Of a DNA stretch of 64,000 bases, positions 1 through 64,000 are shown in pieces; the stretch's first letter is position 1, and every line of letters starts with the position of its first letter. The notes under the pieces were generated by a model, which was given only the letters and a program-made list of their open reading frames with translations, was not told the DNA's origin and made no database searches. The position numbers and the translations under genes were made by a program. The stretch comes from Hyphomonadaceae bacterium (GTDB lineage Bacteria; Pseudomonadota; Alphaproteobacteria; Caulobacterales; Aquidulcibacteraceae), in contig JALHQO010000002.1 of the NCBI GenBank assembly GCA_022841905.1, positions 62,001 to 126,000 on the forward strand, written 5' to 3'.

Positions 1-446
1 TCGTGCGCGACTTCCTCGATGTTCATGCCGCCCGCTTCAGAGGCGACGAACGCCACCTTGCCGGACTCGCGATCAACCAAAGCGGAGAGATAAAACTCCT
101 TGGCGATTCGCATGCCTTCTTCGATGTAGATGCGATTGACGACGCGGCCGGCATCACCGGTCTGCAGCGTCACCAAAGTGTGGCCGAGCATTTGCTGCGC
201 GAAGAGGCCCACATCTTCCGGCTTAAAGGCGATGCGCACGCCGCCCTTCTCGCCTGCCTCGGCTTCCTTGAACTTGCCCTTGCCGCGCCCGCCGGCATGG
301 ATCTGGCTCTTCACCGCCCAAACCGTGCCGCCCAGTTTCGCGGCGGCGTCGACCGCTTCCTCAGCCGTGAACGCGGGGTAGCCGCGCGGCACCGGGACGC
401 CGAAGCTCTTCAGGACAGCTTTGCCTTGGTATTCGTGGATGTTCAT
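1..446 (-). CDS. sucC: Succinate-CoA ligase (ADP-forming) beta subunit, 5' part only
   Basis: Beta subunit of succinyl-CoA synthetase, the TCA-cycle enzyme that interconverts succinyl-CoA and succinate while making ATP. The translation begins [20 protein letters not shown], the standard start of this family, and continues with the ATP-grasp segment ([15 protein letters not shown] near residues 45-60). Only about 148 of the usual ~390-400 residues are present because the gene runs off the left edge. The ATG at 444-446 is preceded by a GAGG ribosome-binding site. The start lies only 25 bp after the chromate transporter stop, so the two may share a transcript unless a promoter lies inside the transporter gene. 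Family assignment is secure. Confidence 0.96.
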
Positions 447-471
447 GGGGCCCTCAAATCAGGGGGCCGTC

Positions 472-1734
472 TTACAGGCCAGCCGCCCGCGCCGCCAACC
501 CCGCGAGAGCGCAAACCGCCGAGACGAGCAGCAAATTTGCCTTGAACCGGATCAGCGCGACGCCCGCCGCCACGGCAAGCGCCACCATCCACCAATAGGC
601 CGAGGCGAGGTCCGGGAACGCCGTGGGGCCAAAGGTGATCTGGCGGGCGAAGAGCGCATGAGCGGCGAAGAAGAGCGCGAGCTTGGCGATAACGCCAAGT
701 ACGGCGGCCGTGATGGCGGCGAGCGCACCTGCCGCGCGTGGATTGCGTTGCAATTTTTCCGCGAATGGCGCGCCAGCGAAAATCCACACGAAGCTCGGCG
801 CAAACGTGCACCAGAGCGCGATCGCCGCGCCGGCGAATGCGAGCACGAGCCCGCCACTCGACCAACCTGCAAGAAAGCCGACGAACTCGTTGACGAGAAT
901 GAGCGGGCCGGGCGTGGTTTCGGCGAGGCCGAGACCGTCGATCATCTGCTCCGGCGTCAGCCAACCGCGCGCGGCTGCTTCGGTAGTGAGGTACGCGAGC
1001 AAAGCATAAGCGCCGCCGAAGGTGACGCAGGCGAGGATCGAAAACAGAAGCGCGATCTGGAACAGCACATGCTCCGTGCCGAGCGTGAGCGCGATAATGG
1101 CGGGCGGCGAGAGCCAGAGCACGAGCCAGAGAAACGCTTGCGCAAGCGCGCCAGACGCATTCGGCGCCGCTTGGCCTTCCGCCGCGCCCTGCCCCGCTTT
1201 GGCGCCGACCAATGTCGGTGCGACGAGGCCAAGGACTGCAGCGGCCAAAATGACTAATGGGAAGGGCGCGCCGAATACCAAGACGAAGAAAGTCACGACG
1301 GCGATGACGAGCGCGGTTGATGTTTTCAGCGCGCGTTTTCCCACTTTCAGCAAGGCTTCGGCCACAAGCGCGACGACCGCGCATTTGATGCCGTCGAAAG
1401 CAGCCGCGACGAGCGGGACTTCGCCATAGTTCACGTAGAGCCAACTCAGCCCCAGCACGATGAACGCGCCCGGCAACACGAACATCCAGCCGGCGATTAG
1501 CGCGCCGGCCCAACCGCGCAAGCGCCAGCCGACATAAGTCGCGAGTTGCTGCGCTTCAGGCCCAGGCAACAGCATGCAGAACGCCAGCATGTGCTGAAAG
1601 CGCGCGTCGTCGATCCATTTGCGCTCATCGACGAAGACACGGTGCATCAACGCGATCTGGCCGGCGGGGCCGCCAAAACCGAGGCAGCCGACCTTCAGCG
1701 ATTCACGAAACAACGCGCCAAGAGAAACGCTCAT
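472..1734 (-). CDS. chrA: Chromate transporter, CHR family
   Basis: Inner-membrane protein of the chromate ion transporter family, about 420 residues, which is the size of the two-domain (duplicated) form. The first half opens with FRESLKVGCLGFGGPAGQIA and has the family PGPEAQQLATYVG segment near residue 55. The second half repeats the pattern (FGGAYALLAYL, then GLAETTPGPLILVNEFVGF near 240-290). Many hydrophobic helices are visible. Known members export chromate, but many homologues have no proven role in resistance, so the substrate is inferred from the family. It lies 31 bp after the MFS gene and 25 bp before sucC, all on the same strand. Confidence 0.9.
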   Translation of the reverse strand: MSVSLGALFRESLKVGCLGFGGPAGQIALMHRVFVDERKWIDDARFQHMLAFCMLLPGPEAQQLATYVGWRLRGWAGALIAGWMFVLPGAFIVLGLSWLYVNYGEVPLVAAAFDGIKCAVVALVAEALLKVGKRALKTSTALVIAVVTFFVLVFGAPFPLVILAAAVLGLVAPTLVGAKAGQGAAEGQAAPNASGALAQAFLWLVLWLSPPAIIALTLGTEHVLFQIALLFSILACVTFGGAYALLAYLTTEAAARGWLTPEQMIDGLGLAETTPGPLILVNEFVGFLAGWSSGGLVLAFAGAAIALWCTFAPSFVWIFAGAPFAEKLQRNPRAAGALAAITAAVLGVIAKLALFFAAHALFARQITFGPTAFPDLASAYWWMVALAVAAGVALIRFKANLLLVSAVCALAGLAARAAGL

Positions 1735-1765
1735 CGGCGCGGCCTATCGGCGTTGTGTGACAGAG

Positions 1766-3022
1766 TCACGACGGCGCCCGTTCAGCGCTCGCAGGCGCAT
1801 CGGGCTTGTCTTCGCCATAGGCAATTTCACCTGCCGCCACCGATGTGCCGATTTGCGGCGAGAACTCTTCCTTGTCGACGGCTTGCTCGCGCGTGTTGCG
1901 GCGCCAGAACATCACTGCGCAGACGAACGTCGCCGCCGCGCCGGAGAACCAGAACATGCCGGGCACGTCGAACCAATCGACCAATGGCCCCATCACGAGC
2001 GGCCCGATCACCGAGCCCGCCGCCCACACGAACAACAGGCCCGCCGCCGATTGCGCGAGTTTGCCAGGCTCGGCGCGGTCGGCCATGTGCGCGACGGCGA
2101 TGCCGTAAAACGACAACGCGCCGGCGCCCCACAGGAAGAACAACAAAACGGCCGACCAGTTCGAGAGTTGGCCACTCCAGAGCGCAAGCGCGAACGAAGC
2201 CGTCGCCGCAAGCGCCGCGAGCGCAGCGATGACGAGACGACGATCGACGCGGTCTGAGAGCCGCCCCGCCGGCCATTGCAACAATAGCGATCCGACGAAC
2301 GCCGCTGAGTAGAACTCCGAGGCGGCGCCCGCGCCGTAATGCTCGGCCGCATAAAGCGGCGCAAGCGCCAGCACGCCGCCATTCACCAGCCCAGCCCCGA
2401 AGCTGCCGATGACGGCCGCGGGCGCGGTGGCGAATTGTTCGACGAGCGCGAGCGGCTGCGCTTTCGGCGGATCGGGCTGCTCAGCGGCAGTAAAGCAGAT
2501 CGGCACCATGGAGAGTGCTGCAAGCGCTGCAGCGATCATCCACGGCTCGGCGGACGCCGGCGCGTAGGAGAACGCAAGGAACGGCCCGAACGCCAGCGCG
2601 CCTTTGGTGAGCACCATATAGACGCTCATCACCTCGCCGCGCACGCGCGGTCCAATCGAATAGCTCATCCAGCTTTCAACGGCTGCGAACATGAGCGCCA
2701 CGGCGATCCCCGCCCCCATCCGCGCCAAGCCCCACGACCACACGTCGGTGGTGAAGTGCAGAGCCAGCGTCGCCACCGAGAAGATCGCAGCGCAGGCGGC
2801 GTAAACACGGATGTGCCCGACGCGCGCCAGCAGCATGGTGGCGATCATCGCGCCCATCATGAAGCCGGCAGAGTAGGACGCCGCGACCAAGCCAAGCGCA
2901 GTGCGGGAATGGCCGTCCTCGGTGAACGCCAGCGGAATGCGCACGCCAAGCAACCCGCCTGCGAGTTGCAGGATCGTAACGGCGGCGATGAGCGCGGCGA
3001 CGTTGCGAAGCAGGTTGGTCAT
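1766..3022 (-). CDS. MFS transporter of unknown substrate
   Basis: Major facilitator superfamily permease of about 418 residues with roughly twelve hydrophobic helices. I chose the ATG at 3022 (MTNLLRNVAALIAAVTILQL), which puts the first helix at the N-terminus; the reading frame is open 13 codons further upstream without MFS-like sequence. The N-terminal half contains the loop segment LLARVGHIRVYA and the C-terminal half contains RLSDRVDRR, an MFS-type cytoplasmic loop. The C-terminal tail after about residue 385 is polar. Neighbours are a DUF2306 protein upstream and the chromate transporter 31 bp downstream. Nothing in the sequence identifies the substrate. Confidence 0.82.
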   Translation of the reverse strand: MTNLLRNVAALIAAVTILQLAGGLLGVRIPLAFTEDGHSRTALGLVAASYSAGFMMGAMIATMLLARVGHIRVYAACAAIFSVATLALHFTTDVWSWGLARMGAGIAVALMFAAVESWMSYSIGPRVRGEVMSVYMVLTKGALAFGPFLAFSYAPASAEPWMIAAALAALSMVPICFTAAEQPDPPKAQPLALVEQFATAPAAVIGSFGAGLVNGGVLALAPLYAAEHYGAGAASEFYSAAFVGSLLLQWPAGRLSDRVDRRLVIAALAALAATASFALALWSGQLSNWSAVLLFFLWGAGALSFYGIAVAHMADRAEPGKLAQSAAGLLFVWAAGSVIGPLVMGPLVDWFDVPGMFWFSGAAATFVCAVMFWRRNTREQAVDKEEFSPQIGTSVAAGEIAYGEDKPDAPASAERAPS

Positions 3023-3082
3023 GGAGCGCAAGCTGCTTACGCCCGTTTCGCGCGCGGGCAAATCTGCAAATCCGGGCGGCTG

Positions 3083-3607
3083 TCAGCCGAAGAACATCTC
3101 GAACATGAAGCGGGCGGGAATGAAGGTGGACAGCCCGGCAATGACGAGGCCGCCGAAGAAGAGCCCGCTCATGCTGCGGCGGTGCCGTTCGACGTTGCGG
3201 TTGCGGATCGCATAGATCGCCATCGGCAGCGCGATGACGGTCCAGCCGCTCAGGAGGTGGATCAGCGAAAACAGGTCGCCGTTGAGGCCGGTGATGAAAA
3301 ACGAGCTGATCGCGGTCACGCTCATGGCCGCGACCCAAGTCCAGCCCAGCGCCTTGTGCAAACCCCTGCCCTTCGGGCGAAGCATCAGCCCGGTTCCGAC
3401 GGCGAGGGCGGTCAAGGCGGCGGCAATGTGGAGCTGCAGCACCGGACTGATCTGACCCCACAATTCCCATCGCGGCGCGTGCAGCGACATGCCCTCGGCG
3501 GCGCGCATGATCTGTGAACCGAACGGCAGCAGAGCCGCCGTCAAAACGACCAGCCCGAGACTTGCGCCAACCCTGCGCATCCAGGGGTTTTGCGGCTGCG
3601 TTGTCAT
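3083..3607 (-). CDS. DUF2306-type four-helix membrane protein
   Basis: Small integral membrane protein of 174 residues with four to five hydrophobic segments. Features fitting the DUF2306 family are LHIAAALTALAVGTGLMLRPKGR near residues 58-80, followed by HKALGWTWVAAM and then ERHRRSMSGLFFGG near 140. Conserved histidines fall near the ends of predicted helices, as in cytochrome-b-like membrane proteins, but no function is established. The start ATG at 3607 is divergent from the LytTR gene at 3660, leaving only 52 bp for both promoters. The MFS gene follows on the same strand 60 bp later. Confidence 0.7.
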   Translation of the reverse strand: MTTQPQNPWMRRVGASLGLVVLTAALLPFGSQIMRAAEGMSLHAPRWELWGQISPVLQLHIAAALTALAVGTGLMLRPKGRGLHKALGWTWVAAMSVTAISSFFITGLNGDLFSLIHLLSGWTVIALPMAIYAIRNRNVERHRRSMSGLFFGGLVIAGLSTFIPARFMFEMFFG

Positions 3608-3659
3608 GCGTGCGTTCTCCGGCTTCGATTGCTAGAGACCTGACCCAGACGGAGCCCGC

Positions 3660-4490
3660 GTGCAGCCGAACCTACGTGAACTCACTGAGACAAAGCGCCA
3701 ATCGCCAGGGCGTGCGGTTGGCGCTTCGCCAATGGCGGACGGTTACGGCTCGGATCAGCGATCCTGGCTGCGCAACATGGCGGTCGCGGCCATCGTCGGC
3801 GTTTTCCTGGCGCTCGTCGGCGCAGTCGGCACCGACCGCGTCGACGTGGTGACGCGCCTTCTGTTCTGGGTGCCTGTCATGTTGGGCGGCAGCGTGATCG
3901 GCCATTTCCTGACCATGCTGGTGGCGCGCATCCCGCGCGTGGGCGCCAGTGTCTGGCTTGTCGGCGCGGTGTTGTCGGTGCTCGTTTCGATCCCGGTGAC
4001 GCTTTTGGTCTGGGGTCACGCGGCTTGGGTGCTCAACACCAATGTGCCGGTGAGCAACCTGCCGCAACTATTTACGCCGGTGCTGATCATCTCAGCCGCG
4101 ATGACGGCGCTGATGATCGTGGTCTCGCAACCGGGCGCGGTGACACACGCGCCGCCGCCGGGCGCCGCACCGCAACCGGTGCGGTTCATGGAACGGTTGC
4201 CGCCTAAGCTAGGAGGCGCCGTGATTTATGCCGTCTCCGCCGAGGATCATTATTTGCGGTTGCATACGTCCAAGGGCGTCGATCTCATATTGATGCGCTT
4301 GTCCGACGCTATCGTTGAGCTCGAAGGCGTCGAAGGCGCGCAGACGCATCGCTCTTGGTGGGTGGCGCGCGATGCGGTGGAAAACACGCGGCGCGACGGC
4401 GATAAGATGACACTCATCTTACGCGGCGGGATCGAGGCGCCAGTGAGCCGGCCGAACGTGCGGCCATTGCGTGAAGCCGGCTGGTTCTGA
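3660..4490 (+). CDS. Membrane-anchored LytTR-family regulator (copy 1)
   Basis: Predicted DNA-binding protein with four N-terminal transmembrane helices (about residues 35-165) and a C-terminal LytTR domain (about 180-275, from VRFMERLPPKLGG onward). Hallmarks are IYAVSAEDHYLRLHTSKG and the HRSWWVARDAVE strand. The GTG at 3660 has a GGAG ribosome-binding site five bases upstream; an ATG at 3732 would also leave all helices intact, so the start is uncertain. LytTR proteins bind DNA through a beta-fold rather than a helix-turn-helix. Those anchored by membrane helices without a receiver domain are thought to sense membrane or extracellular cues. A diverged tandem copy follows 49 bp downstream. 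Confidence 0.85.
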   Translation: MQPNLRELTETKRQSPGRAVGASPMADGYGSDQRSWLRNMAVAAIVGVFLALVGAVGTDRVDVVTRLLFWVPVMLGGSVIGHFLTMLVARIPRVGASVWLVGAVLSVLVSIPVTLLVWGHAAWVLNTNVPVSNLPQLFTPVLIISAAMTALMIVVSQPGAVTHAPPPGAAPQPVRFMERLPPKLGGAVIYAVSAEDHYLRLHTSKGVDLILMRLSDAIVELEGVEGAQTHRSWWVARDAVENTRRDGDKMTLILRGGIEAPVSRPNVRPLREAGWF

Positions 4491-4539
4491 GCCGCGCTGC
4501 GATTGACTCTATCGGCGCGCTCCGGTTCATCCCTCAGTG

Positions 4540-5304
4540 ATGACGTCGGCTCAAACCAAAGTGATCGTGCGCGAAGGCGTGACGCTGATTTTGATCGGCG
4601 CCTTCCTCACCATCACCAATCCGTTCGGCGCAACGTCGGGATTGCCGCTTCTCAGCAGCTTCGCCTATTGGACCGGGCTTGTATTTCTCGGCTGGCTCGG
4701 CGGACCTGTCTTCTCGCGGCTGATCCAGCGCGTTGCACCCGGCCTCTCGCGCGAAATCAACATCGCCATCGCGACGGTGTTCGTCGCCGCTTTGGTCACT
4801 AGCGCCATCGTCGTCGTGCAAACGGTCGTGCTTAGCGATCCGGTGCCGCGTTCGTATTGGCCGACGCTCTACATGCTCGTGCTCGCCATCAGCGCGGCGG
4901 TTGCGGCGGTGAGCTGGCTGGTCGAGCGCGCCTTTGCCGGTCCGCCCGGCGCGGTGACGCATGCACCAGCAGCCGGCGCGCCCGCCGCAAGCGTGCGCTT
5001 TCTTGAGCGGCTCCCCGCGAAGATTAAAGGCGGCGTCATCTATGCGGTGTCGGCCGAGGATCACTATCTGCGCGTCCACACATCGAAGGGCGCGGACTTG
5101 GTGTTGATGCGGTTGTCGGACGCCATCGTTGAACTCGAAGGCCTCGAAGGCGCGCAAACGCATCGCTCTTGGTGGGTCGCGCGCGACGCGGTGGAGAGCG
5201 TGAGGCGCGAGGGCGATAAGGTGACGCTCGTTCTGAAGGGCGCCGCCGAAGCGCCAGTGAGCCGGCCCAACGTGCGGCCGCTGCGCGAAGCCGGCTGGTT
5301 CTAG
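4540..5304 (+). CDS. Membrane-anchored LytTR-family regulator (copy 2)
   Basis: Second member of a tandem pair with the same architecture: four hydrophobic helices (about residues 8-135) followed by a LytTR DNA-binding domain (about 155-254). The LytTR domain is nearly identical to copy 1, ending in the same PVSRPNVRPLREAGWF. The membrane half is clearly diverged. I chose the ATG at 4540; a GTG is directly in front of it at 4537. The pattern suggests a duplication in which the DNA-binding half was conserved and the sensory half was free to change. The pair may recognise the same or overlapping targets; this is inference. Confidence 0.85.
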   Translation: MTSAQTKVIVREGVTLILIGAFLTITNPFGATSGLPLLSSFAYWTGLVFLGWLGGPVFSRLIQRVAPGLSREINIAIATVFVAALVTSAIVVVQTVVLSDPVPRSYWPTLYMLVLAISAAVAAVSWLVERAFAGPPGAVTHAPAAGAPAASVRFLERLPAKIKGGVIYAVSAEDHYLRVHTSKGADLVLMRLSDAIVELEGLEGAQTHRSWWVARDAVESVRREGDKVTLVLKGAAEAPVSRPNVRPLREAGWF

Positions 5305-5307
5305 TTA

Positions 5308-6744
5308 TTACGTGGCGCGGAATGTCCAATCGTTTTCAGCGGCGAGATAGATGAAGGTCGCCCAGGCGGCGACGTTTTGGCGAAGCGCTTCGGGATCGAT
5401 TTTGTCGAGCGTGTCGTCGGCGGTGTGGTGGTAGTCGAAATAGTCGCTGCCATCTTGGCTGAGATCGACGACCGGCACGCCCTGCTGACGCAACGCGCCC
5501 GTATCGGCGCCGCCATTGGCGGCGTTATCGCCCGGCAAAATCCCAAGCGGCGCGAGCGCGCGCTGGAATGCGCGCGCATATGGCAGTGCGGGCTCGGCAA
5601 AGCGCGAGCGGAAGCGATAGACGCGGCCCGCGCCAAAATCGCTCTCGGCAGCGACGATATGGTTTTCGCCCGCATGCACACGGCCGTACTCGTCGCCACC
5701 GTGCACGCCATTCTCCTCGGCCCCCGCTAGCAGAATGCGGATGGTGCGGCGCGGACGGCGCGGCAGATCGCGCACGAGCCTCGCAGCAGCGGTGATGATG
5801 GCGACGCCGGCGCCGTCATCGATCGCGCCCTGCCCCAGATCCCACGAATCCAAATGCGCGGCGATCAACACGATTTCCTCAGGCCGCTCGCGGCCGCGGA
5901 TTTCGGCGATGACATTGCCGGACGGCGCGTTGTCGCGAATGTCGGCTTCGATCACGAGGCGCACGCGCGCGGGGCCGCGCTCCAGCGTAAGCGCCAGCAA
6001 ATCAGCATCCGCGGGCGAGATCGCAGCGGCGGGCAGCGAAACGCCTGCGGCTTGCCGCGATGAGCCGCCTTGGTGCGCGAAGCGATGCGGATCGGTGCCG
6101 ACAGAGCGGACAAGGCACGCCACGGCGCCGCGCGCTTGCGCCAATGGCGCACAGCGGCTGCGCTTGGCGACAGCGGCGCCATAGCCTGAGCCATCCTGCG
6201 TGCGCAGCATGCGTTCATCGATGAACACGATGCGCCCGCGCAGCTGCGCTTCCGTCGCCGCCTCAAGCGCGGCGAGATCGGAAAAACGCACGACGTCCGC
6301 TTCCAGCCCGCCGGCAGGCGTCGAAGGCGAACCGCCCAATGCAGCCACGACCATGGATTGGCGCGACGGCGCGATGATCGACGCTTCTTCGCGCAGCGCA
6401 TCCCAATACGGGATCGTGAACGGCTCGATGCGCACATTGGTGAAGCGCTGCTCGCGCAGCATGGCGACGGCCCAATCGCGCGCGCGTGCTTCCGCTTCAG
6501 AGCCTGCGAGGCGCGGCCCCACTTCGACGACCAAATCTTCAACGATCTGCCACGCCAGATCGCTCTCCAGCGCCGCTCGTTGAAGCCGTTCGACAGTGCG
6601 TTGCTGCTCGGCGCTGATCGGCGCTGTCGGCGGCGCGGCGGGCGGTTGCAGGATTACGTTCGGCGACGGCGAGGTCGGCGTCTGTTGCGCGCTCGCTGAT
6701 GACGCGAAGGCGAGCGCTGTCAACGCCAAGGCAAAGTTCCGCAT
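5308..6744 (-). CDS. Exported M28-family zinc metallopeptidase
   Basis: Aminopeptidase-like zinc exopeptidase of 478 residues. The ATG at 6744 gives a clean signal peptide (MRNFALALTALAFASSASAQ), so the protein should be periplasmic or secreted; upstream in-frame codons do not look like protein. A protease-associated domain-like insert occupies roughly residues 110-260. The M28 metal-binding region begins at IAAHLDSWDLGQGAIDDGAG (His and Asp ligands near residue 300), followed by AGAEENG (catalytic Glu) and the C-terminal YFDYHHTADDTLDKI with the last His ligand. All expected ligands appear present. It stands alone, with the next gene upstream 71 bp away. Confidence 0.9.
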   Translation of the reverse strand: MRNFALALTALAFASSASAQQTPTSPSPNVILQPPAAPPTAPISAEQQRTVERLQRAALESDLAWQIVEDLVVEVGPRLAGSEAEARARDWAVAMLREQRFTNVRIEPFTIPYWDALREEASIIAPSRQSMVVAALGGSPSTPAGGLEADVVRFSDLAALEAATEAQLRGRIVFIDERMLRTQDGSGYGAAVAKRSRCAPLAQARGAVACLVRSVGTDPHRFAHQGGSSRQAAGVSLPAAAISPADADLLALTLERGPARVRLVIEADIRDNAPSGNVIAEIRGRERPEEIVLIAAHLDSWDLGQGAIDDGAGVAIITAAARLVRDLPRRPRRTIRILLAGAEENGVHGGDEYGRVHAGENHIVAAESDFGAGRVYRFRSRFAEPALPYARAFQRALAPLGILPGDNAANGGADTGALRQQGVPVVDLSQDGSDYFDYHHTADDTLDKIDPEALRQNVAAWATFIYLAAENDWTFRAT

Positions 6745-6815
6745 GTGGCCGCCCCCCGTATTCGTTGAGCTAAGCATGCGGACGCGAACGCGAGATGCAA
6801 GCTCGATGCGACCGA

Positions 6816-7373
6816 TCAGGTACGGTTGCGCGCTTTCCACGCGGCCTTGGACTGGCCGTAGAGATCGACCTTGTGCATCTCAAACGGCGGCGCGAGTTGA
6901 TGGTCTTCGCGTTCGAGGCGAGAACCCAGCCGTTCAGCTAGCGCGATCGATGGCGCGTTCTTCTTGTCGATGCAGTGGATGACGTGATCCCAGCCGAGCG
7001 CATCAAAAGCCCAATCGATCGCGGCGGTCGCGCCTTCGAGCGCGTAGCCCCGCCCCATCGCGCTCGCCTTCAAGCCCCAGCCGACTTCGTCGCCAGGCCA
7101 TGAGCCTTCTTTGCCGCCCGGACGCCACGGCCCCAAGCGACCGATCCACTCGCCGGTGTCGCGTCGCAACACCGAGAACATGCCATAGCCGAGCAACGCC
7201 CATGAGCCAGCGAGCGACGCCATCCCGCGCCAAGCCGCATCGCGCGGCGCCGTGCCGCCGATATAGCGCATGGTCTCTTCTTCCTGCGCCATGGCGGCAT
7301 AGCCGTCGAAATCCTCGTGCGCTGGCGGGCGGAGGATAAGGCGCGCGGTGGTCAGTGTCGGGCCGATGCTCAT
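6816..7373 (-). CDS. GNAT-family N-acetyltransferase (RimJ/RimL type)
   Basis: Acetyl-CoA-dependent N-acetyltransferase of about 185 residues. It opens TLTTARLILRPPAHEDFDGY, the usual start of the RimJ/RimL-like Acetyltransf_3 group. The acetyl-CoA segment is in the middle (EVGWGLKASAMGRGYALEGA, about residues 90-110). The C-terminal half has NAPSIALAERLGSRLER, the conserved helix-strand before the last beta strand. The start may be the ATG at 7373 or one three codons upstream at 7382; neither has a clear ribosome-binding site. The substrate, which could be a protein N-terminus or a small amine, cannot be told. It is divergent from the oxygenase gene at 7456. Confidence 0.85.
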   Translation of the reverse strand: MSIGPTLTTARLILRPPAHEDFDGYAAMAQEEETMRYIGGTAPRDAAWRGMASLAGSWALLGYGMFSVLRRDTGEWIGRLGPWRPGGKEGSWPGDEVGWGLKASAMGRGYALEGATAAIDWAFDALGWDHVIHCIDKKNAPSIALAERLGSRLEREDHQLAPPFEMHKVDLYGQSKAAWKARNRT

Positions 7374-7455
7374 GGCGCCCATTTACACGGACGCCGCGAA
7401 AATTGCGACAGCGCCGACAATTGCTTGCACTGCGGCGGCGACTTACGATCCGGCC

Positions 7456-8175
7456 ATGGTCGCGCTCCGCCTCAACCCCGCCATCGACATCAAAGCCGCC
7501 GCCGCCGCCTATGCGCGCGACAAGGTCGTGCAGATTCATGACGTGTTCGAACCGGAGGTCGCTGAAGCCGTCGAGCAAGCCATTCTAGCGGCGCCATGGC
7601 GGCTGCTCTGCCAGAACGATCAAGGCGATCTGCTATTCTACACCGAGGAGCAGTATCGCCAGATGTCGCCGCAAGAGCGTATGCAGCTCGAACGCGGCAT
7701 CATGGAGCGGGCAGCGCGCAATATCGGCTACACCTATCACGCCTATCCGATGATCCAGGCGCTGCTGAACGGTTTGGATCCCGGTCATCCAATTCATGCG
7801 CTGACGCACTTCTTGAACGGCCCTGAATTTCTCGCGCTCGGGCGCGCCATCATCGGCGAAGACGGGCTCACCAAAGTCGATGCGCACGCGACCAAGTATA
7901 TGCGCGGCCATTATCTGACCCGCCACGTTGACGAGGGCGGGCACCGTCGCGCCGCCTACACGCTCGGCTTCTCGCAGGACTGGCAGCCAGATTGGGGCGG
8001 CTTGCTGCTGTTCTTGAGCGACAAGCAGGATGTCGGCTCAGGCTTCCTGCCGCGCTGGAATACGCTGACAATCTTTGACGGCTTGAAGCTGCACACCGTC
8101 ACCGCGATCTCTCAATTCGCGCTGCGGCCACGCATTTCCGTGGCCGGCTGGTACCGCGACGATCCGGTGGGCTAG
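7456..8175 (+). CDS. 2-oxoglutarate/Fe(II)-dependent oxygenase, prolyl-4-hydroxylase-like
   Basis: Predicted soluble non-heme iron dioxygenase of 239 residues. The double-stranded beta-helix core is in the C-terminal half: the HxD pair in YLTRHVDEGG (about residue 155), a distal His in GLKLHTVTAI (about 213) and a 2-oxoglutarate-binding Arg in RPRISVAGWYR (about 226-234). This matches the 2OG-FeII_Oxy family with P4H-like order. The ATG at 7456 starts a typical N-terminus; the frame is open further upstream but overlaps the divergent gene's leader. Its stop codon overlaps the convergent neighbour's stop through the palindrome CTAG at 8172-8175. The hydroxylation target is unknown. Confidence 0.87.
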   Translation: MVALRLNPAIDIKAAAAAYARDKVVQIHDVFEPEVAEAVEQAILAAPWRLLCQNDQGDLLFYTEEQYRQMSPQERMQLERGIMERAARNIGYTYHAYPMIQALLNGLDPGHPIHALTHFLNGPEFLALGRAIIGEDGLTKVDAHATKYMRGHYLTRHVDEGGHRRAAYTLGFSQDWQPDWGGLLLFLSDKQDVGSGFLPRWNTLTIFDGLKLHTVTAISQFALRPRISVAGWYRDDPVG

Positions 8176-8774
8176 TCCCTGACGCGTCGGCGTTTCTCAG
8201 CGAGCAGCGCACGAGCGTGTCGCGCAACGCGTTTGCCCGAAGACGCTCCCAGAAGCTCGTACGCGTCCAGGATTCTGTTTGGCGGTTCTTCGACGCCGAT
8301 CTCCTCATAGAGATCGCAGTACTGAAGGCTCGGCACATCCCTCCAAGCCTCGACCGGCGCAGGAATGATGTCTCGACTATCGGCGCGAAAGGCGCCTCGC
8401 CAAGTATATCGACCTGAGCGCAAACCGCTGATCAATTGGTCCAAGAAGGCAAAATAAGCCGCGTCTTCGCGCAGGCTCTCCTCGGTCCAACCGTCAGCGG
8501 CGAATCTGTGTACGCGCAGTCTACCGAGGTAGAAAAGTGCCATCTCCGCCGAGCAATCCGGCCGCGCAAGCACCCACTCTGCCAGCTCGCGCGCGACGGG
8601 ATAGCTACTCGTGGCGGCGCAAAACTTGATCGCGGTGTTAAGCCGAAGTTCGTCCGGTTTCCGGTCGATCCAGCGTTTAATCCTCCGAACGGCGGCTGCC
8701 CTCTTGCGATCCGCTAGCGCGTGGGACCAACCGATCATCACGCGCTTAACTCGAAGGTGGAGCGCTCCGATCAT
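8172..8774 (-). CDS. Hypothetical protein, about 200 residues
   Basis: I do not recognise a family. The ATG at 8774 (MIGALHLRVKRVMIGWSHAL) gives a 200-residue, largely helical, Arg-rich protein with no signal peptide and no clear transmembrane helix. It begins 27 bp after the mdh stop on the same strand, so it is probably the promoter-distal cistron of an mdh transcript. Its stop overlaps that of the oxygenase gene on the other strand. The frame extends upstream into mdh but reads as Arg-rich shadow sequence there. The codon pattern is GC-rich but less extreme than its neighbours. Real gene likely; function unknown. Confidence 0.6.
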   Translation of the reverse strand: MIGALHLRVKRVMIGWSHALADRKRAAAVRRIKRWIDRKPDELRLNTAIKFCAATSSYPVARELAEWVLARPDCSAEMALFYLGRLRVHRFAADGWTEESLREDAAYFAFLDQLISGLRSGRYTWRGAFRADSRDIIPAPVEAWRDVPSLQYCDLYEEIGVEEPPNRILDAYELLGASSGKRVARHARALLAEKRRRVRD

Positions 8775-8800
8775 CTCAGGCGGCCGGTACGCCCATCGTC

Positions 8801-11361
<2,561 letters not shown>

Positions 11362-11412
11362 ATGAACAACTCCCACCTGGCCAAGATGCGCCGTCCAGCC
11401 TTCCCGGATGCG

Positions 11413-12084
11413 TCAGCGCTTCACGCAGATCAAGAGCCCGTCGCCGATCGCGGTCATCACGGCATGAACGCGGGCATCGGCTTTGGCCTTATGGGCCAAG
11501 GCACGGAGCGCTGTTGTATCGTCGCTTGTATCAGCGGGATCGGCGACTTTGCCGGACCACAGCACGTTGTCGAACAGCATGACGCCGCCAGACCGTAACA
11601 GCTGCAGCCCGCGCTCGTAATACGCGTCATAGCCGGTCTTATCGGCGTCGATGAAGCCCATGTCGTAGGCGCCGCCCTGCCCCGCTTGGATGCATCGGTC
11701 GAGCGTCTCCGTCGCCGGCGCGAGTTTGAGTTCGATAATGTCATCGACATCGGCGTCGCGCCAATAGGCCCGCGCCTTCGTGGTCCACTCCTCGGAGATA
11801 TCGCAGGCGAGAATGTGTGCGCCGATCGGGTGCATGTCTTTCAGCGTGAGCGCGGTGGCCAGCGTTGAATAACCGGTGAAGACGCCAACTTCGAACGTGC
11901 GCTTGGCGCGGATGATGCGCGCAAGCGTCTGCATGAAGGCGCCCTGCTCAGCGCTGATCTGCATGCCGGCCGACGGCCTAGCCTGGGTCTCGACGCGGCA
12001 GCGCGCCAGTGCGGGATGCTCCGGCGGATTGACATCCGCCAGATAGCGAACGATGTCAGGCGTGAGGCCGAGAGATGAGGACAT
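11413..12084 (-). CDS. Class I SAM-dependent O-methyltransferase (CCoAOMT-like)
   Basis: 223-residue methyltransferase of the caffeoyl-CoA O-methyltransferase-like family (Methyltransf_3). The SAM-binding motif is FEVGVFTGYSTLATALTL (about residues 64-82). The acidic residue ending strand 2 is in HILACDISEEW, and the metal/active-site motif is MGFIDADKTGYDAYYE (about 140-155), followed by GGVMLFDNVLWSGKV. It lies 11 bp downstream of metK on the same strand, where many relatives have the tRNA methyltransferase trmB. Placement after the SAM synthetase gene is suggestive but the substrate is unknown. Confidence 0.9.
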   Translation of the reverse strand: MSSSLGLTPDIVRYLADVNPPEHPALARCRVETQARPSAGMQISAEQGAFMQTLARIIRAKRTFEVGVFTGYSTLATALTLKDMHPIGAHILACDISEEWTTKARAYWRDADVDDIIELKLAPATETLDRCIQAGQGGAYDMGFIDADKTGYDAYYERGLQLLRSGGVMLFDNVLWSGKVADPADTSDDTTALRALAHKAKADARVHAVMTAIGDGLLICVKR

Positions 12085-12095
12085 GCACGGCCAAC

Positions 12096-13316
12096 TTATG
12101 CGAGGCGGCGCAGTTCCTCCACCAGATCGGTGCGCTCCCAGCTAAAGCCGCCCTGATTGTCGGGCTGACGGCCGAAGTGGCCGTAGGCGGCGGTGCGCGC
12201 ATAGATCGGGTTGTTGAGCTTCAAATGCGTGCGAATGGCGCGCGGCGTGCAGCCGTCCATCAGCTCCGGCAGCTTCGCTTCCAGGATCGCCGGATCGATG
12301 GTGTCGGCGCCATGGAGATCGACATAGAAGCTCGTCGGCGACGCAACGCCGATGGCGTAGCTGATCTGGATCGTGCAGCGCTCGGCAAGACCCGCGGCGA
12401 CGACGTTTTTCGCCAGATAGCGGCATGCGTAAGCGGCCGAGCGGTCAACCTTGGTCGGGTCCTTGCCGGAGAAGGCGCCACCGCCGTGCGGGCTGGCGCC
12501 ACCATAGGTGTCGACGATGATCTTGCGACCAGTCAGGCCGGTATCGCCATCGGGGCCGCCGATCTCGAACTTGCCGGTCGGATTGATGTGCCACTTGGTT
12601 TTCTTGGTGATCAAACCTGCTGGGAAAACCGATTCCGCGTGCGGCCGCACCAATTCGGCAAAGCGCTTTTGTGAGTAGGACGACTCGCCCAGCTTCTTCG
12701 TGTGCTGATGGCTGACGACGATGGCGACAACTTCAACCGGCTTGCCATTCTCGTAGCGCAGCGTGACTTGGCTTTTCGCATCCGGCTCGAGTTCGGGGCG
12801 CTCACCTGAGTGACGCACTTCGGCTAAGCGCTTCAGAATGTTGTGCGAGTATTGCAGCGTCGCCGGCATCAGCTCCGGCGTTTCCTGGCAGGCGTAGCCA
12901 AACATAATGCCTTGATCGCCGGCGCCTTCGTCCTTGGAGCCTTTGGCGTCGACGCCTTGAGCGATATGCGCCGACTGGCCGTGCAGATAGCAAGCGTACT
13001 TGGCCTTCTCCCAGTGGAAGCCTTTTTGGGCGTAACCGATGTCCTTCACCGCTTCGCGCACCTTCGGCTGCAGCGAAGCGATGATGTCTTTGGTGAAGGC
13101 CTTGTTCGCGGCCTTATCCTGACCCGGCTTTCCGGCGCGGACTTCACCGGCCAGGATAATGCGGTTGGTCGTCACCATGGTTTCGCAGGCGACGCGGGCT
13201 TCGGGATCGGCGGCGATGAAGGCGTCTACGACTGTATCGGAGATGCGGTCGGCCACCTTGTCAGGGTGCCCTTCGGACACGCTCTCGCTGGTGAATACGT
13301 AAGAGCTTCTCGCCAC
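12096..13316 (-). CDS. metK: S-adenosylmethionine synthetase
   Basis: Makes S-adenosylmethionine from methionine and ATP in the cytoplasm. 406 residues, normal length. It has the family start [20 protein letters not shown] with the ATP-binding His, the DQGIMFGYA hexapeptide region (about residue 135), GKPTKVDR-like ATP-loop residues ([17 protein letters not shown], about 265-280) and the C-terminal YGHFGR. The start codon is GTG at 13316, directly in front of the conserved N-terminus. It is last but one in the lnt-XRE-metK group. I looked for a SAM-type riboswitch in the 80-bp leader and could not support one. Confidence 0.97.
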
Positions 13317-13396
13317 GCGGTTTCTCCGGCCCTCAGAATGAAGCGGCCCCTCTTAAGGACATGCGCCAGTTTCCGCAATTCGTGGGCCGGCGGCGG

Positions 13397-13813
13397 CTAG
13401 CCGCGCTTCCCTTCCGGGGCGTCCTCGGTCAAAGCGCGCACCAATTCGACGACCTGACGGCGCACTTTGCGGCTCTTGATCGATGCAAACAGAGCCAAGA
13501 GCTGAGACCCCTCGGGTGTGGCTAGGGCGTCATCGATGTAGTCACGTCCCGATTCAGCCACGCCGCTCGCCTCGATTCGGCCGCCCAGGCCCTCAAAGAA
13601 CTTGGCGATCGGCATGTCTAAAGAGGTCGAGATGCTGTGGAGTCGGCTGGCGGCGATCCGGTTGACGCCCTTCTCGTATTTCTGAACTTGTTGGAAGGTC
13701 ACACCAAGTAATTCGGCGAGCTTTTCTTGGCTCATGCCGATTTCGAGGCGCCGCGTGCGGACCCTCTGACCGAGTTTCCTGTCTATCGCGTTCGCTGCAC
13801 GCTCGTCGTTCAT
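13397..13813 (-). CDS. XRE-family transcriptional regulator
   Basis: 138-residue helix-turn-helix repressor-like protein. The Cro/C1 HTH covers roughly residues 17-72 (GQRVRTRRLEIGMSQEKLAE, then LGVTFQQVQKYEKGVNRI). The C-terminal part is a conserved alphaproteobacterial extension with RRQVVELVRAL. The start ATG at 13813 overlaps the lnt stop by four bases (ATGA), so translation is probably coupled. The gene sits between lnt and metK, as in many alphaproteobacteria, and may control methionine or SAM genes; that role is inference from position only. Confidence 0.9.
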   Translation of the reverse strand: MNDERAANAIDRKLGQRVRTRRLEIGMSQEKLAELLGVTFQQVQKYEKGVNRIAASRLHSISTSLDMPIAKFFEGLGGRIEASGVAESGRDYIDDALATPEGSQLLALFASIKSRKVRRQVVELVRALTEDAPEGKRG

Positions 13814-15507
13814 AGGTTTGAGTCTCTCACTGCACTTGGCGCGGGTGCAAGTCTGAGAAGTGTAATGACGAATACTAACGCGAGCAGCAACCATATACCC
13901 AATCGGGCGTATGAGGTTTCTTGGAGCGCCGAGGGCAATTGGGCTTCCGTAGCGGCGCCCTCGCTTTCACTTTGGACCGACCTCACGACGCGGCCATGCG
14001 CGTCGATAATGCCGGAAAATCCGCCCGACGCAGCGCGCACAAGCGGCAAGCCTTCCTCGATCGCGCGATAGCGCGCCATGACGAAGTGTTGGTGCGGCCC
14101 AGATCCGTCGCCAAACCACGCATCGTTCGTGACGTTGATGATCCAACCGGGGCGCTCGGCGCCGCGCGGGACCATGCCGGGAAAGATCGCCTCGTAACAA
14201 ATCAGCACGATTGCCGGCGGCGCTTCGGGGACAATCAGTCGCGTCGGCGGCGCGCCCGGCGTGAAGCCCGCGCCGATGCGTTGCAGCGGCGCGATGTTGA
14301 AGCCGCTGATCAAGTTCCAGAACGGGATGTATTCGCCGAACGGCACGAGATGGTGCTTGTCGTAAGTTTGCGCCACGCGCGGCACGCCGCTGACACCATC
14401 GATCACCGCGGCGGAATTGTAGAGCCGCACATTCGTCACCGACGCTTCGCCGCGCATGAAGGCGTCACACTCCGGACCGGGCTCGCAGCGCGTCAGACCC
14501 GTGACAAGCGCGCGATCGCCTAGCCCCGCGCCGAGCGCATCGAGGAACGCTTGGTTATTGAGCTGAAAGAAGTTGAGCGTCGGCACCGCCCCTTCTGGCC
14601 AGATCAGAATCGAGGCGTTGCTCTCCTCGGCGGCGCCGCTGATCTCGAGATAGCGTTGCAGCACACGTGCTTCTTGGCGCGGGTAGCAGGCCGCGCGCTC
14701 AGCATAGGTTTCGTATTCGCACCACTTGTCGCGCTGGCTGAGGCCGGAATCGGCGACGCGTACGATCGGCTGGGCGCCGGGCGCATCGATCGGCGCGCGC
14801 GCGATCCGCTGTGCGCCCCACCCCCACGTCAAACCCAACACCAGCCCTGCCGCGATCAACGGCGCGAAACGCATGCCGGTGCTTGCACGCCGATCGGCAA
14901 TCGCAGCCGACGTGGCGGCGATCACGAGCGTGATGAGCGAGAGGCCATAAATGCCAAAGATGGCGGCGAGCTGCGACACAGGCTCGCCCGGCGTCCAAAC
15001 GTAGCCGGGCAACAGCCAGGGAAAACCGGTCAGAATATTGCCGCGCAGCCATTCGGTGACAAAGATCGCGAGCGCAAACGCGGGAATGCGGCGCAGATCC
15101 GTCGTCCAGACAAGCGCCGCCAAGGCGCAGCCAACGCCCCAGAAAATCGCCAAGCCGCCTGCGAGCGCGAGCGTCGCGGGAACACCCCAAAGCGGCCCGA
15201 ACGATGCGGAGTCGACTAGGAACGCCGACGAAATCCAATAGAGACCGGTGGTGAAGTGGCCGAGCCCGAACCACCAGCCGACGCCGAACGCAGCCGAAAT
15301 TCTGCGTTCCCGCGTTGCAGCCGCATCGAGCAACCAAACAAGCGCGACGATCGCCGCAGCATAGACCAGCACCAGTTGAAACGGCGCGTGCCCAAGCGTC
15401 GCCAGCGCGCCGGCCAGCAGCGCAACGCCGCGGCGTGGCCACGGCTTCAGCGCCGCGAACCAGATGTGAATGCGCGAGTGCTCCGCGCCGGACGCCAGAT
15501 CGTTCAA
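13810..15507 (-). CDS. lnt: Apolipoprotein N-acyltransferase
   Basis: Inner-membrane enzyme that adds the third acyl chain to the N-terminal Cys of lipoproteins. 565 residues. N-terminal membrane helices (about 25-235) are followed by a periplasmic nitrilase-like domain with the catalytic triad: Glu in ILIWPEGAVP (about 305), Lys in YDKHHLVPFGEYIPF (about 385) and Cys in IVLICYEAIFPGM (about 440). The last hydrophobic helix is at the C-terminus. The start is a TTG at 15507 with a GGAG site upstream; no ATG is available near the conserved start. The gene overlaps the XRE gene by four bases. Confidence 0.95.
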   Translation of the reverse strand: MNDLASGAEHSRIHIWFAALKPWPRRGVALLAGALATLGHAPFQLVLVYAAAIVALVWLLDAAATRERRISAAFGVGWWFGLGHFTTGLYWISSAFLVDSASFGPLWGVPATLALAGGLAIFWGVGCALAALVWTTDLRRIPAFALAIFVTEWLRGNILTGFPWLLPGYVWTPGEPVSQLAAIFGIYGLSLITLVIAATSAAIADRRASTGMRFAPLIAAGLVLGLTWGWGAQRIARAPIDAPGAQPIVRVADSGLSQRDKWCEYETYAERAACYPRQEARVLQRYLEISGAAEESNASILIWPEGAVPTLNFFQLNNQAFLDALGAGLGDRALVTGLTRCEPGPECDAFMRGEASVTNVRLYNSAAVIDGVSGVPRVAQTYDKHHLVPFGEYIPFWNLISGFNIAPLQRIGAGFTPGAPPTRLIVPEAPPAIVLICYEAIFPGMVPRGAERPGWIINVTNDAWFGDGSGPHQHFVMARYRAIEEGLPLVRAASGGFSGIIDAHGRVVRSVQSESEGAATEAQLPSALQETSYARLGIWLLLALVFVITLLRLAPAPSAVRDSNL

Positions 15508-15568
15508 GATTCGCTCCGCCTCAGCGATGGAGGCGGTATGGAGCGCGCAACGCGGCCCGCGTCAACAG

Positions 15569-16495
15569 TCAGCGGCTGGACGCCTTGAGTTCCACTGGCT
15601 TTGCCGCCTCGGCTGTCGGCTTAAAGCGCACGCGCTTCACCCGCCTTGGATCGGCATCGACAACTTCCAGGTCAAAGCCAGCTGGATGGTGCAAGATTTC
15701 GCCGCGCTGCGGCAGACGGCCCGCCAGCGCCACTGCGAGGCCTGCGGCGGTGTCGAACTCGTCTTCGTGATCTGGCAGAGCGAGGCTAACGCCGAGCTTG
15801 GCTTCAAGCTCGTCGATCGGCGCGCGACCATCAGCCTCAAAAGCGCTGCCGGGGCGCTCGAGCACCATGGTGGACTCAACGTCGTGCTCGTCATCGATGT
15901 CGCCGACAATCTGCTCGACCAGATCTTCCATCGAGACCAGCCCGTCGGTGCCGCCATATTCATCGACGACCAGCGCCAAGTGGATGCGGCTTTGCTGCAT
16001 CTTCAAGAACAGCGTCGCCAGCGTCATCGATTGCGGCACGTAGAGAATGTCACGGCGAATACGCGGCAGGGAGCGGTCGCTGAACTTTGCCAGCGACTCC
16101 CCTTCCGCCGTGGGCGCCAGCAAAGCGAGCACGTCGCGCACGTGAACGAAGCCTTGCGGATCATCGAGCGTCTCGCCGTAAATCGGCAGACGCGAATGTT
16201 GGCTCTCAGAGAATATGCGCGCCGCTTCGCCCAAAGGCGCGGACGCTTCAACGGCGACGATCTCGGCGCGTGCGCGCATCACGTCGGCCACGCGCAGGCG
16301 GTCAAAGCGCGCGGCGCGCAGGATCATGTCCTTATGCGCGCCTTCGATCGATTCGCCGTTTGCTTCGCGCTCGCGCAGCGCTTCTTCGACAGCAGCGGCG
16401 GACCCTGGTTTTCCGCGCGTAAAGATGCGCGTCAGTTTGTGAACCAGGCCCGCCCGCCTTCGCGAGGGTTCGCCGTCGCCTAAAGTCTCAACCAT
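15569..16495 (-). CDS. corC: CorC/HlyC-family protein with CBS pair and CorC_HlyC domain
   Basis: 308-residue cytosolic protein related to the Mg/Co efflux accessory protein CorC (YbeX). After a basic N-terminus (LTRIFTRGKPG), two CBS motifs follow (about residues 65-125 and 135-195; for example RLPIYGETLDDPQGFVHVRD and ALVVDEYGGTDGLVSMEDLV). The C-terminal CorC_HlyC domain (about 215-295) ends in RRVKRVRFKPT. No membrane domain is present, unlike the longer HlyC/CNNM proteins. It sits in the usual phoH-ybeY-corC-lnt order, which links it to envelope and ribosome maintenance. The symbol is by homology and position. Confidence 0.9.
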   Translation of the reverse strand: MVETLGDGEPSRRRAGLVHKLTRIFTRGKPGSAAAVEEALREREANGESIEGAHKDMILRAARFDRLRVADVMRARAEIVAVEASAPLGEAARIFSESQHSRLPIYGETLDDPQGFVHVRDVLALLAPTAEGESLAKFSDRSLPRIRRDILYVPQSMTLATLFLKMQQSRIHLALVVDEYGGTDGLVSMEDLVEQIVGDIDDEHDVESTMVLERPGSAFEADGRAPIDELEAKLGVSLALPDHEDEFDTAAGLAVALAGRLPQRGEILHHPAGFDLEVVDADPRRVKRVRFKPTAEAAKPVELKASSR

Positions 16496-16524
16496 AATTT
16501 GCGCGTCGTACTCCGTGGGCGGCT

Positions 16525-16977
16525 TCAGGCGTAAGGATCTTCGATCCCCAAAGACTGCAGGATCGCGCGCTCGCGCGCCTCCATCTTCTCCGCATCGGCC
16601 GGCTGCTCGTGATCATAACCCAAAAGATGCAAAAAGCCGTGCACCACCAAATGCGCGGCGTGGTGTTCGAACCGTTTACCTTGAAAATTTGCTTGTTCGA
16701 CAATGGTTTCCGCCGCGAGCGCGATGTCGCCCAGGAAGCCGGGTTCCGCCGTTCCGGGCACCGGCGGGAACGATAGCACATTGGTCGGGCCCTGTTTGCC
16801 GCGGAACTGGGTATTGAGCGCGGCCACCGAAACATCGTCGCCCAACAGCAGCGATACGCTGCCGGCGGCGCCCTCCTCCGCCGCAGCGGCGGCCAGCGCG
16901 CGCGTCAGCAAGTCCTCGTGTCCGCGCCACAGTGGCGCGTTCGCCAGCACGTCCACTTCCAGCGTCCGCTCAGCCAC
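16525..16977 (-). CDS. ybeY: Endoribonuclease YbeY
   Basis: Single-strand-specific metallo-endoribonuclease acting in 16S rRNA 3'-end maturation and 70S quality control. About 150 residues. The zinc-binding motif HLVVHGFLHLLGYDH lies near residues 115-130 with its three His ligands intact, and LNTQFRGKQGPTNVLSFP is near 60-75. No ATG is suitable. I take the GTG at 16977, which overlaps the phoH stop by eight bases; GTG codons at 16986 and 16995 are also possible. The close overlap with phoH implies a shared transcript and coupled translation. Confidence 0.92.
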   Translation of the reverse strand: MAERTLEVDVLANAPLWRGHEDLLTRALAAAAAEEGAAGSVSLLLGDDVSVAALNTQFRGKQGPTNVLSFPPVPGTAEPGFLGDIALAAETIVEQANFQGKRFEHHAAHLVVHGFLHLLGYDHEQPADAEKMEARERAILQSLGIEDPYA

Positions 16978-17977
16978 CGCGCGCACCCTCGTCACGGTGA
17001 TAAGCCTCGACGATGTGTGCGACGAGCCTGTGACGGACAATATCCTGCGCGGCGAAGCGGATGACTTCGACGGCCGGCACGTCTTCTAAAATCGAGATCG
17101 CGTGCGCGAGGCCTGACTGATCGCTGCGCAAGAGATCGACTTGCGTCGGGTCGCCGGTGACGACCATGCGCGAGCCTTCGCCCAAGCGCGTCAGCACCAT
17201 CTTCATTTGCAGCACAGTGGCGTTCTGCGCTTCATCGACAATCACGAACGCGTTCGAGAGCGTGCGCCCTCGCATGAAAGCGAGCGGCGCGACTTCGATC
17301 TGGCGGCGCTCACGACGCGCTTTCAGATCGTTTTCGTTCATCTGGCTGCGAAACGCGTCCCAGATCGGCTGCAGATAGGGATCCACCTTCTCCGCGAGAT
17401 CGCCCGGCAGATAGCCAAGTTTTTCGCCCGCCTCGACGGCGGGGCGCGTGACGATGATGCGATCGTACCGCTCTTGCTTCAGCGCCTCGACAGCGGCGGC
17501 GACGGCGAGGAACGTCTTGCCGGTGCCGGCGGGGCCGACGCCGAAAATGAGATCGATGTTTTCGTCGCGCAGCGCTTCGACATAATGGACTTGCCGCGGC
17601 GTGCGCAATGTCAGACCGCCGAGCTGCGGCAGCGTCATCGGCGCCGTGCTTTCGCCCGCGCCTTCGGAAAACGCGATCGCGGCCAGCACTTCGCCTTCGC
17701 GCACTTTGCCTTTACGGCGCGCGTGTTCGGCGAGCGCGTCGATGATGCGCTGCACGCGCTCAAGCTCGGCGGCGGAGCGAGCACGCACGATGACGCGATC
17801 GCCTTGAGCATCGAGCGTCACGCTATAGGCCGGCGCGCCGCGCGGCGCGTTTTGATCGCGGAAAGCTTCTTGGATGTGCGCAAGATGGCGGTGCAGCGGG
17901 CCGAACACGGCTTGCGCAACGCCGGCTTCAGACAACGTGATCGTGCGCGTCTGCTCGCCAGAGGTGGAATTGCTCAC
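16970..17977 (-). CDS. phoH: PhoH-family ATPase (YbeZ-like)
   Basis: Cytosolic P-loop ATPase of the PhoH/YbeZ family, a functional partner of YbeY in RNA metabolism in several bacteria. 335 residues. Walker A is [17 protein letters not shown] near residues 145-160, and Walker B is [13 protein letters not shown] near 240. The N-terminal part has a KH-like stretch ([20 protein letters not shown]). The start is GTG at 17977, overlapping the miaB stop by four bases (GTGA). The gene sits in the conserved miaB-phoH-ybeY-corC-lnt series. Confidence 0.95.
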
Positions 17978-19320
17978 GCGACCTCCGGCGTCAGCACGAC
18001 GCGCGCGCCCGCCAGCGCATTCTGCGTGCCCGCTAGAATTCTGACGGGAACAATGTCGCCGTCGCGCGCTTGGGTGTCGTCAAAATGCACAGCTTGCAGA
18101 TATGGTGAGCGCCCGTACTTTTGCCCAGGCCTGCGCCCATTGCCGGACACCAGCACCGGCAGGACCGCGCCAACCTGGCTCTCATTGAACGCGCGCTGCT
18201 GCTCGAACAAGAGCTTCTGCAAGCGTTGCAGCCGCTCGTTTTGCACCGCCTCGTCCACGTGCCCCATCATCGCCGCCGCCGGCGTGCCCGGGCGCGGCGA
18301 ATATTTAAACGAGTAAGCGGACGCAAAACCGATATCGCGCACGAGCTGCATCGTATCCTCGAAGTCCTGCTCGCGCTCGCCCGGAAAGCCGACGATGAAA
18401 TCGGTCGACAGCGCGATGTCGGGGCGCACACGGCGCAAGCGGGCAATGATGTCGCGAAAGAATGCGCCGTCGTGCTTGCGGTTCATCGCTTTGAGAATGC
18501 GGTCGGAGCCTGACTGCACCGGCAGATGCAGGAACGGCATCAGCTTCGGCTCATCACCGTGCAAACCGATTAGATCGTCCGTCATCTCGACCGGATGCGA
18601 CGTCATATAACGCAGACGCTCCAGCCCATCGATGCGCGCCAAAGCCCGCACCAAATCCGCGAACGAAGCGTCGCCATGATAGGCGTTGACGTTCTGCCCC
18701 AGCAGCGTGATCTCGCGCACGCCCTGCTCCGCCAGCGACCGCGCTTCAGTCATGACGTCAGCGAGCGGGCGCGAATACTCGGCGCCGCGCGTGTATGGCA
18801 CGACGCAGAACGTGCAGAACTTGTCGCAGCCTTCCTGGATCGACAAAAACGCGGTGACGCCATCAGCCGCACGCGCCGGCAGCGCGTCGAATCTTTCCTG
18901 CGCGGTGAAGTCGGCAGCCAGCCGTTCTCCGGTCTTGCGCGCCGCGCGCGCAATCAGCTCCGGCAGCTTGTGATAGGCTTGCGGGCCGACGACGAGATCA
19001 ACCTCCGGCGCACGGCGGATGATCTCTTCGCCCTCCGCCTGCGCGACGCAGCCGGCAATGGCAATCGTCATGCCCTTCCCTTCACCGGCGCGGCGCTCCT
19101 TGTGCGCGCGCAGGCGGCCGATCTCGGAATAGACCTTCTCGGTCGCCTTCTCGCGGATGTGGCAGGTGTTGAGCACGACGAGGTCGGCGTCATCCGGCTT
19201 ATCGACCGGCGCATAGCCCAGCGGCGCGAGTACGTCGCGCATGCGCTCGCTGTCGTAAACGTTCATCTGGCAACCATAGGTCTCGATGAAGAGACCTTTC
19301 GGCGTGCGGCCTTCGCTCAT
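17974..19320 (-). CDS. miaB: tRNA-2-methylthio-N6-dimethylallyladenosine synthase
   Basis: Radical-SAM methylthiotransferase that adds the 2-methylthio group to i6A37 of tRNA. 448 residues, usual length. The N-terminal UPF0004 domain supplies three Cys ([29 protein letters not shown] and [10 protein letters not shown]). The radical-SAM cluster is CDKFCTFC in [19 protein letters not shown] (about 160). A C-terminal TRAM domain contains [17 protein letters not shown]. The ATG starts immediately after the fur stop with no spacer, and the end overlaps phoH, so fur-miaB-phoH-ybeY read as one operon. Confidence 0.97.
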
Positions 19321-19752
19321 CTACTTCTTGGCCGCCTTGGCTTTGTCATCGACGAGTGGCACGCCATAGAGCTCGAGCCGGTGATCGACCAGCTTGTAGC
19401 CGAGCTTGCGCGCGATCTCTTGCTGCAGGCGCTCGATCTCGGGCTCAATGAACTCGATCACCTTGCCGGTTTTCATGTCGATCAGATGATCGTGGTGCTG
19501 GTCGGGAACTTCTTCGTAGCGCGAGCGGCCGTCGCGGAAATCGTGCCGCTCCAGAATGCCGGCGTCCTCGAACAGCCGCACCGTGCGATAGACCGTGGCG
19601 ATCGAGATGCCGGAATCGACGGCGGCGGCGCGGCGGTGCAGTTCTTCGACGTCCGGGTGGTCATGACTGCCCGAGATCACGCGCGCGATCACGCGGCGCT
19701 GCTCGGTCATGCGCATACCTTTATCGACACAGAGTTTTTCGATCCGATCCAT
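19321..19752 (-). CDS. fur: Fur-family transcriptional regulator
   Basis: Ferric-uptake-regulator-type metal-responsive repressor, 143 residues from the ATG at 19752 (MDRIEKLCVDKGMRMTEQRR). The winged-helix domain includes HPDVEELHRRAAAVDSGIS and ATVYRTVRLFEDAGI (about 35-70). The dimerisation/metal part includes DQHHDHLIDMKTGKVIEF (about 85-105) with the typical HHDH. The C-terminus is Lys-rich and has no Cys-x2-Cys pair. In alphaproteobacteria such proteins may act as Fur, Mur or Irr; the position in front of miaB is the one usually annotated fur. Exact metal specificity is not shown by the sequence. Confidence 0.9.
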   Translation of the reverse strand: MDRIEKLCVDKGMRMTEQRRVIARVISGSHDHPDVEELHRRAAAVDSGISIATVYRTVRLFEDAGILERHDFRDGRSRYEEVPDQHHDHLIDMKTGKVIEFIEPEIERLQQEIARKLGYKLVDHRLELYGVPLVDDKAKAAKK

Positions 19753-19800
19753 GGGGGAGCCATACAACTTCGGCTGCATCCGTGTCCACTTGAGAGCGGT

Positions 19801-20253
19801 TCACACTAAGGGGCGCGGCAGGGTGCGGCGCATAACGATCGCATCCACCGAGCCGCCCTCGCCCGCATAATAGGCAGCGCGCCGGCCAGCCTCCTCGTAG
19901 CCAAGCTTGGCATAAAGCGCGCGGCCAGCGGCGTTGTCTTCGGCGACTTCGAGGTGCATGGACGCCGCGCCCCGCACCAAGGCGGCGACCCCGGCCGACG
20001 TTACCAGTGACGCGCCCACGCCGCGGCGGCGCGCTTCGGGGACCACCGCGACAGTCAGCAGTTCGGCATCGCCAGCCGCCGCCCAGGCCAAAGCAAAGCC
20101 CTGAACCTCGCGCTCCGACCGCGACAGAATTGCGAACACGGCGGCGTTTTCCATGAGCTTGGAAATTTCGCCGGCGCTCCAGGGACGATCGAATGCGCGC
20201 GCGTGCAGGCTAGCGAGAAGCTCCGCCTGCTCCGCCGTCGCGGCTTCGATCAC
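19801..20253 (-). CDS. rimI: Ribosomal-protein-alanine N-acetyltransferase RimI-like
   Basis: GNAT-family acetyltransferase of 150 residues. The acetyl-CoA pyrophosphate loop is VVPEARRRGVGASLVTSAG (about residues 75-92), followed by HLEVAEDNAAGRALYAKLGY (about 103-120) and a Tyr-rich AAYYAGEG. The order and size fit RimI, which acetylates the N-terminus of ribosomal protein S18 and is often encoded next to tsaB. The GTG start at 20253 overlaps the nfuA stop by four bases. The tsaB gene that normally sits between nfuA and rimI in relatives is absent here. A different GNAT substrate cannot be excluded. Confidence 0.85.
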   Translation of the reverse strand: MIEAATAEQAELLASLHARAFDRPWSAGEISKLMENAAVFAILSRSEREVQGFALAWAAAGDAELLTVAVVPEARRRGVGASLVTSAGVAALVRGAASMHLEVAEDNAAGRALYAKLGYEEAGRRAAYYAGEGGSVDAIVMRRTLPRPLV

Positions 20254-20828
20254 ACCACCTGCTCCACCGCGTTCACTTCAGGGACGTAGTGGCGGAGCAT
20301 GTTTTCGATGCCCTGCTTCAGCGTCAGGGTGGAGGACGGGCAGCCGGCGCAGGCGCCGCGCATGTTGAGGCGCACGATGCCTTCTTCATGGTCCCAGGAG
20401 TGGAAGGTGATGTCGCCGCCATCGCGCGCCACAGCTGGGCGCACGCGCGCCTCGATGATCTCTTTCAGCTCTTTCACGATCCCCGCCGCATCGCCTTCAT
20501 AGACGATGTCGGCTTCATCGGTTTCATCCGTCGGCGCATTTGCGTCGAGCAAGATAGGCCGGCCAGCGGTGAAGTGATCCATGATCGCGGCCAGCACGTG
20601 CGGCTTCAGGTGCGGCCACTCCAGGCTTTCGCTCTTGGTGATGGTGATGAAGTCACCGCCCAGATAGACGCGCTCAACGCCGTCGATCTCGAACAAGGCT
20701 TGCGCCAATGGCGAAGTGCCGGCGCCCTCCGCGTCGGCATATTCGCGGCTGCCCTGCCCCAGCACGTCGCGGCCAGGCAGGAACTTCAGCGTCCGCGGAT
20801 TGGGGGTGGATTCAGTTTGGATGAACAT
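20250..20828 (-). CDS. nfuA: NifU-like Fe-S cluster scaffold/carrier protein
   Basis: Fe-S cluster carrier of 192 residues with an N-terminal Nfu_N domain (MFIQTESTPNPRTLKFLPGR) and a C-terminal NifU domain. The C-terminal domain has the cluster-binding CxxC in LNMRGACAGCPSSTLTLKQG (about residues 155-175). The ATG at 20828 begins exactly at the conserved start. It lies 31 bp downstream of the Usp gene, and its end overlaps rimI. It supplies clusters to apo-proteins; MiaB, encoded three genes later, is a plausible client. Confidence 0.93.
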   Translation of the reverse strand: MFIQTESTPNPRTLKFLPGRDVLGQGSREYADAEGAGTSPLAQALFEIDGVERVYLGGDFITITKSESLEWPHLKPHVLAAIMDHFTAGRPILLDANAPTDETDEADIVYEGDAAGIVKELKEIIEARVRPAVARDGGDITFHSWDHEEGIVRLNMRGACAGCPSSTLTLKQGIENMLRHYVPEVNAVEQVV

Positions 20829-20859
20829 GGGTCCCAGGTGGCCCTTGGCGCTGGATGGG

Positions 20860-21381
20860 TCAAGCGGCGGGCGGCTCATCGTCCTTGGTCGCGACGATCG
20901 CTACAGGCAGCGCCAGCTTGCGGATTTCTTCGCGCGTCAGCGCGCCCGGCACCACCAGTACCGGCACCGGCCGAGCGCCCAGGCCCGTACTCTTGCCCAG
21001 CTGCGTCACCAGTGGCCCGGGGCCGCCGGGGCCATGCGCGGCGGCGAGCACGACCAGTTTGATCGAGTGATCCTGCTCCAACAGCTTGCGCAGTTCCGGC
21101 TTCAGATCGCCCTCCCGCAGAACGGGCTCCGCCGTGACGCCACACTCAGCCCACACCTCGGCGGCGAACCGCTGGGTGAGCGATTCCGCCGCGTCCTGCG
21201 CTTGGCGGCGCATTTCATCGGTGATCGAGGCCCACGGCGCCGGATCGGACGGCTCGATCACGCGCAGAATGATCAGCCGCCAACCGGTGTTGCGGCAGAT
21301 CAGACCAGCATAGATCAAAGCGTCCGGGAACTCTTCGCTCTCATCGGCGATGACCAGGCAGGCGAAGCGCTCGTCACTCAT
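20860..21381 (-). CDS. Universal stress protein, UspA family
   Basis: 173-residue cytosolic protein with one Usp fold: MSDERFACLVIADESEEFPD at the N-terminus and RLIILRVIEP near residue 35. KLVVLAAAHGPGGPGPLVTQ is near 110-130, and the ATP-binding-type ending RPVPVLVVPGALT is near 140-150. The G-x2-G-x9-G pattern is present only loosely, so nucleotide binding is uncertain. It lies nine bases downstream of trpS and 31 bp upstream of nfuA on the same strand, a conserved position in Caulobacter relatives. Confidence 0.88.
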   Translation of the reverse strand: MSDERFACLVIADESEEFPDALIYAGLICRNTGWRLIILRVIEPSDPAPWASITDEMRRQAQDAAESLTQRFAAEVWAECGVTAEPVLREGDLKPELRKLLEQDHSIKLVVLAAAHGPGGPGPLVTQLGKSTGLGARPVPVLVVPGALTREEIRKLALPVAIVATKDDEPPAA

Positions 21382-21390
21382 GGGTGAACA

Positions 21391-22428
21391 CTAGCCCGCG
21401 CGCCAGAAGCCGACAACGTCGCGGACCTCGGCCATGATTGGCTGCGCCACGGCGCGGGCTTTGTCGGCGCCGTATTTTAGAATCGCATCGAGTGCGCCGG
21501 GATCGGCGTTGAGGCGGCGCATCTCGGCCGCGATCGGCGAAAGCTTCGCCGCGAGCGCTTCAGCCAAGGCCGGCTTGAACACGCCAAAGCCTTTGCCGCC
21601 AAACTCGGTGAGAATATCCTCAACCGTGCGCTCGGTGACGGCGGCGAAAATGCCGACGAGGTTTTCAACCTCCGCCCTGCCCGCAAGGCCTTCCTTCGAC
21701 TCCGGCACCGGCAGCGAATCCGTCGTCGCCTTCTTGATCTTTTGCAGAATGGCGTCGGCGTCGTCAGTCATGTTGATGCGCGTCATGTCCGACGGATCGG
21801 ACTTGGACATCTTCTTCGTGCCCTCGCGCAAGCTCATGATCCGCGCGCCGGGGCCTTGGATCAAAGGCTCCGGCAGTGGGAAGAAATTCGGCGCGTTGTA
21901 ATCCTTGTTGAACTTGGCGGCGATGTCGCGCGACAGCTCCAAATGCTGCTTCTGATCTTCGCCGACGGGCACGTGCGTGGCTTTGTAAAGCAGAATGTCG
22001 GCGGCTTGCAGAACGGGATAGGCGAACAGCCCAACGGACGAGCGCTCGGCATGCGAGCCGGCTTTGTCCTTGAACTGCGTCATGCGCTCCAACCAGCCCA
22101 TGCGCGCGACACAGTTGAACACCCACGCCAGCTCGGAATGCTCACGCACCGCGGATTGGATGAAAATAGTCGAGCGCTTGGGATCGACGCCAGCGGCGAC
22201 GTAAGCCGCGGCGACTTCGCGCGAGCGGTTCGCGAGTTCCTTGGGATCGGGGCCGGTGGTGATCGCGTGCAGATCAACGATGCAATAGATGCACTCGTAC
22301 TGATCTTGCAGGCGGACGAACTTTTGTAGCGCGCCAAGATAGTTGCCGAGATGCAGGCCATTGGTTGGCTGCATGCCTGAGAACACGCGTTGCGGGCCCT
22401 TGTATTGGGGCGGGGCGGCGTCGGTCAT
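21391..22428 (-). CDS. trpS: Tryptophanyl-tRNA synthetase
   Basis: Class I aminoacyl-tRNA synthetase that charges tRNA-Trp. 345 residues, a normal bacterial length. The HIGH-like signature is [18 protein letters not shown] (about residues 17-34) and the KMSKS loop is [15 protein letters not shown] (about 205-220). The ATG at 22428 precedes the conserved [10 protein letters not shown]. It is followed nine bases later by the Usp gene and preceded, after 109 bp, by murJ. Confidence 0.97.
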
Positions 22429-22537
22429 GGGAAACTCCGGAACATGAGAACGGGCGCGCTTAAGGGGCGCGGGTGCGGCGTCAGGTCAGGCCCGCCATCG
22501 CCAGAGGTTCGGTCTCGTGTTCATGGCGCGGCTTCTA

Positions 22538-24142
22538 TCAGCCGTCCAAGCCCGGCGGCAAGCCGCCTCCCCCGGCTGGCGCCCCGCGCTCGCGCCGGAA
22601 CGCGGCGCGGACTTCGCCGATGGTGACGGCGCGCACCAGGAAAAGGACGATGAAATACGATACGCCGCCGCCAAAGATCAGCACTGCGACCGCGATCTCC
22701 TTATTGCCCAGCACCTCCAGCACCGCCTCGCGGTTGCTCTGGAACGTAAAGAGCGCAATGCCGAGCAACGCCGAGACCAGCGCGATGCGGATAAGTCGGC
22801 TCATCGCCTGTTTCGACGGCGCATAATCGCCGCGCCGCGAGAGCGCTCCGATCATCAAGATCACGTTCGCCCAGGCGGCAACGCTGGTGGCGATGGCGAG
22901 CCCCGGGAAGCCCGCGACGCCTGAGGCGCGCAGCGCAAAAAAGAACGCGGCGCCCAGCACGATGTTCAGCGCCATGGAGATGAGCGCAAAGCGCATCGGC
23001 GCCTTCGTATCCTCGCGCGCGAAGAAGCCAGGCGCATAGATCTTCGCCAACACGAATGCCGGGACGCCCCAGCCATAGTGGAAAAGCGCAAGCGCGGCGT
23101 TGGCGGCGTCGGTTTCCGTGAAGGCGCCGCGCGTGAACAGGCCGTCGAGCAAAAACACCGGCGCCGCCATCATCGCCGCCGCCGATGGCAGCGTGAACGC
23201 CATGGAGAGATTGACGGCTTCGTCCAAAGCGCCGCGCGCGCCGGTTTGATCGCCAGCGGCAACCAAACGCGAAAGGCGCGGCAACATGGCGACGCCAACC
23301 GCGACACCGATCAGACCGAGCGGCAGCTGATACAAGCGATCCGCGAAATTCAACAGCGAGATCGCGCCCTCTTCCAGCGACGCCAAAATCTGACTGATCA
23401 TCACGTTGATCTGCAGCGCCCCGCCCGCAATCGCCGCCGGCGCCGCGAGTGTCAGCAAGCGCACCACATTTGGCGTCAGTTTCGGCGCGGACGGACGCGT
23501 CTTCACGCCGGAGCGGCGCGCACCGAGTGCGACCCAAATCGCTTGCAGTACACCCGAAACACTAACCGCGATCGCCGCCGCATAACCCGCGGCGACCGGA
23601 TCATCGCGATAGAACCAAACCGCGACTAGAAGGCAGATGTTCAGCAGTGTCGGCGCGGCGGCGGCGGCGAAGAAGCGGCCGCGCGCGTTGAGCGCGCCGG
23701 AAAACAAAGTCGCGGCGCTAATCGCCACCAGATACGGCATGGTGATCTGCGTCAGCACCGTGGCGAGATTGAAGATCTCCGGATTGTCGCGGTAGCCTGC
23801 GAACAGAACCATGTTGATCCATGGCATGCAGAGGATCGCGATCGCCGTGATGATGCTGGTCGCCAACACGAGCACGGCAAGCGCTTCGCTGGCCAGCGTG
23901 TCGGCCGCCTTCTCGCCCTGCTCAGCCAAGGTCTTCGAATAGACCGGCACGAACGCTTGGCTGAAGGCGCCTTCCGCGAACAGCCGTCGAAACAAGTTCG
24001 GAAAGCGCAGCGCCGCGTAGAACGCATCCGCGATTGGCCCCGCGCCGAGCGCTGCAGCCAACAGCAAGTCGCGGGCAAAGCCCAAGACGCGCGAGATCAG
24101 GGTCAGCCCGCCGATGACGGCGGTGTTGCGGGCAAGGCTCAT
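22538..24142 (-). CDS. murJ: Lipid II flippase MurJ
   Basis: Polytopic inner-membrane protein (534 residues, about 14 helices) of the MOP superfamily that moves lipid II across the membrane for peptidoglycan synthesis. The N-terminus is classical (MSLARNTAVIGGLTLISRVL, then GFARDLLLAAALGAG), followed by FPNLFRRLFAEGAFSQAFVP near residue 55. GVAVGVAMLPRLSRL (about 275) and FVLAKIYAPGFFAREDTKAP (about 365) are also typical. It lies 33 bp downstream of glnD on the same strand, a common alphaproteobacterial arrangement. Confidence 0.96.
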   Translation of the reverse strand: MSLARNTAVIGGLTLISRVLGFARDLLLAAALGAGPIADAFYAALRFPNLFRRLFAEGAFSQAFVPVYSKTLAEQGEKAADTLASEALAVLVLATSIITAIAILCMPWINMVLFAGYRDNPEIFNLATVLTQITMPYLVAISAATLFSGALNARGRFFAAAAAPTLLNICLLVAVWFYRDDPVAAGYAAAIAVSVSGVLQAIWVALGARRSGVKTRPSAPKLTPNVVRLLTLAAPAAIAGGALQINVMISQILASLEEGAISLLNFADRLYQLPLGLIGVAVGVAMLPRLSRLVAAGDQTGARGALDEAVNLSMAFTLPSAAAMMAAPVFLLDGLFTRGAFTETDAANAALALFHYGWGVPAFVLAKIYAPGFFAREDTKAPMRFALISMALNIVLGAAFFFALRASGVAGFPGLAIATSVAAWANVILMIGALSRRGDYAPSKQAMSRLIRIALVSALLGIALFTFQSNREAVLEVLGNKEIAVAVLIFGGGVSYFIVLFLVRAVTIGEVRAAFRRERGAPAGGGGLPPGLDG

Positions 24143-24175
24143 GCGGGCGGGCGACTCACAAAGTGATGCATCTGC

Positions 24176-26986
24176 CTAGCGCGCCGTCGACGCGCGCGCC
24201 ACAGCCAAGGCTTTTCGGGCGGGATCGGCCGGCGCGGCGGGCTCGGCGGCGCGCAACACGGCCTCGAGCTCGGCGCGCAATCCCGCGATGCGGCGCGGTT
24301 CTTTGATTTGGCCGCCGCTTTCGTCCTGCACATAAAAGACGTCGGACGCGCGCTCGCCATAGGTGTCGATGTGGGCGCTGGCGATCGAAACTTTGGCCTC
24401 GGCGCAGACATGCGCCAGCTCCGCCAAGAGCCCGAGCCGGTCGCGGCCGGAGGCTTCGACGACGGTGGCGTGGGGCGTGAGATCATTGTCGATGCGCACC
24501 CACGGCTCGATCGCGAACGCGGCATTGCGGCGCGACGCTGGTTGCGGCGTTGGCAAAGCGTGATCGGTGAGCGCGGCGCGATTGAGGCGCGCGACGAGAC
24601 CTTCCAGCAAAGCCGAGTCGCGCATGCCGAACGGCTTGTGATCGGCGGTCTGGATCGAGAACACGTCAAACGCCGCGGCATCCTTGGTGGTGTGGACGCG
24701 CGCGTCGGCAATGTCGGCGCCGCTGGCGGAAATGGCGGCGGCGAGGCTCGCAAATAGACCAGGCCGGTCGCCGGCATAAACCAGCACTTCAGTGACGCCC
24801 TGCCTTGCGCGAATGCGGGTGGCGACATGCGGGATGGCGCGGCTGCGGCGCGCGTTCATCACTTCGGTCGCATGCCAGGCCAGCGCTTCGGAATCGTGAT
24901 TGAGCCAATAGCCGTCTTCGACGGCGTCGAGCCAAGCCGCCAGCGCATCGTCGACGCGGACATGCTGCAACAAGTCCGCCTTCGCGCCAGCTGCCAGTTC
25001 GGCGAGGTGCTCGCGCACGCCTTGCTCATCGGAGCGCCCGCCGTGCAGCGCCGCTTCCGTCAGCCGATAGAGATCGCGCAGCAGCTGCCCCTTCCAATCG
25101 TTCCACACCGTCGGGCCAACAGCGCGAATGTCAGAAACCGTCAGCACCAAGAGCAAGCGCAAGCGCTCGACGTTGCCGACAATCTCGGCGAACTGCGACA
25201 CGGTGCGCGGATCGCCAATGTCGCGCTTCTGCGCGAAATCGCTCATCACCAGATGGTGGCGCACCAGCCAGCCGACGAGGTCAACCTCCTCTTGCGGCAA
25301 GCCCAACCGCAAACAGGCGGCGCGGGCGGATTTTTCGCCTTCGATCTGCTGATCGCCGTCGCCCTTGCCGGTGTCGTGCAACAGCATCGCGAGATAGAGC
25401 GCGCGGCGGTTGATGATCTTGGAGAAAATCTCCGTTGCCAGCGGATGCTGATCCTTATGGCGGCCGTGTTCGATCTCCGACATCGCGCCAACGGCCTGCA
25501 GCGTGTGCTCATCCACCGTATAATGGTGGTACATATTGAACTGCATCTGCGCGACGATGCGGCCGAACTCCGGCACGAACTTGCCAAGCACGCCCGCCTC
25601 ATTCATGAGCCGAAGCGCCGCCGCCGGATCGCGCTTCGAAGTCGCGACATTCAGGAAAGACGCGCGCGCTTCCTCATCTTGACGCCATTCCGGCGTGATC
25701 CGCCGCGCCCGGCGCGTCACTTCGCCGAGCGCGGCGGGGTGAACGTCAAGATCGCGCCGCTCCGCAATCTCGAACAGGCGCATCATGTTGCTGGGTTTGT
25801 CGAGCACACTCGACTGCTCGATATTGAGACGTCCACCGTCGATAACGAAGCCCGGAAAATCCGGCGCCGTCTTACGCGCATTGCCGCCTAGCAGACGCTG
25901 CAGCCCGCGCGGCGCGCGCTTGGCGTCATCGGCTTCCAGCTTGGCGCACAGCACGCGCGTCAGCACGCCGACTTCCTTCGCCACCAGGAAGTAGTGCTTC
26001 ATGAAACGCTCGACTTCGGTCTGATTGGCGCGGGCATGGTAGCCCATGCGCTTGGCCATTTCCGGCTGCACATCGAAGGTAAGGCGCTCTTCGCCGCGTG
26101 CGGTGAGGAAATGCAGATGGCAGCGCGCCGTCCACAAAAAGTGCAGCGAACGGCGGAACGCGGCGCGCTCTTCCTCGGTGAACACGCCCGCATCAACATA
26201 ATCCTGCGGCCGCACGAAGCCGTAGCGGTGCCGCGCCATCCAGAACAGCGTGTGCAGATCGCGCAGCCCGCCCTTCCCCTCCTTGATGTTAGGCTCGACC
26301 ATGTAGCGCGAGGCGCCGATGCGATGGTGGCGCTCGTCGCGCTCTCTGAGCTTGGCGGTGATGAAGGCGCCGTGATCTCTCTCCGCCACTTCCTTGCGGA
26401 AGCGCACGGTCAGTTCTTCGCCAAGCGACTGATCGCCAGCGATGCGGCGCGCTTCGAGAAGCGCTGTCTGGATCGTGTGATCCTCGCGCGCGAGCTTCAG
26501 CGACTCATCGACATTGCGCGACGAGTGGCCAACCTTCAGCCCCATGTCCCAGAGCATATAGAGCATGTACTCGGTCACGCTCTCGCTGAACGGCGTCGGC
26601 TTGTAGGCGCGCAAGAACAGGAGATCGAGATCGGACGATGGCGCGAGTTCGCCGCGGCCATAGCCGCCGACAGCCATCACCGTGAAGCGCTCGCCCGCCG
26701 TCGGATTGCGAGCGCGAAACAGGTGGACCGTCGTGTAGTCGTAAAGCGCGCTGACCACTTCGTCGGCTACCGCGGCGAGCAGGCGCGCGACAGCCAGACC
26801 ATTCTCCCCCGCCTCCAGCCGCTCCTTGGCGATCATACGGCCGCGGAAGAGCGCCCCATGCAGCAGCTGCTTCACAGAGGCGCGCGCGTTTTCTCCTTCG
26901 GCGGCGGCGACCGCGCTCAGTTGAGCGCGCAGCCGGAGGCCGTCGACGACGTGTTCGATGCGGGCGTGCTTCAGCCGGATGGGCAT
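24176..26986 (-). CDS. glnD: Bifunctional PII uridylyltransferase/uridylyl-removing enzyme
   Basis: Central nitrogen sensor that uridylylates PII proteins when glutamine is low and removes UMP when glutamine is high. 936 residues. The nucleotidyltransferase site is VGGYGRGELAPSSDLDLLFL (about residues 105-125), and PII-UTase linker regions follow. The HD phosphohydrolase motif is YLAMLLHDTGKGDGDQ (about 530), and two C-terminal ACT domains carry PGLFASLAAAISASGADIAD (about 735) and DRLGLLAELAHVCAEAKVSI (about 850). All expected domains are intact. The start at 26986 has the family-like MPIRLKHARIEHVVDG. Confidence 0.96.
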   Translation of the reverse strand: MPIRLKHARIEHVVDGLRLRAQLSAVAAAEGENARASVKQLLHGALFRGRMIAKERLEAGENGLAVARLLAAVADEVVSALYDYTTVHLFRARNPTAGERFTVMAVGGYGRGELAPSSDLDLLFLRAYKPTPFSESVTEYMLYMLWDMGLKVGHSSRNVDESLKLAREDHTIQTALLEARRIAGDQSLGEELTVRFRKEVAERDHGAFITAKLRERDERHHRIGASRYMVEPNIKEGKGGLRDLHTLFWMARHRYGFVRPQDYVDAGVFTEEERAAFRRSLHFLWTARCHLHFLTARGEERLTFDVQPEMAKRMGYHARANQTEVERFMKHYFLVAKEVGVLTRVLCAKLEADDAKRAPRGLQRLLGGNARKTAPDFPGFVIDGGRLNIEQSSVLDKPSNMMRLFEIAERRDLDVHPAALGEVTRRARRITPEWRQDEEARASFLNVATSKRDPAAALRLMNEAGVLGKFVPEFGRIVAQMQFNMYHHYTVDEHTLQAVGAMSEIEHGRHKDQHPLATEIFSKIINRRALYLAMLLHDTGKGDGDQQIEGEKSARAACLRLGLPQEEVDLVGWLVRHHLVMSDFAQKRDIGDPRTVSQFAEIVGNVERLRLLLVLTVSDIRAVGPTVWNDWKGQLLRDLYRLTEAALHGGRSDEQGVREHLAELAAGAKADLLQHVRVDDALAAWLDAVEDGYWLNHDSEALAWHATEVMNARRSRAIPHVATRIRARQGVTEVLVYAGDRPGLFASLAAAISASGADIADARVHTTKDAAAFDVFSIQTADHKPFGMRDSALLEGLVARLNRAALTDHALPTPQPASRRNAAFAIEPWVRIDNDLTPHATVVEASGRDRLGLLAELAHVCAEAKVSIASAHIDTYGERASDVFYVQDESGGQIKEPRRIAGLRAELEAVLRAAEPAAPADPARKALAVARASTAR

Positions 26987-27154
26987 GTGTCTTTCAGGTG
27001 CTTCCTAGTTAGGCATTTCACCGGGTTGTTGTGCTGGGCGCCAGTGTCCACAGCTGCAGGATATGACTTCTTGGTAAATCACAGTACGCAAACTTGCCTC
27101 ATTTCGCGGGCACAGCCAGATAGAGACGCGGGCCACGGCCCTGGAGACCTCTGA

Positions 27155-27508
27155 ATGCGCAGCAAAGGCACCCGGACCATCAAGCCCGTCGACGAGGATC
27201 ACCAGATCCACGACCACCCAGCCCGCGCCAACCTCGAAGCCCTGATGGACCAGAAACTGTTCCACCAGCGCATCAAGAGCGAACGCGCCTCGGCCTATTG
27301 GTTCGCCGCCTCGCTTTGGGGTGTCACCGGCCTGATCCTGGGCGCCTTCCTTGGCGTCTATATCACCCTCGCGGTGCAACAAGGTTCGGCTGACGTCTGG
27401 CGCGACAACTTCATCGCCGGCGCCGCCGCCGACGCTGCGCAGGATAGCGTCAACCGCCGTCCGTCGCTGTTGCCGGGCCCCGACGCGCCGCCGCCGCAGA
27501 ACCCGTAA
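27155..27508 (+). CDS. Small single-pass membrane protein, hypothetical
   Basis: 117-residue protein with a polar N-terminus (about 1-45) that includes RIKSERASAYWFAASLWGV. One strong transmembrane helix follows (about 48-72, GLILGAFLGVYITLAV), with a Pro-rich C-terminus (LPGPDAPPPQNP). The ATG at 27155 has a GGAG site eight bases upstream. It is divergent from glnD and convergent with mutS; its stop is two bases before the mutS stop. No family is recognised. Good ribosome-binding site, helix and fit between neighbours make a real gene likely. Confidence 0.7.
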   Translation: MRSKGTRTIKPVDEDHQIHDHPARANLEALMDQKLFHQRIKSERASAYWFAASLWGVTGLILGAFLGVYITLAVQQGSADVWRDNFIAGAAADAAQDSVNRRPSLLPGPDAPPPQNP

Positions 27509-27510
27509 GG

Positions 27511-30177
27511 CTAGTCCTCCGATTTGAGCGACTTTAGCCGGTAGAGCGCGTCCAGCGCCTGCTTGGGCGTGAGCGAATCGGGATTGATCTCGTCCAGCGC
27601 CGCTTCGAGCGGCGAGGCCTTGTTCTCTTCCATCACCTGCGCAAACAGCGGCAGCTCATCGACAATCTCGACCTGCGTCGAGCCGCCGCTCGCCTCGAGC
27701 CGCTGCAGCACGGCGCGCGCCCGCTCCACCGCGCTTTTCGGAAGCCCCGCGAGCTTCGCAACTTGAATGCCGTACGAGCGATCGGCGGCGCCCGGCGCCA
27801 CTTCATGCAGGAAGACGAGATCGCCTTTCCATTCCTTCGCGCGCAGATGCGCATTGGCGCCGGCTTCGAGCTTGTCCGCCAGACGCGTGAGTTCGTGATA
27901 GTGCGTGGCAAAGACGGCGCGGCTTCGGTTTGCTTCGTGCAGATGCTCGGCGACAGCCCAAGCGATGGCGAGGCCGTCAAAGGTCGCGGTGCCGCGTCCG
28001 ATTTCGTCGAGCACGACGAGGGCGCGCGGGCCCGCCTGGTGGAGGATCGCTGCGGTCTCGACCATCTCGGTCATGAAGGTGGAGCGCCCACGTGCGAGAT
28101 CATCCGACGCGCCCACGCGCGCGAAGACGCGATCAACAACGCCGAGCCTGAGCTTCCGCGCCGGCACGAACGAGCCCGCTTGCGCCAACACGGCCAGCAG
28201 CGCGATCTGACGCAAATAGGTGCTCTTGCCCGCCATATTCGGGCCGGTGACCACCATCAGACGCGGCCCGCTTTGGCCGGCGCCGTCTAACCGCGCATCG
28301 TTCGGCGTGAAACCATTGCCATCGCGCCGCACGCCCTCCTCCACCACCGGATGGCGCCCGCCCTCGGCCAGCAACGCCACGCTGTCGTCAATCTCAGGGC
28401 GCGTGGCTTGCGTCTCTTCCGCCCATTGCGCGAGCGCGGCGGCGACATCGAGCGCAGCCAACGCTTCAGCGGCGGCTCGGATATCAGCTTCGCATGCCGC
28501 GGCGCGCGCGGCGAATTCCTTGAACAAAGTGAGCTCGCGCGAGAGCGCGGCGTCGCCGGCGCGAGCGATCTTGGCGTCGAGTTCGGCAAGCTCCGTCGTC
28601 GTGAAGCGGATCGAGCTGGCATTGGTCTGGCGATGGATGAAGCGCGCATTGAAGGGCGGCGTCATCAGTGCTTCGGCCTGTTTGGGCGTGGCGTCGATAT
28701 GATAGCCGAGCACGCCATTGTGCTTGAGCTTCAGGCCAGCGATGCCGGTTTCCTCCGCGTATGTCGCTTGCAGTGCTGCGATCACTTTGCGGCTGTCATC
28801 GCGCAGCGCGCGTGTTTCATCGAGTGCGGCGTCATAGCCCGCAGCGATGAAGCCGCCATCGCGCGTGAGCAACGGCAAATCCGGCGCGAGCGCGCGTTCC
28901 AACGTTTGCGCCAGGCCCGCGGAAGACGCATGCGCGGCGAGCGAGAGCGCCTCGCAGGCGCGCGCGATCTCACCCGGCAGTGCGCCGCCAAAGCCGGCAC
29001 AGCGCGCGCTGGCGCGATCACCAGCGCCTAAACCATCGCGCAAATGCGCCAAATCGCGCGGACCGCCGCGTCCAAGCGCAAGCCGCGTCAGAGAGCGTGC
29101 CAAATCGCCGGCCGCACGTAATTCCTGACGCACGCCATCGCGGCGCTCGCGCTCGCCCAAGAAAAACTCCACGCCATCCAGCCGCTCATTGATGGCGGCA
29201 ACATCGGTCAGCGGTCGGCCAATGCGCTCGGCCAACAAGCGTCCGCCGGGCGCTGTAACGGTGCGATCAATGCAGGCAAGCAGCGAGCCGGCGCGTTCGT
29301 TGCGCGTGGAGCGCTCAAGCTCGAGCGCCGAACGCGTCGCCGCATCGATCGCCATATGCGCGCGCGCCGCCACACGCCGGGGCGGCTGCAGGCGCGGCGC
29401 GGCGCCCGCTTGCGTCAGCTCAATATAATCCAGCAGCAGTCCCATCGCTGAGATTTCAGCGTCGCTAAAATCGCCAAACGCATCGAGCGCCGCGACTTCA
29501 AACGCCGCCTTGATCCGCCGCACGGCGCTCTTGGCGTCAGCCTTGACGTCAGGCCGCAATGTCAGCGTCGCGCCGACGATGCGTGCAGGTTCGCTGACAC
29601 GCGGCGCATCGTCTTCAACCGCAAGCACTTCCGCCGGCGAGAGCGCCGCTAATTCCTCCTCGACTTCGTTGAGCGCAATCGCACGCGTCTCGAACGCGCC
29701 CGTCGATACGTCCGCCCAGGCGATCGCGGCGCCGTCGTCGCCGAATGCAACCGCCGCCAAGCGGTTGGCGCTGCGCGCATCGAGCAGCCCCTCCTCCGTC
29801 AACGTCCCCGGCGTGACCACGCGCACGACGCCGCGGTTCACGATCGATTTCGAACCACGCTTCTTCGCTTCGGCGGGGTCCTCAAGCTGTTCGCAGACTG
29901 CGACCTTGTGGCCCGCGCGGATCAGCTTCGAGAGATAGTTCTCCGCTTGATGCCACGGCACGCCGGCCATCGGGATCGGCTCGCCGCCGTGCTGGCCGCG
30001 CTTTGTCAGCGTGATCCCAACCGACGCCGACGCCTTCTCCGCGTCCTCGAAAAACAACTCGTAAAAATCGCCCATGCGGAAGAAGACGAGCGCGGCGGGA
30101 TGCTCGGCCTTCGCGGCGAGATATTGCGCCATGAAGGGCGACGCCTTCGGCGGCGGTGTTTGTGAGGAATCGGGCAC
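27511..30177 (-). CDS. mutS: DNA mismatch repair protein MutS
   Basis: Mismatch-recognition ATPase of 888 residues. The mismatch-binding domain carries the Phe-x-Glu motif in [20 protein letters not shown] (about residues 30-48). The Walker A motif is [20 protein letters not shown] (about 640-658) and Walker B is [20 protein letters not shown] (about 715). The C-terminal helix-turn-helix and the tail [16 protein letters not shown] are present. The start is GTG at 30177. It is convergent with the small membrane-protein gene and divergent from the malic enzyme gene. Confidence 0.97.
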
Positions 30178-30271
30178 GACGAAGCTTTAGACGCTTGTCC
30201 GCCGGACTTCCATTGACGAGGCAGGCTCGAAAGCTACGGTGCGGCGCAATTGCAACGAGCGCTACCCTCCC

Positions 30272-32556
<2,285 letters not shown>

Positions 32557-32560
<4 letters not shown>

Positions 32561-34314
32561 GCCGGCGCAGGCTCCGCTTTCTCCGCAGTCGGCGGCGGCG
32601 CTTTGCGCATGATGATGATCGCCAGAACGAGCGCGGCTATGCCGATGACCCCCGAGTAGATGAAGAACGTCATGTAGCCGGCGGCAAAGGCCTCCGCGTC
32701 GATGCCGCGATCAGCAGAGAGCGCGGCGAACGCCGTCGGCGACATGCCGCTGAACCAGCTGCGTATCCACTCGCTCTCCCCCGCTGAAGCCGCCGCGATT
32801 GCGCCCTCGACGATACGCCCGGAGACAGCCGCGAGGATTTTGCCCGGCAGCGCATAGAGCGAAGAGAACAACGCGTATTGCGTCGCGGTGAAGCCGAGAC
32901 TGGTGAGGCTCGACATATAAGCGATCAGCGCCGTGCCGGCGATGCCCGCCGAGACGTTGTCGATGGCAATGCAAAGATAGAGCCCCGACAGCGACGGCCC
33001 AGTGAAGGTCAGCAAACCGAACGCGACGTTCGATAGCGGCTGCAACACGGCGCCCACGATAAGCGCCTTCATCAGACCAAAGCGCGCCACCGTCCAGCCG
33101 CCAAGCCCGACGCCCAGCATCGACATAACAACGCCGAACAGCTTCCGCGCGTTCGCCACCTCATCCAGCGTAAAGCCGACATCGACGTAAAACGCGCCCA
33201 TCAGATTGAGCACGAAATCGGCGATGCGATAGACGCAGATCATCGCCAAGATCAGCGCGCCCGTGCCGCGATAGCGCTTGAAGAAATCCTCCAGCGGCTC
33301 TTTCAGCGTCTTGGCGAAGTAGGCGCTTGGCCGCGTGCGCTTGCCTGGCAGCGGATAGGTCGCAAAGCCCACGATCGCCAAGCCGATGGCTACGCCAACC
33401 ACTTGCAGGATCATGCCCCACGGGCGCGTCGTCCAGATTTCGCCGACGGATGCGGCGAATGCGTCGAACCCCGCCATGCTGAACAGGAACGTCAGCGGCT
33501 CGGCCCGGCCGGCAATGCCTGCGCCAATGAATGCAGCGCCCAGCACCATCAGCGCAAGGCGCCCGATCCACTCCCCTGCTTCGAGCGCTGGCGAGCCCTT
33601 TTCGGTTTGTTCGAGCGGTGTTTCGATACTGTTTTCGCGCGGCGCCAGCAGCACACCGACAATGCCGATCGCCATCACGAACGCCATCAGCATGTAGGAG
33701 CCGGTCCAGCCGATGCGCGACGCCATCCAGAGCGGCAGCGCGCCCGACACGATTATGGCGATGCGATAGCCCCACTGATAAGCGGCGGCCATCGCGCCTT
33801 GCTTTTCGACGCTGGCAGATTCGATGCGCCATGCGTCGATAGCAATGTCTTGCGTCGCGCCGAACACCGCAGTGACCGCCGCACAAATCGCCACCATGGC
33901 GATCACATCCATATTGGGATCAGGCTGCGCGCCCGCATCGCCGCCTGCAACGGCAGCCGTAACGATTGGCGCGTTCGCCGCGATCGCCCAAATGCCGACG
34001 ACGACGCCAATCTGCGCCACCAGCATCCAAGCGCGGCGCTTGCCGAACATCCGGTGCAGCACCGGCACCTTCACGCGGTCCACCACCGGCGCCCAAAGGA
34101 ACTTGATCGCGTACGTGATGGTGACCAAGCTCATCAGCGTGATCACGTCGAGCGGCACTTTCGCCTGCCGCATCCACACCGAGAGCGTGTCGTAGATCAA
34201 CAGATTCGGCAGGCCAGCGGCAAAGCCGAGCACCAGCATGATCAGCGCGCGGCGTTCGAAGAACACAGCGAGGGCGTCCCAGGTCGTGCGCTTCGGCGCG
34301 GCGGCGTCGGTCAT
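32557..34314 (-). CDS. ampG: AmpG-like MFS permease
   Basis: Membrane permease of 585 residues related to AmpG, which imports anhydromuropeptides for cell-wall recycling. The family start is visible (LGFAAGLPNLLIYDTLSVWM, then ITYAIKFLWAPVVDRVKVPV at about 35-85), as is FGATQDIAIDAWRIE near residue 150. It is longer than E. coli AmpG, with a large central insert and extra helices around 235-330. The C-terminus is Pro/Ala-rich. Its exact substrate is inferred. It lies 23 bp downstream of the hybrid kinase gene on the same strand. Confidence 0.83.
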
Positions 34315-34337
34315 GGCTTACTCCAGGCGGGACGGCC

Positions 34338-36137
34338 TTAATCGGCGCTGAACGTGGCCGGGTTCGGGCGGGCGGACAAGCGCTCGGCGACCGCCAGCAG
34401 CCGCGTGGCGTCAATCGGTTTGGTGATGAAATCGTCCATGCCGGCGTTGAGCGCCTGGGTGCGCTCGGTTTCACCCGCGTCGGCGGTGAGCGCCACGATC
34501 GGCGCGCGCGCCGAGGGGCCCTCCCCGGTGCGGATTCGCTGCGCCGCTTGCAAGCCGTCGAGACGCGGCATGCGGATATCGAGCAGGATGAGATCGAACG
34601 CCTCGGCCGCAGCGCTTGCGACCGCTTCCTCCCCGTCTTGCGCCAAGCTAACGACGCAGCCGGCGCGCGTCAGCAACGTGCGCGCGAGCAGCGCGTTGAC
34701 GGGATTATCTTCCGCGAGCAGCACGCGCAGGCCGTGCAGGCGTCCAGACGCAGGCATCGCGATGCGCCGATCTGGCGTCGCCTCCTCTTTCGCGGCGCCG
34801 AGCGCGATGTGGATGCGATCGACCAAGGAGCGCCGCCGCACCGGCTTCAGCGTATAGTGTTCAACGCCGGCAGTGCGCGCGCGTTCGATCGCGGCGCGCT
34901 CCTCTTGCGGGACGAGCGCGATCACCGCGCGTGCGTAACGCTTCATCGTGTCGATCTCTTCGGCGCTGACGCCTTCGCGCCAATCGAACAGAATGACATC
35001 GGGTGAATCGTCACACTCGACGATCACGCCGCCGAGCGAAGCGATGGTCGCGCGCAGGGCCTGCGGCAGCACCGGCGACGCGCTCATCACGCACACTTGC
35101 GCGCCATTGAGTGAGCCGATGGACGCCGCTTCAGTGCTCGTCGCCGGCAGCGGCAGTTCAACCCAGAAACTCGCGCCAAAGCCCGGACGGCTGACAACCC
35201 CGACATCGCCGCCCATCGCTTGCGCAAGCTTCTTGACGATAGCAAGGCCCAGACCTGCGCCGCCATGCCGGCGCGCGACACCGGCGTCAGCCTGCGCGAA
35301 TTCTTCGAAGATGAGCGCTTGCTTGTCTGGCCCGACGCCCGGGCCGGTGTCGCGAATGTTAAAACGCATGCGGTCGCCTGGGCGCACGTTCATCTCGATG
35401 ACGACGCCGCCTACCTCCGTAAACTTCACGGCATTGCCGGCCAGATTGAACAGAATTTGCCGCAAGCGGCCTTCATCACCAGTCACGCGCGCCGGCGCAG
35501 TCCCGCGCACGACGACGGCAACCTCCAACCCCTTTGCATGCGCGCGCGGCGACATCAGTTCGGCGACATCCTGCATCGTCGCTTCCGGATCAAACGGCGC
35601 CGATTCGAGCGCGACGTGCCCCGCTTCGAGGCGCGAATAGTCGAGAATCTCGGTGATCAGTTCGAGCAGATGCTCGCCCGATTGCTTGATGGCGCTGACG
35701 TACGTGCGCTCGTTTGGTTCGAGTTTGCCGAAATCAAGCAAGCCGGCCATGCCGAGAATGCCGTTGAGCGGCGTGCGCAATTCGTGTGTCAACGTCGCGA
35801 ACAGCGTAGTCTTGGCGCGCAAGGCGTCTTCAGACGCGCGTGTGTGGCGGGTGATGTCACGCGCCACGCACAGGCGCGCGCCGTCCGGCAAAATCCGCTC
35901 GACCCATTCGAAGCGGCGGCCATCCGGCGCGGCTGCATCGAAGCGGCGCTCACCCTCGACGAAAGCTGGCGCCGCCACTCTGCCCCACGGCGGACGCTGC
36001 GGGCCGATCCATTGCCGGAACGTGGCGCGGAAAGCCGGATTGGCGCGCAACAGCACGCCGTCCGCCGCCAGGATTGCGACCGGATCGGGCAGCGCGTCGA
36101 ACGCATCGAAGGCGGGCGCGGCGGCTGGTTGAGCCAT
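34338..36137 (-). CDS. Hybrid sensor histidine kinase with PAS and receiver domains
   Basis: 599-residue cytosolic signalling protein with no membrane helix. An N-terminal PAS-like domain (about 10-95) leads to a HisKA domain with the phospho-accepting His in LFATLTHELRTPLNGILGMA (about residue 118). The HATPase has an N box LFNLAGNAVKFTE (about 232), a G1 box DTGPGVG (about 262) and a GGAGLGLAIVKKL G2 box (about 290). A degenerate receiver follows (about 340-450; VILFDWREG and HYTLKPVRR remain). A complete receiver ends the protein (about 470-590; LLAEDNPVNALLARTLL, phospho-acceptor in LILLDIRMPRLDG). The signal and target are unknown. Confidence 0.92.
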   Translation of the reverse strand: MAQPAAAPAFDAFDALPDPVAILAADGVLLRANPAFRATFRQWIGPQRPPWGRVAAPAFVEGERRFDAAAPDGRRFEWVERILPDGARLCVARDITRHTRASEDALRAKTTLFATLTHELRTPLNGILGMAGLLDFGKLEPNERTYVSAIKQSGEHLLELITEILDYSRLEAGHVALESAPFDPEATMQDVAELMSPRAHAKGLEVAVVVRGTAPARVTGDEGRLRQILFNLAGNAVKFTEVGGVVIEMNVRPGDRMRFNIRDTGPGVGPDKQALIFEEFAQADAGVARRHGGAGLGLAIVKKLAQAMGGDVGVVSRPGFGASFWVELPLPATSTEAASIGSLNGAQVCVMSASPVLPQALRATIASLGGVIVECDDSPDVILFDWREGVSAEEIDTMKRYARAVIALVPQEERAAIERARTAGVEHYTLKPVRRRSLVDRIHIALGAAKEEATPDRRIAMPASGRLHGLRVLLAEDNPVNALLARTLLTRAGCVVSLAQDGEEAVASAAAEAFDLILLDIRMPRLDGLQAAQRIRTGEGPSARAPIVALTADAGETERTQALNAGMDDFITKPIDATRLLAVAERLSARPNPATFSAD

Positions 36138-36187
36138 CCCCGCATCAAGCGGGTGCCCGGTTAAGAAAGCTTAGCGATCTGGCCGTC

Positions 36188-36877
36188 TCACCCAGCCCGG
36201 ACCATGCCGCCTTGTTCGGCGCCCGCCCATTGCCGCTTCAGGTTGTGCGCGCCGGCCGCTGCGATTTCCAAAGCGCGCTTGGCTTGCTCCTGCCCGCGCA
36301 CGTCGCGCAGATCGGGCACCGCGTCGCCGCCGATGAGATCGCCGCGCCCCGGCGGTTTGATTGCAGCGCCGCCGCGGAAGTGATTGACCAGTGAGAGCAG
36401 CGATGGCGCGGCGATGACTTCGCCGCCAGCCCACGCCGCTTCCGCGCCGCACACTTCAGGGCAGATGAAACCTGCGCCCATCCCATGCGCGGCCATTGCG
36501 GCCGGCAATGCGCCGGGCGCCGGCGCCAACGATCCATCGAGACCAAGCTCGCCAAAGCAAACGACGCCATCGAGCGCGTCGTGCGGCAGCGCGCCGATCG
36601 CCGCCATCATGGCGAGCGCAATCGGCAGATCGTAGTGCGTCCCCTCTTTCGGCAGATCGGCGGGCGCGAGGTTGACGATCAAGCGACCCGGCGGGATCGC
36701 GAGCCCGATCGAGGCAAACGCCGCGCGCACACGCTCGCGCGACTCGGAAACGGCCTTATCCCCGAGGCCAACGATCACGATGCTTGGATTGCCGCCCGTT
36801 AGCTGAACTTGAACTTCGATGCGGCGCGCTTCGAGCCCTGCGAAGGCCACCGTCACCGCGTTTGCACACGTCTGCAT
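36188..36877 (-). pseudogene. comM: comM/yifB remnant, truncated before the ATPase core
   Basis: N-terminal domain of a ComM/YifB Mg-chelatase-like AAA protein, known as a hexameric helicase needed for branch migration in natural transformation. The ATG at 36877 begins MQTCANAVTVAFAGLEARRI, and ALSESRERVRAAF-type sequence and GTHYDLPIALAMM follow normally to RALEIAAAGAHNL (about residue 215). A full-length protein would continue there into Walker A. Here it turns into unrelated sequence (KRQWAGAEQGGMVRAG) and stops, so about 280 residues with the whole ATPase core are missing. The hybrid kinase gene begins 50 bp downstream, so no missing part is hidden nearby. An insertion element also sits just upstream of its start. 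Confidence 0.85.
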
Positions 36878-36887
36878 ATGCCCACCC

Positions 36888-36896
36888 TTATCCACA
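36888..36896 (+). promoter_or_regulatory. Perfect DnaA box just outside the insertion element
   Basis: TTATCCACA, the consensus DnaA binding 9-mer, lies 11 bp upstream of the element's left end and 11 bp upstream of the comM start (on comM's strand it reads TGTGGATAA). It could be a chance site, but two more perfect copies lie inside the element's right end. Confidence 0.45.
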
Positions 36897-36899
36897 GGC

Positions 36900-36907
36900 A
36901 GGGATCC
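36900..36907 (+). repeat. Target-site duplication, left copy (AGGGATCC)
   Basis: AGGGATCC directly abuts the left terminal inverted repeat and is repeated exactly at 41653-41660 directly after the right terminal repeat. An 8-bp direct duplication fits IS1-family transposition, and its perfection suggests a fairly recent insertion. Confidence 0.95.
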
Positions 36908-36927
36908 GGTACTGTCTCAGTTTGAAA
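36908..36927 (+). repeat. Left terminal inverted repeat of the insertion element
   Basis: GGTACTGTCTCAGTTTGAAA, the exact reverse complement of 41633-41652. Confidence 0.95.
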
Positions 36928-36970
36928 TCGATCTGACCTTGACCGGCGTTGAAAAGTAGGCCGGTCCGGG

Positions 36971-36992
36971 CCATGCTTAGCGCAAAGCATGG
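36971..36992 (+). promoter_or_regulatory. Dyad CCATGCTT-N6-AAGCATGG in front of the first passenger gene
   Basis: An 8-bp perfect inverted repeat with a 6-base spacer, ending 11 bp before the ATG at 37003 and overlapping the first bases of its GGAGGG ribosome-binding site. The core ATGCTT-N6-AAGCAT recurs in front of the transposase at 38865-38886. It could be an operator for a shared regulator or an mRNA hairpin that partly hides the ribosome-binding site. Confidence 0.6.
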
Positions 36993-37002
36993 AGGGCCGA
37001 AT

Positions 37003-37179
37003 ATGCGCAAGTTTCTGCTGGGTCTCGCCTGTGGGCTGGTGGTTGGCGTTGTCTGCGTTGCAGGCGTCCAGGCCTACGCCAACAGTTATATGATGGGTTG
37101 GGACGTCGTGCGCGGTGGCAGGGTGATCTGCCAGGACCCTTTCATGTGGACTTCCACACGCGAGATTGAGTGCGACTAA
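37003..37179 (+). CDS. Passenger protein 1, 58-residue single-pass or exported peptide
   Basis: Small protein starting MRKFLLGLACGLVVGVVCVA, a strong N-terminal hydrophobic helix or uncleaved signal. It is followed by a short polar tail with two Cys (GRVICQDPFM and the C-terminal IECD). The ATG at 37003 has a strong GGAGGG site seven bases upstream. Its TAA overlaps the ATG of the next gene (TAATG at 37177-37181), so the two are probably translated together. I recognise no named family; the tail is presumably on the outer side of the membrane. First gene inside the left end of the element. Confidence 0.72.
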   Translation: MRKFLLGLACGLVVGVVCVAGVQAYANSYMMGWDVVRGGRVICQDPFMWTSTREIECD

Positions 37180-37412
37180 TGCCTAAAGGCCCACGCGGAG
37201 AGAAGCGCCCTACAGACGTCATAGGCGCCGCCATTAAAGTCGGCAGGCTTGCTGTTGGCGATGATACGGAAGAACTGAAAGACGATGGCAAAGACCCCGC
37301 TGCTAAAGCGCTAGGGGCTAAGGGCGGGGCGGCGCGGGCTAAGAGCCTCAGCGCGACTAAGCGCTCAGAGATCGCGAAGAAAGCCGCCAAGTCGCGCTGG
37401 AAGAAGAGCTAG
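37179..37412 (+). CDS. Passenger protein 2, 77-residue basic protein
   Basis: Small cytosolic, Lys/Ala-rich protein: MPKGPRGEKRPTDVIGAAIK at the N-terminus, an acidic middle (DDTEELKDDGKDPAAKALGA) and a basic C-terminus (GGAARAKSLSATKRSEIAKK followed by AAKSRW). The C-terminal motif recalls short histone-H1-like or KGG-type nucleic-acid-associated peptides. It is shared with the N-terminus of the RhuM-family protein in the same element. Similar small proteins are, as I recall, annotated as hypothetical in many alphaproteobacteria. It is coupled to the upstream gene (TAATG). Its stop overlaps that of the convergent 69-residue gene through CTAG at 37409-37412. Confidence 0.75.
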   Translation: MPKGPRGEKRPTDVIGAAIKVGRLAVGDDTEELKDDGKDPAAKALGAKGGAARAKSLSATKRSEIAKKAAKSRWKKS

Positions 37413-37618
37413 CGCTGGCTGACGGCTACATGAGCGAGCTTGGCATTGATCGCCTGCGCTAATGCCTTCGCTTCGTCGAACGTAGTTCCCGCCTTCAAGG
37501 TGAGGTCAGCGCAAAGCTGCTGGGGATCGGACGTTCCGATAAGCAAGGATAAGCGTCCGGCCCCATCATCACGGATATAGGCTTTGTCCAACGGGTACTT
37601 TGGTTTGCGAGATGCCAT
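37409..37618 (-). CDS. Passenger protein 3, 69-residue hypothetical protein
   Basis: Starts MASRKPKYPLDKAYIRDDGA and continues to a short alpha/beta-like protein with FDEAKALAQAINAKLAHVAV at the end. No family is recognised. The ATG at 37618 is four bases after the RhuM gene stop, and the AAGGAG at the end of the RhuM coding region serves as its ribosome-binding site. It therefore looks like the second cistron of a RhuM-plus-partner operon. That layout resembles two-gene toxin-antitoxin or effector-immunity units, but nothing else supports that role. Confidence 0.65.
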   Translation of the reverse strand: MASRKPKYPLDKAYIRDDGAGRLSLLIGTSDPQQLCADLTLKAGTTFDEAKALAQAINAKLAHVAVSQR

Positions 37619-37622
37619 TGCA

Positions 37623-38777
37623 CTACTCCTTCTTCTTTCGCGCGGCCCGCTTTTTGGTGGCAATTGCGCGAGCCTGACCAAGCAAATCTGAGACAGCCAA
37701 TTCGCCTTGATCTTCGCGCTCAAGGCGCTGGCGTTCTTTATAAACTGCGATCTCCAACGCGGCCTTTTCCTTTGCTAGAGCCATGGAAATGCGACCACGA
37801 TGTTGAGACGGGATGAGTGGACGCCCATCAAGTTGGATGAAGGCGCGCATCTTATCCAGGAACTGCGAGATTGTGGTTGGCTTTCGTTGTTCTGCTTGGC
37901 TTTCGAAGAATTCAAGCGTTGCGCTAGTCAGAATGTTGAGCGCGTTAATCTCGCCTTCTGCATAGTAGTTCTTGGCGACCTTTGCTTCATCGGCGCGCGG
38001 CATCTCACCCTCAAAGTGCATCACGCCAGCGTTAGGTTTGGATGCGTCAACGCGATGGTAGATAACCTCGGCGGCCGTTTCTTGCGTGACGGCCCAGTGC
38101 ATGGCGTTCTGGATCGTGGCGAAAAAATTCTCCTTCGCGGTATCATCCATGACGTGGAAATCGCTGCAAAACCGCGCGAGTTCGAGCACACGCGTCCACA
38201 TTCGCTTCTCTGAACTGCGAATGTCGCGAATGCGAGATAGCAGTTCTTCAAAATAATCTGGGCGCCCGTCCGGATTTTTCATGCGGGCGTCGTCGATGAC
38301 GAAACCCTTGATCATGTACTGCTTGAGGATGTTTCGAGCCCAGATGCGGAACCGAGTGCCGTTCTTCGACGACACGCGCATACCCAAAGAGATGATCGCT
38401 TCTAGCTCGTGGAGCGAGGTATCGTATGCCTTGCCATCAGCGGCAGTTATCAACTCCCGCTTGATAACTGAATCACGCTCCAGTTCGCCTTCGCGAAAAA
38501 TGTTAATCAAGTGTTTACTGACGTTTTGAACCGATACGTCGAACATCTCTGCGAGTTGGCGTTGTGTGGCCCACATCGTGTCGCCGTCAAAGCGAAGTTC
38601 GACCTGAGTGCCGCGCTCGTTCGTGTAAACGACCATGTCATGACCCGTTCGCACGTCGGGCCCGCCTTCCGACCAGCGCGCTCTCGCTGCTTCCGCCGCA
38701 ATCTCTGATCGCCGCTCTGGCGTCAGCGACTCGGCGCGCGCCTTGCCCGCTCTCGCCTTGGGATCATCGTCCGCCAT
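37623..38777 (-). CDS. RhuM-family protein with N-terminal basic Ala-rich motif
   Basis: 384-residue protein. Residues about 45-155 form the RhuM core with a Bro/KilA-like DNA-binding look: VELRFDGDTMWATQRQLAEM, FDVSVQNVSKHLINIFREGE, then TRFRIWARNILKQYMIKGFV. The second half has FFATIQNAMHWAVTQETAAE and EINALNILTSATLEFFESQA, typical of the family. RhuM was named from a Salmonella pathogenicity island and its biochemical function is unknown. Unusually, residues about 8-36 (GKARAESLTPERRSEIAAEA, then ARARW) repeat a motif seen in the 77-residue passenger protein. It is divergent from the transposase, with the ATG at 38777. Confidence 0.85.
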   Translation of the reverse strand: MADDDPKARAGKARAESLTPERRSEIAAEAARARWSEGGPDVRTGHDMVVYTNERGTQVELRFDGDTMWATQRQLAEMFDVSVQNVSKHLINIFREGELERDSVIKRELITAADGKAYDTSLHELEAIISLGMRVSSKNGTRFRIWARNILKQYMIKGFVIDDARMKNPDGRPDYFEELLSRIRDIRSSEKRMWTRVLELARFCSDFHVMDDTAKENFFATIQNAMHWAVTQETAAEVIYHRVDASKPNAGVMHFEGEMPRADEAKVAKNYYAEGEINALNILTSATLEFFESQAEQRKPTTISQFLDKMRAFIQLDGRPLIPSQHRGRISMALAKEKAALEIAVYKERQRLEREDQGELAVSDLLGQARAIATKKRAARKKKE

Positions 38778-38864
38778 TCGTTAACTCCGGATTCATGCTT
38801 ACAGCGTCTGCTTGCGGCTGCTTGCAGGGTATGCCTGCACGGCGAGTCGGGCAAGGGGTTTGCG

Positions 38865-38886
38865 TTATGCTTGACGCTAAGCATAA
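38865..38886 (+). promoter_or_regulatory. Dyad TTATGCTT-N6-AAGCATAA over the transposase -35 region
   Basis: An 8-bp perfect inverted repeat with a 6-base spacer that covers the -35 hexamer of the transposase promoter. The ATGCTT-N6-AAGCAT core is identical to that at 36971-36992. Its position would allow repression of transposase transcription by a dimeric regulator, possibly also touching the divergent RhuM promoter. Confidence 0.65.
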
Positions 38887-38899
38887 AGTTCAGTATAAG
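38871..38899 (+). promoter_or_regulatory. Sigma-70 type promoter of the transposase
   Basis: TTGACG at 38871-38876 and TATAAG at 38894-38899 are separated by exactly 17 bp. Transcription would be expected to begin around 38905-38907, that is at or next to the ATG at 38906. The mRNA may therefore be leaderless or nearly so. The GGGAGG at 38899-38904 would then lie mostly upstream of the start site. Confidence 0.65.
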
Positions 38900-38905
38900 G
38901 GAGGC

Positions 38906-39793
38906 ATGGCAAACGTGCTGCCCCTCGCGAAACGCGTTCAAATCCTGAACCTGCTCAATGAGGGCATGTCGATGCGGGCGATCTCCCGCGTCGCTGACGT
39001 GAGCATCAATACCGTCTCCAAGCTTCTGGTGGACGCGGGCGAGACTTGCCTCGATCTGCACGATCAACTCGTGACGCACGTTCAGTCCAAGAATGTTCAA
39101 TGCGATGAGATTTGGTCGTTCTGCTACGCCAAGCAGCGCAACGTCCCGGACGCGAAGGCCGCGCCCTATGGCGCTGGCGACGTCTGGACGTGGACGGCGC
39201 TTGATAGCGACTCCAAGCTGATCATCTCTTATCTCGCCTCAGGCCGCACGCAGGGCGCGGCTATCGCCTTCATGGAAGATGTTGCGCGCCGCATCACTGG
39301 CCGCGTCCAGCTCACCACGGACGGCCATGGCTCGTATCCCTACGCCGTGCACGTCGCGTTCGGCAAAAACATCGATTTCGCGCAGCTCATCAAAACCTAT
39401 GCCGGCGAAACTGGCAGCGGCCCTGAGCGCAAATACTCTCCCCCGGTCTGCACCGGCGCCTACAAGAAAATCCGCCAAGGCAATCCGGATGAATCGAAGA
39501 TCTCAACGTCTCACGTTGAGCGCGCGAACCTGACCATGCGGATGGGAATGCGCCGCTTTACGCGCCTGACCAACGGTCACTCTAAAAAGTACGCCAACCA
39601 CATTTACGCGCTGGCGCTTTTCTTCATGCACTACAATTTCGTGCGCCAGCACAAGGCGCACAAACTCTCGCCCGCGATGGCGGCCGGAATTACCGATCGC
39701 CTTTGGTCGATGGAAGATATCGCGGAGCGGATCGATATCCGCGCTAACGCGCCCAAGGCGCGCGGACCCTACAAGAAAAGGAATGCAGAATGA
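38906..39793 (+). CDS. IS1-family (ISMhu11-type) DDE transposase
   Basis: 295-residue transposase from the ATG at 38906 (MANVLPLAKRVQILNLLNEG). The N-terminal helix-turn-helix is SMRAISRVADVSINTVSKLL (about residues 20-40). The catalytic acids are Asp in VQCDEIWSFCYAKQR (about 70), Asp in QLTTDGHGSYPYAV (about 135) and Glu in STSHVERANLTMRMGMRRFT (about 205). FALFFMHYNFVRQHK-type sequence follows (ALFFMHYNFVRQHKAHKLSP), which is usual for these transposases. The reading frame is uninterrupted. The frame is open upstream to 38564 but overlaps the RhuM gene and is not transposase-like there. The stop overlaps the start of the next gene. Confidence 0.93.
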   Translation: MANVLPLAKRVQILNLLNEGMSMRAISRVADVSINTVSKLLVDAGETCLDLHDQLVTHVQSKNVQCDEIWSFCYAKQRNVPDAKAAPYGAGDVWTWTALDSDSKLIISYLASGRTQGAAIAFMEDVARRITGRVQLTTDGHGSYPYAVHVAFGKNIDFAQLIKTYAGETGSGPERKYSPPVCTGAYKKIRQGNPDESKISTSHVERANLTMRMGMRRFTRLTNGHSKKYANHIYALALFFMHYNFVRQHKAHKLSPAMAAGITDRLWSMEDIAERIDIRANAPKARGPYKKRNAE

Positions 39794-40056
39794 GCGGCGC
39801 AACCAAACCTGATCACCTTGAAGTATCGTACATCAACACCACCGCGCTTATCCTTGATATGCTGGTTGCGGGCGGAACGGTGCCAGTACACGCTCTAACG
39901 CAGTCGCTGACCGAACTTGAGGCGATGTGCGCGAACGGCGGTTACGGCCAATCGGTTGCGCACATGCAGCACTTTCGCGAGTTTCTCGAACAGCGCGCAG
40001 TTCAGCGAGCAGCAGCGCAATCTCTGATGCAGGAACCACCAGAAGGGTCGGCGTAA
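39790..40056 (+). CDS. Passenger protein 4, 88-residue hypothetical protein coupled to the transposase
   Basis: Starts MSGATKPDHLEVSYINTTAL and is mainly helical (SLTELEAMCANGGYGQ, HFREFLEQRAVQRAAAQSLM). The ATG at 39790 overlaps the transposase TGA by four bases (ATGA), implying coupled translation. I recognise no family. An ORF tied so closely to a transposase could be an accessory or regulatory factor for transposition; that is inference. Confidence 0.65.
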   Translation: MSGATKPDHLEVSYINTTALILDMLVAGGTVPVHALTQSLTELEAMCANGGYGQSVAHMQHFREFLEQRAVQRAAAQSLMQEPPEGSA

Positions 40057-40083
40057 GCAAAATCATCGGTGCGAAAATCATAA

Positions 40084-40110
40084 CCCCATTATGGGGCCGT
40101 TCGTTTTGAG
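40084..40110 (+). terminator. Short hairpin between the transposase operon and the DUF4760 gene
   Basis: CCCCA at 40084-40088 pairs with TGGGG at 40092-40096 around TTA, followed by CCGTTCGTTTT. It is a weak candidate terminator for the plus-strand transposase operon, placed between two convergent transcription units. Confidence 0.35.
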
Positions 40111-40125
40111 CGCGGGGTTGCTACT

Positions 40126-40884
40126 TTAGTTGTCTTGATGCGCGCGCGATGCGGCCCGTTGCTCAGCACGGATTTCTTCGTGCCACCGCTCTGCGAGCGC
40201 CTGAAACTCGATGTAAGCGTTTGGGAATTTCTGCTGCATCCACTCCACGAGCGGCTGAAGCTCGCGCCAGTCTTTGACCAGAGTCGCACGCCACCAGCGC
40301 TTATACATGCGCTCGTCGATGGCACCCGTTTGAATGCCGATCGCGAACGTCTCATATCGATTGAGAACCGCAAAAATGGCAGCTTTCGTTTCCAGCCACC
40401 GTTTCTCTTCGATTTCCCAAAACTCGGCCCAGCACTTGTCGCGCCACTGTTTTTTGGTCCCCTTGAAAACCCTAGGAGCTGTGGGGGCCTGCCACTTCGC
40501 CTTTGTCCGCTTTTGATGATCATTCAGCGTGTCGTAATTGGCGAGCCTGTCGCCGTTATCGTCGCGCACGGATCTAAACAACGTCCGCTGAAGGCCGACG
40601 GTCGTGTCAGTATGCTCCTGAAAAATGTGGGACATTGTATTGTTGCGAGCGGCTGTTGTGCGTGTCTCAACGTAAAGCGCGCGCGCATACACGAGCGATG
40701 CGAGAAAGATGATCGCTTGCGCAATTTCGCCAACTGCGCCCCAGCTCTCGGAGTACCTGACGAAATTAGTTGAGAGGGAGTTGAAAAACGGCGGCCAGAT
40801 GAACGGCAGCATGCTGCCGATTATCACCAATACAATCGCCGTAACTACGCGCAGCGCGTAGCGCAGAAACTTCTTACGCGGCAT
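40126..40884 (-). CDS. DUF4760-like membrane protein (passenger)
   Basis: 252-residue protein with two N-terminal transmembrane helices (about residues 10-32 and 50-72, AIVLVIIGSMLPFIWPPF and GEIAQAIIFLASLVYARALY). A long cytosolic helical domain follows. The latter carries AIFAVLNRYETFAIGIQTGA and DERMYKRWWRATLVKDWREL, the pattern of DUF4760 proteins, whose function is unknown. A similar two-helix-plus-helical-domain layout is seen in some membrane-anchored defence effectors, but that parallel is only architectural. The ATG at 40884 has no close gene upstream. Base composition is visibly lower in G+C than the host genes. Confidence 0.75.
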   Translation of the reverse strand: MPRKKFLRYALRVVTAIVLVIIGSMLPFIWPPFFNSLSTNFVRYSESWGAVGEIAQAIIFLASLVYARALYVETRTTAARNNTMSHIFQEHTDTTVGLQRTLFRSVRDDNGDRLANYDTLNDHQKRTKAKWQAPTAPRVFKGTKKQWRDKCWAEFWEIEEKRWLETKAAIFAVLNRYETFAIGIQTGAIDERMYKRWWRATLVKDWRELQPLVEWMQQKFPNAYIEFQALAERWHEEIRAEQRAASRAHQDN

Positions 40885-40983
40885 CCCCGAGAGCCTCCCC
40901 GCTCGTTTAGGTTGAGGCGGAGATTCACGAGTTCTTTACATTAGGGAATAGTGTTCGCGGATTGGGGGAAGAAGTGGGGAGGA

Positions 40984-41016
40984 GCTAAGGGTGGGGCGTT
41001 GGCCCCTTCCCTTAGC
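40984..41016 (-). terminator. Strong hairpin at the end of the 23-residue microprotein gene
   Basis: GCTAAGGG at 40984-40991 pairs with CCCTTAGC at 41009-41016, and GGGGC at 40993-40997 pairs with GCCCC at 41002-41006, with a small internal bulge and a GTTG loop. On the minus strand it begins inside the stop codon of the microprotein and could stop transcription before the DUF4760 gene. There is no T-tract. Confidence 0.4.
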
Positions 41017-41083
41017 CCATACCCTCGGCGCCCAGAGCGGCGGCGACGGCGACGGCGACGGCGACGATGTTGTACTTCGTCAT
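41012..41083 (-). CDS. 23-residue hydrophobic microprotein (candidate)
   Basis: A tiny reading frame starting MTKYNIVAVAVAVAVAAALG and ending after AEGMG. It has a well-placed AAGGAG ribosome-binding site seven bases before the ATG at 41083 and a promoter-like pair (TTTCAC, 17 bp, TATATG) about 22 bp further upstream. The Val-Ala run comes from a GTCGCC hexamer repeat (four copies), so it may be slippage-prone. The product would be a short hydrophobic membrane-spanning or membrane-lying peptide, reminiscent of type I toxin peptides. This is inference; no homologue is known to me. Confidence 0.5.
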   Translation of the reverse strand: MTKYNIVAVAVAVAAALGAEGMG

Positions 41084-41104
41084 TCTCGTTCTCCTTCAAT
41101 CCCT

Positions 41105-41133
41105 CATATAATCAGTAGCGTAGTCGTGTGAAA
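41105..41133 (-). promoter_or_regulatory. Candidate promoter of the microprotein gene
   Basis: On the minus strand TTTCAC (41133-41128) and TATATG (41110-41105) are 17 bp apart, giving a predicted start about 15 bp upstream of the AAGGAG-ATG of the microprotein. Confidence 0.45.
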
Positions 41134-41284
41134 CACCGCGTGAACGGATGGCTCATATTGACAGACGCAACCTAACCTAGGGCTAACGGCTAAGCCGCGC
41201 CCAGGTTTCGGCGTTAATAAGGCGCACCGCAGCTTCCCGCAAGGCGTGTAAGACGTAAGGGTATCTTTTTGCAGCGAATCGTAG
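41134..41284. other. Non-coding stretch inside the element
   Basis: Between the microprotein promoter and the 50-residue peptide. It contains several short TAAC/CTAAGG-like repeats (CCTAACCTAGGGCTAACGGCTAAGCC around 41170-41196) but no reading frame, RNA gene or clear promoter that I can support. Confidence 0.4.
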
Positions 41285-41437
41285 ATGGCGAGCCACTATC
41301 CCCCACCAGAGGAGTATGAACGCGAGCGCCAGCGCCTAGACGTTATCCGGCCTTGGCATCGCATCGGATGGGTTTTGCTCGGCGTCCTTGGCGTCGTCGC
41401 CGTCGCGCTGACGCTCCGGGAGATCGCGGGCGGGTAG
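41285..41437 (+). CDS. 50-residue single-pass membrane peptide (candidate passenger)
   Basis: Starts MASHYPPPEEYERERQRLDV, a charged head. A hydrophobic helix follows (WVLLGVLGVVAVALTL, about residues 29-44) and the peptide ends REIAGG. A stop codon lies directly in front of the ATG at 41285, so this is the longest possible form. There is no convincing ribosome-binding site. The amphipathic head plus single helix is protein-like, and it is read in the same direction as the transposase. A 62-residue frame on the other strand overlaps it and looks less protein-like. Confidence 0.45.
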   Translation: MASHYPPPEEYERERQRLDVIRPWHRIGWVLLGVLGVVAVALTLREIAGG

Positions 41438-41632
41438 CTCGCTCTCCCGCTGGTGATGGCGAATCTCGCGGACTGCGGGAGGCAGGAACCATTCGCGGCG
41501 TGACATGGTAAAACCCCAGAACAAACAGGAGCTTAGCCCCTGTGGATAAGTTCATGGTGTGTGGATAACGCGCGTCAGGCCAGAAAAGCCGAGCGATTCC
41601 AGCGCCGTAGCCCGCTAAGCACAAGTTTCAGT
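41438..41632. other. Non-coding right end of the insertion element
   Basis: About 195 bp between the last peptide and the right terminal repeat. It contains two perfect DnaA boxes in the same orientation and no convincing gene. Confidence 0.5.
41541..41568 (-). promoter_or_regulatory. Pair of perfect DnaA boxes near the right end of the element
   Basis: TGTGGATAA at 41541-41549 and again at 41560-41568, both the reverse complement of the consensus TTATCCACA and 19 bp apart start to start. They lie 65-92 bp inside the right terminal repeat. Some transposons carry DnaA boxes at an end that affect transposition; whether these do is unknown. Confidence 0.55.
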
Positions 41633-41652
41633 TTTCAAACTGAGACAGTACC
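41633..41652 (-). repeat. Right terminal inverted repeat of the insertion element
   Basis: Exact 20-bp reverse complement of the left terminal repeat at 36908-36927. Confidence 0.95.
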
Positions 41653-41660
41653 AGGGATCC
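41653..41660 (+). repeat. Target-site duplication, right copy (AGGGATCC)
   Basis: Identical to 36900-36907 and directly adjacent to the right terminal repeat. Confidence 0.95.
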
Positions 41661-41787
41661 ATAATGTACAGACGCAGAACAAAAGCGCAACAGAAAAAGA
41701 ACTGTTGCGGGCGGGCGGTGTGGACAACGCCAAGATTACCCCCAGCATGCGCCGAAGGCTACGGGTCGAGCCGACGTGAAGCGAATT

Positions 41788-42465
41788 TTATTGCGACGAA
41801 CCGCCGAGCATTTGGCCGTCCGCGTCGGGCTGCACGGCGCGATAATCGGGCGTCGGCGGCGATGGCGCGGCGGCGTAGTACGGCGTCGGCGGCTGACGCA
41901 CCTGCATGAACGAAACGACGCGGCGCACGCCGCCAACAACGCTGGCGATTTCAGCGGCGCGTTGCAGTTCGTGTTCAGTGCGCGCGGTGCCCATCAGATA
42001 GACGTTGCCGTGAAACGTCTCGATATTGACGTTGATCGCGCGCACCGCCGGGCTCGCGGTCAAACGGGCGCGAATTTGCGCGGTGATCATTTCGTCTTGC
42101 GCACTGCGCATGACGCCCGAACGCGGGCCGACGAAGATCTCGTTGAAGACATTATCGATGGTGCCGAAGCTGCGCGCGATCGTCTCGGCGGCGGCGCGAT
42201 GTTCTGCCGTTGGCGTAGCACCTGAAAGCAAAAGATTGCCGTTGGCGACTTCGACGTCAACTTCAGCAAAGGCGACGCGGTCGGCGGCGAGCAAGCGCAG
42301 CTTGACCTGGTTCGACGCGTTAGCGTCATCGATGCCTTGGCCGATGGTGCGATCCTGCGCGGCGTAGACGCCGACGCTAGCCGCGGTGCCGATGGCAGCG
42401 GTCATGCAGCCGCTAGCAGCGCCGCAGGCGGCCAGAGCCGCGAGAGTGAGAAAAGCTGTACGCAT
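41788..42465 (-). CDS. BON-domain lipoprotein (OsmY/DolP-like)
   Basis: 225-residue predicted lipoprotein. The ATG at 42465 gives MRTAFLTLAALAACGAASGC with the lipobox LAAC at residues 11-14. Two BON domains follow: about 50-118 (QVKLRLLAADRVAFAEVDVE, NGNLLLSGATPTAEHRAAAE) and about 128-195 (ITAQIRARLTASPAVRAINV, GNVYLMGTARTEHELQRAAE). The C-terminus is Pro/Ala/Tyr-rich and disordered. BON proteins bind anionic phospholipids and support outer-membrane integrity. It is downstream of yraN on the same strand; the insertion element lies about 130 bp beyond its stop. Confidence 0.9.
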   Translation of the reverse strand: MRTAFLTLAALAACGAASGCMTAAIGTAASVGVYAAQDRTIGQGIDDANASNQVKLRLLAADRVAFAEVDVEVANGNLLLSGATPTAEHRAAAETIARSFGTIDNVFNEIFVGPRSGVMRSAQDEMITAQIRARLTASPAVRAINVNIETFHGNVYLMGTARTEHELQRAAEIASVVGGVRRVVSFMQVRQPPTPYYAAAPSPPTPDYRAVQPDADGQMLGGSSQ

Positions 42466-42500
42466 ATGGCACAGCATGGCGAACGAACGTTTCGGCCTGC

Positions 42501-42863
42501 TTAAAATCGCGGCTCGTCAAACCAAGCGGCGCGTTCATGCCTTGGCAACACACCTGAACCAACCACTACCAAGTCAAACCGGACCGGCGCGCTCGTAAGC
42601 CGCCAGCTGCCGGCAAGCGCCGTCGCAGCGTGCGCAATGCGTTGCTGCGCCGTCGGTGTGACGGCGAAGGCGCCAGCCTCATACGTGTTGCGCGCCTTCA
42701 CCTCAACGATCACCAGAACGCCGTTCTTCCAAGCCGCAATGTCGACTTCGCCGTATGGCGTGCGCAGCCGGTGCCCCAGAATGCGATAGCCTTTGCACAT
42801 CAGGAATAGCATCGCTTGCCACTCGGCAATGCGGCCGCGCCGTTCAGCGCGCGCGCGGCTCAC
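42501..42863 (-). CDS. yraN: YraN family (UPF0102) nuclease-like protein
   Basis: 120-residue protein of the UPF0102 family with a restriction-endonuclease-like core: RGRIAEWQAMLFLMCKGYRI (Glu near residue 14) and YGEVDIAAWKNGVLVIVEVK (Asp and the ExK-type EVK near 42-55). The function is not established. The start is GTG at 42863, overlapping the rsmI stop by four bases (GTGA). rsmI-yraN is a widely conserved pair. Confidence 0.92.
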   Translation of the reverse strand: MSRARAERRGRIAEWQAMLFLMCKGYRILGHRLRTPYGEVDIAAWKNGVLVIVEVKARNTYEAGAFAVTPTAQQRIAHAATALAGSWRLTSAPVRFDLVVVGSGVLPRHERAAWFDEPRF

Positions 42864-43762
42864 GCACGATCCTTCAGTTCCAATGCGCGCGCATAGGCGC
42901 GCTTGCGCGGCACGCCGAGATCGCGCGACGCTTCGCTGGCCGCATCCTTCACGCCACGCGGCAACGCTTTCAGCAAATACGCATCGAGCGCTTCGTCACT
43001 CACCTCCCCTTTCGGCAAAGGCGGGCCGACAAGCACGACGATCTCGCCTCTCGGCCCGCCAGCCTCGGCATAATGCGCGGCGAGCACATCAAGCGTATCG
43101 CGGCGCGTCTCTTCGAAGAGCTTAGTGAGCTCGCGCGCCACAGCAGCCGGGCGCGCGCCTAGCGTCTCGGCCATGTCGGCGAGCGAGTCGGCCAAGCGCG
43201 GGCCGCTTTCGTAGAAGATCAACGTTGCGTCGACATCGCCGAGTTCGGTCAGCGTCTCACGCCGGCCGCTTTGCTTAGACGGCAGAAAGCCCGCGAACAG
43301 GAAGCGGTCGCTCGGTAAGCCGGAGACGACCAGCCCCGCCAGCAGCGCCGATGCGCCGGGAATCGGAAACACGCGATGCCCCACCTCGATCACGGCGCGC
43401 GCCAGCTTGTAGCCGGGATCGGAGACAAGCGGCGTACCCGCGTCGGAGATCAGCGCCACGCGTTCGCCCGCCGCCAGCGCGCGCAATATCTCCTCGCGCG
43501 CACCTTCCGCATTGTGCTCATGATAGGCGGCGAGCTTCGGCTTCAAGCCGTACGCATCCATCAGCTTGCGGGCGACGCGCGTGTCTTCGGCGTAAACCCT
43601 ATCCACCGCGCCCAGAATATCGAGCGCGCGCAAAGTGACATCGCGCAGGTTCCCGATCGGCGTTGCGACCACATAAAGGCCCGGTTCGGGCGGTGGACTG
43701 GCGCCGCGGGCGCCGATACGGTCCGGCGCACTCATTTCAGGATCAGACGAAGGGTTATTCAT
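42860..43762 (-). CDS. rsmI: 16S rRNA 2'-O-ribose C1402 methyltransferase
   Basis: SAM-dependent methyltransferase modifying C1402 in the ribosomal decoding centre. About 300 residues. It has the tetrapyrrole-methylase-like fold with LYVVATPIGNLRDVTLRALD (about 27-46), VYAEDTRVARKLM (about 55) and ALISDAGTPLVSDPGYKLAR (about 95-115). FPIPGASALLAGLVVSGLP and the C-terminal RRGVKD-like basic region are also present. Two starts are possible: ATG 43762, which overlaps the divergent lipoprotein start in CATG, or ATG 43735, which begins nearer the conserved domain. Confidence 0.95.
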   Translation of the reverse strand: MNNPSSDPEMSAPDRIGARGASPPPEPGLYVVATPIGNLRDVTLRALDILGAVDRVYAEDTRVARKLMDAYGLKPKLAAYHEHNAEGAREEILRALAAGERVALISDAGTPLVSDPGYKLARAVIEVGHRVFPIPGASALLAGLVVSGLPSDRFLFAGFLPSKQSGRRETLTELGDVDATLIFYESGPRLADSLADMAETLGARPAAVARELTKLFEETRRDTLDVLAAHYAEAGGPRGEIVVLVGPPLPKGEVSDEALDAYLLKALPRGVKDAASEASRDLGVPRKRAYARALELKDRA

Positions 43763-45002
43763 GGCCTCCGCCAAATCATCGGGCCGGACGCGCCTCGCGC
43801 CAAGCGTGAAGACGGGAGTCGCTATCGGCTTCGCGGCTTTTATGGCCGCTTGCGCAACTGCGCCAGCGCCTGGGCCTGGTCCGGGACCTGCCCCGGGGCC
43901 CGGCCCGGTCATCCCGCCGGACGCCGGCGTCCAAAGCCGCGAAGGCGTCACCCCGCCCTTCATGCGCGGGCGCGAGATCGTGCGCGTCGGCCTACTGCTG
44001 CCCTTCTCGCTCCGCCCGCAGGATGCGGCCGCGCTCTATAACGCAGCCGAGCTGGCGTTGTTCGATCACGGCAACCAGAACACGCTTATCATTCCGCGCG
44101 ACGCTGGCGCCGACGAAGCATCCGCCGCTGCGGCGGCGCGCGCGCTGGTCAATGACGGCGCCGACATCATCATCGGCCCGGTGCTGCGCGAAGGCGTGGC
44201 TGGCGCTGCAAGCGCTGCGCGCCCCGAGCGCGTGCCGGTGATCGGCTTTTCGTCCGACACCAGCGTCGGCGGCGACGGCGTTTATCTGTTGAGCTTCCAG
44301 CTTGAAGACGAAGTCTCGCGCATCGTCTCCTACGCCGCGAGCCAGAACATTCGCACCATCGCGCTGCTCGCGCCCGCCAACGAGTATGGCCGCCGCGTCG
44401 AAGCGACGCTGCGCGCCGAGGCGGCGGAAAATGGCGTTACCATCGTTCAGTCGCAGCTTTATAATCGCACGGATGCAGATGCCGGCGCCGCCGCGACTGC
44501 GCTTGCAGCGTCGCTGCGGACTTCGCCTGCACAGGGCATTTTAATCGCCGACAATGGCGGGCCCTTGCGCTCCATCGGCGTGGCCTTGTCCCAAGGCGGC
44601 GTCAGCCAGGCAAGCACGCGTTTCATGGGCACCAGCGTGTGGGCCGGCGATGCGCAGCGCGAACCCTCGCTCGCCGGCGGCTGGTACGTGGCGCCCGATC
44701 CAAGCGCGCGCACCGATTTCGAAGGCCGCTATCAAACCATGTTCGGCCAAGCGCCGACGCGGTTGGCGAGCTTAGGATACGATGCGGTGGCGCTCGCGGC
44801 CCTACTCTCGCGCGACAGCGGCTCGCGCGGCTTCAGCCGCGGCGCGCTGGAGAACAGCGAAGGCTTCGCCGGCTCCGATGGGCTCTTCCGCTTCGGCGCC
44901 AATGGCGCAATCGAACGCGGGCTCGCCATCATCGAAGTGCGCCCGAACGAAACCCACATCCTCGAAGCCGCGCCACGCCGTTTCACGCGCAGCGGCACTT
45001 AG
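43761..45002 (+). CDS. LpoA/LppC-like penicillin-binding-protein activator lipoprotein
   Basis: 413-residue lipoprotein. The N-terminus has a hydrophobic stretch and a lipobox-like MAAC (residues about 28-31). A Gly-Pro repeat linker follows (PGPGPGPAPGPGPV, about 36-50), then a periplasmic-binding-protein-type domain: REIVRVGLLLPFSLRPQDAA, GADIIIGPVLREGVAGAASA, TIALLAPANEYGRRVEATLR and YDAVALAALLSR. This matches the LppC/LpoA family that activates peptidoglycan synthases in gammaproteobacteria; the alphaproteobacterial role is inferred. Its stop overlaps the hemW stop. Divergent from rsmI, as in many relatives. Confidence 0.87.
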   Translation: MASAKSSGRTRLAPSVKTGVAIGFAAFMAACATAPAPGPGPGPAPGPGPVIPPDAGVQSREGVTPPFMRGREIVRVGLLLPFSLRPQDAAALYNAAELALFDHGNQNTLIIPRDAGADEASAAAAARALVNDGADIIIGPVLREGVAGAASAARPERVPVIGFSSDTSVGGDGVYLLSFQLEDEVSRIVSYAASQNIRTIALLAPANEYGRRVEATLRAEAAENGVTIVQSQLYNRTDADAGAAATALAASLRTSPAQGILIADNGGPLRSIGVALSQGGVSQASTRFMGTSVWAGDAQREPSLAGGWYVAPDPSARTDFEGRYQTMFGQAPTRLASLGYDAVALAALLSRDSGSRGFSRGALENSEGFAGSDGLFRFGANGAIERGLAIIEVRPNETHILEAAPRRFTRSGT

Positions 45003-46132
45003 ACCCCAAGCTCCGCCGCGATCGTATTGGCGATCAAGCGCCCGGCCTGTGTCAGCCGGATGCGCGCGCCGTCATGGACGATGAAACCTTGCTGTTCGAG
45101 CCAAGCCACAGCTTCCGCGTTGAAAGGCCGCCCACGCAGCGCCGCGAAGCGCTCAACATCGACGCCTTCGTGCGTGCGTAGGCCCATGATCAGCAACTCA
45201 TCGGCGGCTTCTTCGCCACTCAGCCTCGCTTCCGTGATCCAGCCGACGCCGTTTTCCCGCACCGCATCGATGTAATCGGCGGGGCGACGCTGTGCTTCCA
45301 AGGCGATGCGCGCGCCATCATGCGTGACACGGCCATGCGCGCCGGGACCGACGCCAATCCAATCGCCGCTGCGCCAATAGATCAAATTGTGCCGTGCTTG
45401 CGCCGCCGGCCCGCGCGCATGGTTGGAGATTTCATACGCGGTGAAGCCCGCCGCTTCGCACACCTCTTGCGTCAGCTCGTACAAAGTCGCCGCGGCTTCT
45501 TGATCCGGCGGCGTGAGTTGTCCACGCGCGACGCGGCGCGCGAATGCTGTCTCCGCTTCGATGGTCAGCTGATAAAGCGAGACGTGCTCGACCGGCAGCT
45601 TCAGCGCTTGCTCCAACTCGGCGCGCCAAGCCTCGCCGCTCTGCCCTTCCCGCGCATAGATGAGATCGAGCGAAACGCGCTGGCCCGTCGTGGCGGCGGC
45701 TTCGATCGCACGCAGGGCGGAAGCAGAATCGTGACGGCGGCCGAGCGCTTTCAACGCCTCATCATCGAACGCTTGCGCGCCAATGGAAAAGCGATTGACG
45801 CCCGCCGCTGCTTGTTCGGCAAATAGCGCCGCATCCTCCGGGTTCGCTTCCAGCGTGATTTCACAACCGGCGGCGAGACCAAACGTACGGCGCGCACCGT
45901 CGATCAAGCGTGCAACCTCCTCGCCACGCAGCAAGGACGGCGTGCCGCCGCCCAGAAAGAGACTTTGCGCATTGCGCTGCGTGTAGCGCTCAGCGTGCGC
46001 GGCGAGATCGGCTTCGACGGCGTCGAGCAGCGGCGCATTGCTGGCGCCGCGCGCGCGATAGACGTTGAAGTCGCAATACGGACAGATGGCCGCGCAATAC
46101 GGCCAATGCACATAGATGCCGAGTTCGTTCAT
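44999..46132 (-). CDS. hemW: Radical SAM heme chaperone HemW
   Basis: 377-residue protein related to oxygen-independent coproporphyrinogen oxidase but of the HemW type, which binds heme and passes it to targets. The radical-SAM cluster motif is [20 protein letters not shown] (Cys near residues 13, 17 and 20). It lacks the extra N-terminal residues of Hem[13 protein letters not shown] and [15 protein letters not shown] are family features. It overlaps the rdgB stop by four bases (ATGA), a conserved rdgB-hemW pair, and is convergent with the lipoprotein gene. Confidence 0.93.
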
Positions 46133-46722
46133 GCCAGAGCGGCGAGCAATTGCTCAAAGGCGCGCGCGCGATGTGTGAGCGGCAGCTTTTCCTCGTGCGT
46201 CATCTCGCCGAACGTGCGCGACTGGCCGTTTGCGAGGAAGATCGGGTCGTAGCCAAAGCCCTTCTCGCCGCGCGGCGGCCACACGATGGTCCCGCGCGCT
46301 TCACCCTCGAACACACGCGTCGCCTGCCCCGGCACAGCCAGCGCCAGCGCACAGACGAAGCGCGCCGAGAGATCGGTCGCGCCTTTCTCCGTTAGTTCGC
46401 GCCAGACGCGCTCCATGGCAGCGCGGAAATCCTTGTCCGGCCCCGCCCAACGAGCCGAATAGACGCCAGGGTCGCCGCCTAGCGCGAACACCTCCAACCC
46501 GGAATCATCCGAAAGCGCCGGCAGGCCTGACGCATTGGCGGCGGCCTCGGCCTTCAGCCGCGCATTGCCGGAAAAGGTGGTCTCCGTCTCCTCCGGCTCG
46601 GGCAGCCCCAACGCCCCGGCCGACACCGCCTCCACCCCGAGGGGGGCCAGCAGCGCGCCGATTTCACGGACTTTTCCGGAATTATGGCTCGCCACCACGA
46701 GGCGGCCGGTCAAAAGCGGCAT
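46129..46722 (-). CDS. rdgB: dITP/XTP pyrophosphatase (RdgB/HAM1 family)
   Basis: House-cleaning nucleotidase that hydrolyses non-canonical purine triphosphates. About 197 residues. It has the start [40 protein letters not shown] (about 50-70), [20 protein letters not shown] (about 72-92) and the C-terminal [20 protein letters not shown]. The ATG at 46722 is preferred, with a GTG three codons upstream also possible. The gene overlaps hemW by four bases. Confidence 0.94.
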
Positions 46723-46811
46723 GCGTGACACTTGTTTGACTATCCCAATGCGGGTCTATATCGTTTATCAATAAACTCCTGGCACTATGCCAGACAGAGG
46801 TCCTGTTTCTC

Positions 46812-47423
46812 ATGAAAGCGCTCGGCAAAGGCTCCATCGCGGCGATCGTCGAGGCTGGTCTCGGCATCACCCGGATTGTGCTCTGGGCCCTAATCGGGCT
46901 CTGGGCCGCAGCCTTCCTGGCTTACCTCGCTTTCGTTGGCCTAATCAGCGCGGGCGCGCTCGATCCCTCGCTCGCCGAACTCGGCAACGGCCAAAACCTG
47001 CATATCCGCATCCTCGGCAGCGACGGCGCCGCGATCGACAACGTGCAGTGGACCGACTGGCACTTGATCGTTCCGGCTTTGCTCATCGCCGGCGTCGGCA
47101 TTGGCGGCGCGCTCATCATCGTCACGCAGCTGCGCCTGATGTTTCTCAGCTTCCGCTCCGGCGAGCCGTTCCGGCGCGAGAACGCCAACCATTTGCGCGT
47201 CATCTGGATCACCATGGTGGCGATCGAACTCTCACGTTACGTGCTGATGGGGCTGACAGCCGCCCTGCTTTACCAAATACGAGATCCTTCGGTGAGCGCG
47301 ATTTCGCTTTCCCTCGATGGCGAACGACTCTCGACGTGGGGCTCGATTCTGATTCTGATCGTGCTGGCTGAGGTCTTCCGCGAAGGCGCGCGCCTCAAGG
47401 AAGAGCAGGAGCTGACGATCTGA
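46812..47423 (+). CDS. DUF2975 membrane protein
   Basis: 203-residue integral membrane protein with four hydrophobic helices (about 20-45, 83-108, 130-155 and 170-192). It has the DUF2975-type central segment FLSFRSGEPFRRENANHLRV. Proteins of this family are commonly encoded with a short XRE repressor, exactly as here: its TGA overlaps the ATG of the regulator by one base (TGATG). Function unknown. It is divergent from rdgB. Confidence 0.85.
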   Translation: MKALGKGSIAAIVEAGLGITRIVLWALIGLWAAAFLAYLAFVGLISAGALDPSLAELGNGQNLHIRILGSDGAAIDNVQWTDWHLIVPALLIAGVGIGGALIIVTQLRLMFLSFRSGEPFRRENANHLRVIWITMVAIELSRYVLMGLTAALLYQIRDPSVSAISLSLDGERLSTWGSILILIVLAEVFREGARLKEEQELTI

Positions 47424-47671
47424 TGGCGATCCGCGTCACCCTCGACCGCATCCTGCTGGAACGGCGCATGTCGCTCACCGATCTGAGCGAACGCGTCGGC
47501 GTGACGCTCGCCAACCTCTCGATCCTGAAAACCGGCAAGGCCAAGGCGATCCGGTTTTCAACGCTCAACGCACTCTGCCGCGTCCTCGAATGCCAGCCGG
47601 GCGAATTGCTGAGCTATGAGCCGAGCGAAAGCGATGTGGTTGAAGAGGCCGCCGACAAAGCGGCGGAATAG
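47423..47671 (+). CDS. Short XRE-family regulator partnered with DUF2975
   Basis: 82-residue Cro/C1-type helix-turn-helix protein: MAIRVTLDRILLERRMSLTD, then LSERVGVTLANLSILKTGKA (recognition region) and FSTLNALCRVLECQPGELLS. It resembles the YozG-like regulators found next to DUF2975 genes. Translation is probably coupled to the upstream gene. It likely regulates its own operon; this is inference from the family pattern. Confidence 0.88.
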   Translation: MAIRVTLDRILLERRMSLTDLSERVGVTLANLSILKTGKAKAIRFSTLNALCRVLECQPGELLSYEPSESDVVEEAADKAAE

Positions 47672-48133
47672 CTAGGCCGGCGCGCCGATCTCCAAGCGAA
47701 AGCCTTCGAGCTCTTCGGCCGCCAAATCCGCAGCCCAGATGTAATCGGCCTCACCGAACAGCGCGAGTTGCCGCCCGCCCGCATCGAACACGTAACCGAC
47801 ATCGACGCGGTAGGGATCGGTCATCGCCAAGCGGCGAGGGTTCGCAAGCGTCGCGTCAATCATCCAGGGCAAGTCGATATCTTCGCTCGTCCAATCGCGC
47901 GCGATGGCGGCGTAAGTTTCCGGCTCTTCGCTGCGCAGATGGCCGTACGCCGCCTCGAGCAGCGTCCCCTCCCCGATGCGAATGTCGGTCGCGGCTTCGA
48001 TGCCGATATCGATGTGAAACACGCGGCCATCGGCGAACGTGATTTCAATCGGATCGTCGCCCTCGAACGGCGCATGGCCGACGCGCGCGATGCGCGCGAT
48101 CGGGCCGGCTTCGGTAAGCGCCTCTATGCTCAC
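47672..48133 (-). CDS. Hypothetical protein, 153 residues
   Basis: Acidic, soluble protein without signal or membrane helices. Features are [20 protein letters not shown] (about residues 32-50), [20 protein letters not shown] (about 75-95) and [20 protein letters not shown] near the C-terminus. I recognise no family. The GTG start at 48133 overlaps the rph stop by four bases, so it is the second cistron after rph. Its stop abuts that of the convergent regulator. Confidence 0.7.
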
Positions 48134-48843
48134 GCAACCGCCTTGCGCTGCAATTCAAACAACGCGCCGCAGCCCAGTTTCGCGAGGCGCATGAGTTCGG
48201 CGAATTCCTCATCGCTGAACGGTCGTTTCTCGCCAGTGGCCTGGATTTCGATCAAGCGGCCATCGCCGGCCATGACGAAGTTGCAGTCCACTTCGGCATT
48301 GGAATCTTCGGCATAATCGATGTCCAACACGCCGGTGCCTTCGAACACGCCGCACGAAATCGCCGCAACCTGGCCGGTCACCGGGTTTTCTTTGATCACC
48401 TTCTCTTCGACCAAATATTTGCACGCCCGCGCCAACGCTACCCAAGCGCCGGTGATCGCCGCCGTGCGGGTGCCGCCATCGGCTTGGATAACGTCGCAGT
48501 CGAGCGTGATGGTGCGGTCGCCCAACAGCTTAGTGTCCACAACCGAGCGCAGGCTGCGCCCGATCAGGCGCTGAATTTCCTGCGTGCGGCCCGACTGTTT
48601 GCCTTGCGCGGCTTCACGGCGCCCACGCGTGTGCGTGGCGCGCGGCAACATGCCGTACTCGCCCGTCACCCAGCCGCGGCCTTGGCCTTTCAGCCAACCC
48701 GGCACGCCCTGCTCCACGCTCGCGGTGCACAGCACATGCGTTTGCCCAAACTTGGCCAAGCACGAGCCCTCGGCGTAGCGAGACACAGCCGTCTCAAGCG
48801 AAATTTCGCGCAATTGATCAGCCGCGCGGCCAGTGGGGCGCAT
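48130..48843 (-). CDS. rph: Ribonuclease PH
   Basis: Phosphate-dependent 3'-5' exoribonuclease that trims tRNA 3' ends. 237 residues from the ATG at 48843 ([20 protein letters not shown]), which has a GGAG site eight bases upstream and matches the conserved family start; a longer form from 48873 lacks support. Key elements are [20 protein letters not shown] (about 60-80, phosphate-binding Arg), [20 protein letters not shown] (about 115-135) and [20 protein letters not shown] (about 180-200). It is followed by the overlapping 153-residue gene. Confidence 0.96.
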
Positions 48844-48902
48844 GTAAGTCTCCAAAATATGCGCGAGAGCCATGACTGATCGGGACGCGCCCGTCTAGGC
48901 GC

Positions 48903-49775
48903 TCAGCCCGCGCAGCGCAGAGTGAGACGCCGGGCGCGGCGATCGACGCTGATCGAAGCGCACGTCGACAGCGCGTCGCGCCCGAGCGTCACGTTCGGCG
49001 GCGGCGGGTCCTCCGCTTCGGCCGAGACGACCACCGCGTCATCCTCCGTGGCGCCCAAAAGCGGCGCGTTGGTGCGGGCGTAAGCCGGGCCAAGCGCCAA
49101 GCCTTCGACGGTGAGCGCCGTTTGCACCGGCTGCATCATGGTCGAAAGACCGAGGATGAGTTGGATTTGCGCGACGTCGCCAACCGAAGTGATGGCGCCG
49201 CTATGATCGAACAGGCGCGCCGCCGAGCGATTGAACACACTGGCGCGGTTGCCCGGATCGAACTGCACGAGCAGCTCTTGGCCGCCGACTTGCGCGCGCA
49301 CTTCCCAATCGTCGGCGTCTTCAAGCGGAAACACGATGTCGCGCGCATTGGCCGGCTCAGGGCCGAGACGGATGGTGACGACATCGTACGGCAGCGCGCC
49401 TGGGCCGATAACGCCGTCGGCGCGGGTGGAAACCGGGGCCGGGAAAACACCACTGAACGCGCGCGTCCCTTCCTCGCCGCCGAACACGACGCGCGGACGT
49501 GCGATGCGGCCGCGTAGCGTCGAATCGCTGCCTTCGATGCCAATGCGAATTCCAGCCAGCGGCAAGCGCCGCACGCGCAAACGCTCCGCCGCAGCAGTGC
49601 TCAGCGCCAAGCCGCGCGGAAAACGCAAATCGACTTCGAGCCGCACCGCTCGCCCGTTGATCTCGGCGTCAACGATAGGAACCGGACTAGCATCGAGCGT
49701 AAGCACGCGCTGTGCGTGGGCTGGCGCCGCAAACGCCACGAAAGCCGCCAACGCCAGAAACAGCCGCCGCATCAT
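48903..49775 (-). CDS. Exported retropepsin-like protein with degenerate active sites
   Basis: 290-residue protein with a signal peptide (MMRRLFLALAAFVAFAAPAH, cleavage near AHAQ). It is arranged like two aspartic-protease-type halves. The first is INGRAVRLEVDLRFPRGLAL (about residues 40-60), where DTG would be expected but reads DLR. The second is VGGQELLVQFDPGNRASVFN (about 165-185), reading DPG. Both motifs are therefore altered. The C-terminus has VTLGRDALSTCASISVDRRA, resembling the end of bacterial retropepsin-like proteins. Likely a periplasmic binding or structural protein derived from a protease fold. The start could also be the next ATG at 49772. Confidence 0.65.
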   Translation of the reverse strand: MMRRLFLALAAFVAFAAPAHAQRVLTLDASPVPIVDAEINGRAVRLEVDLRFPRGLALSTAAAERLRVRRLPLAGIRIGIEGSDSTLRGRIARPRVVFGGEEGTRAFSGVFPAPVSTRADGVIGPGALPYDVVTIRLGPEPANARDIVFPLEDADDWEVRAQVGGQELLVQFDPGNRASVFNRSAARLFDHSGAITSVGDVAQIQLILGLSTMMQPVQTALTVEGLALGPAYARTNAPLLGATEDDAVVVSAEAEDPPPPNVTLGRDALSTCASISVDRRARRLTLRCAG

Positions 49776-49832
49776 CGCCCCCACACTCGCTCGCCAGCAT
49801 ATCGAATTACGATAAAGGCGAAAGGACGGCAT

Positions 49833-49991
49833 TGAGTCTTATCGATTTGTTAGGGCAAGTTAGGGGCCCTTAACCTAACTTTACGCGAGATAGGAAAGTT
49901 TGCTGGTGTTTGGCCGACTCGCCCTAAGCCGCCTCCATAGCTCACTATAGGATAGTTTGGCCGCATAGGCCTAATATGACCAAACAATCAT
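49833..49991 (+). promoter_or_regulatory. Repeat-rich leader upstream of the AAA ATPase gene
   Basis: This 159-bp divergent intergenic region holds an imperfect palindrome GTTAGGGGCCCTTAAC (around 49858-49873), a direct repeat GTTTGGCCG (49908-49916 and 49955-49963), and a dyad GTTTGG (49955-49960) / CCAAAC (49980-49985) just in front of the ATG. It is visibly AT-richer than the genes. It probably contains the promoter and operator sites for the ATPase gene; no single promoter is clear. Confidence 0.4.
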
Positions 49992-51179
49992 ATGAAGGCC
50001 ACCCTCAACCCCTATAATCCCGGCGCCGGGGTCCCTCCTCCCGAACTGGCGGGGCGTGACGAGCTGATCGAGCACGCGCGCGTCGCCGTGGTGCGCGCCA
50101 AGGCTGGGCGGCCGGCGAAGAGCTCGATCATGCTGGGGCTGCGCGGCGTCGGCAAAACCGTGCTGCTCAATCACTTTGAAGCCATCGCCGAGGACGAAGG
50201 CTGTCAGACCGCGCTGCTCGAAATCGATCCCGACAAACCGCTGGCGCACCAGCTTGCGCCGCAGCTGCAACACATCCTGCATCGGCTCGACCGCATGAAG
50301 AAGGCCGGCGCCGACGTGCAGAAAGCGTTCGGCTCGCTGCGTTCCTTTGCGGCGATGTTCAAAGCGACGGTGGGCGACGTCGATTTCAGCTTCGCCGCAC
50401 CCGCCGCCACTGGCGACCTTGCGGTCGATCTGACCGACCTTTTCATCGCCATCGCCGAAGCCGCGAAGAAGCGCGACACCGCTATCGTGCTGCTGATCGA
50501 CGAAATTCAATACATCCAGAAGGGCGATCTCTCGGCGCTGATCATGGCGCTGCACAAGATTTCGCAACGCCAACTGCCGCTGCTGATGTTCGGGGCCGGC
50601 TTGCCGCAGCTCGCCAAGCTTGCAGGCGATGCGAAATCCTATGCCGAGCGGCTGTTCGACTATCCGCCGATCGGCCCGCTGTCCGACGAAGGCGCACGCC
50701 AGGCGCTGGCCAGCCCGGCCGAGCGCGAGAAGGTGAAGTACGCGCCCGACGCGCTCGACTACGTGGTCGAGCAAACCGGCCGCTATCCGTTCTTCCTGCA
50801 AGTGTGGGGTCAGCATTGCTGGGAAGCGGCGGCGAAATCGCCAATCACCCTGGCCGACGCGAAGACCGCCAGCATCGCAGCGACAGCCGCGCTCGACGAA
50901 GGCATTTTCAAAGTGCGCTTAGCCCGGCTCACCGAGCGCCAGAAAGCCTACGCGCGCGCGATGGCTGAGTTTGGCCCCGAGCCGGTCAATTCATCCGACG
51001 TCGCCAACGCGCTCAATTTGAGCTTGAGCCAAGCGGCGCCGATCCGCGACGAACTGATCAAGAAGGGCATGGCCTATTCTCCCGAGCGCGGCCTGATCGG
51101 CTTCACGGTTCCGAAGTTCGACGACTATTTGCGCCGTATGCCGGCTTCGAAGCCCGCCAAGCGCACGGCCAAGAGCTAG
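49992..51179 (+). CDS. AAA-type ATPase of the archaeal-ATPase-like (STAND-related) group
   Basis: 395-residue cytosolic ATPase starting [20 protein letters not shown]. Walker A is [20 protein letters not shown] (about residues 45-64) and Walker B is [20 protein letters not shown] (about 163-180). Sensor-like [20 protein letters not shown] follows (about 195-215). The C-terminal part (about 310-380) is winged-helix-like ([20 protein letters not shown]) and the tail is Lys-rich (KPAKRTAKS). Such proteins are frequent and often unassigned. It is a lone gene between the retropepsin-like gene and hrcA; the upstream repeats suggest specific regulation. Confidence 0.8.
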
Positions 51180-51222
51180 CAGTGCTTGCACCCACCGCCC
51201 TGTTCGCTACCTAAAGCCCGCC

Positions 51223-52305
51223 ATGGCGCAGCCACCCTCCCCCGCGGATCTCTCGACGCTCGACGCACGCGCGCGTGAGATTTTCCGCGAAATCGTCGAA
51301 GCATACCTGACCACCGGCGAGCCGGTCGGTTCGCGGACGCTGTCGCGGTTGGGCGGTGTCACGCTTTCGCCGGCCTCGATCCGCAACACCATGGCCGATC
51401 TCGTCGGCCTCGGTCTGCTCGAAGCGCCGCACGCCATGGCTGGCCGCCGACCAACACAGATTGGCCTCCGCTTTTTCGTCGATAGTTTGCTGCAATTGGG
51501 CGATCTGCCCGACGACGAGAAGCGCGAGATCGATGCGCGCATCGGCAGCGCCGGCGCCAATCCGCAAGAAGTGCTGGGCGCGGCCTCTGAACTGCTCTCC
51601 GGCCTCGCTGGCGGCGCGGGCCTCGTCGTTACGCCAGAGCGCGACGCGCCGGTGCGCCATGCCGAGATCGTTGCGATCGGGCCGCGCCAGGCGCTGCTCG
51701 TCTTGGTGTTCGAAGACAACCAGATCGAAAACCGCGTTCTAGCCACGCCTGCCGATATGCCGGCCAGCGCGCTGGCGGAAGCGGCGAACTATCTGAACGC
51801 CCGCTTCAAAGGCCGCACCCTAAACGAAGCGCGCGCGGCGGCCACCGAAGCCTTGGCCCGCGACCGCGCCGAACTCGATCAAGCGGCCGCGAAGCTTATC
51901 CAAAGCGGGCTGGTAGAGTGGTCTGGCGAAGACCCGACGCTGGGCCGGGCGCTGATCGTGCGCGGCCGCGGCAACCTGCTGGGCGATACCCAAGCGGTCG
52001 ACGATCTGGAGCGCGCGCGGCGGCTGTTCGACGACCTGGAAAAGACCAAGGATCTCATCCAGGTGCTCGATCTGGCCAAGGCCGGGGAAGCGGTGCGGGT
52101 GTTTATTGGCTCTGAAAACTCACTGTTTTCCCTCTCGGGGTCGAGTTTGATCGTCGCGCCCTATATGAACGCCGAACGGAAGGTCGTCGGCGCGCTTGGC
52201 GTGATCGGCCCGACCCGTTTGAATTATGCCCGGGTGATCCCGGTGGTGGATTACACAGCCCGCGTTGTCGGCCGAGTGCTCGACGGTCGCGGGTCAGATC
52301 GCTGA
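51223..52305 (+). CDS. hrcA: Heat-inducible transcription repressor HrcA
   Basis: Repressor of class I heat-shock genes that binds the CIRCE operator and needs GroEL for activity. 360 residues. The N-terminal winged-helix has [20 protein letters not shown] and [20 protein letters not shown] (about residues 12-60). [20 protein letters not shown] and the GAF-like core with [20 protein letters not shown] (about 290-310) are typical, as is the C-terminal [20 protein letters not shown]. It is followed nine bases later by grpE. I found no CIRCE sequence in front of any gene in this window. Confidence 0.96.
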
Positions 52306-52314
52306 ACGAGGAAA

Positions 52315-52869
52315 ATGATGTCGGACGAAACCAACATTCAGCCGGAAGCCGCGCCGGAAGCGACCCCGGCGCCGGATATCGCCGCCCTGGAAGCCGATCT
52401 CGCCAAAGCGCGCGATGAGATGCTCCGCGCGCTGGCCGAAGCCGAAAACACCCGCCGCCGCGCCGAGCGCCAAGCGACGGAAGCCCGCGTCTACGCCATC
52501 GACCGCTTCGCGGGCGATCTGCTGCCGGTCGCCGATTCATTGGGCCGCGCGCTGCAAGCGGCGCCGCGCGACACGACCGACGAGGCGTTGCGCAACATCA
52601 TCACTGGCCTCGAACTCACCGAACGCACCCTGCTCGACGTCTTCGCGCGCCACGGCTTGAAGCAAGTCGGCGCCAAGGGCGACGCCTTCGACCCCAACCT
52701 GCACCAGGCCGTCGCGCAAGCGCCGTCGGACCAGCCCGCCGGCAAAGTCGCTGAGGTCATGCAGCCCGGCTACGTGCTCGGCGAACGCACGCTACGCGCG
52801 GCGATGGTGCTGGTCTCGGCCGGCCCAGCGAACGCCGGCAGCACCGCCAGCGTGGACATCAAAGTCTAG
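52315..52869 (+). CDS. grpE: Nucleotide exchange factor GrpE
   Basis: Co-chaperone that releases ADP from DnaK. 184 residues, with a long N-terminal coiled coil (DIAALEADLAKARDEMLRAL, AEAENTRRRAERQATEARVY) and the C-terminal beta domain (GDAFDPNLHQAVAQAPSDQP, VMQPGYVLGERTLRAAMVLV). The start may be either of two adjacent ATGs (52315 or 52318). It is in the usual hrcA-grpE operon; dnaK lies 7 kb further on. Confidence 0.95.
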   Translation: MMSDETNIQPEAAPEATPAPDIAALEADLAKARDEMLRALAEAENTRRRAERQATEARVYAIDRFAGDLLPVADSLGRALQAAPRDTTDEALRNIITGLELTERTLLDVFARHGLKQVGAKGDAFDPNLHQAVAQAPSDQPAGKVAEVMQPGYVLGERTLRAAMVLVSAGPANAGSTASVDIKV

Positions 52870-53030
52870 CTATCCACAGCATCGGCGAACCTATGCGGCG
52901 TTGCGGGGTAACCGACGCCGTTCCGCCCCAATCCGGCTTTGCCTCGAACATGAATGATCGTTAACCATAGCGACGAACGCTGTTCGCCGTGGTTCAAAGC
53001 GGCGGTTCAGATTCGAGGGGAGACAGCAGA

Positions 53031-55199
53031 ATGCGCGGGAAATTGTTTTTTGGCGCGGCTACGGCCGCTTTGCTCATGTTCGCGCCAGCCGCGCTTGCAC
53101 AAACCGCCGACCAGCCCGGCGACTCCAGCACGACGGCCCGCTTTAGCGGCGACGCTGTCGAAGGCGAGATCACCGCCGGCGACGTCGATTGGTATCGCAT
53201 GCAAGTGCAGCAGGGCCAGCGTTACAGCTTCGCGCTCGACGGCGTCACCGACGCACAAGGTATGACGCTCGATCCGATGATCGGGATTTACGACGCCGCC
53301 GGCAATCAGCTCGCCTTCAATGACGACGCCAATGACTCATTGAACGCAGCCCTCAGCTACGCGCCGCAGCAAAGCGGAGAAGTGTTCGTCGAAGCGCGCG
53401 CCTACAGCGAAGACGGCACGGGCCGCTATCGCCTGAGCGCAACATCGGCTGTCGTCCCGCCCGACGACGCTGGCAACGACACCGCCACGCGGGCGCGCAT
53501 AACGGCCGGCCGCACCGTCAACGGTCAGATCGAGTATGAGGGCGATGTCGACGTTTATCGCCTCTCGGCCCGCTCCGGCACGCGCTACAGCATCACGCTG
53601 ACCGGAGCCGGCGCTTCAGCGCTCGGCGATCCGCTGCTGCGCGTTCTCGATGCCGATGGCAACGAACTGGCGGTGAACGACGACGACGGCGAAAGCTTGA
53701 ACTCCGCCCTCGAGTTTACACCGGACTCCAGCGGCGATGTGTTCGTCGAAGCCCGCGCTTTCGCTGACGCTTATGCCGGCGGCTACGCGCTCGCGATCGC
53801 ATCGGCGCGCGCGCCAACGGATCGCCTCTCGGCCGACCGCAACACGCGCGGCCGGCTCAATGTTGGCGGCGAAGTCCGCGATGTCATCGACCCCGTCACC
53901 GACAAGGATTGGTATCGCATCCGCCTGGAAGCCGGCCAATCCTATCGCTTCACCTTGAACAGCAGCGGCGACAATCCGCTGGCCGATCCCTACCTCGCGC
54001 TGATGAACGCTGCTGGCGAAGAAGTGGCGATGGACGATGACGGCGGCGAAGGCTTCAACTCGTATCTCGAGTTCACCGCGCCGACGACCGGCAATTACTT
54101 CCTCGCTGCGCAATCGTTCGCCGGCGGCTCGGCCGGCGGTTACACGCTCGCCGCGCGCGCGGGCGACGTGCCAAGCGACGCTTCGACCGATGCTTCACTG
54201 AGCGCCGAAGGCGATTATCGCGAAGGCATTCTTTCGCCCGCCGGCGACCGCGACTGGTTTGCGATCACGCTCGCTGAGGGCCAAGGCGTGCGCATCGGCG
54301 TCAACACGCTGGAAGGCGCCGAAGGACTCGCCGATCCTTATCTCATCATCTACGGCCCCGATGGCGCCGAAGTGCTGCGTGACGATGACGGCGGCGACGG
54401 CCTCAACGCCTGGAGCGAATTCCAGGCCGCGACCGGCGGCGTCCACCATCTCGAAGTGCGCGGCTTTACCGACGATTCAGTCGGTCGCTACGCCGTCACG
54501 TTGACGGCGGGCGAAATCGGCGGCTCGCCGGATATGGCGGAATATCTGGTCGCCAGCATGGAAGGTCGCGTCGCGACCATCGGCACGCCAGGCGATGTCG
54601 ACTGGTTTGTCATCGAGATGATCGAGGGCCGCCCCTATCGCATCAATCTCGACGGCGTCGAAGGCGGCCTCGCCGATCCCCTGCTCGTGCTCTACGATCA
54701 GACCGGCCAGGAAATCGCGCGCGACGATGATGGTGGGCTCGGGCTCAACTCTTACCTGACCTTCGTGTCGCCAACCGGCGGCCCGTACTTCGCCGCGGCC
54801 TCTGCCTATGACGGCCAAAGCACCGGCCAATATTCGTTGCGCGTCACCGACACCGACGTACCGGGCCACGTCTACACCGACGAAATGCTCGACCAAGTCG
54901 GTGATGAGCGGGTCGGACGCATCGAAATCGAAGGCGACACCGACACGTTCCGCGTCGATCTTGAAGGCGGCGTGGCCTACACGATCGACGTGCGCGGTCA
55001 CGGCGATCGTCCGCTCGCGGACCCGTTTCTCGCCATCGTCAATGAGGAAAACAACCGCCTCACCAGCGACGACGATAGCGGCCCCGGCATGGATGCGCGT
55101 CTCCGTTTCACGCCGGAAAACTCCGGCGCATACTTCCTACAGGCGAGCGGCCTTGGCGGCTCGACCGGCTGGTATCAAATAACGATCGCGCGTCAGTAG
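53031..55199 (+). CDS. Exported protein built of six tandem PPC domains
   Basis: 722-residue protein with a signal peptide (MRGKLFFGAATAALLMFAPA, cleavage near ALAQ) followed only by repeated pre-peptidase C-terminal (PPC) beta-sandwich domains. Each repeat of about 115-120 residues has a GDVDWYR-like strand, a LADPxL turn and an Asp-rich loop near its middle: FNDDANDSLNA (about residue 95), VNDDDGESLNS (214), MDDDGGEGFNS (334), RDDDGGDGLNA (450), RDDDGGLGLNS (564) and SDDDSGPGMDA (678). PPC domains normally accompany secreted proteases; none is present here. The Asp-rich loops could bind Ca2+. A strong terminator follows. Confidence 0.88.
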   Translation: MRGKLFFGAATAALLMFAPAALAQTADQPGDSSTTARFSGDAVEGEITAGDVDWYRMQVQQGQRYSFALDGVTDAQGMTLDPMIGIYDAAGNQLAFNDDANDSLNAALSYAPQQSGEVFVEARAYSEDGTGRYRLSATSAVVPPDDAGNDTATRARITAGRTVNGQIEYEGDVDVYRLSARSGTRYSITLTGAGASALGDPLLRVLDADGNELAVNDDDGESLNSALEFTPDSSGDVFVEARAFADAYAGGYALAIASARAPTDRLSADRNTRGRLNVGGEVRDVIDPVTDKDWYRIRLEAGQSYRFTLNSSGDNPLADPYLALMNAAGEEVAMDDDGGEGFNSYLEFTAPTTGNYFLAAQSFAGGSAGGYTLAARAGDVPSDASTDASLSAEGDYREGILSPAGDRDWFAITLAEGQGVRIGVNTLEGAEGLADPYLIIYGPDGAEVLRDDDGGDGLNAWSEFQAATGGVHHLEVRGFTDDSVGRYAVTLTAGEIGGSPDMAEYLVASMEGRVATIGTPGDVDWFVIEMIEGRPYRINLDGVEGGLADPLLVLYDQTGQEIARDDDGGLGLNSYLTFVSPTGGPYFAAASAYDGQSTGQYSLRVTDTDVPGHVYTDEMLDQVGDERVGRIEIEGDTDTFRVDLEGGVAYTIDVRGHGDRPLADPFLAIVNEENNRLTSDDDSGPGMDARLRFTPENSGAYFLQASGLGGSTGWYQITIARQ

Positions 55200-55226
55200 G
55201 CGAAAGCCGGGGGACGCATGCGGGAT

Positions 55227-55265
55227 GCGGCGGCGCTGGCAAGAGCGCCGCCGCTTTTCGTTTCC
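55227..55265 (+). terminator. Strong bidirectional-looking intrinsic terminator
   Basis: GCGGCGGCGCT (55227-55237) pairs perfectly with AGCGCCGCCGC (55244-55254) around a 6-base loop and is followed by TTTTCGTTT. It lies between the PPC gene and the convergent aldo/keto reductase gene. Confidence 0.85.
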
Positions 55266-55268
55266 TGC

Positions 55269-56333
55269 TTACGAAATCCCGGACGTGCGTTCGCCGCCCT
55301 GACGTTCAAGCATCCAGCCCGGATACTCGGGCTTCAGCTTCGACACGTCGTCGAGCTTCGCGACTTCTTCGCTTGAGAGCTGAACCGCCGTCGCCGCGAT
55401 ATTGTCGCTGAGCTGCTGCTCGTTCTTGGCGCCGATTATGACGCTGGTGACGTGCTTCTTGTGCAGCAGCCATGCGAGCGCGACTTGCGCCACGCTGGCG
55501 TTCTTCGCATCACCGATCGCCTTCATCACGTCGATGATGTCGTACGCCTTCTCTTTATCGACCGGTGGGAAGTCGAACGCGATGCGGCGCGCGCCATCGC
55601 TCGGGGCGCTGTCGCGCGTGAACTTACCGGAGAGGAAGCCGCCAGCGAGTGGGCTCCACGGCAGGATGGCAAGCTCTTGATCCAAGGCCAACGGCGCGAT
55701 TTCGCGTTCGAGGTCGCGGCCAGCGATCGAATAATACATCTGCAGCGATTCAAATCGCGCCAAGCCACTTCGTTCAGAGACGCCGAGCGCCTTGGCGATC
55801 TGCCAGGCGGCGAAATTGCAGAGGCCGATATAACGCACGCGACCGGAACGCACGACTTCATCAAGCGCTTCCAGAGTCTCTTCGAGCGGCGTCAACGGGT
55901 CGAAGGCGTGGACTTGATAGAGATCGACATAGTCGAGCTGCAAACGCTCGAGGCTTTCGTCGATGGCGTGGAACACGTGCTTGCGCGAGAGGCCCCAGAG
56001 GTTGGTGTTCTTGGCGCGGCGCTGCGCTTCCGGCGTATCCGGTGCGCCATAGGCGCCCATGCGGCCGAAGAGCTTGGTGGCGACCACCAATTCGTCGCGC
56101 GGCAAATCCTTGATCGCCTGCCCTGTCACCGTCTCGGAGAGGCCGTTCGAATAAACATCAGCAGTGTCGAGGAAGGTGACGCCTTTGTCGAAGGCGCTTT
56201 TGACCAGCTTGGTCACCGTCTCCTGCTCCAGCGCGCCGATGACTTTCCAGAAGCCGTCGCCGCCGAAGGTCATGGTCCCGAGGCAGATTTCAGAAACAGC
56301 AAGGCCGGTGCGGCCGAGTTTGCGGTAGCGCAT
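55269..56333 (-). CDS. Aldo/keto reductase
   Basis: NADPH-dependent oxidoreductase of 354 residues, TIM-barrel AKR superfamily. The start MRYRKLGRTGLAVSEICLGT at the ATG 56333 is classical; a TTG two codons upstream is less likely. The catalytic tetrad is visible as Asp and Tyr in FLDTADVYSNGLSE (about residues 55-65), Lys in ELVVATKLFG (about 88) and His in YVDLYQVHAFDPLTPLEETL (about 135). The cofactor-binding C-terminal segment is HVTSVIIGAKNEQQL (about 300). The substrate is unknown. Confidence 0.93.
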   Translation of the reverse strand: MRYRKLGRTGLAVSEICLGTMTFGGDGFWKVIGALEQETVTKLVKSAFDKGVTFLDTADVYSNGLSETVTGQAIKDLPRDELVVATKLFGRMGAYGAPDTPEAQRRAKNTNLWGLSRKHVFHAIDESLERLQLDYVDLYQVHAFDPLTPLEETLEALDEVVRSGRVRYIGLCNFAAWQIAKALGVSERSGLARFESLQMYYSIAGRDLEREIAPLALDQELAILPWSPLAGGFLSGKFTRDSAPSDGARRIAFDFPPVDKEKAYDIIDVMKAIGDAKNASVAQVALAWLLHKKHVTSVIIGAKNEQQLSDNIAATAVQLSSEEVAKLDDVSKLKPEYPGWMLERQGGERTSGIS

Positions 56334-56513
56334 GCTCAATCCTTCGGGCCGAGGCCCTCTCTTGCGTTAGTGACAAAGCGAGTCCGGCTCGTGGCTCAGC
56401 GCGCGCGGATACGCGCGTTTGCGAGATGGGATTCGGGAACCAAGATCGGAAAAGCCGCGCGGTTTCCCGGCGCGGCTTCTAGTGTGTAGCACACAAACCC
56501 GATTTTGGCAATG

Positions 56514-57383
56514 TTACGCGACGCCGTGGCGGCGAAACCAAGCCAACGCACGCGCCCAACCATCGGCCGCCGCCTCTGCATTGTAGCTCTGGCGATAGTC
56601 GGCGTGAAAGCCGTGCTGAACGCCTGGATAGACGATGATCTCTGATGGCCGGTTCGCCGCGACCAACGCCGCGCGGAAACGCTCAACGCCTTCCAGCGGG
56701 ATGCCGCTGTCGTTTTCCGCATAAAGCCCGAGCACTGGCGCATCGATGTCGGCGGCGACATCGAGCGGCCAAGGCCGCTCCTCCTCCGAACCCCACGAAC
56801 CCGGCGCCGGCCGCACCACGCGCCCGTACCATGCAACGCCAGCTTTGATGTGGGTGAGATGCGCCGCCGCCATCCACACCACCGTGCCGCCCCAGCAAAA
56901 GCCGGTGATGCCGATATCGCCATTGGTGAAACGCTGCGCGCGCAGCCAATCGATCGCGCCGCTGGTGTCGCCCATGACTTGCTCGTAGCCAGCGGTCGCA
57001 ACGATTTCGCGGATCTGCGCGAACTCCGTCATCGGCGCGGGATCGCCGGCGCGATCGAAATAGTCCGGCGCAATGGCGACGTAACCCTCGCGGGCAAAGC
57101 GGCGGCAGACATCCTTGATGTAATCGTGGATGCCGAAAATCTCATTGACGACGATGATCGCGCCATGACGCGCGCGGCCAGCGGGGCGTGCAACGTAAGC
57201 GGGCAGCGAGTAGCCGTTGAACCCGTTGATGTGGACGTCTTCTGTGATCAGTTCATCGCTCGGTGTGGTCACAGGGCTAGCGCATGACGAAACCGCTGCC
57301 GTTGCGTAGCCGGCGAAGAAGAGCGAGGCCGCGACATTGCGGCGGGTCGGCGGGAAATTGCCCTCGGGCGTGTCCAGTCTCAT
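56514..57383 (-). CDS. Dienelactone hydrolase family protein with Tat/lipoprotein-like N-terminus
   Basis: 289-residue alpha/beta hydrolase. The catalytic triad fits dienelactone hydrolase: nucleophilic Cys in DIGITGFCWGGTVVWMAA (about residue 155), Asp in VLGLYAENDSGIP (about 215) and His in VYPGVQHGFHADYR (about 245). The ATG at 57383 gives MRLDTPEGNFPPTRRNVAAS, a twin-arginine-like signal followed by a Cys in AVSSCASP. It is therefore probably exported by Tat and perhaps lipidated. The frame is open much further upstream but overlaps the divergent M48 gene's leader. The substrate is unknown. Confidence 0.9.
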   Translation of the reverse strand: MRLDTPEGNFPPTRRNVAASLFFAGYATAAVSSCASPVTTPSDELITEDVHINGFNGYSLPAYVARPAGRARHGAIIVVNEIFGIHDYIKDVCRRFAREGYVAIAPDYFDRAGDPAPMTEFAQIREIVATAGYEQVMGDTSGAIDWLRAQRFTNGDIGITGFCWGGTVVWMAAAHLTHIKAGVAWYGRVVRPAPGSWGSEEERPWPLDVAADIDAPVLGLYAENDSGIPLEGVERFRAALVAANRPSEIIVYPGVQHGFHADYRQSYNAEAAADGWARALAWFRRHGVA

Positions 57384-57486
57384 GCGCGTCTCCCTCTGCT
57401 CGGATCGCGCCGCGCGCGCGTCCCCTTGCGCGTGATTTGGGGCGGGAGCAGTCTGAAGGCCAGAAAAAATCTCGGGGGAGATATCC

Positions 57487-58872
57487 ATGCGCCTTTCCGG
57501 TCTCGCCGCCTTCGCGGCTGCGATAGCAATTGCAGGCCCGGCCTTCGCGACAGCGCCCCTGCCCTTCGATCCAGAGCAAGCCACGCGCGCCTGGCTCGAC
57601 ACCATGGGCGCTGAAGCAACGGCGCGTTCGGACGCCTATTTCGAGGGCGGCTACATCATCGGTTTCGCCGGCACGATTTTGTCCGTGTTGGTGGCCGGCT
57701 TGCTGCTTGTGCTCGGCTGGGCGCGGGGCGTGCGCAGCTGGCTTGAGCGCACAGTAAAGTGGTTTCCGCTCGTCGCTTTCGGCACGTCGTTTTTCTACAT
57801 CCTCGTCTCGACGCTGATTACCTTCCCGTTCAGCTATTATGTCGGCTTCGTCCGCGAGCATCGTTACGATCTCTCGACGCAGACATTGCCGCAATGGCTG
57901 GGCGAGCAAGGCATCGGCTTTGCCATGGCGCTGATCGTCGGCTCGCTCTTCCTAACCGTGCTCTATGTGATCGTGCGCATCGCGAAAAACACGTGGTGGG
58001 TATGGGGCTCGGTGGTGACGATCGCCTTCGCGGCGTTCATCTCGATGCTCTTCCCGGTGTTCATCGCGCCGATGTTCAACACCTACACGCCGATGGAGCG
58101 AGGCGAGTTGCGCGACTCGATCCTTGCGATGGCGCAAGCCAATGGCGTGCCCGCGACCGACGTCATGGTCTATGACCGCTCGCGCCAAACCAGCTCGATC
58201 AGCGCCAACGTCTCCGGCTTCGGCCCGACGACGCGCATTTCGCTCGCCGACACTTTGCTCGAACGCGGCAGCCCGGAAGCGGTGCGCGCCGTGATGGGCC
58301 ACGAGATCGGCCACTATGTGTTGCGGCACAACATCTCCGGCCTGTTGCTGAACGCGATGATCATCCTGTTCAGTTTTGCGTCTGTGCACTTCCTCTTTCG
58401 CGCGCTCGCTAAGAATGAGCGCTGGGGCATACGCGACATCGCCGATCCCGCCGGCTTGCCGCTAATCATGGGCCTGCTCGCCGTCATCGGCCTCGTCACC
58501 AGCCCGATGCAGCGCAACCTGACGCGCTTCAACGAATTGCAGGCCGACATGTTCGGCTTGAACGCGGCGCGCGAGCCGGATGGCTTTGCGGAAGCGGCAA
58601 TCCTGCTTAGCGAGTATCGCAAGATGGAACCCTCTCCGATCGAGGAGATCATCTTCTACACGCACCCATCTGGCTGGAATCGCGTGCATAATGCGATGGT
58701 GTGGAAGGCGCATGAAATCGCCGCGGGCCGTCACCCCGCCTCCGCCGGCGGCCCGCCGCCAAGCTGGATCCCGGATTTCGTGCGCAACCGCCAAGCGCCC
58801 GCAGAGCCTGCGCCCACGCCCGCACCCGAAGCGCCGCCGGCTAACGCGGAACCGTCACCCGCCGCACCGTGA
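57487..58872 (+). CDS. M48 (Ste24-like) membrane metalloprotease
   Basis: 461-residue protease of the CAAX-prenyl-protease-1 type. A signal-like first helix (MRLSGLAAFAAAIAIAGPAF) is followed by several transmembrane helices (about 55-85, 100-125, 140-170, 180-205). The zinc motif is RAVMGHEIGHYVLRHNISGL (about residues 275-293), and a third ligand Glu is in FNELQADMFGLNAA (about 352). The C-terminus is Pro/Ala-rich. In bacteria these proteases take part in membrane protein quality control; prenyl substrates are not expected. Its 3' end overlaps the alkB-like gene on the other strand by 32 bp. Confidence 0.92.
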   Translation: MRLSGLAAFAAAIAIAGPAFATAPLPFDPEQATRAWLDTMGAEATARSDAYFEGGYIIGFAGTILSVLVAGLLLVLGWARGVRSWLERTVKWFPLVAFGTSFFYILVSTLITFPFSYYVGFVREHRYDLSTQTLPQWLGEQGIGFAMALIVGSLFLTVLYVIVRIAKNTWWVWGSVVTIAFAAFISMLFPVFIAPMFNTYTPMERGELRDSILAMAQANGVPATDVMVYDRSRQTSSISANVSGFGPTTRISLADTLLERGSPEAVRAVMGHEIGHYVLRHNISGLLLNAMIILFSFASVHFLFRALAKNERWGIRDIADPAGLPLIMGLLAVIGLVTSPMQRNLTRFNELQADMFGLNAAREPDGFAEAAILLSEYRKMEPSPIEEIIFYTHPSGWNRVHNAMVWKAHEIAAGRHPASAGGPPPSWIPDFVRNRQAPAEPAPTPAPEAPPANAEPSPAAP

Positions 58873-59467
58873 GATTGATCCGGCCGCCTTTCGGCAACAG
58901 CCGAGAGGTGCCGGGCAATATCCGATCGACGCCGTGATAGGCGCGCCGGCTCGAGCCGCCGAGCATGCACACATCGCCTGACGCGAGCCGCACGCTGCGC
59001 GTCGGGTCTGAACGCAGCACGCCGCCGATGCGAAAGACTGCCGTGTCGCCGAGCGAGATCGACAGCACCGGCGCGTCCCAATCTTCTTCGTCGCTATCGA
59101 CGTGCAGCCCCATGCGCGCGTCGCCTTCGTAGAGATTGACCAGGCACGCCTCGGGATCGGCGGCGTAGCCGGAATGCTTACGCCAAAGCTCCAGCACCAT
59201 CTCTGGCATCTCTGGCCACGGCTTGCCGGTGTCGGGATGCGTCTCCTGATAGCGGTAGCCGCGCTCCTTATCGGTGACCCAGCCGAGCGCGCCAAAGTTC
59301 GTCATACGCACGCTCATCGGCGCGCCGGATTTCGGCATGCGCGGCGTGTAGAGCGGCCCTCCCCGCATGCGCGCGAACACCTCGTCGCGCAGGGCTTCTT
59401 GTGCGGCGCGGTCCAACAGGCCGGGCCACAACCGGAAGCCGTCAAGATCGCCAGTTGGCCGGGTCAT
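58841..59467 (-). CDS. alkB: AlkB-like alpha-ketoglutarate-dependent DNA/RNA demethylase
   Basis: 208-residue 2OG-Fe(II) dioxygenase of the AlkB family, which repairs alkylated bases. Iron ligands are His and Asp in MGLHVDSDEEDWDAPVLSIS (about residue 125) and His in RRAYHGVDRILPG (about 180). The 2OG-binding R-x5-R is in GGRINLTVRRVTVPR at the C-terminus. VNLYEGDARMGLHVD and SLGDTAVFRIGG are typical. The ATG at 59467 is chosen. The convergent 32-bp overlap with the M48 gene encodes the conserved C-terminus of AlkB, so the overlap is real, not a misannotated end. Confidence 0.92.
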   Translation of the reverse strand: MTRPTGDLDGFRLWPGLLDRAAQEALRDEVFARMRGGPLYTPRMPKSGAPMSVRMTNFGALGWVTDKERGYRYQETHPDTGKPWPEMPEMVLELWRKHSGYAADPEACLVNLYEGDARMGLHVDSDEEDWDAPVLSISLGDTAVFRIGGVLRSDPTRSVRLASGDVCMLGGSSRRAYHGVDRILPGTSRLLPKGGRINLTVRRVTVPR

Positions 59468-59743
59468 GGTCACTGCCTATCTAGGCATTCGGTTTCTTTT
59501 TTGTTCCGCCCCACGATCAGCCGCCGTCTATTCCCCTGCGACGAATGCGGATAGTCGCTCCGAAGAGGCTTGCACGTTTAGGGGGATACACCACATGAAC
59601 CCCGAAACGAACGCGGTCCGGAGCTTGAGGGGGCAACGGGCCGTTCAACATTTGAACTAGCAATGCAGGACGCGTACTTCGGGGACGCCTTCGAGGGTCC
59701 GTAAACCGGAAGCGCGCCGCTGAAAGGATTGAGGACGGATAAG
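59468..59743 (+). promoter_or_regulatory. Leader region upstream of dnaK
   Basis: 276 bp between the divergent alkB-like gene and dnaK. Two CTTG-containing stretches (around 59569 and 59621) could be the -35 part of a heat-shock sigma-32 promoter, but I could not match a good -10 element to either. No CIRCE repeat is present. A short 21-residue frame at 59595-59660 is probably chance. TGAAAGGATTGAGGA directly before the ATG contains the ribosome-binding region. Confidence 0.35.
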
Positions 59744-61651
59744 ATGGCTAAAGTGATCGGCATCGACCTCGGCACGACCAATTCGTGCGTCGCTGTGATG
59801 GAAGGCGGCCAACCGAAGGTCATCGTCAACGCCGAGGGTTCAAACACCACCCCGTCAGTGGTGGCATTCACCGAAAGCGGCGAGCGCCTGATCGGCGTGC
59901 AGGCCGCCCGCCAAGCGATCACCAACCCAACGCACACCTATTACGCCGTGAAGCGCCTGATCGGCCGCTCGTTCGACGATCCGATCACCAAGAAAGACAT
60001 GGACATCGTCCCCTACAAGATCGTGCGCGCGCCGAACGGCGATGCCTGGATCGAGGGCCGCGATAAGAAATATTCGCCGTCGGAAATCTCCGCCTTCGTT
60101 CTGCAGAAGATGAAGCAGACGGCGGAAGATTATCTCGGTGAGCCGGTGACGCAGGCCGTCATCACGGTTCCCGCCTATTTCAACGACGCCCAGCGCCAAG
60201 CCACCAAAGACGCCGGCAAGATCGCCGGCCTTGAAGTGCTGCGCATCATCAACGAGCCAACGGCAGCCGCTCTCGCGTATGGCCTCGATAAGGTCGGCGA
60301 GAACAAGACCATCGCCGTCTATGACCTCGGCGGCGGGACCTTCGACGTCTCGATCCTCGAAATCGGCGACGGCGTCTTCGAAGTGCGCTCGACCAGCGGC
60401 GACACCTTCCTCGGCGGTGAAGACTTCGACATCCGCATCCTGAATTATCTGGCCGACGAGTTCAAAAAGCAGAACGGCGTCGATCTGCGCCAAGACAAGC
60501 TCGCGCTGCAGCGGCTGAAGGAAGTCGCCGAGCAAGCGAAGAAAGAGCTATCTTCGCGCACCGAATTCGACGTCTCGATCCCGTTCATCAGCATGGACGG
60601 CAACCGCAACCCGCTTCACCTCAACATGAAGCTGACGCGCGCCAAGTTCGAAAGCCTGGTCGACGATCTGGTCCAGCGCACGCTTGGCCCCTGCAAGGCA
60701 GCGCTCAAGGACGCCGGCCTTTCGGCGAGCGACATCAAGGAAGTCGTTCTCGTCGGCGGCATGACGCGCATGCCGAAGGTGCAGCAGATCGTCAAAGAAT
60801 TCTTCGGCCGCGAGCCGCATAAGGGCGTCAATCCTGACGAAGTCGTCGCTGTCGGCGCAGCGGTTCAGGCCGGCGTTCTGCAGGGCGACGTCAAAGACGT
60901 CGTGCTGCTCGACGTCACGCCGCTCTCGCTCGGCATCGAGACGCTCGGCGGCGTGTTCACGCGCCTGATCGAACGCAACACCACGATCCCGACCAAGAAG
61001 AGCCAAATCTTCTCGACCGCCGAAGACAATCAGCAAGCGGTGACTATCCGCGTGTTCCAAGGCGAGCGCGAAATGGCGGCCGACAACAAGCTGCAAGGCC
61101 AGTTCGACCTCACCGGCATCCCGCCCTCCCCGCGCGGCATGCCGCAGATCGAAGTGACGTTCGACATCGACGCCAACGGCATCGTCTCGGTCGGCGCCAA
61201 GGATAAGGCGACCAACAAAGAGCAGAGCATGCGCATCCAGCCGTCGGGCGGTCTCTCCGACGACGACATCAAGCGCATGGTCAAGGAAGCCGAAGAGCAC
61301 GCTGGCGAAGACAAAGCCCGCCGCGAGCTGGCGGAAGCGAAGAACCAAGGCGAAGCCCTGGTCCACGCCACCGAAAAACAGCTCCAGGAAAACGGCGACA
61401 AAATTCCGGCCGGCGACAAGCAAGCCATCGAAGCGGCGTCCGCCGAACTGAAGAAGGCGCTCGAGACCGACAACACCAGCGACATCGCCGCCAAGACGCA
61501 GGCGCTCGTGCAAGCGTCGATGAAGATCGGCGAAGCCCTCTATGGCGGCGCTAGCGGCCCGGGCTCGGGCGCTGGCGGCGGCCCAGACCAAGAAGGTGTC
61601 GTCGACGCCGACTTCGAAGAAGTCGACGGCGACAACAAGCGCAGCGCTTAA
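59744..61651 (+). CDS. dnaK: Chaperone protein DnaK
   Basis: Hsp70 chaperone, 635 residues, standard length. The N-terminal ATPase has the phosphate-1 loop [40 protein letters not shown] (about 150) and phosphate-2 [20 protein letters not shown] (about 190-208). [20 protein letters not shown] (about 333) follows. The substrate domain has [20 protein letters not shown] (about 388) and the lid ends in a Gly-rich tail followed by VDADFEEV. The ATG at 59744 is exact. dnaJ follows after 106 bp containing a hairpin. Confidence 0.98.
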
Positions 61652-61703
61652 GCCACCACAATCGAGGTTGAGCGATGCGGCGGTGCGTTTTTCAAACTGA
61701 CAT

Positions 61704-61741
61704 GAGGCGGCGCGACTCCTTGCGAGGCGGCCGCCTCTTTC
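61704..61741 (+). terminator. Hairpin between dnaK and dnaJ
   Basis: GAGGCGGC (61704-61711) can pair with GCCGCCTC (61730-61737), followed by TTTC; the palindrome GAGGCGGCCGCCTC at 61724-61737 offers an alternative fold. It may partly terminate transcription so that dnaJ is made at a lower level than dnaK. Confidence 0.55.
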
Positions 61742-61757
61742 TCATCTCGGTGAAGTC

Positions 61758-62918
61758 ATGAGCACCGGGCGCGATTATTACGAGATCCTGGGCGTCCCGC
61801 GCGATGCGGACGCGGCTGCGATCAAGTCCGCGTTCCGCAAGCTAGCCATGAAGCTGCACCCGGATCAAAACCCCGGCTGCAAAGTCTCCGAAGATAAGTT
61901 CAAGGAAATCGGCGAAGCCTATTCAGTGCTCTCCGATCCCGAGAAGCGTGCCGTGTACGATCGCGTCGGCCATGCCGGCTATCAAAGCAGCGGCGGGGGC
62001 CAAGGTCCGTTCGGCGCCGGCGGCTCGGCCGACTTCTCCGATCTCTTCAACGAGATTTTCGGCGGCGGCTTCGAGGAGATGTTCTCGCGCGGCGGCAGAG
62101 GCGGTCCGCGCAACGGCCCGCAACGCGGCGCCGATCTCCGCTACGATGTCGAGATTACGCTCGAACAAGCCTTCAAAGGCATGGAGCGCGAAATCGTCGT
62201 GCCGCGCGCGCAAGCGTGTGCGCCGTGCAGCGGCTCAGGCTCGGAAGGCAACGCGCCGCTCGAGAGCTGCCGTACCTGCAACGGCGTCGGCCAAGTGCGC
62301 GCCAGCCAAGGCATGTTCCGCATCGTGCGCACCTGCCCTGCCTGTCACGGCCGCGGACAATCGATCAAATCGCCCTGCAAGAGCTGCGGCGGACGCGGCC
62401 AGGTGCAGAAAGAGCGCACGCTCTCAGTCAAGATCCCGCCCGGCGTTGAAGACGGCACCCGCATCCGTCTCGCCGGCGAAGGCGACATGGGCGCGCGCAA
62501 CGGCCCGCCCGGCGATCTCTATCTCTTCCTCTCGGTGAAGCCGCACAATCTATTCGAGCGCGACGGCCCCGATCTCTATTGCCGTGCGCCGACGCCGATG
62601 TGCAAAGCAGCGCTCGGCGGCGAGATCGAAATCCCCACCATCGAAGGCGAGCGCGCCAAAGTAACGATCCCCGCCGGCGCCCAAACCGGCCGCCGCTTTC
62701 GCCTCAAAGGCAAAGGCATGACGCATCTGCGCGGCAAAGACCGCGGCGATCTGCATGTCGAACTCTTGGTGGAAACGCCGGTCAACTTAAGCGCCAAGCA
62801 ACGCAAGTTGCTCGAAGAATTCGCCAAAGATTGCGGCGAAGAAGCCCACCCGCAAACGCAGGGCTTTTTCGACAGCTTAAAAAAGTTTTTCGAAACCGCC
62901 GAAGGCCCGAGCCGGTAG
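61758..62918 (+). CDS. dnaJ: Chaperone protein DnaJ
   Basis: Hsp40 co-chaperone of DnaK, 386 residues. The J domain (about 3-70) has the HPD motif in LAMKLHPDQNPGCKVSEDKF. A Gly/Phe-rich linker follows (about 75-120). The zinc-finger domain has four CxxCxGxG repeats (CAPCSGSG, CRTCNGVG, CPACHGRG and CKSCGGRG, about 155-220). The C-terminal substrate-binding domains end with LLVETPVNLSAKQRKLLEEF. Its start at 61758 follows the hairpin after dnaK. Confidence 0.98.
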   Translation: MSTGRDYYEILGVPRDADAAAIKSAFRKLAMKLHPDQNPGCKVSEDKFKEIGEAYSVLSDPEKRAVYDRVGHAGYQSSGGGQGPFGAGGSADFSDLFNEIFGGGFEEMFSRGGRGGPRNGPQRGADLRYDVEITLEQAFKGMEREIVVPRAQACAPCSGSGSEGNAPLESCRTCNGVGQVRASQGMFRIVRTCPACHGRGQSIKSPCKSCGGRGQVQKERTLSVKIPPGVEDGTRIRLAGEGDMGARNGPPGDLYLFLSVKPHNLFERDGPDLYCRAPTPMCKAALGGEIEIPTIEGERAKVTIPAGAQTGRRFRLKGKGMTHLRGKDRGDLHVELLVETPVNLSAKQRKLLEEFAKDCGEEAHPQTQGFFDSLKKFFETAEGPSR

Positions 62919-62930
62919 TTGGCGCTATTC

Positions 62931-63476
62931 TCAGTCCGTGCGAGCCAGTTCTGCGGTCCGATCCATTCCGATCTGATTGACCAGCGCATCCGCATGCCTG
63001 TGCACAAGCTCCCACGCGCCATCTCGACGGCACCAGACTTGAGTGACCCGCAATGACCAGTCCTGCTCCGGTAATCCCGCGACTATGGCGCGCTGACGCT
63101 CAATGAAAACCAGCACCGCCATGTCGTGGCTCGTGTAGTTTTCCACCAGTTCGAAACTAGCTTCGCCACTCGTGAAAGTGCGGGCAAGCTGATCGAGGTG
63201 AGCGGGGCTGGGGTCGAAGCGGCGACTGACACCGCCCAATGGCTGCATCAGGGTAAAATCGCCGGCAATTGGGCCGACAAGCGCAAACCAGCGGCGCATG
63301 TCGCCGCTGATAAAGGCGGCGTTGGCGTTTTCCGCACGCGCCGAAAGTTGTGCGACCACATCGTTCTGCTCCGCCAGCGCGCCGCGCCCGCTACACCCGG
63401 CTATGGACGCTAGAAACGCGAGCACCGCCGAGGCGCCCAAGAGGTTGAGTGGGGTTCTCGCACCCAATTTCAGCAT
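62931..63476 (-). CDS. Lipoprotein with SnoaL/NTF2-like (DUF4440-type) domain
   Basis: 181-residue predicted lipoprotein. The N-terminus MLKLGARTPLNLLGASAVLA ends in the lipobox IAGC (Cys near residue 28). The rest is a cystatin-like NTF2 fold: AENANAAFISGDMRRWFALV, GGVSRRFDPSPAHLDQLART and the C-terminal VTQVWCRRDGAWELVHRHAD, typical of SnoaL/DUF4440 proteins. The ATG at 63476 has a GGAGAA site upstream. It is divergent from the LysR gene, which may regulate it. Ligand or activity unknown. Confidence 0.8.
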   Translation of the reverse strand: MLKLGARTPLNLLGASAVLAFLASIAGCSGRGALAEQNDVVAQLSARAENANAAFISGDMRRWFALVGPIAGDFTLMQPLGGVSRRFDPSPAHLDQLARTFTSGEASFELVENYTSHDMAVLVFIERQRAIVAGLPEQDWSLRVTQVWCRRDGAWELVHRHADALVNQIGMDRTAELARTD

Positions 63477-63542
63477 GACAACTTCTCCGTTCTCTTTGCA
63501 GAGAGCGTGACGCTTCCATGCTTATGCATCAAATGATATGAT

Positions 63543-63559
63543 TTCAGCAATATGCTGAA
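63543..63559 (+). promoter_or_regulatory. Dyad TTCAGCA-ATA-TGCTGAA overlapping the LysR start
   Basis: A 7-bp perfect inverted repeat with a 3-base spacer that includes the LysR ATG at 63552. Its position in the divergent intergenic region fits an autoregulatory LysR-type site. Confidence 0.4.
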
Positions 63560-64000
63560 TCAAACTGATCTGAGCCGAACCGACCTCAATCTGCTGGTAT
63601 TGTTTGAGACGGTGATGCGAGAGCGGCATGTGGGGCGTGCGGCGCAGCGCATGAACCTGTCGCCGTCAGCGGTGAGCCATGGCTTGGCGCGACTTCGTGC
63701 ATTGTTATGCGATCCGCTCTTTGTCAGAACGCCGCGCGGCGTGACACCGAGCGATCGCGCTCTGGCGCTTGAGGCGCCGGTTGCTGAAATCCTGGCTCGC
63801 GTGCGAAGCGTTGTCGCGATCTCGGCGCCGTTCGAACCGAGCACTTCGAGTCGCGTTTTCACGATCGGCGCGCCGGACGGAACGGCTGCGGTCTTTCTGC
63901 CACCACTGATGCAGTCTCTCGGCACGCATGCGCCACACATCGACATTCGCATCCGCCAGCTGATGCCGCGCGCGGGCGACCGCTCGCCCGAAACAGGGTG
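63552..64000 (+). CDS. LysR-family transcriptional regulator, 5' part only
   Basis: N-terminal half (about 149 residues) of a LysR-type regulator that runs off the right edge. The winged helix-turn-helix is complete: MLNQTDLSRTDLNLLVLFET, HVGRAAQRMNLSPSAVSHGL, ARLRALLCDPLFVRTPRGVT. The start of the effector-binding domain follows (SSRVFTIGAPDGTAAVFLPP). The layout with RTPRG and TPSDRAL matches the NodD/LeuO-like branch. There is no clear ribosome-binding site before the ATG at 63552. It is divergent from the lipoprotein gene, which is its likeliest target. Confidence 0.92.
   Translation, partial: MLNQTDLSRTDLNLLVLFETVMRERHVGRAAQRMNLSPSAVSHGLARLRALLCDPLFVRTPRGVTPSDRALALEAPVAEILARVRSVVAISAPFEPSTSSRVFTIGAPDGTAAVFLPPLMQSLGTHAPHIDIRIRQLMPRAGDRSPETG

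What the first reader, a model, noticed from the sequence alone, without database searches (positions are those of the whole stretch)
36908..41652. Complete 4.7-kb IS1/ISMhu11-like element carrying at least eight passenger genes
Seen directly: 20-bp perfect terminal inverted repeats, an exact 8-bp duplication AGGGATCC on both sides, and one intact DDE transposase. Reading frames unrelated to transposition lie on both strands, including RhuM, DUF4760, a basic Ala/Lys-rich protein and several tiny membrane peptides. Minimal IS1-family elements are far shorter. Intact ends and target duplication imply recent movement, so this cargo probably travels as a unit. None of the cargo has a known function, which makes it the best candidate for an undescribed system in this window.
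Basis: partly seen in the sequence, partly recalled or inferred. Interest (0 to 1): 0.88.

Follow-up and report, generated by a model that had tools for sequence, protein, structure and literature searches.

The report
Modular defence-cargo transposon with swappable slots
A small bacterial jumping gene turns out to be one of a widespread family that keeps its own ends and transposase but swaps the genes it carries, many of them anti-virus or toxin-antitoxin genes, and some lineages land again and again beside DNA-damage-response switches.

Summary
In detail: window 36908-41652 is an intact 4745-bp element with 20-bp perfect inverted repeats, an 8-bp duplication (AGGGATCC) and one single-ORF IS1-like DDE transposase; it is single-copy in its genome, and a sister genome has the empty site. 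It belongs to a family: 150 distinct elements were delimited (median 3.17 kb, 4 under 2 kb), mostly alphaproteobacterial. Fixed parts are the two ends, a ~77-aa basic 'KGG' protein near the left end (119 of 150) and the transposase; an operator-like palindrome precedes both genes in half or more. Three slots between them hold unrelated cargo even in near relatives. Cargo does not follow the transposase tree; the KGG protein does. Cargo is rich in defence or toxin-antitoxin-like genes: RmrA-type (RosmerTA) in 26 of 150, PD-Lambda-2-type in 16; here RhuM (PADLOC PDC-S05) and DUF4760. Two identical 3.3-kb copies at two sites of one genome show that such a unit moves whole. Unexpectedly, 9 of 150 stand 15-17 nt from a LexA-like box (comM, recA, sidA-like genes), on the element's right side; 0 of 6638 control windows do. 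The 'Ala/Lys-rich passenger' is therefore a core part. Transposition, regulation and defence activity remain untested.

The parts
36900..36907 (.). left copy of the 8-bp target duplication AGGGATCC
   Evidence: single AGGGCTCC in the empty site of G001
36908..36927 (+). left terminal inverted repeat GGTACTGTCTCAGTTTGAAA
   Evidence: family consensus GGTAGTGTCTCAGTTTGAAAT
36973..36990 (.). operator-like palindrome ATGCTTAGCGCAAAGCAT before the left-end genes
   Evidence: 61 of 121 elements with at most 2 mismatches at the left; 119 of 2420 control windows
37003..37179 (+). slot 1: 58-aa peptide, membrane-like by my reading (phrog_37095), variable between elements
   Evidence: E 1.6e-16, scanned with a longer start
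37179..37412 (+). core KGG protein, 77 aa, Ala/Lys-rich
   Evidence: 119 of 150 elements; all 15 near-full-length hits in 101 near genomes lie in such elements or beside a transposase or its remnant
37409..37618 (-). slot 2: 69-aa ORF just after RhuM on the same strand, possible partner
   Evidence: no convincing family match; no relative in the other elements
37623..38777 (-). slot 2: RhuM protein, 384 aa, with an N-terminal KGG-like stretch
   Evidence: Pfam PF13310 E 4e-77; PADLOC PDC-S05 E 1e-110; KGG stretch
38867..38884 (.). operator-like palindrome ATGCTTGACGCTAAGCAT 39 nt before the transposase
   Evidence: 73 of 121 elements with at most 2 mismatches
38906..39793 (+). single-ORF IS1-like DDE transposase, 295 aa; invariant D67, D139, E205
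   Evidence: model pTM 0.83 matches DDE transposases
39790..40056 (+). slot 3: 88-aa ORF overlapping the transposase stop
40126..40884 (-). slot 3: DUF4760 protein, 252 aa
   Evidence: Pfam PF15956 E 1e-23
41285..41437 (+). slot 3: 50-aa ORF, relative in L027
   Evidence: cluster C20
41633..41652 (-). right terminal inverted repeat
41653..41660 (.). right copy of the target duplication
41677..41691 (+). LexA-like box GAACAAAAGCGCAAC (one letter off the motif used), 16 nt outside the right target duplication
   Evidence: same spacing in L027, L028, L029 at the same site and at recA in L035 and L292
36188..36877 (-). host gene comM (5' part, truncated here) next to the insertion
   Evidence: Pfam ChlI E 1e-35

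Best explanation
The element is a modular transposon. Shown: conserved inverted ends, 8-bp target duplication, a single-ORF IS1-like DDE transposase and, in most copies, a small basic KGG protein form a chassis; three slots (left end to KGG, KGG to transposase, transposase to right end) hold unrelated cargo in different copies, a good part of it defence or toxin-antitoxin-like; the whole unit inserts precisely. Inferred: the transposase recognises the ends and moves the unit; cargo is swapped by homologous recombination between chassis blocks of two elements; the palindromes before the left-end genes and the transposase are one operator, perhaps bound by the KGG protein (or the transposase), which keeps transposition low and the element at about one copy per genome; the cargo pays its way as defence or addiction modules (here RhuM, perhaps with the 69-aa ORF as partner, and DUF4760). 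Some transposase lineages choose targets about 16 nt from LexA boxes, through direct recognition of the box or of bound LexA (unknown).
For: Ends plus target duplications in 150 distinct elements; in the class-wide draw 21 of 29 fetched loci, with 0 of 30 in the direct-arm control. Identical 3316-bp copies with different duplications in Sphingopyxis sp. PET50. Empty sites. Window against L027: only four blocks match (1-88, 272-474, 1960-2868, 4693-4745). Cargo labels need 62 changes on the transposase tree against 64.7 for shuffled labels; distance correlation with the transposase: KGG 0.55 (0 of 500 permutations as high), RmrA 0.08, P63C -0.17, PD-Lambda-2_B -0.07. PADLOC: RmrA, RmrT, PD-Lambda-2_B, HEC-04, PDC-S05; dereplicated cargo 223 models in 111 proteins against 12 in 112 flank proteins. 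Box: 14 of 150 elements within about 110 nt against 7 of 6638 control windows; 9 at 15-17 nt, right side, one orientation, against 0 of 6638.
Against: No experiment. The transposase is below the curated IS1 cut-offs. KGG is missing in 31 of 150 and its model has no PDB match. The palindrome was found in only 50-60% of elements. Much cargo has no defence model: the P63C representative none, the AAA cluster C6 only a weak one; L042 carries efflux genes. PADLOC model counts are inflated by redundant models. 136 of 150 elements lie near no such box, and L295 breaks the side rule. Four of the 150 rest on ends of only 16 of 20, a level that 3 of 40 shuffles reached without the GG demand.
Confidence: 0.85

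Rival explanations
1. An ordinary long insertion sequence that picked up passenger genes once or a few times; cargo is passive and inherited with the transposase.
For: Long single-ORF members are known (recalled, not tested); close relatives L035 and L292 share site and chassis.
Against: Cargo type is as scattered on the transposase tree as shuffled labels; correlations near zero for the cargo families but 0.55 for KGG; four different cargo sets at one site.
Confidence: 0.08
2. The comM copies descend from one ancestral insertion whose cargo was later exchanged in place, so no repeated targeting occurred at comM.
For: Same position relative to the box in four species; the four transposases form one clade.
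Against: 17 of 21 genus genomes compared are empty, including the sister G001 (98% ComM identity); the filled label needs 4 changes on the ComM tree, though only 3 of its 18 inner branches are well supported and those force 2; duplications match 8 of 8 within but not between genomes. The boxes at recA and sidA-like genes are separate sites.
Confidence: 0.3
3. The box association reflects a general preference for promoter regions, not LexA boxes.
For: Most elements lie near no box; a weak symmetric target preference CAA..[8]..TTG exists over all sites. Control windows were drawn from whole loci, not from promoters only.
Against: Fixed 15-17 nt spacing, same side and orientation at comM, recA and sidA-like genes. 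With comM and the L035/L292 recA site counted once each, 5 of 146 right flanks against 0 of 6638 windows. The relaxed motif was set after seeing hits; the stricter recalled motif gave 6 of 138 elements against 4 of 2047 windows.
Confidence: 0.25

Closest known systems
IS1 family, single-ORF group (ISMhu11 group, name recalled)
   Same: DDE transposase with weak IS1-profile matches, annotated 'IS1 family transposase' on three named plasmids; ends begin GGTAGTG; 8-bp duplications.
   Different: 146 of 150 delimited copies are 2 kb or longer (or nearly so) with room for cargo, plus a KGG gene in most and shared palindromes; usually one copy per genome.
Tn7-like transposons (PMC8649781; abstract and two passages seen)
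   Same: Transposons that carry diverse defence and toxin-antitoxin cargo between hosts.
   Different: One small transposase instead of the multi-protein Tns machinery (recalled); mostly 1-3 cargo genes per slot between fixed blocks; 1.3-9.7 kb.
RosmerTA (PMC10440598; passages seen)
   Same: Representatives of cargo clusters C1 and C7 or C9 match RmrA and RmrT.
   Different: Here it is one interchangeable cargo among many; activity untested.
RhuM / PDC-S05 (PMC3710099; two passages seen)
   Same: The window's RhuM matches over nearly its full length; the authors propose a toxin domain, often fused to DOC.
   Different: Here with an N-terminal KGG-like stretch and a 69-aa neighbour in a transposon slot.

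Membership tests
IS1 family | transposase matches curated IS1 models above cut-off | tested here: not met
   NF033558 62 bits against cut-off 100 (E 6e-17); PF03400 20.6 against 24.1
IS1 family | DDE/RNase H-fold transposase | tested here: met
   D67, D139, E205 invariant in 42 sequences; model matches ISCth4, Mos1, Tn5; that these three are the catalytic residues is inferred
IS1 family | ends GGnnnTG and 8-9 bp duplications (recalled) | tested here: met
IS1 family | two frames InsA-InsB joined by frameshift (recalled, classical IS1) | tested here: not met
   one uninterrupted 295-aa frame
ISMhu11 group | clusters with ISMhu11 in ISfinder | not testable with these tools
   no ISfinder; one search found no held paper with the name
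Tn7-like | TnsA/TnsB/TnsC machinery (recalled) | tested here: not met
   no such match among the eight ORFs scanned of the window element
Composite transposon | cargo between two copies of one IS | tested here: not met
   one transposase and two single ends in the genome
RosmerTA (cargo of relatives) | RmrA with HTH and M78 peptidase next to RmrT | tested here: met
   one representative per cluster; for partner cluster C5 no model matched
PDC-S05 / RhuM (window cargo) | near full-length match to the model | tested here: met
   anti-phage activity not tested

The most novel reading that the evidence does not exclude
A distinct class of mobile element: a four-block chassis with three interchangeable slots that shuffles defence modules through alphaproteobacteria, and whose transposase lineages find targets at a fixed distance from LexA-bound SOS operators (recA, comM, sidA), tying defence cargo to the DNA-damage response.
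Probability: 0.45. Interest if true: 0.93.

Novelty: new variant of a known kind. Interest (0 to 1): 0.86.

Why it matters
Defence genes are known to travel on phages, islands and large Tn7-like elements (the last from PMC8649781, the rest recalled). This would be a vehicle close to insertion-sequence size, found in 33 of 385 genomes drawn across the class, with sharp ends. Sharp ends make every slot a ready list of candidate defence or addiction modules, including P63C, RhuM, DUF4760 and AAA genes. The spacing to LexA-like boxes gives a directly testable case of a transposon that may read a host stress operator.

Tried and rejected
Composite transposon and Tn7-like readings: one transposase, single ends, no such genes. 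RhuM relatives in viral contigs: none confirmed among 22 pattern hits. KGG fold: three helices, no PDB match. Sigma-70 scan: no site found, so my reading by eye of a promoter overlapping the palindrome is not supported. PADLOC scan of 90 longest cargo proteins was swamped by methyltransferase models and gives no count. RES/Xre genes on the Acidiphilium plasmid lie outside its element. comM decay caused by the element: comM matches are also short in genomes without it (contig limits not excluded), so not upheld. A first collapsed P value for the boxes mixed in two elements from another draw and is replaced. No-hit PDB sequence searches: KGG and transposase profiles; RhuM only one weak match, E 0.077.
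Full report
1. The observation. The element at 36908-41652 is real: 20-bp perfect ends, exact AGGGATCC on both sides, one intact transposase. Block-shuffled arms gave a best inverted repeat of 12-16 of 20 with an exact 8-bp duplication in 40 trials, against 20 observed. It is single-copy: the own genome has no other end within 3 mismatches and no other transposase. The element is 56.9% G+C, nearby flanks 64.9%.

2. Empty site. The two host flanks joined with one duplication match genome G001 end to end at 94% identity; it reads AGGGCTCC once. Of 30 genomes of the genus (the window's and 29 searched), 21 could be compared at the comM start; 17 show the site without an element and 4 are filled. 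The other nine gave no match.

3. A family. Of 101 near genomes 21 encode a relative of the transposase, 18 of them with one match. An even draw across the class gave 33 of 385 genomes and 32 of 277 genera; 28 of the 33 have one match, partial matches counted. The order draw gave 30 of 398 and the phylum draw 13 of 299, all 13 in the window's own class; how many other classes were drawn is not shown. To find ends without assuming them, I asked for an exact 8-bp duplication and an inverted repeat around each transposase. At 14 of 20 the noise was high (135 of 186 places, but 37 of 186 in the direct-arm control), so I used 16 of 20 and a GG start. With three added by hand (L031 with 8 of 9, L034, L037 with 7 of 8) this gave 121 elements; with one repeat removed and 18 and 12 more from the class and order draws, 150 in all. 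Four of these rest on 16 of 20. In the class draw I fetched 29 of 41 non-window places (partial matches, one with a stop and two loci already held were left out); 21 of 29 have such ends, 3 of the 21 repeating loci fetched earlier; several misses end at a contig edge; the control found 0 of 30. In the order draw 14 of 18 fetched loci have them, 2 being repeats. Named examples with exact duplications are plasmids of Hoeflea sp. IMCC20628, Mesorhizobium loti 582 and Acidiphilium multivorum JZ-6.

4. Architecture. Median length is 3172 bp (1323-9705); 4 of 150 are under 2 kb; the transposase lies right of centre in 145 of 150; the end consensus is GGTAGTGTCTCAGTTTGAAAT. A ~77-aa basic protein (KGG; the M. 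loti copy is annotated 'histone H1') is present in 119 of 150; 117 of 120 gene copies lie left of the transposase on its strand. In 101 near genomes 15 near-full-length KGG genes were found: 14 lie near a transposase or its remnant and the 15th in an 880-bp derivative with both ends (7 of 8 duplication) and no transposase. In 140 elements 112 genes match the KGG profile best (459 kb), in their flanks 5 (1980 kb), three of those on loci with a second transposase match. The palindrome ATGCTTNnAAGCAT (n 2-9, usually 6) occurs with at most 2 mismatches near the left end in 61 of 121 and before the transposase in 73 of 121 elements, against 119 of 2420 control windows. An AlphaFold2 model of KGG (pLDDT 85, pTM 0.39) has three helices and no PDB match. 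The transposase model (pLDDT 86, pTM 0.83) matches ISCth4, Mos1, Tn5 and integrases.

5. Cargo slots and exchange. Window and L027 have 90% identical transposases, yet DNA similarity is limited to four blocks: left end, KGG gene, operator plus transposase, right end. Other pairs share likewise only chassis blocks (L059/L063, L052/L053, L072/L131, same call). On a tree of 150 transposases five cargo labels need 62 changes; shuffled labels need 64.7 (as low in 25 of 200; RmrA-type: 25 changes for 26 rows, FastTree, 47 of 147 inner branches weak). Pairwise distances: KGG against transposase 0.55, no permutation of 500 as high; cargo families 0.08, -0.17, -0.07, -0.01 and 0.20, none significant. 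Two 3316-bp copies in Sphingopyxis sp. PET50 are identical with duplications CGGAGCCG and CAATGCGC, so this unit moved with its cargo. Recombination between chassis blocks is my inference for the exchange.

6. What the cargo is. Clusters by hidden Markov search in 150 elements: RmrA-like 26, P63C 20, PD-Lambda-2_B-like 16, AAA/STAND-like 8, Panacea 5, NYN, Abi_2 and DNA methylase 4 each, Fic and HEC-04-like 3 each. The names rest on one representative per cluster or on a tally plus my matching. Dereplicated cargo (111 of 117 listed proteins; six left out, two for length) hits 223 PADLOC models at 1e-8, length-matched flank proteins (112) hit 12; many models are redundant (36 for RhuM alone) and only 25 rows were shown, so this is a direction, not a ratio. 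Not all cargo is defence: L042 is a 9.7-kb member with efflux-type genes (reading). Window cargo: RhuM (PDC-S05), a 69-aa ORF beside it, DUF4760, small ORFs; full-length RhuM and the 69-aa ORF have no counterpart in the other elements, DUF4760 has one in L217. RhuM has been proposed as a toxin domain often fused to DOC (PMC3710099, two passages); a RosmerTA system has been shown to act against phage (PMC10440598, passages). A KGG stretch is also fused to the N-terminal part of P63C cargo (18 of 21 cargo proteins of 130 aa or more that match, three of the 18 being repeat loci; 1 of 1537 flank proteins) and lies in RhuM.

7. Target sites. Four species of the window's genus carry elements at the same site before comM, with duplications AGGGATCC, CGGGTCTC, GATGCGAG, GATGCGGG and different cargo. 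Sixteen nt beyond the right duplication stands GAACAAAN4CAAC in all four. The alphaproteobacterial LexA motif (GTTC-N7-GTTC, recalled) in strict forms lies within 100 bp of 6 of 138 elements, against 4 of 2047 control windows (P 0.0004). A relaxed motif, set after seeing hits, lies near 12 of 138 against 5 of 4159 windows. On all 150 elements: 14 against 7 of 6638; 9 at 15-17 nt on the right side in one orientation (the four comM copies, L032, L035, L077, L113, L292), against 0 of 6638; with comM and L035/L292 counted once each, 5 of 146. L126 stands at 6 and 24 nt and L226 at 25; L030 and L061 have other positions; L295 has it on the other side at 37 nt. Neighbours: RecA in L032, L035, L126, L292 and ComM confirmed by Pfam, IMS in L295; the ORF after L226 gave no Pfam hit and imuA is my reading; L077 and L113 have 29-aa peptides like SidA (recalled). 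The label needs 5 changes for 12 rows on the transposase tree, so unlike cargo it follows transposase lineage; part of that is the shared comM site. Over all sites a weak symmetric preference CAA-N3-A..8 bp..T-N3-TTG appears.

8. What is known. Ten paper searches in open-licence PMC listed no paper that, by title and abstract, describes this family or LexA-box targeting; ISfinder and most reviews were out of reach. I recall that ISfinder lists long single-ORF IS1 members, so large members are probably known, the modular chassis perhaps not. The nearest concept is Tn7-like defence cargo (PMC8649781, abstract and two passages). I file it as a new variant of a known kind, IS1-like by ends, duplications and weak profile matches, below curated cut-offs.

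Noticed in passing
window 36188-36877 (-): comM keeps only its first ~213 residues here (507 aa in L027 and L029); L028 has an internal gap; G001 and G019 without the element also give shortened matches.
   Followed up: partly
L207:9132-10011: 880-bp non-autonomous derivative with both ends, a small ORF and the KGG gene but no transposase.
   Followed up: yes
L042:8910-18614: 9.7-kb member whose cargo reads like a metal-efflux set (outer-membrane efflux, HlyD, cation-efflux, UPF0060 in the tally).
   Followed up: partly
L044:8841-16196: 7.4-kb member with a 1510-aa ORF, not scanned on its own, and divergent ends GGTAGTCCCCTAGTTTGAAT.
   Followed up: no
L093:8655-9500: 282-aa protein that matches the KGG profile and extends beyond it.
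   Followed up: no
window 41540-41570 and 36888-36896: TTATCCACA-like words (DnaA-box-like, recalled) in the element's right part and just left of the insertion.
   Followed up: no
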